DNA of 45,127 bases from Pseudomonadales bacterium. Lineage in GTDB: Bacteria; Pseudomonadota; Gammaproteobacteria; Pseudomonadales; Pseudohongiellaceae. The translations under genes and the position numbers were made by a program. Below are positions 1 to 45,127 of the stretch, in pieces; the stretch's first letter is position 1, and the number at the start of each line of letters is the position of its first letter. The DNA lies in NCBI GenBank assembly GCA_022821865.1, contig JAJECW010000117.1, positions 1-45,127 on the forward strand. Direction: 5' to 3'. The notes beneath the pieces are model-generated. The model worked only from the letters and a program-made list of their open reading frames with translations. It was not told the DNA's origin and searched no databases.

Positions 1-618
1 CTCAAGGGTGACCGTCAACTCCTTGGGCGCGGCCCAGTCCGTGCTTACCACCACCGAGAAACTCGCCGCGGTCCCCTCGACCACCGGGGCGTAGAAACCG
101 CCCGACTGCCCGGGCACGTACTTGCCGTAGCGGGCGATCGACAGCCGCGGAAGGCTCCCGGCGTCCTGGTCGTCGTCCTGGATGTTCACGTAGGCGGGGT
201 GCGGCGTGCCGAGGGTGACGCCGGCGGGGAGCGAGGACGTCACGATGTCCAGCCGGAACTGCTCCGTAACCTCCTTACGGGCATCCTGCACGGTGCGGAT
301 CGTCCCCGTGCCGCGGGTCTCGTAGCGCGGTATCGTGACCGTGTACCGTCGATCAATGTAATCGACGCCCTGTCCCGTCGCCGAGAGCGCGATCGGATGG
401 AGTTCCACCGTCGTGTCCGTCCTGCGGGACTCGGACAGCACCACCTCCACCTGCGCCGAATCGCCCTCCCACACCGGGTAGTTCGCCGAGGAGAAGGAGA
501 CGGTCTGCGCGGCGGCCGGGGCGGCGAGGGCGAGCAGCAGCGGCAGGCCGAGCAGGGCCGGCAATGGACCGCGCCGCAGGCGTTGGGCGGCGCGTGGAGC
601 TTCGGCTACGGCGTTCAT
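1..618 (-). CDS. Secreted Calx-beta domain protein, N-terminal part
   Basis: The frame is open from an ATG at 618 to the window edge (206 codons), so only the N-terminus is seen. The first ~38 residues form a signal peptide: an arginine-rich start, a Leu/Ala core (LLGLPLLLALAAP) and an AAAQ cleavage-like end. Residues ~40-150 fit a Calx-beta fold: VSFSSANYPVWEGDSAQ opening, a GVDYI turn and a VNIQDDDQ closing calcium-binding-like strand. Calx-beta modules occur in tandem in bacterial surface and adhesion proteins, so a long extracellular protein is likely. The Shine-Dalgarno is weak. A short inverted repeat (GTTGCC/GGCAAC) lies just upstream of the start. Function beyond secretion and a calcium-type beta-sandwich is not known. 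Confidence 0.75.
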   Translation of the reverse strand, partial: MNAVAEAPRAAQRLRRGPLPALLGLPLLLALAAPAAAQTVSFSSANYPVWEGDSAQVEVVLSESRRTDTTVELHPIALSATGQGVDYIDRRYTVTIPRYETRGTGTIRTVQDARKEVTEQFRLDIVTSSLPAGVTLGTPHPAYVNIQDDDQDAGSLPRLSIARYGKYVPGQSGGFYAPVVEGTAASFSVVVSTDWAAPKELTVTLE

Positions 619-945
619 GCGAGTTGCCCGGAAGCGGCAACCCGCGGAAGCGGAGGGCTCGGTCGGGGAGGCAGGAAGGCCGAATTCGGGAGACGAGAGA
701 CGATTCGGTTCGGTTCGGTTCGGTTCAAAACATGATGTTGAACTTGCTCGCATTGCCAAGTCCTCCCGGCGCAGAGTTATTGGAATTCTCCCCCCGAACC
801 CATCGGCCGAGGCACCGGCGACTTTACTCTAGAATCACACGCAGCCGCAACCGGGACCAGATTTGGCACGATGCGCAAACGTTTCTGGCATCGTTCTTGA
901 CAGTGAAAGAGTGGTTTCCGGTCTGAGTGAAAAGGCCGGTCTTGA
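619..945. other. Gene-free interval with a short tandem repeat
   Basis: No convincing gene on either strand; the short open frames here lack ribosome sites and have no recognisable protein character. The interval separates the Calx-beta gene (minus strand, starting at 618) from the end of the small membrane-protein gene at 946. It should hold the promoter of the Calx-beta gene. The only clear structure is the pentamer repeat at 704-726; a TTGACA at 896-901 has no matching -10 box. Confidence 0.6.
704..726. repeat. Tandem pentamer repeat (TTCGG)4
   Basis: Four perfect TTCGG units plus a partial fifth lie 86-108 bp upstream of the Calx-beta gene start. Pentamer tracts upstream of surface-protein genes can change length by slippage; whether this one does is not shown by a single sequence. 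Confidence 0.8.
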
Positions 946-1179
946 TTACCCGGTAAAACTCAGGATGGCCACCGCTACGGCGATAAACCCCGCCATCGCA
1001 AGAATCAGGCGGGTTTCCCGTTTGGCGGCCTCGGCATGACGCTTGGCAGCTTCAGCGTCACGCTTGGCCGCGTCTTCGGCAAGGCGGGCAATGTCGGTCT
1101 TGTATTCTGCCTGCATGGTCTTCATGCGTTCCTCCAGGCGGGCCACCTGAACGGCCAGCGGATCGGATGAGTCGCTCAT
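946..1179 (-). CDS. Small coiled-coil protein with C-terminal membrane anchor
   Basis: A 77-residue protein if started at the ATG at 1179 (MSDSSDPL), which has a GGGAAGCAGGAA ribosome site. Residues ~8-55 are a charged amphipathic helix with a near-perfect repeat of the unit AEAAKR; the last ~20 residues (LILAMAGFIAVAVAILSF) are one transmembrane helix. The architecture resembles the XhlA/haemolysin-type or other small tail-anchored coiled-coil proteins, but no family is assignable. The frame also extends upstream to an ATG at 1272. That longer start lies inside the repeat at 1266-1316, and the extra 31 residues look non-native, so I prefer 1179. Confidence 0.6.
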   Translation of the reverse strand: MSDSSDPLAVQVARLEERMKTMQAEYKTDIARLAEDAAKRDAEAAKRHAEAAKRETRLILAMAGFIAVAVAILSFTG

Positions 1180-1265
1180 TTCCTGCTTCCCTTGTCCACC
1201 ACTCTGGACATACCACTCAGGATACGCCAGACCGGGACTGCGGTAAAGACCATGCCATCCGGCAA

Positions 1266-1316
1266 TTCTCATTTTGGCGCTCCAAGCCTCATGTCATTCC
1301 GCGCGAAGCGAAGCGC
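1266..1316. repeat. Intergenic repeat copy A (translation-start-bearing)
   Basis: Two blocks, 1266-1285 and 1292-1316, are identical to 3425-3444 and 3451-3475, separated by the same 6-nt spacer length. Read on the minus strand, the first block contains GGAG, the palindrome TTGGAGCGCCAA and an ATG. The second block (GTCATTCCGCGCGAAGCG...) is the outer arm of the palindromic repeat family found in four places in this window. In this copy the inner palindrome is missing and it runs into GGTTTTGTTTTGCT. Confidence 0.85.
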
Positions 1317-1400
1317 GGTTTTGTTTTGCTTACGAATTCAATGGCTTACACCATCGAATTCGGCGGCACTTCCATGTGCCGCGGGGAAACTCTGACTTAA

Positions 1401-3431
1401 TCAGAGCTTCCCTAGGAGCCTGCGCCGGTAGAAGTCGAGTTCCACTTCCAGGGCTCGGATCTGGTTTGCCGGCTGACGGAAGCCGTGACCTTCGCCCGGG
1501 AAGCTGACGTACTCCACTCCCTCGATGCGGTTCCGCAATTCTCCATACAGCAACTCGGCCTGGGATGGCGGCACCACCTTGTCTTCGGTTCCCTGCAGGA
1601 TCAGCACCGGCGCGGAGATTTCACCGAGCCGGTTGATGGGCGATCTTTGCCGGTATCGTTCCGCGTTTTCCGGGTAGGGGCCGATGAGCCGTTCAAGATA
1701 GCGCGATTCGAACTTGTGGGTGTCCCGGGCCAGCATTTCGAGATCGGCAACGCCGTAGTAGCTGACTCCGGCGGAGAACAGCTCGCAGGCGGCGAGGCTG
1801 GCGAGCACCACATAGCCGCCGGCGCTGCCGCCGCGAATGGCCAGCCGGTTGCGGTCCACCTGTTCCGTGGCGATGAGATGTTCCACCGCGGCGATGACAT
1901 CGGCGATGTCCGCCACGCCCCATTGTTCTTCCAGCGCCCGGCGAAACTCGCGGCCGTAGCCGGTGGAGCCGCGGTGGTTGATGTCGAGCACCGCGAATCC
2001 CCGGGAAGTCCAGAACTGGTGCAGGGGATTGAGCGCCGCCCGGGCGGTGCCCGTGGGCCCGCCGTGCACATTGACAAGCAGCGGCGGCGGCTCTCCGGCA
2101 GGAGCCTGAAAATCGGGATTCCGCGGCTGGTACAGCAGACCGTATGCGCTTGCGCCGCCCTGGGTGCGAAACTCGAAATGCCGCGGCCGGGAAACCCGTT
2201 CCGCATCCAGCGCCGGGGGGGCGACGGAGCGGTAGACGATTCGCCTTGCGGCTGATCTCGAGTGGGCTTCCCCCGGGTACGCTGAATCGATATCCTGAAA
2301 TTGGACTGGATGGATGTCCCAAAGGCAGATTGAAGGGTAGTCGTCGTCTCCGGCCAGGACATAACCGAGCCCGCCGCTGGAATCCATGCCCAAATGTTCC
2401 AGCAGGCCCTTGCCCGCTTCGAGTTCCCGGGTCTGCCCGTTGTTGATCTCAAGCAAGCGCCAGCGACAGCGGTCCGCGAGGGTGAGATAGATGGCGCCGT
2501 TTTTTCCGATGGCGTAGTTGCGGTTGCCGAGTTCCCAGGGCGGCCCGCAGCAGTCCGCGGGGGCCGGATACACCTCCTCCCCAGTGCAACCGGCCTTCAG
2601 TTTCTCGGCATCGACCCGCAGCAGGTTCCAGAAATTGGAACGGTCGGACAGAAAATACAGGTTGCCTTCGCGGTCGAATCGCGGCTGCAGCTGTGAGGCG
2701 GGCGCCGCCGAATCCGTTGCGAAGCAGTCTTCGATCCCACCCCGGGAATTCAGCCTGGCGCAGTGGATGGTGGTTGCGTCCCAGGGCATGTCGGGATGTG
2801 ACCAGCTTGCAAAGACGAGCCATTCCCCATCGCCGGAAAGGCTTGGCCCCGCGACGAAGTCGCTGTTGTCGAACAGCACTGTCTGCTGGTCGGCCAACTG
2901 CGGCGCCCCGTCATCATCCAGGGCAATAGCCGCCAGGGTATTGGCGACCGCAGCCGGATTCCCTCCGGCGCCGCGGTGATCTTCCCGCACACAGATGAGC
3001 CGGTCGCGATGCGGGTCGTGGGCCAAATCCCCATAACGCACCTGGCCCGCCGCCGAATCGGTAAGCTGCCGCGGCGGGGAAAATTCGCCGGTTTCCGGAT
3101 GCAGGGTCTGACGGTAGATTTCCTGGTCATCGAAATTGCAGTAAAAAACCTCGCTCACACCGGCGCAATAGGGCTGGCCGCCGTATTCGTGGACTTTTGA
3201 GCGCAAGTTGAACCCCGGCGGCGAGATTCGCATTGGTTCGCCCCCGCCGTCGCCGAACATCAGCGCCTGGGCATTGCCTTCCCCGGGCATATTGAGCAGG
3301 AACAGCACGCCGTCATTCCAGGGCAGGGGTTTGGCGGGAGTCTGGCGCTGGCCGAAGATCAACCCGGCGGTGAGTGGCGAGTCCCATTCGCCGCAGGCAA
3401 CAATTTTGCGAGGTTTGCCGGAGTTTCTCAT
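1401..3431 (-). CDS. Prolyl oligopeptidase family (S9) peptidase
   Basis: 676 residues, typical length for S9 acylaminoacyl/dipeptidyl peptidases. The N-terminal ~400 residues have the repeating WD-like sheets of a seven-blade propeller (for example YFLSDRSNFWNLLRV). The C-terminal alpha/beta hydrolase has an HGGPTG oxyanion loop, nucleophile Ser ~536 in GGSAGGY, Asp ~617 in GTEDKVVPP and His ~649 in GEGHGFRQ. It would hydrolyse short peptides; no signal peptide is evident, so it is probably cytoplasmic. The start ATG at 3431 and its GGAG lie inside repeat copy B, so the initiation region comes from, or was duplicated with, that repeat. The MFS gene lies upstream on the same strand behind the palindrome at 3452-3535. 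Confidence 0.93.
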   Translation of the reverse strand: MRNSGKPRKIVACGEWDSPLTAGLIFGQRQTPAKPLPWNDGVLFLLNMPGEGNAQALMFGDGGGEPMRISPPGFNLRSKVHEYGGQPYCAGVSEVFYCNFDDQEIYRQTLHPETGEFSPPRQLTDSAAGQVRYGDLAHDPHRDRLICVREDHRGAGGNPAAVANTLAAIALDDDGAPQLADQQTVLFDNSDFVAGPSLSGDGEWLVFASWSHPDMPWDATTIHCARLNSRGGIEDCFATDSAAPASQLQPRFDREGNLYFLSDRSNFWNLLRVDAEKLKAGCTGEEVYPAPADCCGPPWELGNRNYAIGKNGAIYLTLADRCRWRLLEINNGQTRELEAGKGLLEHLGMDSSGGLGYVLAGDDDYPSICLWDIHPVQFQDIDSAYPGEAHSRSAARRIVYRSVAPPALDAERVSRPRHFEFRTQGGASAYGLLYQPRNPDFQAPAGEPPPLLVNVHGGPTGTARAALNPLHQFWTSRGFAVLDINHRGSTGYGREFRRALEEQWGVADIADVIAAVEHLIATEQVDRNRLAIRGGSAGGYVVLASLAACELFSAGVSYYGVADLEMLARDTHKFESRYLERLIGPYPENAERYRQRSPINRLGEISAPVLILQGTEDKVVPPSQAELLYGELRNRIEGVEYVSFPGEGHGFRQPANQIRALEVELDFYRRRLLGKL

Positions 3432-3535
3432 TTTGGCGCTCCAACTCTCGTGTCATTCCGCGCGAAGCGAAGCGCAGTCGCAGAATCTCTCGCAGTGGCC
3501 ACGCAATGAGATCCTGCGACTGCGCGCAGGATAAC
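3425..3535. repeat. Repeat copy B with full palindromic element
   Basis: 3425-3475 repeats 1266-1316. It is followed by an inverted repeat, 3472-3489 against 3508-3525 (17 of 18 match), around a loop containing GTGGCCAC-like sequence. Imperfect outer arms GTCATTCCGCGCG (3452-3464) and CGCGCAGGATAAC (3523-3535) enclose it. Same family as 12992-13035 and 18124-18207. It sits between the MFS gene end and the S9 start, and could form a strong mRNA hairpin between them. Confidence 0.85.
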
Positions 3536-3603
3536 TGATGTGGGCGCGCCCAGTGCCATGACGAGAATTGCTGGATGTCTCCCGGTGCGGTTGCCTTTCA
3601 TGA

Positions 3604-5001
3604 TCAATCCGTCCCGGTGCGCGCCGGGTGCATGCGACCGCGCATGATGGAGAGCAGAATGCCCGGCACGCAGATTGCCGCCGCGGCGCCAAAGGTGAAT
3701 TGTATGGCTCTTTCGAGTTGTGGCAGCGCGCTGGCGTCGATGAGGCGGTCGCCGATCAGCAGCGTCATGGCCAATGCCACCAGCACCATGCTGCCTAGCT
3801 GGCCCAGAACACGCACCGTGGCAATGGCACCGGAAGCGGCGCCATAGTCCTTTCTATGGACCGAACTCATGATGGCGTTGGAATTCGGTGAAGTGAACAA
3901 CCCGAACCCGGTTCCGGTCAGCGCCAGTGCAATCGCCACTGTGGACAGCCCGCTGGCGGCGTCGAGACTGCTGAGCAGCAGCAGGCCCAGGGCGGTGAGC
4001 AGCATCCCCGCCGAGGCCAGCACCCGGGGCTCGCCCCAGTCCGAAAGCCTGCCGGCGATGGGCGAAAGCAGCGCCATGGCCGCGGGCTGGACGATCAGGA
4101 TCAGCCCCGCCCGGGAGGCGCTGAGCGATTTCAACTCCTGCAGGTAGAGGCTGAGCAGCACGATGTTGGCGTAAGTTGCGGTATACATGATCAGCGCCGC
4201 GCCGCAGGAGCGGGTGAAAATCGCATTGCCGAAGAACAACCGCACATCCCAGATGGGGTTCGGCGCGAAACTGGCGTAGCGGACATAAACCGCCAGCCCG
4301 GCGACAAAAAGCAGCAACAGCAGCGCACTGGCGGCACTCGGCAGCACACTGACGCCCAGACAGAGAAACAGAATGGCCAGACAATACAGCGCGGCGGCGG
4401 TAAAGTCGAAAGCGGGTCTGGCCGCCGGCACCGGTTCGCGAATCCGGCCGTAACCAATGATCAGCACCACCAGGGACAGGGGAACATGCAGAAAGAAATT
4501 GCCCCGCCAGCCGAACTCGTCCGTCACGACGCCACCCAGAACCGGGCCGGCCATGAGCCCCACATAGACCGAGGAAATCACCATGCCGATGGCCTTGCCG
4601 CGCTGGTTGGGCGGATAGGCCGAGGCGATGATCGCCAGATGGGTGGCGTAGAGCATGGCGGCGCTGACGCCCTGGAGAAAGCGGCCGCTGAACAGCATGA
4701 AGCTGTTGGCGGACAGCCCGGTATAGGCGGAAGACAGGATCATCGCGCAAGTGCCCAGGAGAAACAGGCGCCCGCGCCCGAACTGGTCCGCCAGACGCCC
4801 GAAGATCAGGATGAACATGGCGCTCGCCATGAGATACGCCATGGGCACCCAGCTCAGCACCGCGGCACTGAGGGCGAAATGATCGGCGATGGCGGGCAGG
4901 GCCACATTGGTGGCCGACAGGCTCACCGGCGTGGTGAACGAGTTGAGGATCACCATGGCGACAATGACACGGCGCTCCCGGGCGGTGCTGACTGCGGACA
5001 T
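3604..5001 (-). CDS. MFS transporter, DHA2-type multidrug exporter family
   Basis: 465 residues, hydrophobic throughout, with about 14 predicted membrane segments. The N-terminal half carries the MFS signature GRLADQFGRGRLFLLG between helices 2 and 3 and a proline/glycine-rich helix-5 motif (GLMAGPVLGGVVTDEFGWRGNFFLHVPL). That second motif is characteristic of proton-coupled antiporters of the EmrB/QacA type. A drug or metabolite export role is inferred from the family; the substrate cannot be read. The gene is divergent from the TonB receptor at 5236, with a 234-bp shared control region. Confidence 0.88.
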   Translation of the reverse strand: MSAVSTARERRVIVAMVILNSFTTPVSLSATNVALPAIADHFALSAAVLSWVPMAYLMASAMFILIFGRLADQFGRGRLFLLGTCAMILSSAYTGLSANSFMLFSGRFLQGVSAAMLYATHLAIIASAYPPNQRGKAIGMVISSVYVGLMAGPVLGGVVTDEFGWRGNFFLHVPLSLVVLIIGYGRIREPVPAARPAFDFTAAALYCLAILFLCLGVSVLPSAASALLLLLFVAGLAVYVRYASFAPNPIWDVRLFFGNAIFTRSCGAALIMYTATYANIVLLSLYLQELKSLSASRAGLILIVQPAAMALLSPIAGRLSDWGEPRVLASAGMLLTALGLLLLSSLDAASGLSTVAIALALTGTGFGLFTSPNSNAIMSSVHRKDYGAASGAIATVRVLGQLGSMVLVALAMTLLIGDRLIDASALPQLERAIQFTFGAAAAICVPGILLSIMRGRMHPARTGTD

Positions 5002-5138
5002 GGCTCAAATTTCCCCCGGCAGCCTGCGCCGCAGGCTCCCGGCAGGGCGAGAAGATAGCACAGGGCGGGATTTTTCGCGGCCAGGGGCGCGGGCCAGACC
5101 GTGTTTGCGACCGTGCATTCCTGCGATGCAGTCTACCG

Positions 5139-5159
5139 GGCGTAACAAATAATTACGCC
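5139..5159. promoter_or_regulatory. Inverted repeat in divergent control region
   Basis: GGCGTAA at 5139-5145 and TTACGCC at 5153-5159 form a perfect 7-bp palindrome with a 7-nt A/T-rich spacer. It lies between the divergent MFS and TonB-receptor genes. TATAGT at 5181-5186 is a possible -10 for the receptor, but no good -35 is spaced to it. A regulator-binding site is plausible, not proven. Confidence 0.35.
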
Positions 5160-5235
5160 AGGGCAGGTATGGGGCCGTGTTATAGTTGCGCCGGTTTTTG
5201 CCAAACGGCGGCTGCTATCCATGTCGGAGAGAGTA

Positions 5236-7305
5236 ATGAGTCTAAGAGTGCTGTTCACTGCCATCGCCTGCGCGATGGCGTCGCTTTCCACGGATTCCCT
5301 GGCCCAGGAGCAGGCAATCGAGGAAATCCAGGTCGTATCCAATATCCGCAGAACCGAAGGGCTTTCCGATGTGAATGCGGCGGTTTCGGTAATCGGCCAG
5401 GATGAATTGTCCCTGCTGCGCCTGACTCATTATCAGGAAGCGCTCAATCGCGTCCCCGGGGTCAATGTGAACCGCAACAACGGTCAGGAAAGCCTGGCCT
5501 CGATTCGCTCTCCGGTGCTCACCGGCGCGGGTGCCTGCGGCGCCTTCCTCATGGCGGAAAACGGCATCCCCCTGCGCTCCAATGCTTTCTGCAATGTCAA
5601 CCAGATGTTCGACGCCCACACCGAGAACGCCGAGCGCATCGAAGTCGTGCGGGGGCCGAGCAGCGCTTTGTGGGGATCCAACGCCATGCACGGGCTGATC
5701 AATGTGGTGCTGCCGGAGCCCGGCGAGGCGGGCTCGCTGACCCTGGAAGCCGGCCCCCGTGGCAGCCAGCGCTATCAGGCGCAGTTCGGCACCGAAGACG
5801 AAGGCGTCGCCAGCCTGTTCCTCATCAATGGCGTGGAGGAGGAAGGCTACCAGGCCGACAGCGGCGTCGATCAGCAGAAATTCACCTGGCTGTACGAACT
5901 TGACCTCGGCGGCGTCCAGCTCGACGGCGGCTTTACCATGATCAACCTGAATCAGGAAACCGCGGGCTATGTCACCGGTGCGAATGCCTACGAGGATGCC
6001 GAACGGCGCAAGACCAACCCCAACCCCGAAGCCTTCCGCGACAGCCGCAACGGGCGCTTGTGGACTTCCTTCAACTGGGAATCCGGCGATTGGGATCTGG
6101 TGTTCACCCCCTACGCCCGGGAAGTGAACATGACTTTCATGCAGCATTTCCTCCCCGGCGACCCGGTGGAGGATTTCTATCACCGCAGCGCGGGATTCCA
6201 GTCCGGGGCTTACCGGGACCTGGCCAACGGCGGTCGCCTTGCCATGGGAATCGACGGCGAATCCACCACGGGCAAGCTGCTGCAATTCCAGGCCAATCCC
6301 ACGGTGGGTTCGGCCTTTCTCCGCAATACCATCCCCCAGGGCAAGCACTACGACTTCACCGTGGACGCCGGCATGGTCGGCGGTTTCCTCAGCTACGACC
6401 AGCCGCTGGCGGAAGACTGGACCATCTCCCTGGGCCTGCGCATCGAGAAGGTCGATTACGAATACGACAATCTGATGCTTGACGGCCGCACCAATGACCA
6501 GGGCGTCGCCTGCGGTTTCGGGGGCTGCCGCTACAGCCGCCCCGCCGACCGCGGCGACGACTTCAGCAATGTTTCCCCCAAACTTGCCCTGAGCTACCGG
6601 CTCGACGACAACAACCGGGTGGATTTCCGCCTCCAGCGCGGCTTCCGGGCGCCCCAGGCAACCGAGTTGTATCGCCTGCAGAACGCACAGACCGTTGCCG
6701 ACCTCGACTCGGTGGAACTGGACAGCATCGAAGTCGCCTTCAATGGCGGCATCGACGCCCTGAGCTATTCCGCCAGCGTCTACGCCATGGACAAGGACAA
6801 CGAGATCATCACCAACAGCTCCCGGGAAAATCTCAATGGCGCCGCCACCAGTCACCGGGGTCTCGAACTCGCGCTGGCCTACGATGTCAGCGACACCCTC
6901 ACCCTGCATGCGGTGAGCAACTACGCCAAACACACTTATGAACATTCCCAGCTATCCGGCGGCATCGACATCCAGGGCAAGGAGGTCGATACCGCGCCGA
7001 ACCTCTGGGGCAATTACCGCTTGAGCTGGCAGGCCAGCGACAGGCTGCGGGCGGAATTCGAGTGGGTCAACATGGGCGAGTATTTCACCAATCCGGAAAA
7101 CACCGCGTCCTACGAAGGCCACGACATCTTCAATCTCCGGGCCCAGTACCGGATGAATGAAGACCTGCTGTGGACTTTCGCCGTGCTCAATGTGTTTGAC
7201 GACTTCTACGCCGAGCGCGCCGACTGGACCACCTTCACCGGCGACCGCTACTTCGTCGGCCAGCCAGCCCGGGTCTATATCGCGGCAACCTGGAATTTCC
7301 GATAA
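5236..7305 (+). CDS. TonB-dependent outer-membrane receptor
   Basis: 689 residues from the ATG at 5236, chosen because GGAGAG precedes it and it begins a clean signal peptide (MSLRVLFTAIACAMASLSTDSLAQ). A TonB-box-like EEIQVVS follows. The plug domain spans ~35-160 (VSVIGQDEL, EALNRVPGVNVNR, ERIEVVRGPSSALWGSNAMHGLINVV), with a Cys pair that may form a disulfide. The remaining ~520 residues are the 22-strand barrel, ending in an aromatic-rich strand. Family role: energised uptake of a siderophore, cobalamin or oligosaccharide. The neighbours (an exporter and a Nudix hydrolase) give no substrate clue. Confidence 0.93.
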   Translation: MSLRVLFTAIACAMASLSTDSLAQEQAIEEIQVVSNIRRTEGLSDVNAAVSVIGQDELSLLRLTHYQEALNRVPGVNVNRNNGQESLASIRSPVLTGAGACGAFLMAENGIPLRSNAFCNVNQMFDAHTENAERIEVVRGPSSALWGSNAMHGLINVVLPEPGEAGSLTLEAGPRGSQRYQAQFGTEDEGVASLFLINGVEEEGYQADSGVDQQKFTWLYELDLGGVQLDGGFTMINLNQETAGYVTGANAYEDAERRKTNPNPEAFRDSRNGRLWTSFNWESGDWDLVFTPYAREVNMTFMQHFLPGDPVEDFYHRSAGFQSGAYRDLANGGRLAMGIDGESTTGKLLQFQANPTVGSAFLRNTIPQGKHYDFTVDAGMVGGFLSYDQPLAEDWTISLGLRIEKVDYEYDNLMLDGRTNDQGVACGFGGCRYSRPADRGDDFSNVSPKLALSYRLDDNNRVDFRLQRGFRAPQATELYRLQNAQTVADLDSVELDSIEVAFNGGIDALSYSASVYAMDKDNEIITNSSRENLNGAATSHRGLELALAYDVSDTLTLHAVSNYAKHTYEHSQLSGGIDIQGKEVDTAPNLWGNYRLSWQASDRLRAEFEWVNMGEYFTNPENTASYEGHDIFNLRAQYRMNEDLLWTFAVLNVFDDFYAERADWTTFTGDRYFVGQPARVYIAATWNFR

Positions 7306-7394
7306 ACGATCCCGCCTTCGAATCCCTGCTGGCGCTGTTCTCGGCGCCGGCGGGGCAGAGGCTGAATCCCATCAGCCATCCCGCCCGGCTCGGC

Positions 7395-8000
7395 GTGGAG
7401 CCGGATTCCCTGCGCGAGGCCGCGGTGCTGATTACGGTGACGCGGCCCGGCGGCGCAGGCGAAAAACGCGGCAGCGGCTTGTCGGAAGATCGCGGCAATC
7501 CGGCTGCGGGCATGGAACGGGCGCCATTTCCGAGCCAGGTGGTGCTGACGGTGCGCTCGGAAAATCTCAGAAGCCATGCGGGCCAGATCAGCCTGCCCGG
7601 CGGCTCCAGGGAAGCGGGTGACCGGGACCCCGCCGCCACGGCCCTGCGCGAAGCCGAGGAAGAGATCGGCTTGTCGCCAGAGCAGGTGGAAGTCATCGGC
7701 CGGCTCGGCCCCATGGACCTGCCTTCGGGGTTTCGCGTCACGCCGGTAGTCGGCCTGATTCCCCCGGGCCTCGAATTCACCCCCTGCCCAAGGGAAGTCG
7801 CCGACATCTTCCAGCCCCCCCTCACGCTCATCCTGGACCCGCAAGCCTACATCCGCGGCAGTTACCTCCACACCGGCAAAAAACGCAGCACACTGGAACT
7901 CCCCTGGAAAAACTACCGAATCTGGGGCGCCACGGCTGCCATACTGCACAGACTGGCGGCACTATGCGCTGGCGCAGATGGTTCCGCTACGACAGACTGA
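7395..8000 (+). CDS. Nudix hydrolase, probable CoA pyrophosphatase (NudL-like)
   Basis: A Nudix box is present: GGSREAGDRDPAATALREAEEEIG, fitting G-x5-E-x7-REUxEExGU in shape, preceded by the RSENLRSHAGQISLPGG stretch typical of coenzyme-A pyrophosphatases. About 201 residues from a GTG at 7395. A 30-residue in-frame stretch upstream (NDPAFESLLALF...) looks like the native N-terminal helix of the family. The only upstream candidates are CTG codons or an ATA overlapping the receptor's TAA stop, so the true start is uncertain. Family role: hydrolyses CoA derivatives to phosphopantetheine and 3',5'-ADP in the cytoplasm. Confidence 0.85.
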   Translation: MEPDSLREAAVLITVTRPGGAGEKRGSGLSEDRGNPAAGMERAPFPSQVVLTVRSENLRSHAGQISLPGGSREAGDRDPAATALREAEEEIGLSPEQVEVIGRLGPMDLPSGFRVTPVVGLIPPGLEFTPCPREVADIFQPPLTLILDPQAYIRGSYLHTGKKRSTLELPWKNYRIWGATAAILHRLAALCAGADGSATTD

Positions 8001-8038
8001 CATGGACAGCACCAAAAGCCAGTTTCAATCCGTACTGA

Positions 8039-8750
8039 TCATTTTCCACTCCATTCTTTTGAGAACATCGGCTGCAGTTTCGAGATCGCAGGGGGGAGCG
8101 AGCCTGAGCACGTCAGGCCCAGGTAGGTCGCCGCCCGAGTTGCACCTACGTAGAGGAACTTGTCGAACAGATCTGGATAGACTTCCGCCAAGCGGTCAAC
8201 ATCCTTAAAGAAGACCGCCTCGAATTCGAGTCCTTTTATGTGTTGCACATCGAATACGCGTATGTCGTTGTCTTGCCCGATCACTTGACCATTGGGACAT
8301 GCCACGACGCTGATGTTTTGTTCCGCTAGCGCATCCTGAAGCGCCGTAGCAATTGATACTACCTGTTCCTCTTCGGGAACCAATATTGCTATTGACGGTA
8401 ATTGACCGACAAATCTCTCGATTTCGGTCACGCGATCCGCGAGCCAGATGCCAATATCTGGGTCGTTGCACATGTTCTCAGCCAGAACGGGAGGGAATCC
8501 ATCTCGAATCGCGTGTTCAGGAAGAACCACGTCGTAGTCCGCTCCTCCCCCGATGCGCACGTCTAATTCTGTCGAGTTCCATGATTGGATTTGACGACGT
8601 AGCGACATTCAGGTTCGCCAGTACGTCTTCGGGGGATGTGGGTCGCTCGGTTGGATTGGTTCTGGCTCTTGCCTCAATCGCCTCGAAAGTTTCCAAAGTT
8701 TCGTTTGCAACTGATTCGAGATGCTTTCTAGTGTCGTCGGAATTGCTCAT
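8039..8750 (-). pseudogene. UvrD/Rep-type DNA helicase, internally deleted remnant
   Basis: Two reading frames carry the two ends of one helicase. From the ATG at 8750 runs an N-terminal piece (MSNSDDTRKHLESVANET... ANLNVATSSNP). From about 8600 down to the stop at 8039, in another frame, runs a superfamily-1 C-terminal domain: FDVQHIKGLEFEAVFF and DKFLYVGATRAATYLGL match motifs V-VI of UvrD-like helicases. Walker A and all central motifs are absent, so several hundred codons plus the frame are lost at a junction near 8560-8605. It lies downstream of the vsr-methyltransferase-endonuclease genes on the same strand and was probably part of that operon. No activity is expected. Confidence 0.75.
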
Positions 8751-8898
8751 GGCTGTTTGTCTCAACTATTGCATTATCGTGTCCCGCTGCTTCGAAACGG
8801 CGGGCAGGCGTCATCATCGGTCTATGTGTAACCCCGCTTAAGCCCTCGGGTCCATTTGCCTTCTCTGCACACTACTCTCTTTGATTGGATTCGATACC

Positions 8899-9678
8899 CT
8901 ATGCGGAGTTGCGGTAGCGAGTAAGGTCGTCCGGTGTCACTTCGGATGCGGGCACTAGTCGGTAGTGTTTCTCTTGCACGACCTTGATTTCCCCGTTCTC
9001 CATCGTGACCTCGAACATCGCGATCAAATCGTTTTCGGCGAATTGGGTGAGGATCGGGCGGCAGATCAAGTCGGGCAGCCTTTCTCGACACCATAGGAAA
9101 TCCTGTTCCGATTGAATGACCGATAGTTGATCGCTACCGCCCTTTGCTTGCACGGGGAGGATGAACTGCCTTCCCATACTGTCGACGGCGACGTATATTT
9201 CGTCCACTTCAATCTGTCCGATATGCGGGACCGTCGTGCGCAAGTGATTCTGAAGCGAATATGCTGACACGCCCAAGAACACATCGATCAGGCGGTTGTA
9301 TCGAATCTTGGCCAGCAGCGCCTGTTCGTCCGACATGGCATGAGCGGATACGATTTCCGGCGTGGCGTCGGGAATCTTGATCGTCATCAGCGCGGCATTA
9401 GGCACTATGCGGTTAACGGTTACCAGGCGAAAAACGTACGCGGCCGGCCCAGCTCCGCGAATAGTCCACTCCCTATCGGCTGGCGCTGTATCCAAGATGG
9501 TTTGGGGTAACGGGCGGCGATAACGAAACGCATAAAGTATGTCCCCGAGGTTTTTGGGAACGGAAACACCGAGTTTTTCCGATGCATCAACCAGATCGTC
9601 TCTGACGAATTCGACTTCCACATCGCCGGGACTGTAGCGGTCAAGGAACACACGCTCGATTATTTTTTCGTAACTCAT
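8899..9678 (-). CDS. Putative type II restriction endonuclease
   Basis: 259 residues from the ATG at 9678, which overlaps the methyltransferase stop as ATGA, indicating translational coupling. I do not recognise the exact family. A PD-(D/E)XK-like core is visible at EVDEIYVAVDSMGRQFILPVQAKGGSDQ: acidic residues before a beta strand, then Q-A-K in the catalytic strand, a known variant of E-x-K. Position directly behind vsr and a C5 methyltransferase is the standard place for the cognate restriction enzyme, so the function is inferred mainly from context. A start further upstream would lie inside the methyltransferase gene. Confidence 0.65.
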   Translation of the reverse strand: MSYEKIIERVFLDRYSPGDVEVEFVRDDLVDASEKLGVSVPKNLGDILYAFRYRRPLPQTILDTAPADREWTIRGAGPAAYVFRLVTVNRIVPNAALMTIKIPDATPEIVSAHAMSDEQALLAKIRYNRLIDVFLGVSAYSLQNHLRTTVPHIGQIEVDEIYVAVDSMGRQFILPVQAKGGSDQLSVIQSEQDFLWCRERLPDLICRPILTQFAENDLIAMFEVTMENGEIKVVQEKHYRLVPASEVTPDDLTRYRNSA

Positions 9679-10958
9679 GCGCTGGCGCGAGCGAGTTCTC
9701 GCTCTATATCCTTTTGCTTTCGCTTGGTTGCGCCGCTTTTCCGATCTCGCTTTGCGATGGGAACGTCCACGCTCCAATAGGCAGCGGCCTCTGTCATGTC
9801 CATTTCCAGCAGTCCGGAAGGTCCTAGCGGGATAGTCCGCTCAGGAGAGGTTGGTTTTACGCCTAGCGCCTCGCGCACGGAAACCGCAACCGCTCTCGCC
9901 AAAGGAGGAGGCACCGAATTGCCGATTTGACGCCCGCCGTGCCACTTGGTGACGTGGAAGCGGAACCAGTCGGGAAACCCGTGGAGCCGCGCCATTTCCC
10001 GAACCGTGACGCAACGGTCGTAGCGATAATGAATCGGCCTGGGACTCGTAAAAGCGCCACGGGCGGAGTCCGTGCCGGCGCGCAACGTATTTGACACTCC
10101 GCTTGCGGCCAACTTGTAAAACCGTGAAATGGGTTCGACAGCGGCGGGCTTCGTTTTATGAAATCTTCTTCGCGAAATTTCGGTGTGAGCCGTTCGCAAA
10201 CTCGCCGTCATGAGTCGCGAATCCCACTCGCGCTTGTAACCGTTGTGCCATGCTTCGCTGTTGAGACACCTCATCTCCTTGGCGTACGCGCTTAAACTTG
10301 AGGTCGGCTCCCCAACACACACGCTGTCGGAACAGATCAGTTCGTCAAATTGTTCCGCGTCCGGCAGATCATCCAGAGCGTCTTGGCATGTCGGCGTAGG
10401 GACGAGAATCTCGGTGATCGGGTATCGCGGAGCGACTGAATCCTTGGCGCCCATCAGAAAGAGACGTTGCCGGTCCTGGGGCACTCCAAAATGACGCGCA
10501 TTCAATACCTGCCATGGGAGCGTCACCGAATAACCCGCCGCCTCGAACTCAGCGGTCAATTCGTCAAGGAGTTGGCGATGCTTCCCGACCGTGAGTCCAC
10601 GAACGTTCTCGAGTACGAATACGGACGGTTCGAGTTCCACGACCAGGCGGAGGAAATGCTTGATGAGCTGATTTCGAGGGTCGTCCAGAGCGCGTTTGCC
10701 GATCATGGAAAAGCCCTGGCAAGGCGCGCCTCCGACGATGACGTCGATCGGCCCCGATAACTCTCGCCTGACGGAGGCGCCGGAAATCCCGGTCGCGTCT
10801 GCGCAGTGCATCCGACACAGCGGAAAATTGTACTCGTGGGTGGCGGCATGGACCGGATCGATCTCGATCGCCGCGGCGACATCGAATCCGGCTTGTTCGA
10901 ATCCGAGGCTCAGTCCGCCGACGCCGGCGAATACGTCCAGGACGACCGGCCGCCTCAT
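9675..10958 (-). CDS. DNA (cytosine-5)-methyltransferase
   Basis: 427 residues from the ATG at 10958, which overlaps the vsr stop (ATGA). Conserved C5-methyltransferase motifs in order: I, DVFAGVGGLSLGFEQAG (AdoMet); IV, GGAPCQGFS with catalytic Cys ~80; VI, ENVRGL; VIII, QDRQRLFLMG; IX, REMARLHGFPDWF; X, GRQIGNSVPPPLA. It transfers a methyl group to C5 of cytosine in a specific duplex site; the target-recognition region between VIII and IX does not reveal the site to me. Expected to protect host DNA from the adjacent endonuclease, with Vsr repairing T:G mismatches from deamination. Confidence 0.96.
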   Translation of the reverse strand: MRRPVVLDVFAGVGGLSLGFEQAGFDVAAAIEIDPVHAATHEYNFPLCRMHCADATGISGASVRRELSGPIDVIVGGAPCQGFSMIGKRALDDPRNQLIKHFLRLVVELEPSVFVLENVRGLTVGKHRQLLDELTAEFEAAGYSVTLPWQVLNARHFGVPQDRQRLFLMGAKDSVAPRYPITEILVPTPTCQDALDDLPDAEQFDELICSDSVCVGEPTSSLSAYAKEMRCLNSEAWHNGYKREWDSRLMTASLRTAHTEISRRRFHKTKPAAVEPISRFYKLAASGVSNTLRAGTDSARGAFTSPRPIHYRYDRCVTVREMARLHGFPDWFRFHVTKWHGGRQIGNSVPPPLARAVAVSVREALGVKPTSPERTIPLGPSGLLEMDMTEAAAYWSVDVPIAKRDRKSGATKRKQKDIERELARASA

Positions 10959-11371
10959 GAGAGTTCGCCTTCCAGAAAGCGCATCAGGCGCTGCTTCAGT
11001 GATCCCATGTGTGCTATTTCGCATTCCCAGACTACGCAAACCTCCCATCCCCTGCCTATCAAGTCGCGAACGTTTTTCGCGTCTCTAGCTATATTTCTGC
11101 CGATCTTGTCTTTCCAGTAATCGATCCGACTGGTGGGAAGCCGTCCCTTCCCGCAGTCGTGGCCGTGCCAGAAGCAACCGTGAACGAAGACTACCTTGCG
11201 CCGCGACCGGAACACGAGGTCGGGGCGCCCGGGCAGGTCGCGCCTGTGGAGACCGTAGCGATAGCCCAGCCCGTGCAAGAGCCGACGCACGGCCATTTCG
11301 GGTCCGGTGTCCTTCTGCCGGACTGCGGCCATTATCCTTGATCTGACGTCAGGTGTGCGATTGTCGACCAC
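10955..11371 (-). CDS. vsr: Very-short-patch mismatch endonuclease Vsr
   Basis: 138 residues from a GTG at 11371, chosen because family members begin close to the RSRxM motif; an in-frame TTG at 11407 would add 12 residues. Hallmarks: DVRSRIMAAVRQKDTGPE, LPGRPDLVF (catalytic Asp), VFVHGCFWHGHDC (zinc/catalytic Cys-His) and WKDKIGRNIARDAKN, then GWEVCVVWECE. The family nicks 5' of T in T:G mismatches arising at methylated cytosines. First gene of the vsr-methyltransferase-endonuclease operon; divergent from the gene at 11466 with a ~60-95 bp shared control region. Confidence 0.95.
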   Translation of the reverse strand: MVDNRTPDVRSRIMAAVRQKDTGPEMAVRRLLHGLGYRYGLHRRDLPGRPDLVFRSRRKVVFVHGCFWHGHDCGKGRLPTSRIDYWKDKIGRNIARDAKNVRDLIGRGWEVCVVWECEIAHMGSLKQRLMRFLEGELS

Positions 11372-11465
11372 TTCGGATACTGTATATCCCCATAGTGCAT
11401 TACGCAATGAAACCGGGAAAATCAGCTAAACTGGGTGTGGATCGTTTGATTGCTTTGGAGAATTC

Positions 11466-11982
11466 ATGACTGAGGCTGCAAGGAAAGTGTTGGAGGACTG
11501 CAAAGCCGCTCTGGATATGCTCGATGAAGAGGGAGACGAACAGCGTTGGAGGGTTCTTTGGGCAGGGGCGATGGCTCTCGTGCGTGCCGTTGGGCATGTC
11601 CTGCAAAAGATCGACGGAGAAGACCCCACAGCGTCAACTGGTAGCTAAAGCGTGGAAAAGGTGGGGCGCCGACCGGGAGGCCAATGAGGTCTTTTGGGAG
11701 TTCATTCAAAAGGAGCGAAACAACATCTTGAAGGAATACCGGTTCAACGTACACGACTCGGCGGTCGTGGGTCTCGCGGCGGTGGAATGCGACGAAGCAG
11801 GCAACGAAGTAGCAATCGAGTCTCCGTCCATGCTCGACGAAAACCTCTTTCGACCTATAGAGGAGGGGTACCAAGTTGGGGAGGACGCAAGAAACGCGTA
11901 TGCCGATGCGATAGGGTGGTGGAATGCGGAGCTTTCGCGTATGGAAGCAGCTTTGACAATACTGAAAAGACTTAAAAAATGA
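11466..11982 (+). pseudogene. Frameshifted helical protein partnered with HTH regulator
   Basis: Start ATG 11466 with GGAG six bases upstream. Frame 1 encodes ~53 residues (MTEAARKVLEDCKAALDML...QKIDGED). The protein then continues sensibly only in the next frame (PQRQLVAKAWKRWGADREANEVFWEFIQKERNN...). Removing one C from the four-C run at 11624-11627 restores a single 171-residue frame. The product is alpha-helical and unassigned; KERNNILKEY loosely recalls the RN-containing helix of HEPN proteins, but the motif His is absent. Its stop overlaps the HTH gene's ATG. The shift could be a mutation, a phase-variable tract or a base-calling error. Confidence 0.7.
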
Positions 11983-12284
11983 GCACCGGAAATCGATTCG
12001 ACAATGTATGGGCCGCGCTGGAAGATGATCCCGTTCGTGTGGAAAATCTGAAACTGCGATCCATTCTGATGATGAAGATTGCCGAGCGGATTGAACTGCG
12101 GCAAATAAAGCAGAAGCAGGCGGCGGAGATTCTGCAAATTTCCCAACCAAGGGTAAGCTCCCTGCTAAGCGGAAAAATCAACGCCTTTCGCCTGGATAGC
12201 TTGGTGGATATGACTCATCGCTTGGGAATGCAAGTCACACTTGATGTAGCCGCTTGGTCATTTGCACGAGACAATACCTATTGA
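11979..12284 (+). CDS. XRE/HigA-like HTH regulator (HTH_37 type)
   Basis: 101 residues. The start ATG overlaps the upstream stop (ATGA). MSTGNRFDNVWAALEDDP, then KLRSILMMKIAERIELRQIKQKQAAEILQISQPRVSSLLSGKINAFRLDSL matches the HTH_37/XRE domain often found as antitoxins or as regulators in two-gene toxin-antitoxin modules. It probably binds its own operon's promoter between 11408 and 11465 and neutralises or represses the upstream partner. Its 3' end overlaps the convergent diguanylate cyclase gene by 27 nt. Confidence 0.85.
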   Translation: MSTGNRFDNVWAALEDDPVRVENLKLRSILMMKIAERIELRQIKQKQAAEILQISQPRVSSLLSGKINAFRLDSLVDMTHRLGMQVTLDVAAWSFARDNTY

Positions 12285-12863
12285 ATGACCGATGCGGTTG
12301 CGGTCGTCGCGTTTGGACAGGTATAGCAACTGATCCACGGCTTCAAAGAAATCCCTTTCCGCGAGTTCGCCGTCTTCGGCCTCGTAGACGCCGACTCCGG
12401 TGCTGGCCTGGATTTTCCAGTGGATATCGCCCATTTGAAAGGGCGAGCGCCCGAGTTGGGCTTGAAGGCGCCGGGAAAGCCGAATTCCCTGTTCGAGATT
12501 GGTGGAGGGCAGGATGATGGCGAATTCGTCGCCGCCGAGGCGGCAGGGCGTGTCGAGGCGGCGGATTGCGCCCTGGATGACCCGGGCAAGATGGCAAAGC
12601 ACCGAATTGCCGACTTCGTGGCCGTGGCTGTCGTTTACGGTCTTGAAATTGTCGAGATCCATCAGAACCAGGCAAGTGGGCTGGCCGCTGCGCCGGGTGC
12701 GCTCGAGTTCGAGGCTCAGGGTGTGATTGAAATGGCGCAGGTTCGACAGGCCGGTGAGCTCGTCGGTATGGACGAGGGCGCGCAGGTATTCCACTTGCCG
12801 ACGCAGTGATTCCAAATCGGACAAGGTTTCCTGCGCCGGCGGCTGGTTTTCTTGGTCTTGCAT
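12258..12863 (-). CDS. GGDEF diguanylate cyclase
   Basis: 201 residues from the ATG at 12863, preceded by GGGAG at good spacing. A short N-terminal coiled coil (residues ~12-30) leads into a complete GGDEF domain: TDELTGLSNLRHFN, DLDNFKTVNDSHGH (metal site), RRLD inhibitory I-site exactly five residues before GGDEF, and a VDQLLYLSKRDDRNRIG end. It should make cyclic di-GMP from two GTP in the cytoplasm with product feedback inhibition. There is no sensor domain, so its input is unknown; the coiled coil suggests dimerisation. Confidence 0.92.
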   Translation of the reverse strand: MQDQENQPPAQETLSDLESLRRQVEYLRALVHTDELTGLSNLRHFNHTLSLELERTRRSGQPTCLVLMDLDNFKTVNDSHGHEVGNSVLCHLARVIQGAIRRLDTPCRLGGDEFAIILPSTNLEQGIRLSRRLQAQLGRSPFQMGDIHWKIQASTGVGVYEAEDGELAERDFFEAVDQLLYLSKRDDRNRIGHSIGIVSCK

Positions 12864-12991
12864 CGCGCCACTCCCGGAGCCGCGGGCAAGTCCCTTGCAA
12901 CATTCAGTTCCCGACAAATGGAGGTTAGCACATTGTAATCAGGGAACGTAAGACGGAAACTTCGGGACACTGTCCTATTTCCGTCATTCAT

Positions 12992-13035
12992 CCCGTCATT
13001 CTGCGCGCAGCGAAGCGGAGTCGCAGAATGACGGG
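12992..13035. repeat. Palindromic repeat, short form
   Basis: A perfect 14-bp inverted repeat, CCCGTCATTCTGCG (12992-13005) and its complement (13022-13035), around a loop with GCAGCGAAGCGGAGT. Same family as 3425-3535 and 18124-18207 but lacking the inner hairpin. It sits between the ends of the symporter gene and the start of the GGDEF gene, so it is transcribed from the symporter operon and could act as a terminator-like or mRNA-stabilising hairpin. Confidence 0.85.
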
Positions 13036-13060
13036 GTGGATAAATGATGGGGCGGAACGA

Positions 13061-14749
13061 TCAGGGCAGCGCCCAGGCGGGGAGGTCGCCGAGGACGCCG
13101 AAGGTGAGATGGCCAGCGGTGTAGACGAACAGCGTGAGCAACAGCACCGAAAGCAGGTCGAGCCAGACTCCGGCAACCACCATCTTGACGATGGGGACCC
13201 GCCCCGAGCCATAGATGATCGCATTGGGCGGGGTGGATACCGGCAGCATGAAGGCGCAGGACGCCGCCAGCGTGGTGGGAATCAGCAGCAGCAGGGGGTG
13301 CGCTTCGATGGCCTGGGACAGGCTCGCCATGATCGGCAGCGACAGGGAAATCGTGGCGGTGTTCGACGAAACTTCGGTGAGGGCGGTGATGAAGGCCACC
13401 GTGCTTGTGACGATCACCAGCGGGCTGGCGTCGCCGAGCAAGGCGCCGAGCTGCATGGCGACATAGTCCGACAATCCCGAAGTGGTAAAACCCTTGGCGA
13501 TGGCGAGGCCGCCGCCGAACAGCAGCAGAATCCCCCAGGGAATCTTTTTCGCGTCGTCCCAGTCGAGCAGCCTGCCGCCTGCCTGCTTGCCCGCGGGGAT
13601 GATGAACAGGGTCAGCGCCATGGCGATGGAGACGGTGCCGTCGTCGATCATGTAGCCCACCGGCGAGCCGCCGAGGCTGGTGAGCAGCGAATCGAGATAG
13701 TAGCTCCAGCCGAACAGGTCGATCCCTTCCCCGAGCAGCCGCTCCTTGCGGGTCATCCACAGCAGCGCCACGGTGAAGAACACCCAGCCCACGCGCTTCT
13801 CCTCGATGCTCATGGGCCCGAGCTTGCCGATTTCCCGATCGATGAATCCTTCGCCGCTGAAAGGCGTTTCCCTGGGCAGCGGAAACACGATGCGCGTCAG
13901 CAGCACCCAGGCGATGAGCATGTAGACCAGGGTCAGGGGAAAGGCGAACAGCAGCCAGGCGGAGAATGTGATGTCCGGCGCATCGGGAAACAACTGCCCG
14001 AGCTGGGTGACGAGCACGCCATTGGGCGGGGTGCCGATCAGGGTGGCGAAGCCGCCGATGGAGGCGGAATAGGCGATGCCCAGCAGCAGGTTCAGGGAGA
14101 AATTGCCGGCATTGGCGGGAACTTCGCCGCCGCTGGCCAGCGCCTGTCGATTGAGTTCCTCGTAGAGCAGTATCAGCGACAGGCCCATGGGCATCATCAT
14201 CATGGCGGTGGCGGTGTTCGACAGCCACATCGACAGAAAGCCCGTCGCCACCATGAAACCGAGCACGAGCCGATGCGGCTGGCCGCCGATGATGCGCAGC
14301 ACATGCAGGGCGATGCGCCGGTGCAGGTTCCACTTCTCCACCGCCACGGCGATCATGAAACCGCCCATGAACAGCAGGATCACCCAATCCATGTACTGGT
14401 CGGCCACATTGGGAAAGATGACGTCGATGTCGCCGGGCAGCACGCCTTCGCCGAACTCCACGAGGCCGCCGGCGGGCACTTCGCGACCACGCATGATGCC
14501 CAGCAGGGGAAACAGCACAATGGGCAGCAGGGCGGTGGCCGCCAGCGGAATCGCCTCGGTAATCCACCAGATCGCCATCAGCAGAATGGTGGCGAACATC
14601 CGGGTCACGGTCGGGTTGCCGGGGTCGAGATCGACAAAAAGCAGGGTGAGAAGGAATACCGCCGGGCCCAGCCAGAGCCCGATGCGGCTATGCAGGGGAA
14701 TGGCCTTGCCCGGCTCCGGTGCCGGCTCGCTGGCGGCGGCTTCGCTCAT
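13061..14749 (-). CDS. DASS-family sodium/anion symporter (SLC13-like)
   Basis: 562 residues from the ATG at 14749, which overlaps the upstream hydrolase stop as ATGA. About 11-13 membrane helices. Family signatures: WWITEAIPLAATALLPIVLFPLLGI near the N-terminus, LLLGIAYSASIGGFATLIGTPPN (first SNT-type cation/anion loop) and FITALTEVSSNTATISL with a matching C-terminal loop (SCAFMLPVSTPPNAIIYGSG). Family role: Na+-coupled uptake of di- or tricarboxylates or sulfate; specificity is not readable. It is co-transcribed with a dienelactone hydrolase, suggesting uptake of an organic acid that feeds the same pathway. Confidence 0.93.
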   Translation of the reverse strand: MSEAAASEPAPEPGKAIPLHSRIGLWLGPAVFLLTLLFVDLDPGNPTVTRMFATILLMAIWWITEAIPLAATALLPIVLFPLLGIMRGREVPAGGLVEFGEGVLPGDIDVIFPNVADQYMDWVILLFMGGFMIAVAVEKWNLHRRIALHVLRIIGGQPHRLVLGFMVATGFLSMWLSNTATAMMMMPMGLSLILLYEELNRQALASGGEVPANAGNFSLNLLLGIAYSASIGGFATLIGTPPNGVLVTQLGQLFPDAPDITFSAWLLFAFPLTLVYMLIAWVLLTRIVFPLPRETPFSGEGFIDREIGKLGPMSIEEKRVGWVFFTVALLWMTRKERLLGEGIDLFGWSYYLDSLLTSLGGSPVGYMIDDGTVSIAMALTLFIIPAGKQAGGRLLDWDDAKKIPWGILLLFGGGLAIAKGFTTSGLSDYVAMQLGALLGDASPLVIVTSTVAFITALTEVSSNTATISLSLPIMASLSQAIEAHPLLLLIPTTLAASCAFMLPVSTPPNAIIYGSGRVPIVKMVVAGVWLDLLSVLLLTLFVYTAGHLTFGVLGDLPAWALP

Positions 14750-15468
14750 GTCCCCCGGGCAAAGATTTCCGTAAGAAAATTTTCCAGGGACTGGTAGGCG
14801 CGGCGTTCCGCGGTGGCGCTGTACACCGCGCCGAAACCGGGGTCGTTGGCCAGGGGATGGGTGAATGCGTGCATCGTGCCGCCATAGCTGTGTACTTGCC
14901 AGTCCACGCCGGCTTCGGTCATTTCCCGCTGCAGGGCCAGCACCTGCTCCGGGGGCACCATGGGATCGTCGTGGCCATGGAGGCAAAGCACCCGGGCGCG
15001 GATTTCCCCATTGGCCACATCCCCCGGCGTGAAGATGCCGTGGATGCTCACCACGCCAAGTATGTCCGCCCCGGAGCGGGCTAGCTCCAGGGCGCACATG
15101 CCGCCGAAACAATAGCCCATGGCGGCAACCTGGGTCGCCTTCACCTGGGGAATATTGCGGCCGGCCACCAGCGCGGCGCGAACCCGGCGGCGCAGCAGCG
15201 CCCGGTCCGCCGCGAAAGGCCCCATCAGGGCGGCATTGCGTTCGGCGTCGCTCGCGCCGCCGACAATGCCCTTGCCATACATATCCAAGGCAAAGCCCAC
15301 ATAGCCCAGCCCGGCGACCCGCTCGGCGGCCTTGCAGGCGAACTCCCCCCGTCCGCTCCAGTCGTGGCCCACCAGCACCAGCGGCTTCTGGATGGCGGAT
15401 TCCTCATAAGCGGCATAGCCCTCCAGGACCGTGTCGCCGTCGTTGTATTCAATCAGTTGGGTAATCAT
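14746..15468 (-). CDS. Dienelactone hydrolase family protein
   Basis: 240 residues. Alpha/beta hydrolase with LVLVGHDWSGRGEFA, a nucleophile Cys in GYCFGGMCA (Cys replaces Ser, as in dienelactone hydrolases), an Asp in LHGHDDPMVPPE and a His in GTMHAFTHP. Cytoplasmic; no signal peptide. The family opens dienelactones in catechol degradation, though many members have other ester or lactone substrates. It is first in an operon with the DASS symporter and its stop is coupled to that gene. Peroxiredoxin lies 25 bp upstream on the same strand and may be co-transcribed. Confidence 0.92.
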   Translation of the reverse strand: MITQLIEYNDGDTVLEGYAAYEESAIQKPLVLVGHDWSGRGEFACKAAERVAGLGYVGFALDMYGKGIVGGASDAERNAALMGPFAADRALLRRRVRAALVAGRNIPQVKATQVAAMGYCFGGMCALELARSGADILGVVSIHGIFTPGDVANGEIRARVLCLHGHDDPMVPPEQVLALQREMTEAGVDWQVHSYGGTMHAFTHPLANDPGFGAVYSATAERRAYQSLENFLTEIFARGT

Positions 15469-15493
15469 GGCCCGGCTCTCCTGGATTCGCCGT

Positions 15494-15973
15494 TCAGAGA
15501 TGCTCCAGAATCGACTCCGCCGAGCTGACGCTGATTTCCCCCGCGGGCTCGATGGCCAGATGGCTGATCACGCCGTCGTCCACAATCATCGCGCAGCGCT
15601 TGGCCCGGCTGCCCATGCCATAGCCGCTGAAATCCACATTCAGCCCGGCCGCCGCGGCAAACTCGCCATTGCCATCCGCAAGCATGAGCAATTCCCCGGC
15701 ATTCTGGGCCTTGCCCCAGGCGCCCATGACAAAGGCGTCATTCACCGCCATGCAGGCGATGGTGTCAACGCCTTTCGCCTTGATGGCGTCGGCGTTGACC
15801 ACATAGCCCGGCAGATGCGCCATGGAACAGCCCGGCGTAAAAGCCCCCGGCACAATAAACATCACCACCTTCTTGCCGCCAAAAACCTCATCGCTTCCCA
15901 GCGGTTTGGGGCCATCATCGGTCATCACCCGGAAAGTCGCCGCCGGAACCCGATCGCCTGCTGCTATCGTCAT
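15494..15973 (-). CDS. Peroxiredoxin, Prx5/redoxin type
   Basis: 159 residues from ATG 15973 (AGGAG nine bases upstream); an in-frame start at 16054 would add an unlikely leader. VVMFIVPGAFTPGCSMAHLPGYV carries the peroxidatic Cys in the Prx5-type PGAFTPxC motif, and the conserved Arg lies in GMGSRAKRCAMIVDDG. It reduces hydrogen peroxide and organic peroxides using glutathione or thioredoxin. Cytoplasmic. Heads the peroxiredoxin-hydrolase-symporter run. Confidence 0.93.
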   Translation of the reverse strand: MTIAAGDRVPAATFRVMTDDGPKPLGSDEVFGGKKVVMFIVPGAFTPGCSMAHLPGYVVNADAIKAKGVDTIACMAVNDAFVMGAWGKAQNAGELLMLADGNGEFAAAAGLNVDFSGYGMGSRAKRCAMIVDDGVISHLAIEPAGEISVSSAESILEHL

Positions 15974-16132
15974 CTGAATCCGCTCCTGATCTGCTGTCTG
16001 AAAGGAAAAACCGCCGGCTGGACCAGACTGTGCCCAAAGCCGGAACCGCCGCATGGTAGCAGATTTGCCGCGGGTTGCTAATTCGGGAACAAGCTCCTAA
16101 CGCCAATGCCGGACGGTCAAGACAGTCTGCGC

Positions 16133-16161
16133 TTGCCATGACTAGTCTGACTAGTTACGAT
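16133..16161 (+). promoter_or_regulatory. Promoter with ACTAGT repeats in the spacer
   Basis: TTGCCA (16133-16138) and TACGAT (16156-16161) are separated by 17 bp, and the spacer holds two copies of the palindrome ACTAGT (16141-16146, 16151-16156). The antitoxin ATG at 16168 is only seven bases after the -10 with no Shine-Dalgarno between, so the transcript would be leaderless or nearly so. The ACTAGT pair is a natural candidate for autorepression by the antitoxin. Confidence 0.5.
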
Positions 16162-16167
16162 AACGAA

Positions 16168-16446
16168 ATGGCAATCAACTACTCGATCTATGAAGCCAAG
16201 GTGCGGTTCTCGGAAGTGATTCGGCAAGTGCGCGAAGGCAAGGCCGTTACTGTCTCCTACCGGGGAGAACCAGTGGCGGAGATTCGTTCGATCAAAAGTG
16301 CTGGACAGCAAACCATGGAAGAGAGGGTATTAGAACTCGAAAGGAGCGGTGTCCTGGTTCGTTCGGCGAAACCAAAGCAGAAACTTCGGCCAGTTGCCAA
16401 GCGACCGGGGGCGCTTGCGAGGTTTCTCGCCGAGCGGGGCGAATGA
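16168..16446 (+). CDS. Phd/YefM-family antitoxin
   Basis: 92 residues from the ATG at 16168. MAINYSIYEAKVRFSEVIRQVREGKAVTVSYRGEPVAEIR is a classic Phd/YefM N-terminal DNA-binding fold, and the charged C-terminal tail would wrap the toxin. An upstream in-frame ATG at 16138 lies inside the predicted promoter and is less likely. The stop overlaps the toxin's ATG (ATGA). Because the toxin is broken, this antitoxin is probably an orphan regulator now. Confidence 0.9.
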   Translation: MAINYSIYEAKVRFSEVIRQVREGKAVTVSYRGEPVAEIRSIKSAGQQTMEERVLELERSGVLVRSAKPKQKLRPVAKRPGALARFLAERGE

Positions 16447-17007
16447 AGTTCGCTTACATCGATACATCGGTTTTAACGGCAATTGCCTTAGACGAACCGG
16501 ATGCCGAGGAATGCGCATCGAGACTGGACAAGTTCACACACCTGGGGGCCTGCGCCGTAGGAATTCACGGCTGCAAATCCGCTCTCATCCACGCCCCCGG
16601 CCGCTCGATTTCGTTGCATATCCACCAATATTCGCCTCAATCGATCAGCCAGGGCCGCGGCGATAGCGAATTTTCGCTTTCGCGAATTCCTACGGCGCAG
16701 GCTCCTAGCCTCGTCAAATCTGCTCGAAGCTGAGATCAGGGCGGCATTCAAACGCGAGCATATCGACTTTCAGGAGAGCATTATCGCCGACATCGAATGG
16801 ATTCTACCCGACAGAACGCTTACACCCGAGTTTTCGGAAGTCCTCCAGGCTGGGTACCTAAGGGGCGCAGACCTTGCTCATGTCGCAACTGCCCTCTATT
16901 TCATCCCTCAGCGGGGAAGCCTTGCATTCTCAACGCTTGACGCCAGACAAGGCGGCATCGCGAAGAAATTGGGATTTCCGGTTCTAATGGAGCAGATCGT
17001 TGCATGA
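16443..17007 (+). pseudogene. PIN-domain toxin (VapC-like), interrupted
   Basis: N-terminal MKFAYIDTSVLTAIALDEPDAEECASRLDKFTHL gives the first PIN acidic residue (IDTS). After the inserted element, a +1 frame resumes with ASSNLLEAEIRAAFKRE, RGADLAHVATALY and FSTLDARQGGIAKKLG, the remaining acidic sites. Joining the ends across one CTRG target copy restores THLASSNLLEAE exactly. The inserted 159 bp plus a 4-bp duplication add 163 bp, not a multiple of three. Translation therefore enters the element, stays open, and ends at TGA 16732-16734 as a ~96-residue product with one catalytic acid. Inactive as an RNase unless the element is lost. Confidence 0.9.
16546..16704. mobile_element. 159-bp MITE-like element with terminal inverted repeats
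   Basis: Ends are 21-bp inverted repeats matching at 20 positions (16546-16566 against 16684-16704), beginning GRGCCTGCGCCGTAGG. They are flanked by CTGG (16542-16545) and CTAG (16705-16708), read as a 4-bp target duplication with one substitution. The interior carries no transposase and no recognised gene. Short ends plus a YTAR-like 4-bp target resemble non-autonomous derivatives of IS5-family elements, but the family assignment is inference. Confidence 0.8.
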
Positions 17008-17011
17008 ACGA

Positions 17012-17827
17012 TCAATCCGATTCCGGGAACGCAACCTCCCTTATCCAGTCGAGATGCAGCGAGATGCGCTCGTAGACGGCGATGGCGCCGTATTGGCCCT
17101 GGGTTTCCTCGGTGAAACGTTCGCCTTCGATTTCGCCGACTGCGACGCCGGCGAGGCGGTAGGCGCCGGGATTGCCGAGCAGTGCCGGGCCGCCGCTGTC
17201 CCACAAGCCGGGGGTGCCTTCCATGGGCAACGCGTTGGAATCCGGCAGGCGGGGGTCGTCGAAGCGCATTTGCAGACGTTCGCCGGCTGCCTCGATGCGA
17301 TTGACCGCCATGCGGATTCTGCCGTCGGAGAATTCGCGGCCCGTGGTTCCCCAGCCGGAAAAACCCCAGCCCACCAGGGTCGCGATCTGTTCGGATTCAT
17401 TGCTGCCGGTTTGTAGCGGAATCATTGGTCCGGGCCTTGCCTCGGCAAAGCGCAGCAGGGCGAGGTCGGTGCTTGCGGTGAGCCTGGCGTCGTAATCCGG
17501 GTGCAGGGTGACGGATTCTATGCGCCGATCCCGTCTGGCGACCCGGACCGGGAAATTTTCGCCATCATCCAGGGTTTGCAGCAGCGCGGTCTCGTGAGCG
17601 CAATGCGCTGCGGTAATCGCCCAGCGGGGATGGATCATCGTCGCCGCGCAAATACGGTGGCCGCCCCGCTGTTCGAGGTAGAACACCGCCGGGAAGTCGC
17701 TGCCGCGGACTTCATGATCGCGGGAATTGACATCGTGGCGGATGATGATGGCGCTTGTGTCCGGCAGCCAGGCGAACATGGCAAGGCAGGCGGCAAGCCA
17801 GACCGGTTTTTGCCGCGCTCCGCTCAT
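17012..17827 (-). CDS. Secreted trypsin-like (S1) serine protease
   Basis: 271 residues. Signal peptide of ~26 residues (KPVWLAACLAMFAWLPDTSA). Catalytic triad: His in AITAAHCAH, Asp in STDLALLRF, Ser in LWDSGGPALLG. The usual GDSGGP is WDSGGP here, an uncommon change one residue before the conserved Asp. Expected in periplasm or outside the cell. Its start overlaps the stop of the small membrane protein (ATGA), so the two are translated together. Convergent with the broken PIN toxin. Confidence 0.88.
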   Translation of the reverse strand: MSGARQKPVWLAACLAMFAWLPDTSAIIIRHDVNSRDHEVRGSDFPAVFYLEQRGGHRICAATMIHPRWAITAAHCAHETALLQTLDDGENFPVRVARRDRRIESVTLHPDYDARLTASTDLALLRFAEARPGPMIPLQTGSNESEQIATLVGWGFSGWGTTGREFSDGRIRMAVNRIEAAGERLQMRFDDPRLPDSNALPMEGTPGLWDSGGPALLGNPGAYRLAGVAVGEIEGERFTEETQGQYGAIAVYERISLHLDWIREVAFPESD

Positions 17828-18051
17828 TCCTTGTCACCCGCGCCGTTTCGCCCACCCTGCTCGTGTGAAGTCCGCAACCGGCGCAATGGCCGCAGATTGG
17901 GCTGGTAGCGCGACTTGCGGCTCGCCATGCGGAAAATCCTGAGCATGCGGAACACCACCGCCATCAGGGCCAGCACCACAAAGGCCATGATGCTGATGGC
18001 GAGAAACTGCCCGTTGCTCCAGCCGCTGGCTTCGATCAGATCGTTGAGCAT
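17824..18051 (-). CDS. Small single-span membrane protein
   Basis: 75 residues: a short N-terminus, one transmembrane helix (FLAISIMAFVVLALMAVVFRML, ~16-38) and a strongly basic C-terminal tail with many Arg/Lys, predicted to face the cytoplasm. Not a family I recognise. Upstream of and translationally coupled to the S1 protease, so the two may work together, for example as an anchor or partner of the protease. Confidence 0.65.
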   Translation of the reverse strand: MLNDLIEASGWSNGQFLAISIMAFVVLALMAVVFRMLRIFRMASRKSRYQPNLRPLRRLRTSHEQGGRNGAGDKE

Positions 18052-18123
18052 GCTTGTCTTGCGAAATGGGTGGGGAGTTCCGGATTATGGACTTTGGCGA
18101 AGGACTTTGCCAAACATCCTCTC

Positions 18124-18207
18124 GTCATTCTGCGCGAAGTCGCAGAATCTCTGTGGGAAGCCACTGCATGAGATTCTGCGACTGCGCTTCGCTCCGCGCA
18201 GAATGAC
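18124..18207. repeat. Palindromic repeat, full form
   Basis: Outer arms GTCATTCTGCGCG (18124-18136) and its complement (18195-18207) are perfect over 13 bp. Inner arms AGTCGCAGAATCTC (18138-18151) and complement (18170-18183) are perfect over 14 bp. The 18-nt loop resembles that of the 3472-3525 copy. It lies between the amylase stop (18232) and the small membrane protein's start (18051), all on the minus strand, and could end the GH13 transcript. Confidence 0.9.
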
Positions 18208-18231
18208 AGGGAGGGGGCGCAGGGTGGCGGT

Positions 18232-20085
18232 TTAGTCGATTTCCAGCACCAGGGCGGTGCGGGGGGTCAGGTTGATGGGGGAGGTGAGGTCGTGGGTTGC
18301 GCCGCGGATGATGTCCACGCCGCTGCGGGCATCGCCGAGGACTTCCTCGAATCGCGCGGTATCGAGGGCGTAGACATCCTCGTTCTTGTTGAGCACGACC
18401 ATGACGCGCTCATCATTCAAATAGCGGAAATACACGTATACGCCGTCCTTGGGCAGAAAGTGGGTGAGTTCGCCCTGATGCACCGGCGCGGAGGTCTTGC
18501 GCCAGTTGAACAGCGTGCGGACCAGCGCTTGCGCCTGCAATTGCCGCTCGGTCAACCCCGCGCCGGATACGGCATCGGCGGCGTCTCCCATCCAGCCGCC
18601 GGGAAAGTCGCTGCGGATGACGCCATGGTCACCGCTGCTGGGGGTGAGGATTTCGGTGCCATAGTAGACCTGCGGAGCGCCGCGCATGGTCGCCAGGTAA
18701 GTCATCGCCAATTCGAACAGGCCGTAGTCCTCGCCGAGCTGCGACCAGATTCGCATCATGTCGTGGTTGTCGCCGAAGATCACGAGGCCGCCCGGGTCGG
18801 GATACAACACGTCGTTGACCAGCATCGAATAAAGCGTATTCAGCCCCCCGGAAAACGATTCTTCGGCGACCAGCGACGGGGCGAGCACCGAGTTCAGGGG
18901 AAAATCCATCACGCTCGGCAACCAGGACTGGTAGCCGTCATGCTTGTAGGCGCCGCCCTGCCAATACGCGACGATCAGGGGATTTTCGGTCCATTCCTCG
19001 CCGACCACGTTGAAATCGGGAAATTCTTCCATCACCCGCCGCGTCCATTCCGCCATGAACTCGCCGCCGGAATACGGATAGGTGTCCATGCGCACTCCCG
19101 CCAGGCCCAGGTATTCGATCCACCAGATGGCGTTCTGGATGAGATACTCGGCCATGAGTGGATTGTCCTGGTTCAGATCGGGCATGTCGGGCACGAACCA
19201 GCCGTCGAAGAACTCGCGGCGGTCGATTTCGGCGCCGTATGGGTCGAGGCTGAGGGTCTTGGCATGGGTGGTTTCCACATAGCCGTCCCACCGGTGAACC
19301 CAGTCGTCCATGGGCGGGTCGGCCATCCACCAGTGATGCAGCCCGCTGTGATTGACGATCATGTCCATGATCAGGCCCACGCCCTTTTCGCGCCCGACGC
19401 GGGCCAGTTCCGCCAGGTCTTCATTGCTGCCCATGCGCGGGTCGACGCGGTAGAAGTCCGTGGTGGCGTAGCCGTGGTAGGAATAGGCTGGCATGGCGTT
19501 CTCAAGCACGGGATTCAACCAGACCGCGGTGAAGCCGAGCCCGGCGATGTAGTCGAGCCGGTCGATGATGCCCCTGAGGTCGCCGCCATGCCGCGCGCCG
19601 GGCTGATTGCGGTCCACGACATCGCCAAGACCGTCGATCCCGTCGTTGCCCGGGTCGCCGTTGGCGAAGCGGTCCGGAGTGATCAGATAGATGGCGTCGG
19701 CCGGGGAAAATCCGCGGGTATGCTCCGGGTCCGGATTGCGCGCGTCCAGCCGGTAGCGATGCGTGATGCTCTCGCCGTCGCCGGTGAACTCGATATCAAA
19801 ATCTCCGGGTTCGGCATCGTCGCCGATTCGCAGGCGCAGGAACAGGTAGTTCGGGTTTGCCGTGGCGAGCGTATCGAGCACCGTGACCCCCGGGTAGTCC
19901 ACAGTCGGGCGGAAAGCGCCGATGCCATCGCCGTACACCAGCAGTTGCACATCGGATTGATGGAATCCGATCCACCAGTTGGGTGGTTCTACCCGCTCGA
20001 TTTCAGCGGCGAAGCCGGGCGAATGCAGCCATCCGGCGCAGATGGCCAATGCGAACAACAAGCGGCGGCGGGTAAACCTGATCAT
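18232..20085 (-). CDS. GH13 alpha-amylase family enzyme (neopullulanase/cyclomaltodextrinase-like)
   Basis: 617 residues with a signal peptide (RRRLLFALAICAGWLHSPGFAAE). Residues ~27-120 are the N-terminal beta-sandwich of cyclomaltodextrinases. The (beta/alpha)8 domain shows DMIVNHSG (region I), GVRMDTYPYS with nucleophile Asp (II), VVGEEW with acid/base Glu (III) and FGDNHDMMR (IV). Expected periplasmic or surface hydrolysis of alpha-1,4-glucans or cyclodextrins. Same strand and order as the upstream serine hydrolase and TonB receptor, matching a starch/maltodextrin uptake locus. Its 3' end is followed by a palindromic repeat. Confidence 0.94.
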   Translation of the reverse strand: MIRFTRRRLLFALAICAGWLHSPGFAAEIERVEPPNWWIGFHQSDVQLLVYGDGIGAFRPTVDYPGVTVLDTLATANPNYLFLRLRIGDDAEPGDFDIEFTGDGESITHRYRLDARNPDPEHTRGFSPADAIYLITPDRFANGDPGNDGIDGLGDVVDRNQPGARHGGDLRGIIDRLDYIAGLGFTAVWLNPVLENAMPAYSYHGYATTDFYRVDPRMGSNEDLAELARVGREKGVGLIMDMIVNHSGLHHWWMADPPMDDWVHRWDGYVETTHAKTLSLDPYGAEIDRREFFDGWFVPDMPDLNQDNPLMAEYLIQNAIWWIEYLGLAGVRMDTYPYSGGEFMAEWTRRVMEEFPDFNVVGEEWTENPLIVAYWQGGAYKHDGYQSWLPSVMDFPLNSVLAPSLVAEESFSGGLNTLYSMLVNDVLYPDPGGLVIFGDNHDMMRIWSQLGEDYGLFELAMTYLATMRGAPQVYYGTEILTPSSGDHGVIRSDFPGGWMGDAADAVSGAGLTERQLQAQALVRTLFNWRKTSAPVHQGELTHFLPKDGVYVYFRYLNDERVMVVLNKNEDVYALDTARFEEVLGDARSGVDIIRGATHDLTSPINLTPRTALVLEID

Positions 20086-20159
20086 TGCGCCTGACCCTCC
20101 AATTGAAACTTGCGCGGGTTGCGGGTTCCTGAAAACAGACGGGGCCTGACTTCCCGCGC

Positions 20160-21458
20160 CTACCGGGATTCCGCCGCCCAGAATTGCCGGTAGAGTTCGC
20201 CGCGAAACGCCTCGTCCCTGCCGTAGCCATCTTCGTTGATCCAGAAAATCTGCGACATGACGATGCCGACGAATTCCCGTTTCGGATCGACCCAGAAGTG
20301 GGTTCCCTCGTATCCGCCGCCGACCCACAAGCCCTCTTCTCCCTGTTCGCGGGTCCTGGTCGGCTCGCCGGTCACCCACAGGTTGAAGCCGTTGTGGCCT
20401 TCGGGATTGTCGAGTTGCGTATGCGGGGCGTAGATATCCTCGACCGTCGCGGTCTCCAGAAATCTCGTACCGCTGAGCGTTCCGTGATTGAGCAGCATTC
20501 TCAGGAAATCCGCGTAGCCGTCGGCGGTGGCCACCATGCCCTCGCCGCCGAGATAAAGTTCGTGCTCCGGGTCGTAGTCGGGCACGTCCGGCCCGAAGAT
20601 ATCGAGTTCGCCGGGATACGCCGGTCGCAAGCTTCCGCCCTGGCCGCTGATTCTCGGCGGCAAATCGGCGTCCGGCGGCAGATCGTATTGCAATCCTTCG
20701 ATACCCAGCGGTCCGGTCAGGCGCTCTTCCACCAATTGCTTGAGACTTAAGCCCGTTGCGCGTTCGGCCACCATTCCCAGGATTGTGGTATTGGTCCCGT
20801 AGTAATAGGTGGTTCCCGGATGCTGGATCAGCGGCAGGTCCGCGAGGCGGGCGATAAATTCGCCGGAATCCGCCGCCGTTACCACGTTGCTGTCGGCGAG
20901 TGCGGAGTCGATGCACGGCATCCCCGTGGTGGCGTAATAGAAACCGGCTTCATGGTTGATCAGGTGCCGCACCGTCATCACGGTGTCCGCGGGGACGAGT
21001 TCAAACGGACAGGCCGGGTCCGCTTGCCCGAAATCGAGTTCAGCCAGACTCCTGCCATCGGAAGTGACCGCGACCCGCATGTCGGAAAGTTCCGGAATGT
21101 AGTTTGCGACTGGATCTTCCAGGCTGAGGACGCCGTCTTCCACCAGGTCGAGAACCACCGAGATGGTGACGATCTTGCTCATGGACCAGATTCGAATCCA
21201 CGACTGCCCGTCGATCTGCGCGTCCGGCAGCAGGTCCCGATTCACGACACTGTGCTCGTATGCGACATTGCCGTCGCGGTCTTCGAGCCGGGCGTAGAGG
21301 AAGGGGTAGTGGCCCTCTTCGACGAAGCGGTCGAGGACCGCGTCGAGGGCGTCCGGGTCGGGAACTTCGATTTGCGCCAGCGCAAAATGCGCCCAGAAAC
21401 ATAAAACAAAGGCGGGCGCCAATGAGCCCGCCTTCGTCAAGAGCGCCGATCCGATCAT
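20160..21458 (-). CDS. Serine hydrolase of the beta-lactamase/class C family
   Basis: 432 residues with a signal peptide ending near FALAQ. SxxK motif SMSK (Ser 92, Lys 95) and YYYGTNT in the place of the YxN motif, with GGGYEGTHFW as a possible third element. This family includes esterases and D-aminopeptidases as well as true beta-lactamases; context in a glucan operon favours a non-antibiotic esterase or unknown periplasmic role. Lies 11 bp after the TonB receptor gene and 74 bp before the GH13 gene. Confidence 0.88.
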   Translation of the reverse strand: MIGSALLTKAGSLAPAFVLCFWAHFALAQIEVPDPDALDAVLDRFVEEGHYPFLYARLEDRDGNVAYEHSVVNRDLLPDAQIDGQSWIRIWSMSKIVTISVVLDLVEDGVLSLEDPVANYIPELSDMRVAVTSDGRSLAELDFGQADPACPFELVPADTVMTVRHLINHEAGFYYATTGMPCIDSALADSNVVTAADSGEFIARLADLPLIQHPGTTYYYGTNTTILGMVAERATGLSLKQLVEERLTGPLGIEGLQYDLPPDADLPPRISGQGGSLRPAYPGELDIFGPDVPDYDPEHELYLGGEGMVATADGYADFLRMLLNHGTLSGTRFLETATVEDIYAPHTQLDNPEGHNGFNLWVTGEPTRTREQGEEGLWVGGGYEGTHFWVDPKREFVGIVMSQIFWINEDGYGRDEAFRGELYRQFWAAESR

Positions 21459-21469
21459 TGGCGCCGGCG

Positions 21470-24241
21470 CTAGAACCGGTACGACGCGCCGACGAAGTAG
21501 GTCGCGCCGTAGGACTGCCAGTCCTTGACCATCCGATGATCGTTGTTGAGGAATCCGACGAAAGGTTCGTCGGTCAGATTGGTGCCTTGCAGGTACAGCG
21601 TCAGGCCGTCCAACTGGTCGCCTTCGAAGCTGTAGCTGAGCTGGGCGTCAACCAGTTGTTCCTCGCTGATCGAGCGCAAGGTCCGGCCCGCGCCGAATCC
21701 CTGCACCTCGCCGAGGAAATCCGAGCGGTGATTGCCGCTTATCCGGGCCGAAAAACCGCCTCTTTCATAATAGAAAGTCAGGTTCATGACGGTATCGGAC
21801 AGACCCGGCAAGGGCGTCGACGGGTCGCCGGTGCCGCGCTCGATTTCGCTGTCGGTCCAGGAACCGTTGAATACCGCGCCAAATCCTTCCAGGGCCGGAT
21901 TCAGCGCTTCGCCGGCGACTTGCAGCGACAGTTCGTAGCCCGAGATGTTGCCGCCATCGCCGTTGGAAGGCCGGCTTACGATGCCCGTCGTCAGCGCCGG
22001 AGTGACGCCGCCGGTAGGAAATCCGGCAAAGTCAACGAGTCTGGGCTGCTCGTAGATGTAGGTTGTGAGATCCTTGTAGAAAGTCGCGAGCGCGAAGTAG
22101 CCCGTGGCGTCGGGGAAATACAATTCATAGGACAAGTCGATCGAATCCGCCATCCAGGGCCGCAGATCCGGGCTGCCGCCGCTGCCGCCCCAGGGCGCCT
22201 GGTTGATATCCGTGGAATCGGCCAGGCTGGCGTTGAAATTTACTTCCCGGCCGGCGCGCATCTCGTCCATCCGCGCCCGGGCGAGAGTGCGCGCGATGCC
22301 CAGACGGATGTATTGCGCGTCGGCGATCTCGAAATTCAGGTTCAGGCTCGGCAGGTATTCGGTGTAGTCGGCGCCTCCGGTGACCGTTTGCAAGGTGGTC
22401 GCTTCCGCTGCGCTCGAAGGCGGCGGCCAGCCGCCGTTGGCGGCGCTCGACCCCGACGAACTCTGGTCGGTGCGCACTGCCTGCACGCCGAAATTGCCTG
22501 TCACCGGCACATCGCCGAGCGAGGATTCGATATTGAACTTGACGTAGGCGACGGTCACGTCTTCGTCCACCGTCCAGTCGTTGGAAAGCACGCCGCCGCC
22601 GAAGTGATCCGCGCGGTAGTAGATTCCGCTGTCGTACAAGGCGACCGGATCGAAAGTGGCGATGGTCGCCAGGCCGAAGGGAACGGTGACCGCGCCGGTG
22701 GGCGTGAAATCCTGCGTGAGTTCGCCGCTCGTCAGCCCGAGGAAGCCCTGGTTGCTGGCGTTTCTCGATTTGCTGCGGCTATCGAACTGCACGCCGAAAT
22801 CGACGCTGCTGATTGCGCCGCCGAGATAGCGCTCGGCGCTGAGCTTGATCTGGGTCAACTCGTCTTCGATCGACGGTCGGTTGTCGTAACCCACCTGGCC
22901 GCCGGGAATGGCGGGGTTGCCCCAACCCATCGGGCTGGTCAGCACCGTCGCGCCCGGCGAGAGGACATCGGCCGAGGACGTGAAGCGCGGCGCATGATTG
23001 CCGATGACGAATCCGATCGTGTCCGTCGCGCCCTGGCCGCTGGGGCCGGTTCCCGTGTTGAGTGAGAGGATGACGTCCTGGCGGTCGACGGCGGAATGGC
23101 TGATGTCGGCGGTTACGTCCCAGTCGTCGTTGACATCGAACTCGAGGTTCCAGCCGGCGGCCCACAGATCCGCGTCGCGCGATTCGAGATTGTTGCTGAT
23201 GACCGCCTTGGCGCTATTGAACGTGCCGCTGGTTATCAGCCCGTTGTTGACCTGTTCGTTTGCCAGATTAACCCCGGTGTTCCAGGAGAACCAGGCAGGA
23301 TAGAGGGGCAACTCGTATTGCCTGGACAGCGAGGATTCCTCGAAGCTCGACCGGTAGACGTCGATCGTGGAAGTGACGCGCTCGTTGGGCTGAAATTCGA
23401 GTACGGCCATGAAGCTGTCGCGGGTCAGCTCGCCGGACTGCGCCTTCGGATTGATGCCGGTTATCCCCTGGGCGCCGTTGTAATCGTTGTAATCCCAGAT
23501 GTCGATCACTTCGCGCTGGCTGGGAGAGCCGATATGGGAAAAGCCCAGCGCCACGCCGACGGTGCCGTCGGCGTTCTGGTCGATATACGAGCCGGTGTAC
23601 CGCCAGCCGGCGTCGTCAAGTTCGGGATTGAGCGCGCCGTACTCGTTCATCTCGTAGCGGGCATTGACCACGACGACGCGCTCGTCGTAATCCAGCGGGC
23701 TTACGGTGCGCATGTCCACCGTGCCGGCGAGTCCCTGCCCGGTCAGCGAAGCGTCCGGCGTCTTGTAGACGACGACGCCTTGCAGCAGTTCGGAGGGGTA
23801 CTGGTCGAATTCGACGCCGCGATTGTCGCCGGCGCTGACCTGCTGGCGCCCGTTCAGCAAGGCGGTGGAGAAATCAGGCGCCAGGCCGCGGATGCTGATC
23901 ACCTGCTGGCGGCCGTTGAGGCGCTGGCCGGCGAGTCCCGTCAGCCGCGTCAGGGCTTCGGCGATGCTGTTGTCGGGCAGCTTGCCGATATCCTCGGCGG
24001 ATATCGCTTCCACGATCAACTCCGAATTCCGTTTCGTCGCCATGGAATTCAGCAGGCTCTGGCGGAAACCGGTAACGACGATTTGCTCGATCGTCGCGCC
24101 TTCCTGGGCCACGGCCGTCCCGGCGAGCGGAGCCAGCGCCGCGGCGACGGCCAGGGAAAGCGGCTTCAGATTCTTTGAAAAATCGCCTTTCCGGCGAAAA
24201 TTTGTTCCTCGCGGCTCACTTATTGAAACGCTTCGCGTCAT
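21470..24241 (-). CDS. TonB-dependent receptor, sugar-uptake subfamily
   Basis: 923 residues. Signal peptide after a long basic leader (FSKNLKPLSLAVAAALAPLAGTAVAQ). TonB-box-like IEQIVVTG, then the plug: SISAEDIGKLPDNSIAEALTRLTGLAGQR, ISIRGLAPDFSTALLNGR, VVYKTPDASLTGQGLAGTVDMRT. This large plug-plus-barrel type is common in proteobacterial carbohydrate loci. The barrel ends with YFVGASYRF, a normal C-terminal aromatic. Promoter-proximal gene of the receptor-hydrolase-GH13 run, with GAGAGG as ribosome site and a 16-bp near-palindrome upstream. Probably imports maltodextrins for the GH13 enzyme. Confidence 0.95.
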   Translation of the reverse strand: MTRSVSISEPRGTNFRRKGDFSKNLKPLSLAVAAALAPLAGTAVAQEGATIEQIVVTGFRQSLLNSMATKRNSELIVEAISAEDIGKLPDNSIAEALTRLTGLAGQRLNGRQQVISIRGLAPDFSTALLNGRQQVSAGDNRGVEFDQYPSELLQGVVVYKTPDASLTGQGLAGTVDMRTVSPLDYDERVVVVNARYEMNEYGALNPELDDAGWRYTGSYIDQNADGTVGVALGFSHIGSPSQREVIDIWDYNDYNGAQGITGINPKAQSGELTRDSFMAVLEFQPNERVTSTIDVYRSSFEESSLSRQYELPLYPAWFSWNTGVNLANEQVNNGLITSGTFNSAKAVISNNLESRDADLWAAGWNLEFDVNDDWDVTADISHSAVDRQDVILSLNTGTGPSGQGATDTIGFVIGNHAPRFTSSADVLSPGATVLTSPMGWGNPAIPGGQVGYDNRPSIEDELTQIKLSAERYLGGAISSVDFGVQFDSRSKSRNASNQGFLGLTSGELTQDFTPTGAVTVPFGLATIATFDPVALYDSGIYYRADHFGGGVLSNDWTVDEDVTVAYVKFNIESSLGDVPVTGNFGVQAVRTDQSSSGSSAANGGWPPPSSAAEATTLQTVTGGADYTEYLPSLNLNFEIADAQYIRLGIARTLARARMDEMRAGREVNFNASLADSTDINQAPWGGSGGSPDLRPWMADSIDLSYELYFPDATGYFALATFYKDLTTYIYEQPRLVDFAGFPTGGVTPALTTGIVSRPSNGDGGNISGYELSLQVAGEALNPALEGFGAVFNGSWTDSEIERGTGDPSTPLPGLSDTVMNLTFYYERGGFSARISGNHRSDFLGEVQGFGAGRTLRSISEEQLVDAQLSYSFEGDQLDGLTLYLQGTNLTDEPFVGFLNNDHRMVKDWQSYGATYFVGASYRF

Positions 24242-24329
24242 GGTATTCCTCTCAGTTTCACCGATCCGGCGATGTCTGGAATTCAGCTATCCTGAACTTA
24301 TAGGCTTATGCGCCCGGTTTAGCAATAAA

Positions 24330-24345
24330 ATGCATACGTATTCAT
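24330..24345. promoter_or_regulatory. Candidate LacI-type operator upstream of TonB receptor
   Basis: ATGCATACGTATTCAT is a near-palindrome (14 of 16 positions symmetric) centred on ACGT, about 90 bp upstream of the receptor start and in the short gap after the sulfatase. LacI-family sugar repressors commonly bind such 14-16 bp palindromes with a central CG. No second copy was seen ahead of the halogenase operon. Confidence 0.45.
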
Positions 24346-24356
24346 ATCGGAGCGGC

Positions 24357-26075
24357 TCAAAGCCCTCCGTCCTGCTCAGAAATCATGCGGCGAAAAAACG
24401 CCTCTTCGCCGATCGTCTCGTACGCCCGGCGCAATAGCTCGCGCCGCTCGTCGAAGCTCATTTCCTGGCCTTGCTGTTCCGGCGTCCATCGCAGCAGTCC
24501 GTCCCCGAAAACCACGCCGAAATAGGGCGCATAGCGAAATTCTTCCGCTCTGCCGAGCATGCGCGGATCCTGCCGCGATTCGAGATAGGAAAACAGCCGG
24601 TCGCCGAGGCTGTCCAGCAATTCCGCGTGGCTTCCGTCCGCGGCGAGATTGCGCATCTGCCAGGCGTCGGCGCGAACGTCGTACAGTTCGAACTCGCTTC
24701 TCGGCCCGAAACTCAGCGCATGCAAGGCAGGGTATTCCCCGGCGTTTTCTTCCATGAACGATTTCGCCGGGCCACCGTCCACGTCGAGCGGAATCGCGTC
24801 CGGCCTCGCGTTCCAGATCAGCAGATGATCGTGCGTCCTGATTGCCCGCGACGGAAAGGACATTCCGCCCGAATCCGGATAAAACCCGTGCCGCTCGCGG
24901 TACATGTAAACCGCTTCCCGCGCCGCCTGGCCGGGCGTGCCGGGGATCAGCAGGGGCGCCAGGCTCTGTCCGCTCATTTCCGCTTGCGCTTCCACGCCGG
25001 CGAACTCCAGGAAAGTAGGCGCGATGTCCGTCAGGCTGACCAGGTTTTCGATCCTGCGGCCGCCGGCGATGTTGTCGCCCCACCAGAACAGCAACGGCAT
25101 TCTCGTGCCGTAGTCGTAAAGAGTCGCCTTGGCCCGCGGGAAGGGCATGCCGTTGTCCGAGGTGAATACGACGATGGTATCGTCCTGCAGCCCGCGCCGG
25201 TCCAGCGCTTCCATCACCCGGCCCACCTGGGCGTCGATGTATTCGATTTCGGCGTAATATTCCGCGATGTCGTCGCGTACTTCGCCGGCGTCGGGCATGA
25301 ACGGCGGTACCGTTACGGCGGCGGAATCTATGCCGAGCGCAGCCGCCACGCCCTCGGTATAGCCGCGATGCGGCTCGAAAGTTCCCATCCAGAACGAAAA
25401 CGGCCGGGTCTCGTCGGCGGCGTCCAGGAATGCCTCGAAATTCGCCGCGTAATCGATATCCGACATCTGCAATTCTTCGAACCGGTCGCCGTAAGGCCGG
25501 CTTCGAATCCCGTTCCAGGGCCGGCCTGCCGGATTCACGTCCCTGTCGATCAGGAATCCGGGCGCCCAGCCCTTTCCCGTAGCGCCGACCCGGTAGCCGT
25601 GTTGCGCCAGGATTTCGGTCCAGGTCGCGAACCGGGCCGGCAGATAGCCCCAGAGCGTTGCCCCCTCTTCCAGTTCGAAACCGTTCCTGCCGGTGAGAAT
25701 GGACGCCCTGGAAGGAGTGCAGGAAGGCGTGCTGACAAATGCGTTTTCGAAAACGACGCCTTCACGCGCCAGCCGGTCGAGATTGGGCGTGCGCACCTCG
25801 TCACTACCATAGGCGCCCAGGTGCGCCCAACTCAGGTCATCGGCGATGATGAACACGATGTTCGGCGGTGCTGTCGTGTTTGTGGCCGGTTCCTGCGGCA
25901 CCGGCGAACATCCGCCGGACAAGAGCGCATGCAGCGGCAGCAACAGGGCAAACCAAGCTGGATTCCATCCCTTCGCCGCTGGCAGGGGAAACCTAACGGA
26001 TGATCGGCACTGCGCCAAAGCCGAGACTCTACCCCTCAGTCTTGTTACGAAGTCCGGTTGAGAATTTTTCAACAA
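24357..26075 (-). CDS. Type I sulfatase lipoprotein, start uncertain
   Basis: Up to 572 residues. The formylglycine motif CTPSRASILTGR is intact (Cys to be converted) after the metal-binding NIVFIIADDLSWAHLG; TSDNGMPF later supplies further metal ligands. A lipobox-like LLSGGC precedes the mature protein, so periplasmic and membrane-anchored. There is no in-frame ATG before the lipobox; the frame opens at a TTG at 26075 and gives an unusually long, Arg-rich leader. The native 5' end may have been lost where the island begins. Substrate: probably a sulfated sugar of the adjacent locus; the exact bond is unknown. Confidence 0.88.
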   Translation of the reverse strand: MLKNSQPDFVTRLRGRVSALAQCRSSVRFPLPAAKGWNPAWFALLLPLHALLSGGCSPVPQEPATNTTAPPNIVFIIADDLSWAHLGAYGSDEVRTPNLDRLAREGVVFENAFVSTPSCTPSRASILTGRNGFELEEGATLWGYLPARFATWTEILAQHGYRVGATGKGWAPGFLIDRDVNPAGRPWNGIRSRPYGDRFEELQMSDIDYAANFEAFLDAADETRPFSFWMGTFEPHRGYTEGVAAALGIDSAAVTVPPFMPDAGEVRDDIAEYYAEIEYIDAQVGRVMEALDRRGLQDDTIVVFTSDNGMPFPRAKATLYDYGTRMPLLFWWGDNIAGGRRIENLVSLTDIAPTFLEFAGVEAQAEMSGQSLAPLLIPGTPGQAAREAVYMYRERHGFYPDSGGMSFPSRAIRTHDHLLIWNARPDAIPLDVDGGPAKSFMEENAGEYPALHALSFGPRSEFELYDVRADAWQMRNLAADGSHAELLDSLGDRLFSYLESRQDPRMLGRAEEFRYAPYFGVVFGDGLLRWTPEQQGQEMSFDERRELLRRAYETIGEEAFFRRMISEQDGGL

Positions 26076-26209
26076 AGCCTTTCCCGAATTCTTTAGTATG
26101 GGCGGGGCATTTCATCGTGAGTGGGAGAAGATTTTCATGTGGCGACCTTCCTGCACCTGCGTAAGGATGCATGATAACCTTCTGAAAACAAAACTTGGCA
26201 TACGGACCC

Positions 26210-26479
26210 ATGATAAGAACTAACGTACGAAGGCTGGACGAAGAAGTGGTGATTCGCCAAAGGCTACGCGCATCCCGGAACAAACGATCGCTTGAGGGTG
26301 AAGCGCGGCATATCCTGAAATGTGCCGCCGCCGATATGGTGCCGAAGCGCGCCCTTTTCCTACAGGTAATTGAGCGGCTGAGGCCCTTGAACAAGGGTCG
26401 CAAACACATTCCATCGGAAATGCTCATCCGAGAGGACCGTGACCGAGGCCATTGCGATACTGAATTCTCGGTGACTTGA
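26210..26479 (+). CDS. FitA-like ribbon-helix-helix antitoxin, orphan
   Basis: 89 residues from ATG 26210. IRTNVRRLDEEVVIRQRLRASRNKRSLEGEARHIL is the FitA/Arc-type ribbon-helix-helix, and the tail SEMLIREDRDRGH matches the toxin-binding end of FitA proteins. The PIN toxin FitB that should follow with an overlapping ATG is absent; the DGQHR gene begins three bases after the stop instead. Either an orphan antitoxin captured at the island edge, or now the regulator of the downstream genes. Confidence 0.8.
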   Translation: MIRTNVRRLDEEVVIRQRLRASRNKRSLEGEARHILKCAAADMVPKRALFLQVIERLRPLNKGRKHIPSEMLIREDRDRGHCDTEFSVT

Positions 26480-26482
26480 GGC

Positions 26483-28798
26483 ATGACCGATCAGTACTTA
26501 GGTCCCCTCGTCCTGGGAGACGAGGTCAATTCCGAGCTTCGTCGGCGGAAGAACAAGGACTTCCTTAAGACAGTCTCGGGCTCGACAAAGAAGCTTATCG
26601 CAGAGAAAGTTAAGCTGGAAGAAGAGGATGGCTGGCGCGTCGTCCGAAAAAACGCCAAGTCCACCCGTATGGCCAAGCCGAAGCCAGCAGACGAGCAGCT
26701 AGAAGACGAGGTCTGGTCAATTCTGGCCCAAATGGGCTTTAAGGAGATGAGCAAGGGCCGAAATTTCACAATTGCAGTCGAAGATGGACTTCCTCCCCGG
26801 CAAATTGATGTTTTCGCCAAAGACGATGAGAGCATCATAATCGTAGAGTGTACGAGATGCGACGAGCCCAGCAAGAAGAGTATGGCAAGCTTGATCGAGA
26901 AGATCAGGGCAATTCGGGAAAGCGTACACAAAACGATCCTAAATGCCTACGGACGGCGGATTAAACACAAGGTCAAGTTTGTCATCGCAACAAGGAACAT
27001 CTCATGGAGTGAGAATGATCTTGCCAAGTGCGAGGAAGCACAGGTCGCAGTCATCTCCGATGGTGAACTCAACTACTATGCGACTCTCGTACAACACCTC
27101 AAGCACGCTGCCCGCTATCAGTTTCTCGGGCATATGTTCGGTGGGAAGAAAATCGACGGACTCGCCCATAAAGTCGTAGCAACGCGCGGCAAGATGGGCG
27201 GTCGGACATTCTACACGTTCCTAATACCGCCTGACGAACTTCTCAAGATCGCTTATGTCGGCCACAAGGCGAGCCGCGACATCGAGAACCTAGAGACTTA
27301 CCAGCGTATGCTCCGGCCGCAACAACTCAAAAAAATAGCTGAGTACATCAATAACGGCGGCAGGTTTCCGACCAACATCGTTGTGAACCTCAAAACAACG
27401 AAAAAGTCGAGTCTCAAGTTTGAAGAGAAAGAGGGTGAAGAAGAACTGGGTGTGTTGTACCTGCCGCCCATTTATGCCTCAGCGTGGATCATTGACGGTC
27501 AGCACAGGCTCTACGGCTACGCCTATGCGCGTGAAAAAGAAGGCTTCAATGAGGACTCAAGCGTTCTGCCCGTTCTCGCCTTTGAAAACCTGCCAGCCGA
27601 CGAGGAGATGAATCTTTTCATCGACATCAACTCTAGGCAGGTCAAAGTCAACACCGGACTGCTTGTGGAACTCTACGCCGACCTGCACTGGAATTCCTCC
27701 GACACAGAAGAGGCCTTCCAGGCTCTTCTTTCGCGCTTAGCATCGCGCCTCAATAGTGATCGCACCTCACCACTTCATGACAGGATGGTCGTTACCGGCA
27801 AGAAGAAGACACAGTTTCGCTGTCTGACGCAGACTTCAGTCCGCGACGGTCTGAAAGTCTCCAAACTCTTGGGAGTTTTTAGCAAAGGCGCGATAGTACC
27901 GGGGCCGCTCTTGACCGACATGGTCGACGGCCATGACGCCAATCTCAGGAAAGGTATGGCCGTCATCTCGGAGTGTCTCCGGATGTTCGCAACCGGGATG
28001 CCAGACCACTGGAATATAGGTGATGGACCGGGAGGCTATATATGCACGAATAATGGCATCCGCGCTCTATTCCTCGTCCTCAAGGATATTGCAGACCACA
28101 TCCGTTGGAAAGATGGGACGGAGCTTTATCTGTTTAATTCCGACGACACATTTGAGTCCGTCAAGCCGTACTTCCAAGTGCTCGTTGACTATTTTAAGAG
28201 CGCGAAAGCGCAGGAAATCTTAGCATTCCGACGTACCGGCTCGTCTCTAACAGCCGTGCAGCGACAGGCTTGGGGCATGGAAGCCCACATCAATGAGAAG
28301 ATTCCGAGCTTTCTTCCCCCGGGTCTAAAGGCATATCTTGAATCGCGTGACGAGGCTGGAACTGAAGAGGCAGCGGCGAAGGTCACCAAGATCCATAAAC
28401 GACTATTTGATTATGTTATTGGTACGCTGAAGGGACACTTCGGCACGCAGAACAAGGAGTGGTGGACCAAAGGAATACCGCTCAAGATCAGGCAGGAATG
28501 TTCCGCCGCGTGGGAGGCGACAAACCGGAAGGGCGAGGAGGAGTCGCAACTCTATCTAATCAGTTATGTTGAGATTTGCCACCATAACTGGAACTTGGTT
28601 AAAGACGTGATCTCGCTCGGTACAAAGGATAAAGACAACAAGCAAAAAAATACGAAATGGATCCGTGATCTTAATGAGATTCGAAAAATCACGACACATC
28701 CTGAGCGCGGCGTGCTTACGACTAACCAAGTCACATTCGTGAATGAGATAAACGAAAAGGTTGAGCGGTGCTTCCCAGCCGAAGGCGCCCAGAGCTAG
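26483..28798 (+). CDS. DGQHR-domain protein with N-terminal nuclease-like domain
   Basis: 771 residues. Residues ~70-210 look like a PD-(D/E)XK fold: QLEDEVWSILAQMGFKEM, RQIDVF (Asp 109), then IIIVECTRC (Glu 122, with Thr in the usual Lys position). The central domain carries the diagnostic DGQHR (338-342) in SAWIIDGQHRLYGY, then LFIDINSRQVKVNTGLL. This motif defines the DGQHR/DndB family known from DNA phosphorothioation loci and other modification clusters. The C-terminal ~250 residues are unassigned and may recognise DNA or a partner. First of four collinear genes. A role in sensing or cutting DNA according to its modification state is inference. Confidence 0.85.
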   Translation: MTDQYLGPLVLGDEVNSELRRRKNKDFLKTVSGSTKKLIAEKVKLEEEDGWRVVRKNAKSTRMAKPKPADEQLEDEVWSILAQMGFKEMSKGRNFTIAVEDGLPPRQIDVFAKDDESIIIVECTRCDEPSKKSMASLIEKIRAIRESVHKTILNAYGRRIKHKVKFVIATRNISWSENDLAKCEEAQVAVISDGELNYYATLVQHLKHAARYQFLGHMFGGKKIDGLAHKVVATRGKMGGRTFYTFLIPPDELLKIAYVGHKASRDIENLETYQRMLRPQQLKKIAEYINNGGRFPTNIVVNLKTTKKSSLKFEEKEGEEELGVLYLPPIYASAWIIDGQHRLYGYAYAREKEGFNEDSSVLPVLAFENLPADEEMNLFIDINSRQVKVNTGLLVELYADLHWNSSDTEEAFQALLSRLASRLNSDRTSPLHDRMVVTGKKKTQFRCLTQTSVRDGLKVSKLLGVFSKGAIVPGPLLTDMVDGHDANLRKGMAVISECLRMFATGMPDHWNIGDGPGGYICTNNGIRALFLVLKDIADHIRWKDGTELYLFNSDDTFESVKPYFQVLVDYFKSAKAQEILAFRRTGSSLTAVQRQAWGMEAHINEKIPSFLPPGLKAYLESRDEAGTEEAAAKVTKIHKRLFDYVIGTLKGHFGTQNKEWWTKGIPLKIRQECSAAWEATNRKGEEESQLYLISYVEICHHNWNLVKDVISLGTKDKDNKQKNTKWIRDLNEIRKITTHPERGVLTTNQVTFVNEINEKVERCFPAEGAQS

Positions 28799-28911
28799 GG
28801 GGCGTTCGCGGTGAGCGCCGGGGTAAGCGTCACCATCCCTGCCGGTAGGGCGGGATCGACAACCATCCCTTGAGTTGGTAGGCTGGCATAGGATCTGAAT
28901 CAGGGCAGAAA

Positions 28912-30540
28912 ATGGCCAACAAAAATATCCTTCTTATCGAACCGGGCTACCGTAACAAGTACCCGCCGCTAGGACTTATGAAAATTGCCCAGTATCACGG
29001 TCCGAATGGCAAGCGGGACAATGTTCGGTTCGTGAAGGGCGAAGACCCGGCGGCCTACAAAATGGCGTGGGAGCGGGTGTATATTACGACGCTCTTCTCA
29101 TTTGAGTGGGAGCGAACGGCGCGTAGTATCGACTATGCCATTGATTTGGTAGGCGGGCAGGCGCACCGTATTTTTGTCGGTGGTATCGCTGCCTCGCTCA
29201 TGCATGAGAACTATATCGCAGAACCGCGCTGGCGAGGAGTGCGCTTCATCAAGGGGCTTCTCGGTGAAGCACCCGCCGTGTCGCTTAGGCTAGACCCATT
29301 TGAGGATGAACTCTATGCCGATGACATAGACGGCAAGCCCATTGAGGACCTCGTGCCTGACTACAGTATCCTCGACCATATTGAGTATCAATATCCGGTC
29401 AATGACGCTTACTTTACCTATGCCTCGCGCGGCTGTGTCCGTAAATGCGCCTTCTGCGGCGTGCCAAAGCTTGAGGGCGGTCAGCGCGATACAAATTCGC
29501 TGAGTGAGGTCGTGGAAGGCGTCAGCAAGCTCTACGGCGAAAAGCGTGACCTGATCCTGATGGACAATAATGTGGTCGCCTCTGCGAAATTTAGAGAAAT
29601 TATCGCCGAGATCATCGCTCTTGGTTTTGAGCGCGGTGCCAAGCTCAAGCGTGGACGATATGAGCTTCAGCGGCGCGTAGACTTTAATCAAGGGGTCGAT
29701 GCCCGAATTCTTTGCAAAGACCCAATGTATTTGCAGCAGCTGGCACGGATTGCGATCAAGCCTCTTCGTATCGCCTTCGATCATCTTGGAGTAAAAAAGC
29801 CATACGCCCTGGCTATCCGGTACTCGGCAGACGCCGGGCTGACCGAGCTGTCGAACTATATGCTATATAACTTTATGGATAGCCCGGCTGACCTGTTTGA
29901 GCGAATGCGACTCAATGTGACGCTAAACGAAGAACTTGGTATCCGTATTTTCTCATTCCCGATGCGCTATCAGCCGGTCACGCGACCTGATCGGGGCCAT
30001 GTCGGCAAGAATTGGAATTCCTACTATCTGCGCTCAATGCAGGTGATCCTGCAGGCCACACACGGAATTGTCAGCGGCGCGCCAGAATTCTTCCGAAAAG
30101 CATACGGCGATACGTATGACGAATTCGAGAATATCTTGTTTCGGCCCCACCACTACATCTTCAATCGCAACTGGTACGAACAACATGACGGAAGGCAAGA
30201 GTATGATGAGTTTCAGGCGGCAATGAATACGCTGTCTGAAGGTGAAAAAAACGAGCTTTTGGGGTATTTGTGTACACACAATAAAAATGAATACGCTCGC
30301 AACCTTAACGAGCTGGCCACCGGTAAGTTGCGTGAAGCCGCACGGTTCTTTGTGCCGATGTCCAAGGCGGACGAAGCACAGATCTGGGAGGCGCAAAAGC
30401 GTCGGCGCGTTGAGAATACCAGTGCTTTTCTCGTGCCCGAGGATGAACGGGTCGAAGACGCCGGACTAAGCGATGAAGATGTGCAACCGGCTTCGAAAGT
30501 AAACAAGCAATTACGAGACATAACGCAAGTCTACGCGTGA
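28912..30540 (+). CDS. Radical SAM protein with B12-binding-like N-terminus
   Basis: 542 residues. The opening KNILLIEPGYRNKYPPLGLMKIAQY resembles the cobalamin-binding domain of B12-dependent radical SAM enzymes, but the typical cobalt-binding His signature is not obvious. The [4Fe-4S] cluster motif is Cys 175, Cys 179 and Cys 182 in ASRGCVRKCAFCGVP, as C-x3-C-x2-C. NNVVASAKFREI and the following repeats fit the radical SAM barrel. Substrate unknown; a nucleic acid or protein modification is possible from context. The gap to the DGQHR gene is 113 bp; 22 bp separates it from the ATPase gene. Confidence 0.9.
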   Translation: MANKNILLIEPGYRNKYPPLGLMKIAQYHGPNGKRDNVRFVKGEDPAAYKMAWERVYITTLFSFEWERTARSIDYAIDLVGGQAHRIFVGGIAASLMHENYIAEPRWRGVRFIKGLLGEAPAVSLRLDPFEDELYADDIDGKPIEDLVPDYSILDHIEYQYPVNDAYFTYASRGCVRKCAFCGVPKLEGGQRDTNSLSEVVEGVSKLYGEKRDLILMDNNVVASAKFREIIAEIIALGFERGAKLKRGRYELQRRVDFNQGVDARILCKDPMYLQQLARIAIKPLRIAFDHLGVKKPYALAIRYSADAGLTELSNYMLYNFMDSPADLFERMRLNVTLNEELGIRIFSFPMRYQPVTRPDRGHVGKNWNSYYLRSMQVILQATHGIVSGAPEFFRKAYGDTYDEFENILFRPHHYIFNRNWYEQHDGRQEYDEFQAAMNTLSEGEKNELLGYLCTHNKNEYARNLNELATGKLREAARFFVPMSKADEAQIWEAQKRRRVENTSAFLVPEDERVEDAGLSDEDVQPASKVNKQLRDITQVYA

Positions 30541-30562
30541 TCGAAGGATTGGAGCTAAGGGC

Positions 30563-32110
30563 ATGACTAATGCGGCGCGGAAGGACGAGGACAGCTTTGA
30601 CGAGTCAGCAATTGTTGTTGGCAAAAACATCTTGGAACTTGTTAGCAGTTCCATGTACATCAATCCACTTTCGATCTTCCGCGAATATATCCAGAACGCG
30701 ACCGATGCTGTTGATGATGCGGTGGCAGCGGGCCTTCTTCCTTCTATTGATGACGGCCTTATCGAAATCAACCTAGATCATATCGACCGCCGAATCGTGA
30801 TCCGTGACAATGGCAATGGTCTCGCCAATAAGGACTTTGCGAAGCGGATGCTCTCGTTTGGGGCTAGCGAGAAACGCGGTACCGATGCACGTGGATTTCG
30901 TGGTGTCGGGAGACTGGCAGCCCTCGGCTATGTGCAGCAGCTATTATTCCGTTCCCGCGCCAAGGGCGACACGGAGGTCATAGAGGCTTCTTGGGACGGA
31001 CCGATTGTCAAGCGTATGCTGGCCTCCAATAACATAGAATCAGACCTGCACTCGATAGTTAGAGAGGCCGTAACATTAAAGCGGCTAGAGCCCGGGGGTT
31101 TTCCAACGCACTTCTTTGAAGTTGAACTCGTCAAGCCACGTCGCATCGCTAATGACCGGCTGCTCAATGAAATCGAGATTGAAAGTTTCGTTAGCCAAGT
31201 CTGCCCCTGCCCCTTTGCCCCGGATTTCTCGTTTGGAGAAGAAATCGCCGCGCTGCTCGCCCCTTACGGACGCGCGGGCAAAGCGTACAAGATACACATC
31301 AACGGTGCGGAAGAGCCGGTTTATCGACCTTATCGTGACCAAGTCGAATACTCTGAAACCAAGCGCGCCTCACTTCATTGCCTAAAGACCTTCGAGATTG
31401 AGAGTATAGATGGTGAACTTGCTGCCGTCGGCTGGCTGATCCATCATGACTATCAGGGAGCGATACCGTCTGCGCAGGGCATTCGCGGGCTGCGCGGCCG
31501 GGTCGGCAATATCCAGGTCGGCCATGACCGGCTGTTCCTAGAAGTATTCCCAGAAGACCGTTTTTGCTCATGGACCATAGGTGAGGTTCATATACTCGAT
31601 AGCCGTGTTGTACCTAACGGCCGTCGCGACGAATTTGAAAGTAACACGCATCTCGACAATATCATCGCCTATCTCAGGCCTATTGGTGCCGAAGTGGCGC
31701 GAGAATGTCGTGTGTCCTCTCAAAAAAGAAATCGTCTCAAGACGTTTGAGCTGGCGACCGACAAAATTTACGAAAAGCTTGACATCTTGAAGCAGGGAGC
31801 GGTTTCCAGACATTTTGCTAAGTCAGTTAAGGATGAAATCGCGGCGTTGTTTACAGAAATGAGAAAGGCCGCGGATTTTGATCTTTTCAATGATGAAGAC
31901 CGCCGCACCATGAGAAGTCAACTCGCTACGATAGAGGAAGTGGTCAATGCGCATATCACGAAGACTGAAAATGACATCTTCGAGACCTTGCCAGCGCGGA
32001 AGCGCGCAACCTATAAAGAAATTTTTGATCTTATCTATGATTGCTCCGTTAACAAAGTCGCTGCAAAAAGTTTGATTGATCGAATGTTGAATCGTCTGTC
32101 ACGTCCATGA
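30563..32110 (+). CDS. GHKL (Hsp90/MutL-like) ATPase
   Basis: 515 residues. N-terminal Bergerat fold: FREYIQNATDAVDDA (Glu 41, Asn 45, the N box), IRDNGNGL (Asp 82, G1 box) and ARGFRGVGRLAALGY (~110-122, G2 region). Downstream NIQVGHDRLFLEVFPEDRFCSWTIGEVHIL and VPNGRRDEFESN match the second domain of Hsp90/MutL-like proteins found in bacterial defence operons. The C-terminal ~130 residues are helical and charged, perhaps for dimerisation. ATP-driven clamp or switch action is inferred from the family. Third gene of the run; 22 bp after the radical SAM gene. Confidence 0.92.
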   Translation: MTNAARKDEDSFDESAIVVGKNILELVSSSMYINPLSIFREYIQNATDAVDDAVAAGLLPSIDDGLIEINLDHIDRRIVIRDNGNGLANKDFAKRMLSFGASEKRGTDARGFRGVGRLAALGYVQQLLFRSRAKGDTEVIEASWDGPIVKRMLASNNIESDLHSIVREAVTLKRLEPGGFPTHFFEVELVKPRRIANDRLLNEIEIESFVSQVCPCPFAPDFSFGEEIAALLAPYGRAGKAYKIHINGAEEPVYRPYRDQVEYSETKRASLHCLKTFEIESIDGELAAVGWLIHHDYQGAIPSAQGIRGLRGRVGNIQVGHDRLFLEVFPEDRFCSWTIGEVHILDSRVVPNGRRDEFESNTHLDNIIAYLRPIGAEVARECRVSSQKRNRLKTFELATDKIYEKLDILKQGAVSRHFAKSVKDEIAALFTEMRKAADFDLFNDEDRRTMRSQLATIEEVVNAHITKTENDIFETLPARKRATYKEIFDLIYDCSVNKVAAKSLIDRMLNRLSRP

Positions 32111-32392
32111 ACCATGTAATGGTGTCCCCGCTTTTGGCACAAGCGAGGACCATTTGGGCCTATTGCACCGCACCGTGCCGCAGATAAGAGACGACGTGAC
32201 GGAGAGTTGTTGTTTCTCCTTGTCGCTGAGCATCAAAGGAACGGCCGGACGACCGTGTATCCATATTCAACCCAGGTACACCTTAAATCGGTCCTCAAAC
32301 TGTCCTGTAAACTAGGACCACGCCAAGTCTAAGCAGGAGGGCAGGGGGAACATGCTTAATGGTTGCAACAACTTCAGGTCTGGGAGGAATAC
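32111..32392 (+). promoter_or_regulatory. Gene-free gap with imperfect hairpin before the helicase
   Basis: 282 bp without a gene. An imperfect inverted repeat (32118-32133 with 32141-32154, sharing AATGGT..CC.CGCTT) lies just after the ATPase stop; without a T tract it is not a standard terminator and may be an attenuator or operator. The helicase's own ribosome site GGAGG is at 32383-32387. The gap suggests partly separate control of the helicase. Confidence 0.35.
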
Positions 32393-35300
32393 ATGACAGT
32401 ACACCTGACAGCACGTCTCGCTTGGCACGATGATGGTTGGAACGGTCGTATCTGCAAACGGCCGGAATGCAACACCTACTGCGTTGGGATGCACTCCTAT
32501 CCGGGTAATGTAATTGCCCGTGAAAGAGACCTCGGAGGGGAACTGCCACTCGCAGGTCAACCCGTTGCCAAGCTCACGGGAACCGACCTGCCCCCTTGCA
32601 TTTACAGCGTCAACGCGTTTGGACCCGAGTCCATACGCGGTTACTCAAATCCGCCCGACTTTTTTCGGGACGGTGCAGAACGGACTGAGTGGGACATTCC
32701 TGAAGCAACGGTTTGTGTCTGGCCCTATGAGGCAATGTATGGCGATGACGTCTATGACGAAGCGGGCCGGCGGGACAATAACCGCCGTTCGGCCAATGCA
32801 GATCAGTTCTTTGCGGAGATTGAGGACAACAAAAGTCTCATCTTCTACTATGCAAACTACTCCAATCCTTTCTCGGAAGAAGAAAGCTCGCGCTATGTCC
32901 TCTTAGGTGTTTCGCGAGTTAAAAAGGTCGGTGGCCGTCTCATCTATGATGAGTCTAATGATTACATTCGCGAACGGTATGCGGGTGGTATGATCTGGGC
33001 ACGCAATGTTTCCTCGCACTATCCACATGAAGGCTTGCGACTTCCGTATCACCGCTATCGCGACGACCCCGATACTCTGAAACGCATTGTGCAATTTCCA
33101 GAGAATCCGCGTACCTGCAAATACGGTGCTCGCCTTCTAACCAATGATGACGCGATAGGACTGCTGGAGCAGTTCTTGAGCGCAGTCCATGAACTCAAGG
33201 TGATTGGTGATAAGAGTGAGGATTGGGATGAGCGCGAGCGTTGGCTGCTGGGCTGCATCGTTGAGCTTTGGAGTAAGCGAGGACTATATCCTGGCCTTCC
33301 CAACGTCATGCGCTTTCTCGGTGCCGATGTAGCGACTGCGCCTGCCCGAGCCCTCATAGAAAAAGGTGAGTCAAAAGAAGCACACAGGCTCTTCTTTGAA
33401 GCGATTGAATCCGGTTCTGAGGTGTCGAGTTTTGGATTGTTCGGTAAGCCGCTGCAGAAGCTAAGTAGACAGTGGCGGTTAAAACCAGAAACCGCACAGT
33501 CCCTTTTACGCGATGTCCTGCCACGCTTTAATCTCGAAATCGAACAGATAAAGCTTATCGTCTGTGAGGAGGCAGCTACACGCAACGCTCATAGTTTACC
33601 GGATGACGTCCAGGCGCCACTTCAAAATCCCTACTTGCTTTGTGAAGGCTATGTTGGCAATACCCCCGATGACCTGATTCCTTGGGGAACCATTGATCGC
33701 GGTGTACTCCCATCACCAGAGTTGGGTGGTGAAACGCTTGCTGAAATGGAATTCGACGATGCGCGCCGTTTGCGCGCTTTGTGCGTTGAACATTTACGTC
33801 GCGAACCAAATCAGACTTTCAGAGCGGCCGACACTGTGCTGGCTGAATTGAATGCCCGTCTGGCTAAACTTCCTGAATGGAAGGTGGCTTCCTTCACAGA
33901 GCGGTACTTCGAGGTAGACCGCGACATCCTAGAGGAAACGCTTGTGCTCCGGACAGAAAGTGATCGCCTCTGGCTTTATCTGAAAGATGTCTATGAGGAT
34001 GAACGCTCGGTTGAGGAGGCGCTGACGAAGCTCGCTGGTCGACCGGACATGGATCTGACTCGGCCTTTCACTGACGAAGACTGGTGCGATGAAATCCGCG
34101 ATATCAGGAGCCCGCTCTTGGAAAAGGCCCGCGAGCGGTATGAGCAAGCGGTTCATGCACAATCAGAGGCCTGTGCCGCAGTCTTTCGGCGTCCGCTCGC
34201 TCTTGTTACGGGGGCAGCAGGGACAGGCAAGACATCGGTGATTTGCGCCATCATACGCGCTGTTCGTCAAACGGAAGGCGATGGCGCGCCACTCACGGTT
34301 TTGGCACCCACAGGCAAGGCATCAGACCGCGTTCGTGCCAAGATGCACGAACGCGAAATCGAACGGGTTGCGACATCGACGGTTCATTCCTTTTTGGCTA
34401 AGGGTGGGTGGCTCAATGACAACCTAACCTTCAAGAGCACAGGTGGTAAGCGTGAAGGTAGCGGTACCATTATCGTCGATGAGGCTTCAATGCTTGACCT
34501 AAGCTTAATGGCCTGCTTGGTTCGTGCCATTGACTGGCGACAAGTAAGGCGCTTTATTCTAGTCGGCGACCCGAACCAGTTGCCGCCTATTGGCCGCGGA
34601 CGTGTTTTCGCCGACACAATTCACTGGATTGCCGAGAAGCAGTCAAATAGCATTGCTCGGCTCGAACACAATCTCAGGCAGCTCGAAAATGAGGTAGAAG
34701 GCAATGGCACTGCTATCCTGCGTCTGGCTGATCTTTTTATCACTGCAAACGCACGCGACGACGGACAGCCAACTCCTTCCGATGCTGAGGAGTTGTTAGC
34801 AAAGGTCCACAAAGGCGGTGATGTCGACGCGGATTTGCGCGTTATCTATTGGGATGAGCCGGCAACATTACCAGAGACGCTTATTCAGACCATTGAAAAG
34901 GAAATGGCAGACCGCACCGGCGAGTCTCTCAATTCCGAAAAGCCTTACGAGCTATGGCGTGCTGCATTTGAATGGAAGCCTGAAAAGTACCAGGTACTTA
35001 CGCCGCATCGAGGTGAGCTTCATGGTGTTGAGGCGCTTAATGAGGCCGTTCAGAATCGCATTGCCGCCGGTGTTATGCACCGCTACGGCCTTCTCGATGG
35101 CATTACACTTTATGACAAGGTAATCCAGTATCGCAATCGACCGCAGTCCAAACCGATTTGGGCGTACAACTTCAATACGCGTAAAGCTGAGCGCGTCGAG
35201 ATTTTCAATGGCGAGATTGGATTTGTTCAAAAGCACAGCTTCGACAGAAACCCTGGTAGGGGGTTGAAGCGTTTCCAGGTCAAGTTTGAACGCAAAGAGC

Positions 35301-35998
35301 ATCTTGCCGTGGGTTATGGCAGTGACCTCTCTGCAAACGGCGGCTTTGAGCAAGTTGAAGACAATCTGGAGCTCGCTTACGCGATCTCAGTACACAAAGC
35401 GCAGGGCAGTGAATTCAACCATACCTATGTATTGGTGCCACGAACCAGGGGCCGCTCACTTTCCTCAGAACTTCTTTACACAGCCCTAACTCGTGCTCGG
35501 CAACACTGCACCCTGCTTGTACAGGGTGACGTGTCTACATTGCTTTCCGCGCGACGCCCGGAGAACGTCCAGACCGGGCAGATAAACTCTTCGCTGTTCG
35601 ATGGCTTTTTTCGCGCCGTTCCAGACGAACTCATCAATCGAATGGGCTGGTACGAAGAAGGACGCATTCATAAAGCACTTAGCGGCGATATGGTGCGATC
35701 CAAATCTGAGCTATTGATCGCTACCCTTCTACATGAGCGTGATGTTGCTTTTGCCTATGAAGTCCCTTTACGCGCTCCAGATGGGACAATGTGCTTGCCG
35801 GATTTTACAATCTTCTGGCAAGGAGAGACTTGGTACTGGGAACATTGGGGCATGATGTCATCTAACTCTTATCAGGTACAACGCAAACGAAAAATCGCAT
35901 GGTACGATAAGCATTTCCCCGGCCACCTGGTCGAAACTTTCGAGGGGCGTAAGCTAAGCGAGCATGTTGCACAGCACATTGATGAGAAGTTCTCTTGA
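32393..35998 (+). CDS. RecD-like SF1B helicase with C-terminal nuclease-like domain
   Basis: 1201 residues from ATG 32393 with GGAGG five bases before. The first ~590 residues have no recognised domain. The SF1B core follows: Walker A GAAGTGKTS (607-615), Walker B IIVDEAS (Asp 696), VGDPNQLPPIGRGRVF, LEHNLRQ and AYAISVHKAQGSEFNHTYV with ELLYTALTRARQH (motifs V-VI), as in RecD/TraA helicases. The final ~90 residues (VRSKSELLIATLL, PDFTIFWQGETWYWEHWGMM) match the PD-(D/E)XK-like module with WEHxG found at the C-terminus of many UvrD/RecD helicases. Expected ATP-dependent DNA unwinding with cleavage. Ends 168 bp before the convergent HEPN gene. Confidence 0.93.
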   Translation: MTVHLTARLAWHDDGWNGRICKRPECNTYCVGMHSYPGNVIARERDLGGELPLAGQPVAKLTGTDLPPCIYSVNAFGPESIRGYSNPPDFFRDGAERTEWDIPEATVCVWPYEAMYGDDVYDEAGRRDNNRRSANADQFFAEIEDNKSLIFYYANYSNPFSEEESSRYVLLGVSRVKKVGGRLIYDESNDYIRERYAGGMIWARNVSSHYPHEGLRLPYHRYRDDPDTLKRIVQFPENPRTCKYGARLLTNDDAIGLLEQFLSAVHELKVIGDKSEDWDERERWLLGCIVELWSKRGLYPGLPNVMRFLGADVATAPARALIEKGESKEAHRLFFEAIESGSEVSSFGLFGKPLQKLSRQWRLKPETAQSLLRDVLPRFNLEIEQIKLIVCEEAATRNAHSLPDDVQAPLQNPYLLCEGYVGNTPDDLIPWGTIDRGVLPSPELGGETLAEMEFDDARRLRALCVEHLRREPNQTFRAADTVLAELNARLAKLPEWKVASFTERYFEVDRDILEETLVLRTESDRLWLYLKDVYEDERSVEEALTKLAGRPDMDLTRPFTDEDWCDEIRDIRSPLLEKARERYEQAVHAQSEACAAVFRRPLALVTGAAGTGKTSVICAIIRAVRQTEGDGAPLTVLAPTGKASDRVRAKMHEREIERVATSTVHSFLAKGGWLNDNLTFKSTGGKREGSGTIIVDEASMLDLSLMACLVRAIDWRQVRRFILVGDPNQLPPIGRGRVFADTIHWIAEKQSNSIARLEHNLRQLENEVEGNGTAILRLADLFITANARDDGQPTPSDAEELLAKVHKGGDVDADLRVIYWDEPATLPETLIQTIEKEMADRTGESLNSEKPYELWRAAFEWKPEKYQVLTPHRGELHGVEALNEAVQNRIAAGVMHRYGLLDGITLYDKVIQYRNRPQSKPIWAYNFNTRKAERVEIFNGEIGFVQKHSFDRNPGRGLKRFQVKFERKEHLAVGYGSDLSANGGFEQVEDNLELAYAISVHKAQGSEFNHTYVLVPRTRGRSLSSELLYTALTRARQHCTLLVQGDVSTLLSARRPENVQTGQINSSLFDGFFRAVPDELINRMGWYEEGRIHKALSGDMVRSKSELLIATLLHERDVAFAYEVPLRAPDGTMCLPDFTIFWQGETWYWEHWGMMSSNSYQVQRKRKIAWYDKHFPGHLVETFEGRKLSEHVAQHIDEKFS

Positions 35999-36166
35999 GG
36001 AGGGATGCAGAGAATTCGCCTTCTAAGATACCAAAGCAACTGGCGCGCAGATTAGGAGTTCTGTAGATTCAAAGTCTTCATACTCATTTGTGAAAAGTTT
36101 TTCCAGTATGTTGCCAATATGATAACTGTTTACAGCTTGGCTTCCCTACATGAGTCCGAATCCTAT

Positions 36167-37669
36167 TTAGGAATCGACTTTTTCCTGTTCAGATTTTTCT
36201 CTGAGTGCTTTCACTAATTCAGCGGCCCATCGATGATTGTTTAGCAAGCTGATAGCATATTCAATGTCTTCCGAATTAATCCAATACTTCGGTTTACCCA
36301 CACTAATCGACGCTGATATTTCAGAAACTATCTCTTTTCTTTCCTTGGAGTTAAGCATTTTTAGAGCAGAAACAACCTTGTCAAGATGTAGATTCTTGAG
36401 GCGGATCTGGTCTTTCTCATTTGTGAATGATTCAAGGGAAATACCGCGAAGTACATCTACTGGCCATGAATCGGATTTATTCGCAAGTTCTCCTAGAAAC
36501 ATACTTGCAGAATTTCCTCTCCCTTCGGCACATTGTAATATGTTTCGACCCAACTCAACCTGTTGCGCTTTAACAAGTTCAGCGGCTTGGCTTGGGCCAT
36601 TCGATACTATAAGGTCGATTGCCGGATTTTGTTCGTACCAATCTGAGGTTTTCATCGCGCAAATCAAATTGGTAAAGCTGGTTACTGTACTGAGATTGGC
36701 AGAACGAATTTCGCTAATTCCCATATTCGATACATGCTTGAGAAAGCGATCCTGTTGTCGATTTGACAATGCCTCGCCATTTTGAAGTCGTTCAAGAAAT
36801 TTAAGAACACTAGCATGTTCAACGGATCTTGTCAGGATCGAGCCAACCAATGAATCTTGAGCTCTCATGCCGATTAAACCGAATATCTCCCTATTTATAC
36901 ACACATGCGATAGCACTTTTGGAAACTCGATCACTTTGCCGTGCCAGTCCTCTTTTGTGAATACGCTTACACCGGCTTCCAGAAGTATCGCTTGAGAAAA
37001 CCAAATTCCTCGACGAAAAAACACGGACAATGATGGGTCATCTGCGATTTCTTCTAGGTTTTTCCAATACTTCTCAAGAAGAAATCCGTAAATGCTTTCA
37101 TCTAATCTGGGCAATATTTCCTTTGCGAATGCCGTAACTACTGCCCGTTGATCATCCAAATAGCTAATCTCTTCAATAAGAGACTTGAGCAATTGTTTAC
37201 AAAAACCATGCTTCAATTTGACTGGCTTGGACAGCACATTTTCTACCACTGCAGATGCAGCATGCAATATTTGCTCGGATGTTGGCGATTCCTCGTATGG
37301 ATGCCCGTATAGACATCGCATTTCATAGATATGATAAAGAACAGTATAGCTAGAATCAGATAAGAAGCCGTATTCGCGAGCTTTATCAAGCACAAATTTG
37401 TCGACAGCCTTGTGATCTTGCTCTTTCTCTTCAATCGAACCAACAATTTCACCAGCAACATTATCCCGCGTCTGTGCTTCACGAAAACGTCGCTTTAGTG
37501 ATTCGGCACAAGCAAGCCATATCATCAGATATGCAGCGCGAAGTACGCCTGCTTCTGCCGCTTGGACGGCATCGTTAAACAACGGAAGGTCTTCAGTAGA
37601 CAAAATCTTTTCCGCATAGATACTCAAGTCCACTTTCTTGGTAGTGGAATTTTCCAAAGATTTTTGCAA
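36167..37669 (-). CDS. HEPN-like domain protein, large helical
   Basis: 500 residues, clearly AT-richer than flanking genes. The start is a TTG at 37669 with GGAG seven bases upstream; no ATG is better placed. Residues ~25-150 resemble a HEPN fold: AAYLMIWLACAESLKRRF, then YHIYEMRCLYGHPY with R118-x4-H123, the RNase signature of active HEPN proteins. The remaining ~350 residues are helical and unassigned, perhaps a target or trigger sensor. HEPN proteins are common RNA-cutting effectors in defence systems. It is convergent to the helicase, so its expression is separate. Assignment rests on the motif and the fold-like pattern only. Confidence 0.6.
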   Translation of the reverse strand: MQKSLENSTTKKVDLSIYAEKILSTEDLPLFNDAVQAAEAGVLRAAYLMIWLACAESLKRRFREAQTRDNVAGEIVGSIEEKEQDHKAVDKFVLDKAREYGFLSDSSYTVLYHIYEMRCLYGHPYEESPTSEQILHAASAVVENVLSKPVKLKHGFCKQLLKSLIEEISYLDDQRAVVTAFAKEILPRLDESIYGFLLEKYWKNLEEIADDPSLSVFFRRGIWFSQAILLEAGVSVFTKEDWHGKVIEFPKVLSHVCINREIFGLIGMRAQDSLVGSILTRSVEHASVLKFLERLQNGEALSNRQQDRFLKHVSNMGISEIRSANLSTVTSFTNLICAMKTSDWYEQNPAIDLIVSNGPSQAAELVKAQQVELGRNILQCAEGRGNSASMFLGELANKSDSWPVDVLRGISLESFTNEKDQIRLKNLHLDKVVSALKMLNSKERKEIVSEISASISVGKPKYWINSEDIEYAISLLNNHRWAAELVKALREKSEQEKVDS

Positions 37670-37783
37670 TTCAGTTCTCCAACACCAAAGTTATTTGCTC
37701 ACCGCTGTCACGTAGCTCTCCTGTGCGTTGCATTAGGCAATCCAAGTTGACGCGGCGGCATTGTGAAGGCGGGCGATTAGGCA

Positions 37784-39505
37784 TCAGATTCTTTCGTAGC
37801 CTTCATAGCGCACCCAATCGAAGTCGGCGTATTCGTCCGATGCGTTGCCGTTGCCGGAACTGTAGACGCCCAGGTAAGCGCCGGTATATCCGCGGCTCAA
37901 CAACCTCGCGGCGTCGGTTTCGGCGAATACGGTGAAGCTGTCGCCCTGGTCGAGCGAATACTCGTAGCGGTACTTGTGGTCACGCGATACGACCCGCAGC
38001 ACGATTTCGCCGGTGTAATCGTCGAGCGCCTGTTGTTCAAGCGTGACCGGCGCCCGGTCTCTTTCCGCCAGCGTCAGTTGCAACAGGTTTTCCCCGCCGC
38101 TTCTCGCCACCGTGAAGTTCAGAAAATTATTGTCTTTCTGAAACAGGCTGACTCCGGCCTCGACGTTTTCCTGTTCCGGTTCGAACTCCATCCTGACGCT
38201 GTACCGGAAATCACTTTCCTGCTGCCGCACGCCCATCAGTGCGGCGCGCCCGCGCTCGGCGATCACGTTTTCATGGGCGTAAAGCCGCAGATATCCCTCC
38301 CGGCTGTCCAGGGAATAGATGCCGGGCAGCGGCACTCTCCTGAAATTCCATTGCAGATCCAGGCTTTCGCTGTCGAAATCGTCGATGAAGGTATCGTTCC
38401 GGTATTGCGGAGCGTCTTCGAAAGGCAGCGGCGTCGATCTTTCGACTCTGCCCGTGGCCGGCGCAACGACAGGCCATTCGTATCTGGGGTCCTTCCACTC
38501 GAACGGCTCCCGTTCCCATTCGACCGGCACCAGATGCGATTCGCGCCCCATATTGGAATCGCCCTGCTCGTCGTTGCGCTTGCCGAGCGCCACCATGTAC
38601 CAGCGCCCGTCCGCCAGTTCCACCATGTCCGCGTGGCCGGTGCTATGCACCCAGTTGCTGTAGGACAGATTGCGCGAGGTGAGAATCGGGTTCCTGTCGT
38701 TGGATATGTAGGGGCCGGTGATTTCGTCGCTGACCGCGATCATCACCGCGTGGTTGTAACTCGTGCCGCCTTCGGCAATGAGCAGGTAATACCTGCCGTC
38801 TCGCTTGTAGATATGCGGACCTTCCGCCCAGGTGCCGTCGCAGGCGCCGCGCCACAGGAAGTGCCTGTCGCCGGTGAGCCGCCAGTTTTCGAGATCGAGT
38901 TCCTGCAGCCAGATCTCGCCCTGGCCGGGGAATTCCGGATCCGCGGGGCCGTGATTGCCGACGTACCAGGCTTTGCCGTCGTCGTCGAAAAATATGTCGG
39001 GGTCGATGCCCGGAGCGCCTTCGATCACATGGGGCTCGGACCACGGCCCGGCCACATCTTCCGCGGTAATGATGAAGTTCACCATTTCCGTCGGCTGTCC
39101 GTTGCCGGGGTTGTAGACGTTGGTCGTGATGACATAGAACAGGCCGTCGTGCCAGCGGATGGACGGAGCGTGTATGCCGCCGTCGGACTGGACGTCCACG
39201 AGATTGACCGCGTCGCGATAGAGTTCGGGGTCGTGGATGCCGTATCCGGCCAGCGTCCAGTTGACCAGGTCCCGGCTATGATGGATGGGCAGGCCGGGAA
39301 AATACTCGAACGTGGAGTTGACGATATAGAAGTCGTCGCCGACCCGGACGATGGAAGGGTCGGGATAGCCGCCGCGCAAGATCGGATTGCGGAAAGTTTC
39401 CGACTGCGCCGAGGCTTCGGGCGGGAACAGCGCCAGGCAAAGCGCTGCGCCAAGACAGGACAGGAATTGCGTGACTGATCTTGCGGTACGGGGATTTCGA
39501 ATCAT
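37784..39505 (-). CDS. GH43 glycoside hydrolase, beta-xylosidase/arabinofuranosidase type
   Basis: 573 residues from ATG 39505, preceded by AGGTGAG; a GTG three codons earlier is also in frame. Signal peptide ends near PEASAQSE. Five-blade propeller residues: catalytic base Asp in GGYPDPSIVRVGDDFY, the pKa-modulating Asp in GIDPDIFFDDDGK and the acid Glu in WAEGPHIYKRDGRYYL. The C-terminal ~200 residues form a beta-sandwich typical of xylosidase-type GH43 members. Expected to release xylose or arabinose from hemicellulose in the periplasm. Follows the sugar permease gene by 22 bp in the same operon; the island begins just past its stop. Confidence 0.94.
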   Translation of the reverse strand: MIRNPRTARSVTQFLSCLGAALCLALFPPEASAQSETFRNPILRGGYPDPSIVRVGDDFYIVNSTFEYFPGLPIHHSRDLVNWTLAGYGIHDPELYRDAVNLVDVQSDGGIHAPSIRWHDGLFYVITTNVYNPGNGQPTEMVNFIITAEDVAGPWSEPHVIEGAPGIDPDIFFDDDGKAWYVGNHGPADPEFPGQGEIWLQELDLENWRLTGDRHFLWRGACDGTWAEGPHIYKRDGRYYLLIAEGGTSYNHAVMIAVSDEITGPYISNDRNPILTSRNLSYSNWVHSTGHADMVELADGRWYMVALGKRNDEQGDSNMGRESHLVPVEWEREPFEWKDPRYEWPVVAPATGRVERSTPLPFEDAPQYRNDTFIDDFDSESLDLQWNFRRVPLPGIYSLDSREGYLRLYAHENVIAERGRAALMGVRQQESDFRYSVRMEFEPEQENVEAGVSLFQKDNNFLNFTVARSGGENLLQLTLAERDRAPVTLEQQALDDYTGEIVLRVVSRDHKYRYEYSLDQGDSFTVFAETDAARLLSRGYTGAYLGVYSSGNGNASDEYADFDWVRYEGYERI

Positions 39506-39527
39506 GGGTCTCACCTGTGCGTTTGAC

Positions 39528-41051
39528 TCAGGAATGCGCCGGAGCCGTGACCGGGGCTGCGGCGTGCCGTTCGACGCGGATTACCGCCAGGGCAGCCGCC
39601 GCCATGGACGCCGCGGCCAGGGTCAGGGCGTGGATCGGTTCGCCGCCGAACAGGTATTCGATGATGATGCCGAGTACCGCAGCCGCCAGCAACTGGGGAA
39701 TGACGATGAAGAAATTGAAGATTCCCATGAAAATTCCCATCCTGGCGGTGGGTATCGCATTGGCGAGAATGGCGTAGGGAATCGATACGATGGACGCCCA
39801 GGCGAAGCCGATGCCGATTTCGGAAGCGAGCAGCCAGGCCGGGTCGCGCAGCCAGGCGAAAGAAGCCAGGCCCGCCGCGCCGAGCAGCAGGCAGCACTGA
39901 TGCGAGCGAAACAGGCCAAAACGGCGAATCAGCAGGGGAATCAGCATGGCGGCGAATACCGCGGCCACGTTGTAGCCGGCGAACAGCACCGCAACCCAGT
40001 CGGCGCCCTCATTGTATTGAACCGAGGTCGTATCGCTGGCGCCGTAGTGGAAGCTCGTCACCGCCGGGGTGGTGTAAATCCACATGGCGAACAGGGCGAA
40101 CCAGGTGAAGAACTGCACCCAGGCGAGCCGCTTCATGGTTTCCGGCATCTCCACCAGATTGCGACACATGTCGAAGTAGAGGTTGTCGATTCGATTGCGG
40201 TTCTGCATGGCGATGGCGGCGCACTGCAGCAAACCGAAGACCATGACCCCCGCGCCGAGCAGATAGAGGCTGTACTCGGCGCGGAACAGCAGCGCCACCG
40301 TCAGGCCCAGGGCGCCCGCGGCCAGCCATGCCAGGGCGTTGCGCAGGCGAAAGACCGGCGCATCCGCGGGCGCGTCGTTCGCGCTTTCCTCCACATTCTC
40401 GTCAAAATTCGCCATCTCCCCGGGGCTGTACTCCCGGGTTCGGGCGATGGTCCACATCACCGCGCCGAACAGCACCCCGGCGCCGATGTAGAACGAATAG
40501 CGAACCGATTCGGGAATCTCGCCTTCCGGCGCGGTATTGGCGACCCCCAGCCAGTTGCTCATCATCCAGGGCAGCGCCGAGGCCACCACAGCGCCCAGGG
40601 CGATGAAAAAACTCTGCATGACATAGCCGCTGGAACGCTGGCGTTTGGGCAGCATATCGCCGACAAAGGCCCGGAAGGGTTCCATGGTGATATTGATCGA
40701 GGCATCGAGAATCCACAGCGCGCCGGCGGCGATCCACAGGGCGGGCGAGTTGGGCATCGCCACCAGGGCCAGGGTGGTGAACACGGCGCCGACGAGAAAA
40801 TAGGGCCTGCGCCGGCCAAGCGGGTTCCAGGTCCGGTCGCTCAGGTAGCCGACAATGGGCTGCACGACCAGCCCGGTGAGCGGCGCCGCGACCCACAGCA
40901 GCGGCAGCGTCTCCATGTCCGCGCCCAGGGTCTGGAAAATCCGGCTTGCGTTCGCGTTCTGCAGGGCAAAACCGAACTGGATGCCGAGGAAGCCAAAGCA
41001 CATGTTCCAGATTTGCCAGAAACCCAGTTCGGGCTTTTGCCTGATTTGCAT
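39528..41051 (-). CDS. SLC45-type MFS sugar permease
   Basis: 507 residues from ATG 41051, behind GGAGGCG at good spacing. About 12 membrane helices. PIVGYLSDRTWNPLGRRRPYFLVG is the signature loop of SLC45/plant-type sucrose and bacterial maltose:H+ symporters, and FRAFVGDMLPKRQRSSGYVMQSFFI is the matching helix-5 region. It should import an oligosaccharide released by the adjacent hydrolases through the inner membrane. 32 bp behind the halogenase gene. Confidence 0.92.
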   Translation of the reverse strand: MQIRQKPELGFWQIWNMCFGFLGIQFGFALQNANASRIFQTLGADMETLPLLWVAAPLTGLVVQPIVGYLSDRTWNPLGRRRPYFLVGAVFTTLALVAMPNSPALWIAAGALWILDASINITMEPFRAFVGDMLPKRQRSSGYVMQSFFIALGAVVASALPWMMSNWLGVANTAPEGEIPESVRYSFYIGAGVLFGAVMWTIARTREYSPGEMANFDENVEESANDAPADAPVFRLRNALAWLAAGALGLTVALLFRAEYSLYLLGAGVMVFGLLQCAAIAMQNRNRIDNLYFDMCRNLVEMPETMKRLAWVQFFTWFALFAMWIYTTPAVTSFHYGASDTTSVQYNEGADWVAVLFAGYNVAAVFAAMLIPLLIRRFGLFRSHQCCLLLGAAGLASFAWLRDPAWLLASEIGIGFAWASIVSIPYAILANAIPTARMGIFMGIFNFFIVIPQLLAAAVLGIIIEYLFGGEPIHALTLAAASMAAAALAVIRVERHAAAPVTAPAHS

Positions 41052-41083
41052 CTTGTCTCGCCTCCTCCGGATTTCCGCCCCGG

Positions 41084-42607
41084 TCAGGGCGGCGGCGCGG
41101 CGCAATGCCGGCGAATGTATTCTTCGTGTTCGGGAAACTGCCCCACCGCTCCCTGGATGATGGTCCTGAGATTGTCCAGGTATTCTTTCAACTGCCGTGA
41201 AGAGACGCCATTGGCAATCGAATGGTAACTGCTCGGCTCGATGTTCTGGCCGAGCATGACCTGCAGCCAGGCTGATTCGGTAAACAGCTCGCCGAGTTCA
41301 CGATACACGCCGCCGCCGGCCCGGAACAGCTCCAGCCGGTGCTTGAGCCGCTCCGGCGCGGGCGCATTCCGGCAATCGCGCCAGAAGGGCAGATCGTCTT
41401 TCCCGTTCAATATGTAATGCAGCACCAGGAAGTCGCGGATGCGGTCGAAATCCCACAGGCTGCGGCGGTTGAACTCGTCGATGTTCGCCTGTTCGAAGCG
41501 ACGGTCCGGAAACAGGCGCATGAGCCAGCTTACGCCGGTTTGAATGAGATGGATACTGGTCGACTCAAGCGGTTCCATGAAACCGCCGGCCAGTCCCAGG
41601 GCGACGCAGTTCCGGCTCCAGAACTGCTTGCGCCTGCCGGTGGTGAATTTCAGCAGCCGGGGTTCGTCCAGCGCGGCGCCGTCGAGATTGTCGAGCAGGG
41701 TGGAAACCGCTTCGTCGTCGCTGATGTAGCGGCTGCAATAGACATGGCCGTTGCCGATACGATGCTGCAGGGGAATCCGCCATTGCCAGCCGGCTTCTCG
41801 GGCGGTCGCACAGGTGTAGGAACCGAGAGGGTCCACCCGCTCGCTCGGCACGGCAACCGCCCGGTCGCATGGCAGCCAGTGCGACCAATCTTCGTAGTCC
41901 ACGCCGAGCGCCTGTCCGATCAGCAGTCCGCGGAAACCGGTGCAATCGACGAAAAACTCGCCGGCCACGCGCTGGCCGTCTTCGAGCGCCAGCGCTTCGA
42001 TGAATCCGCTGTCCGCGTTCCGCTCCACATGCGCGATCTTGCCTTCGATGCGGGTCACGCCCAGCCGTTCGCTGAATTCCCTGAGATAGAGCGCGTACAG
42101 CGCCGCGTCGAAATGGTAGGCATGGATGATGCCTTGCAGCGGACTTCCGGGCAGCTTGTCGACCTGACTGAAACGATTCGCCAGGGCGGCGGTCTCGTTG
42201 ACCGAATAGTCCCAGAACCTGCCGGCGTGGCCTTCGCGGACGGCTCGCAGCCAATACTGGTGAAAATTGCCCTGGCCCAGATTGCGCCCGATCTCGCCGA
42301 AAGCGTGCATGTAACAATCGCCGGCGCGGCCCCAGTCGCGGAACTGAATGCCCAGCTTGAAGGTTCCCTGGGTTCGGCGCAGGAAATCGTTTTCGTCCAG
42401 GCCGAGCACCCGATTGAATTCCCGGATGGGAGGAATCGTGGCCTCGCCTACCCCCACCGTGCCGATCTGCTCGGATTCCACCAGGCGGATGCGGACCGTG
42501 GGCCCCATGGTCTTTGCGAGCAGCGCCGCGGCCATCCAGCCGGCGGTGCCGCCTCCGGCGATGACGACTTGCTGAACTGGCCCGGCTGCCCCGGGAGTCG
42601 CCGTCAC
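41084..42607 (-). CDS. Flavin-dependent tryptophan halogenase family protein
   Basis: 507 residues from GTG 42607, just after the upstream stop; an ATG at 42649 would add 14 residues. FAD-binding GGGTAGWMAAALLAK at the N-terminus, GVGEATIPPI near the family's catalytic Lys region, FKLGIQFRDW carrying the conserved Lys, and WQWRIPLQHR, the WxWxIP motif that separates halogenases from monooxygenases. The family halogenates tryptophan or other aromatic substrates with FADH2, halide and O2. Members are common in proteobacterial sugar loci next to TonB receptors and permeases, where their real substrate is unresolved. Confidence 0.9.
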   Translation of the reverse strand: MTATPGAAGPVQQVVIAGGGTAGWMAAALLAKTMGPTVRIRLVESEQIGTVGVGEATIPPIREFNRVLGLDENDFLRRTQGTFKLGIQFRDWGRAGDCYMHAFGEIGRNLGQGNFHQYWLRAVREGHAGRFWDYSVNETAALANRFSQVDKLPGSPLQGIIHAYHFDAALYALYLREFSERLGVTRIEGKIAHVERNADSGFIEALALEDGQRVAGEFFVDCTGFRGLLIGQALGVDYEDWSHWLPCDRAVAVPSERVDPLGSYTCATAREAGWQWRIPLQHRIGNGHVYCSRYISDDEAVSTLLDNLDGAALDEPRLLKFTTGRRKQFWSRNCVALGLAGGFMEPLESTSIHLIQTGVSWLMRLFPDRRFEQANIDEFNRRSLWDFDRIRDFLVLHYILNGKDDLPFWRDCRNAPAPERLKHRLELFRAGGGVYRELGELFTESAWLQVMLGQNIEPSSYHSIANGVSSRQLKEYLDNLRTIIQGAVGQFPEHEEYIRRHCAAPPP

Positions 42608-42609
42608 GG

Positions 42610-42924
42610 TCAGGCGGCCAGACCCGGAGGCGAGGCGCCGCCCCAGCACTCCGGGGTATCCGCGGCGTGGTCGTAGACGTTGCGCCCATTCTCAAGAAAA
42701 GATACGGCCAGATTGAAGCGTTCGCCGCCCTTGACCACCCACTGCTCGTTGAACAGATAGGCCTCATCGTCGATGGTGGCGCGATAGACCTCAGCCATGA
42801 GGTCGCCGAACAGGAACCGCCAGGTCCGCGAGCTGTAGCGATAAAGGTTGTTGACGAAATAGCGCTTGCCCCGGAAGGAAAGCGCTCCGGCTGCGACGAG
42901 CCCGGCGTCGAAACGCGCGTCCAT
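42610..42924 (-). CDS. Unassigned 104-residue protein, possible 3' fragment
   Basis: Starts at ATG 42924, though the frame is open ~30 bp further up to a TAA, with residues TEEECSYFLDY before the Met. It reads naturally: FRGKRYFVNNLYRYSSRTWRFLFGDLMAEVYRATIDDEAYLF and FNLAVSFLENGRNVYDH. No family recognised. No ribosome site is convincing and the reading frame looks as if it should begin earlier, so it may be the tail of a gene cut off near 42955, perhaps the former first gene of the halogenase operon. Its stop lies three bases before the halogenase GTG. Confidence 0.5.
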   Translation of the reverse strand: MDARFDAGLVAAGALSFRGKRYFVNNLYRYSSRTWRFLFGDLMAEVYRATIDDEAYLFNEQWVVKGGERFNLAVSFLENGRNVYDHAADTPECWGGASPPGLAA

Positions 42925-42955
42925 GTAGTCGAGGAAGTAGGAACATTCCTCTTCC

Positions 42956-43200
42956 GTTTACCCCAAGCCCGGATGTTCGTCAACACCGCCAGGGCCGCAA
43001 CTGTGGCCTGGTTTAATGAATACGATTGCAGGCGGGCCGGCGCGACCCACGCGCGCTTGCTGCTCAGGACGCTGATCGGGTTGATCGGGAGCAAGGGCCT
43101 GAAAATGGAAGTGATCGAAAGCGAGCCCCGCTATGAAGGAGGAGACGTCTACCGGCGCCAAACGGGCTACGAGTCGTTGCATATGTCTTTCGGTCGCTGA
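42956..43200 (+). pseudogene. Possible 3' remnant of an unknown gene
   Basis: A plus-strand frame, open through this stretch to TGA at 43198-43200, ends with LLLRTLIGLIGSKGLKMEVIESEPRY and QTGYESLHMSFGR. The start of the frame overlaps the minus-strand gene at 42610-42924 and is a shadow there. The composition is protein-like but no family is recognised, and no start codon or ribosome site is clear. It ends 47 bp before the XRE promoter. Confidence 0.25.
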
Positions 43201-43247
43201 TTCGCAACGGAGTATCGTCGGTCGTGCCTGCCTGTGCAGATGAGAAG

Positions 43248-43304
43248 TTGTATACATAGACCAATTTGCATATAATTCTTGCGTTTTATGAAATGCAAGA
43301 ATTA
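43248..43304 (+). promoter_or_regulatory. Sigma-70 promoter with overlapping operator palindrome
   Basis: TTGTAT (43248-43253) and consensus TATAAT (43271-43276) are spaced exactly 17 bp. A perfect 10-bp inverted repeat, TAATTCTTGC (43273-43282) and its complement (43295-43304) with a 12-nt spacer, begins inside the -10 box and covers the start region. AAGGAG at 43308-43313 then serves ATG 43322. A repressor bound there would block the promoter, so autorepression by the XRE protein is likely. Confidence 0.8.
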
Positions 43305-43321
43305 TTGAAGGAGAATCGACG

Positions 43322-44425
43322 ATGAGCGAAATCATCGGCGCTCGCATAAAGGCGTCAAGAAAACGGCGAGGTCTGTCGCAGGACGAATTGGCGCAGCTGT
43401 TCGGGTTCAAGGACAGACAGACCGTGTCGGCGATAGAAACGGGCGCGCGAGGCGTTTCGGCCACAGAGTTGTTGCTTGCCGCGGAGAAACTCAACGAACC
43501 TCTTGAGTATTTCACGGATCCTTTTAATTTGGACGGCGAGGCGCGCTTCTCCTGGAGGCAAAGCGGCATTGGGCACCGGGAACTTGCCGAATATGAGCGC
43601 AAGGCCTCTCAATGGTTGGGTTCCTACCGTGCGTTGGCGGCGCAGACAGGGCGACCTGCGCCGCTTATGCGGCGTACACTCGGCCTGACCAAAACCTCGA
43701 GATTCGAAGATGCGATAAGCGCGGGAGAGCGTTTCGCCAACGAATTTGGGTTGGGAGAAGTTCCGGCGCGACGGTTGATAGCTACGATGCAAGAGGATCT
43801 TGGAATCCTTGTCCTGCTGGTGGATGCCTACCGGGGTATTTCGGGGGCGGCGTGCCGACTGCCGGAACTGGATGCGGTGCTGATTGCTCGAAACGAGGTG
43901 CGGGGTCGGCGCAACTTCGATCTGGCGCATGAGTTGTTCCATATCCTGACGTGGGATGCGATGCCGCCGGAGCACATCGAGGATGCCAGGGACTTCGGCG
44001 GTAACCGGGTGGAGCAACTCGCCAATAACTTCGCGGCCGCGATTCTCATGCCGCGGGAAGTGCTTGAGCCTTATGGGACATGGGACAAGTTGGAGATCAG
44101 CGAGTTGATCGCGCGGTTGAATGCGGTAGCTGGCGAATTGGAAGTAAGTTCATCGGCCCTGCGGTGGCGGCTGGTTGCGATGGGGCAATTGACTAGGGCG
44201 ACGGCGCGAGCGGTCCCGGAATCGGCTTTGCGCAACAATGGCGGGGTGAGCGATGAGGTAGAGGCGCCTCCGTTGTTCTCGTTGCCGTTCATGGAGGTTG
44301 TCGCGAACGCGATTGACCAAGGCTACTTGTCGGTTCGACGTGCGGCGGCGTTGACCGGGCTGGCCATTGAGGACCTTCAGAATCTGTTCGAGGCTCACGG
44401 TCTTGAGTTTGCGATTGAACAGTGA
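43322..44425 (+). CDS. XRE-family regulator fused to ImmA/IrrE metallopeptidase
   Basis: 367 residues. Residues ~7-60 are an XRE helix-turn-helix (IKASRKRRGLSQDELAQLFGFKDRQTVSAIETGARGVS). The C-terminal half is the ImmA/IrrE (COG2856) zinc-protease domain with HELFH (203-207) and the downstream EQLANNFAAAILMP, its usual extension. Such fusions bind their own promoter and cleave or release repression on stress; many are the antitoxin half of two-gene modules whose partner is a PIN-like protein. Here the partner follows with a GTGA overlap (44422-44425) but is broken. The promoter and operator ahead are strong. Confidence 0.92.
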   Translation: MSEIIGARIKASRKRRGLSQDELAQLFGFKDRQTVSAIETGARGVSATELLLAAEKLNEPLEYFTDPFNLDGEARFSWRQSGIGHRELAEYERKASQWLGSYRALAAQTGRPAPLMRRTLGLTKTSRFEDAISAGERFANEFGLGEVPARRLIATMQEDLGILVLLVDAYRGISGAACRLPELDAVLIARNEVRGRRNFDLAHELFHILTWDAMPPEHIEDARDFGGNRVEQLANNFAAAILMPREVLEPYGTWDKLEISELIARLNAVAGELEVSSSALRWRLVAMGQLTRATARAVPESALRNNGGVSDEVEAPPLFSLPFMEVVANAIDQGYLSVRRAAALTGLAIEDLQNLFEAHGLEFAIEQ

Positions 44426-44726
44426 ACGGGGCGATTGAGGATCGGGCGCCCGTGCTCGTGGATGCCAATGTGATCATAGAGTCGTATCGGACCGGCACTT
44501 GGAAAGCACTGACAAGTGGCCATTGGGTAGAGACAGTTGCGGTCCCGACAAGGCCAGCCTGCGATGCGGAGTCCGGCTGGGTTTCCGGGATCGGCTGATC
44601 TCTCTCCAGGAGTTGCTCGAACGGTTGGGGCATAGAACGAAGATTGCGCTGAAGCCGCATTACACGATCCTTTGGTTAAACCGAACGGTCACGGAATTGG
44701 TGCTCGCAGAGGGCATTGTCCAATGA
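44422..44726 (+). pseudogene. PIN-like toxin (DUF4411-type), internally deleted
   Basis: GTG 44422 overlaps the XRE-ImmA stop. The first ~38 residues (APVLVDANVIIESYRTGTWKALTSGHWVETV) are the N-terminus of the PIN-like family that usually follows XRE-ImmA genes. After ~44540 the frame is lost. In the adjacent frame the family's C-terminus resumes: CGPDKASLRCGVRLGFRDRLISLQELLERLGHR and WLNRTVTELVLAEGIVQ, with a stop at 44726. Roughly 100 residues, including most acidic sites, are missing at a junction near 44536-44545. Probably non-functional; the antitoxin alone remains. Confidence 0.75.
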
Positions 44727-45064
44727 GCGGACACCGCATTGCCTGGAAAATGTCTTGTACTTGCATGGCCGGCGGGAGGTCGCATTATCGAGAACATGTC
44801 GGCGCAATTCCAGCTATCGAGGGCCGCGATGGTGCTCGACGGTTCCTGGAACTGGAACGCCTACCTGGCGGCCGGGCTCGACCTGGGCATGGCGATCATG
44901 CCCCTCGTTTCCGAGACGGGCCTCCGAATGAGCCCCATGTTCAGCGTATTCGGCTGGGCCGTGTCCAAACAGGGCGCGAGCAAGGTGGAAGCCGTCAAGC
45001 TCGCCCAATGGCTCTCCTCCTACGAAGTACAAAAGGAGTTCGCCCTCGAAACCTATGTATTCTC

Positions 45065-45092
45065 TGAAAAATTCCCTCCTTGGAATTTTTCA
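45065..45092. terminator. Perfect inverted repeat, possible terminator
   Basis: Eleven-base arms TGAAAAATTCC (45065-45075) and their complement (45082-45092) with a 6-nt loop, T-rich on the 3' side. It occurs after the binding-protein fragment and may terminate plus-strand transcription. Confidence 0.45.
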
Positions 45093-45097
45093 TTATC

Positions 45098-45125
45098 GCA
45101 AAACAAAAGCGTGGTTTTGTTTTGC
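45098..45125. terminator. Perfect inverted repeat near window end
   Basis: Arms GCAAAACAAAA (45098-45108) and complement (45115-45125), loop GCGTGG. Its right arm GGTTTTGTTTTGCT (45113-45126) also occurs at 1317-1330 beside repeat copy A, so it may belong to a dispersed repeat, not a plain terminator. Confidence 0.45.
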
Positions 45126-45127
45126 TC

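Follow-up and report, generated by a model that had tools for sequence, protein, structure and literature searches.

Two systems that modify DNA, Dnd and Dpd, include DGQHR proteins (PMC10853773 and PMC11888242), and DndB has been placed in the ParB superfamily (PMC10853773). In Dpd, according to PMC11888242, the DndB-type protein DpdB is encoded beside a base-modifying enzyme in the synthesis operon and the restriction operon includes a SNF2-type helicase. Sets of GHKL ATPase, SF2 helicase and RE-fold nuclease have been described in restriction–modification systems and for paraMORC (PMC2292703), and a HEPN survey gives a fusion of Swt1-type HEPN to ParB with Saro_3948 as example (PMC3710099). 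The locus analyzed here lies in a stretch of 45,127 nucleotides from a bacterium of the Pseudohongiellaceae (the window), with the following features:

24357-26075, minus strand, sulfatase, left-hand flank of the insert
25950..37782, no strand, insert between the flanking sulfatase and GH43 xylosidase genes
26483..28798, plus strand, DGQHR_L (P0001), 771 aa, PD-(D/E)XK-like, DGQHR and HEPN-like; candidate effector
28912..30540, plus strand, radical SAM enzyme (rSAM, P0002), 542 aa, cobalamin-binding-type N-domain and rSAM barrel with C175-x3-C-x2-C182; candidate marking enzyme
30563..32110, plus strand, GHKL (Hsp90/MutL-like) ATPase (P0003), 515 aa; the rSAM's constant neighbour
32393..35998, plus strand, RecD-like helicase with nuclease-like C-terminus (P0004), PADLOC PDC-S68; neighbour, judged outside the system
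36167..37669, minus strand, HEPN-like protein of 500 aa with R-x4-H (RCLYGH); cargo of the same insert, outside the system
37784-39514, minus strand, GH43 xylosidase, right-hand flank of the insert

The locus resembles Dpd in its DndB-type DGQHR domain and in the SNF2-type helicase of a cassette that accompanies the rSAM at other loci, but a pair of rSAM and GHKL stands in place of the TGT-like DpdA and the partner cassettes are unlike those of Dpd, with the cassette helicase scoring higher with ZorD (155 bits) than with DpdE (125 bits). Among P0001–P0003 PADLOC and NCBIfam gave no match to DpdA, nor to DndC, DndD or DndE. With Dnd/Dpt the locus shares a DndB-type DGQHR domain (PF14072), which in DGQHR_L is, however, joined to nuclease- and HEPN-like domains. 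The GHKL ATPase, compared by motifs alone, together with SF2 helicases and RE-fold nucleases recalls paraMORC and the GHKL restriction–modification systems as presented in PMC2292703, a text in which 'radical' occurs 0 times; the radical SAM enzyme is the difference. Saro_3948 of PMC3710099 possibly has the same DGQHR/ParB plus HEPN architecture as DGQHR_L, and its prefix is that of Novosphingobium aromaticivorans, host of plasmid pNL1, of which it is only possibly a gene; the survey passage on the fusion names no system. The initial annotation had recognized no named system, which stands in so far as no multi-gene system was matched by seven window proteins (PADLOC and NCBIfam scans) or by ten core and cassette proteins and ten neighbours (PADLOC scans), but the helicase–nuclease is already catalogued as the single-gene candidate PDC-S68. 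Among the papers listed by full-text searches of open PMC articles, PMC12839542, PMC5379612 and PMC4619093 included, no description of a set of rSAM, GHKL and DGQHR came up.

The four large genes are real and collinear, and the stretch is AT-richer as had been noted, with a GC content of 0.505–0.535 in the four genes against about 0.59–0.63 in the adjoining flanks. That it is an insert was borne out by a genome of the same genus (L214), which matches the window at 20164–25949 (97.6%) and 37783–39433 (95.7%) but contains no sequence matching it between 25949 and 37783 (BLASTN, E 1e-10); because the flanks match and the interior is absent, 25950..37782 is regarded as inserted. In a sister species the slot is taken by an EcoRV-type nuclease and a D12 methyltransferase. 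The scan for promoters and terminators gave sites not in excess of shuffled sequence. The antitoxin gene proposed as a neighbour could not be seen in the ORF list of 26000–38000, and the proposed HEPN neighbour keeps its motif but has no Pfam match and a weak PADLOC match (PD-T7-3, 21.9 bits); it is insert cargo outside the rSAM system.

The constant unit is the pair of rSAM and GHKL and not the four genes that had been taken as a unit: both genes are adjacent and collinear on the same strand in all 59 mapped rSAM loci, with a median overlap of 4 bases and a gap of zero or less in 41 of them, whereas the long DGQHR protein is present in 11/59 and RecD in 2/59. These 59 loci comprise 46 found with the GHKL query or being the window itself and 13 fetched via the rSAM (five on plasmids and eight on viral contigs, the rSAMs of L003 and L075 being identical), after L015 and L049 had been dropped from the 61 stretches entering the mapping as they are without an rSAM gene (contig end; fragments). 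Since the gene-calling profiles were built from the initial loci and the window, the derived counts are not independent of those loci. From the viral loci 8/33 were mapped, leaving out L082–L086 (40–43% rSAM) and 20 weaker, mostly partial ones; within this distant branch a second type of GHKL lies directly upstream of the rSAM in L083, L084 and L086, and none was detected in L082 and L085. In 72,556 plasmid records a search for full-length rSAMs at 60% or more gave 12 carriers (at most nine distinct by name). The GHKL is present in exactly these 12, and a short DGQHR protein (61 bits with DpdB) occurs in these and in one weak record; five of the 12 are among the mapped loci and one more was examined afterwards. 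By record titles and tree labels the hosts span five phyla; the set, modification-linked and defence-like in kind as the earlier description had it, recurs in unrelated hosts. Plasmid pNL1 of N. aromaticivorans DSM 12444 carries the system, arranged as a PIN-like gene with a second GHKL, short DGQHR, rSAM, GHKL and DGQHR_L.

The family assignments of the first three proteins were upheld. P0002 gave a Pfam match of 20 bits, which is under the cut-off, but its predicted fold agrees with radical SAM, and fold and motif place it in the cobalamin-binding type of this superfamily, with CxxxCxxC and barrel following a B12-binding-type Rossmann domain. The cysteine motif is kept in 57/57 genes counted and in 120/120 among the homologues listed, and its conservation favours catalysis; 115/120 of the latter are 542 residues long. 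The best folds are those of tRNA (MiaB), protein (MgmA, RimO) and small-molecule (AprD4, TsrM, OxsB) enzymes, which was counted against DNA marking, and RimO was the match among PDB sequences (E 0.008). A viperin-like enzyme was rejected due to the different fold group and as PADLOC gave no match to the rSAM, viperin models included. The GHKL protein matches PF13589 (43 bits), HtpG in the PDB (E 0.003) and, in PADLOC, TmtA alone and weakly (16 bits). Of the GHKL1 genes counted, 59/59 carry both RE[YF]-x-QN and G-x-RG-x-G, and 53/59 carry the DNG pattern.

Judging from the sequences, this pair has at least two alternative partners: DGQHR_L and a cassette of ParB-like, small PD-(D/E)XK-like, SNF2 and ParB-like genes, for which the ParB and nuclease readings are based on weak profile matches, motifs and visual inspection. 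DGQHR_L was found in 11 and the cassette in 35 of the 59 loci, neither in 13 and both in none, and among the 12 plasmid records with rSAM five have DGQHR_L (E 1e-40 search), seven the cassette and none both. The either/or pattern gives a Fisher p of 9e-6 if relatedness is ignored, and on independent supported branches (five pairs, p ≥0.0625) it is not significant. The module changed at least nine times on the rSAM tree, from which L032 and L046 were omitted as too short and for which N-termini were trimmed, and two Sphingomonas loci (L024, L027) differ in module with rSAMs 97% identical. Loci with neither module are partly contig ends and partly contain other genes (HerA-like in L036). L010 and L014 terminate in a partial ParB-like gene, and L010 might therefore hold both modules. 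Nine cassettes at 40% or more were found in viral contigs, one of them (L127) without a detected rSAM on its stretch, and the small nuclease fits a PD...ExK pattern in 24/29 cases, with five outside it. A recombinase reading of the cassette from gene sizes was dropped after its sequences had been read, and SNF2 matches in 8/398 genomes of a phylum sample (E 1e-60, 205–213 bits, mostly long frames) were judged to be another family. DGQHR_L has the look of a swappable partner more than of a permanent sensor.

The DGQHR family call for P0001 holds (TIGR03187 203 bits; PF14072 53 bits), with nothing close among PDB sequences and a similarity to DpdB (62 bits in PADLOC; 58 bits to NF041060, whose cut-off is 300) that reflects a common domain and not an equivalog. 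Fold and motif predict a PD-(D/E)XK-like domain at the N-terminus (Q107-x-D109 ... E122-C-T124), a ParB/Srx-like DGQHR domain (D338-G-Q-H-R342) and a HEPN-like C-terminus (R734-x4-H739). The position of the catalytic lysine is Thr or Arg (ECT/ECR) in 9/9 aligned rSAM-paired proteins, and Thr in 115/120 among the homologues listed, the context being mostly unread (four unmatched, one Met). As the canonical lysine is missing, DNA cutting by this domain is doubtful and in the rSAM-paired branch the 'restriction' domain may not be a cutter. Of the homologues listed, 116/120 retain R-x4-H as in HEPN proteins. Outside the core family nine DGQHR_L relatives were found, of which L117 was left out as partial, and from the remaining eight full-length ones (27–33% identical) seven adjoin a D12 Dam-type methyltransferase, five assigned by Pfam and those of L111 and L115 by a common FLKWAGGKRW motif, and the eighth (L112) overlaps a distant rSAM. 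The rSAM thus occupies the position of a modification enzyme. One DGQHR_L relative (G201) lies in a genome with no rSAM match, which was counted against the reading below, but it too adjoins a methyltransferase. A search for D12-paired DGQHR_L gave no match among phage records; on plasmids (E 1e-20) the five rSAM-carrying records were the only matches.

The pairing of rSAM and GHKL, the partner exchange, the methyltransferase neighbours and the EcoRV-type system in the sister slot led us to a restriction–modification-like reading, which we favour tentatively, at a little under even chances: the constant core would mark host DNA and the exchangeable partner would attack unmarked DNA. The place of DGQHR proteins in Dnd and Dpd and the GHKL sets of restriction–modification systems also speak for it. 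The rSAM, which the GHKL ATPase would drive or gate, would mark host DNA chemically, and DGQHR_L or the cassette would attack DNA without the mark; in proteins of the rSAM-paired branch, reading DNA may be the main task of the PD-(D/E)XK-like domain, and the DGQHR and HEPN-like parts may do the damage. From its position and the partner exchange we infer that the rSAM acts on DNA and that the mark protects. Of the model proposed initially, marking by the rSAM and response by DGQHR are supported by the Dam-type methyltransferases beside DGQHR homologues, but the helicase–nuclease arm falls away and a fixed DGQHR sensor looks less likely. More speculatively, the system could join phosphorothioation and 7-deazaguanine as the third class of immunity in which DNA marking is linked to DGQHR proteins, one in which a cobalamin-type rSAM worked by GHKL makes a radical-made mark new to bacterial genomes and interchangeable attack modules (DGQHR–HEPN, ParB/SNF2/nuclease, HerA-like) are carried across phyla. 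If true, bacterial self-marking would include radical chemistry and more DNA marks would tell self from non-self, and immune systems would be assembled from one marking core and exchangeable attack modules. As the core is conserved and present in named strains such as DSM 12444 with pNL1, this is directly testable.

An unlikely but serious alternative is that the product of the rSAM is marked RNA or protein, or else a small-molecule signal or inhibitor, and that the modules respond to this product and not to marked DNA. The folds from MiaB to OxsB would suit it, DGQHR_L homologues keep R-x4-H and not the DNA-cutting lysine, and a PIN_8 protein is found near the core in 15/59 loci; the modules' HEPN-like and PIN domains hint at RNA. 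The methyltransferases beside 7/8 distant DGQHR_L homologues, the DNA-handling SNF2 and ParB-like families among the partners and the rSAM's lack of any PADLOC match, viperin included, argue against it. GHKL proteins are switch-like ATPases, and module exchange beside a constant pair would also fit a sensor with exchangeable killers, i.e. a regulatory, toxin–antitoxin-like unit in which rSAM and GHKL restrain DGQHR_L or the cassette as abortive-infection effector without modifying any polymer. We consider this distinctly improbable, since the conserved cysteine motif favours catalysis and methyltransferases hold the place of the rSAM beside DGQHR_L homologues.

A four-gene machine with the RecD-like helicase–nuclease as attacking arm, which the collinearity in the window and a distant RecD-like gene near the core in L038 had in its favour, is largely refuted and highly improbable, as among 46 loci that extend 5.5 kb or more downstream RecD is near the core in two, one of them the window, and P0004 is catalogued alone. 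The RecD-like assignment itself is sound (TIGR01447/01448 at 191 and 217 bits, under both equivalog cut-offs; RecD in the PDB at 4e-21), and the terminal nuclease-like domain is a weak match to PDC-S69 (26 bits, residues 1103–1184). The ORF spans 32363–35998 with the start more likely at ATG 32393, preceded by GGAGG, which leaves a gap of 282 bases to the GHKL gene, and from residue 11 it covers positions 1–1200/1202 of the PDC-S68 model with 1671.5 bits, i.e. it is a full-length member with no difference. Membership of this fourth gene was rejected on context: within 10 kb of an rSAM, RecD occurs only in the window and in L038 (distant relative, 326 bits). We therefore judge it an independent neighbour, as it is catalogued as a single-gene candidate and the relatives inspected are without rSAM. 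It gave nothing in viral contigs, and seven plasmid records cover at least 80% of P0004. None of the three closest relatives on plasmids (78%, 52% and 45%) is accompanied by an rSAM; their neighbours are methyltransferase and helicase genes, among them type ISP and type I, and one further record with a relative at 26% carries an rSAM about 70 kb away.

Positions 25950–37782 of the window form an 11.8-kb insert with a GC content below that of its surroundings. When compared with a sister genome of the same genus, the flanks are 97.6% identical up to 25949 and 95.7% identical again from 37783, so that both the drop in GC and these borders bear out the lower-GC insert of the initial annotation. 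The insert contains the following genes:

26483–28798, plus strand: DGQHR_L, a long protein with PD-(D/E)XK-like, DGQHR and HEPN-like parts
28912–30540, plus strand: rSAM, a radical SAM enzyme
30563–32110, plus strand: GHKL, an Hsp90/MutL-like ATPase
32393–35998, plus strand: RecD-like gene
36167–37669, minus strand: protein of 500 aa with the HEPN-like R-x4-H motif RCLYGH and weak resemblance to PD-T7-3

This last gene sits where the GC content of the window is lowest (0.41 at 36001–37500). The equivalent slot of the sister genome is about 3.7 kb long and holds:

EcoRV-family nuclease (PF09233, 185 bits)
D12 (Dam-type) adenine methyltransferase (126 bits; PADLOC type II methyltransferase, 390 bits)
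10217–11950 of sister-genome stretch L214: GHKL-like gene of 578 aa (26 bits), adjoining this EcoRV-type R-M system

From the nuclease and the methyltransferase it follows that the slot acquired an R-M system in a close relative. Elsewhere in the window, a type II R-M pair (8899–11048, minus strand; PADLOC REase_II 403 bits, C5-cytosine methyltransferase 521 bits) is located inside a second lower-GC stretch (GC 0.53–0.58).

The unit is the rSAM-GHKL pair. Scanning a GHKL alignment against genomes of bacteria and archaea, one for each species, gave 47 loci from five phyla (taken from record titles and tree labels), which together with five plasmid loci, eight loci on viral contigs and the window make up the 61 mapped stretches. 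An rSAM gene is present in 59 of them and is followed by GHKL on the same strand in all 59; the two genes overlap by 4 bases in the median. As 13 of these loci were found via rSAM, the pairing is not merely an effect of the query. The count excludes a distant rSAM branch (L082–L086), where a GHKL of a second type lies directly upstream of rSAM in three of five loci and none was detected in the other two. Among 72,556 plasmid records, 12 (at most 9 distinct by name) carry a full-length rSAM at ≥60% identity; GHKL occurs in the same 12, and a short DGQHR protein in these and one weak record. In a sample of 398 genomes from the phylum of the window any match to the rSAM profile was seen in 12, and clear family members (≥157 bits) in four including the window's own, one being a partial match with an internal stop. 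This sparse distribution is as expected for a defence-type gene.

The partners of this core are exchangeable. The short DGQHR (~350 aa) is found near rSAM in 32 of the 59 loci, and keeps its D-C/G-QHR motif in all 32 genes counted; in 17 of them the last 8 bases, stop codon included, lie inside the start of rSAM. DGQHR_L is present in 11 loci, a SNF2 cassette (ParB-like, small PD-(D/E)XK-like, SNF2 helicase, ParB-like; scored by its helicase) in 35, neither in 13, and the two were never found together among the 59; the rSAM plasmid records have DGQHR_L in five and the cassette in seven. At least nine changes between both modules are required on the rSAM tree, as exemplified by two Sphingomonas loci with 97% identical rSAMs and different modules. 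The exclusion gives a Fisher p of 9e-6 over the 59 loci with kinship ignored, while a kinship-aware test on supported branches offers five independent pairs, with the cassette opposite to DGQHR_L in three to five (200 pairings), and a sign-test p of 0.0625 or more. L010 and L014 end inside a ParB-like gene, so that L010 may be an exception. A ParB/nuclease/SNF2/ParB cassette at L127 (8528–12425) is followed by an S24-peptidase protein, and no rSAM was detected there.

The initial annotation had counted the RecD-like helicase-nuclease as a fourth member, which does not hold. Its gene matches the PADLOC single-gene candidate PDC-S68 along its entire length, and follows a 282-base gap with its own ribosome-binding-like sequence. 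Near the core it is represented by the window's own copy and by a distant relative in L038. Seven plasmid records cover ≥80% of it; in the three closest (78%, 52% and 45%) its neighbours are a type ISP R-M enzyme, R-M genes of type I, and genes for methyltransferases and helicases, with no rSAM among them. Its best interpretation is as cargo that shares the insert with the core. Of the four genes proposed to recur in order in unrelated hosts, the rSAM-GHKL pair stands as the constant part, DGQHR_L being an exchangeable partner and the RecD-like gene a neighbour.

We infer, at every step, that rSAM occupies the position of DNA methyltransferases beside the same DGQHR family, that the short DGQHR is placed like DpdB beside DpdA in Dpd and like DndB in Dnd, and that the system most likely consists of a marking core and an attack module. 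The core, formed by rSAM, GHKL and optionally the short DGQHR, would place a mark on DNA, and the attack module, in the window presumably DGQHR_L, would act on DNA without it. DGQHR_L would likely use its altered PD-(D/E)XK-like domain to read DNA, and its DGQHR and HEPN-like parts to damage nucleic acid. PADLOC gave zero matches for rSAM and only weak TmtA matches for GHKL, and a full-text search of open PMC papers found none on the rSAM, GHKL and DGQHR set. A survey (PMC3710099) includes a Swt1-type HEPN fused to ParB, Saro_3948, which is possibly the long DGQHR architecture, the associated system not being given in the passages of the survey that concern it. We rate the system as belonging with the DGQHR-linked modification systems, as a probably undescribed variant, with a minority chance that its chemistry is wholly new.

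Further neighbours were also observed. A PIN_8 protein is near the core in 15 of the 59 loci, often with a second GHKL; this recurrent pair (PIN_8 or PIN-like, either orientation; L030 11781–15241, L065, L066, L067, L069, L215) is a third module or a separate system. L120 and L083 encode a protein resembling Mad8 (31–36 bits) and weakly HerA (13 bits), and such genes were recognised by eye in L119, L086 and L036, the latter with gene coordinates identical to L120. The protein (~557–574 aa) and a partner of 360–410 aa lie upstream of second-type GHKL and rSAM, a possible further partner form of the core. The large upstream protein of L082 and L085 was read by us as ParB-like; a Pfam scan of that from L082 gave no match. 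At L016 (2656–4647) an AbiU-like protein (112 bits) is located directly 5' of an rSAM-GHKL pair that has neither main module. In L110, L111, L113–L116 and L118 a PD-(D/E)XK-DGQHR-HEPN-like protein with intact ECK motif accompanies a D12 Dam-type methyltransferase, apparently an R-M-like pair in its own right.
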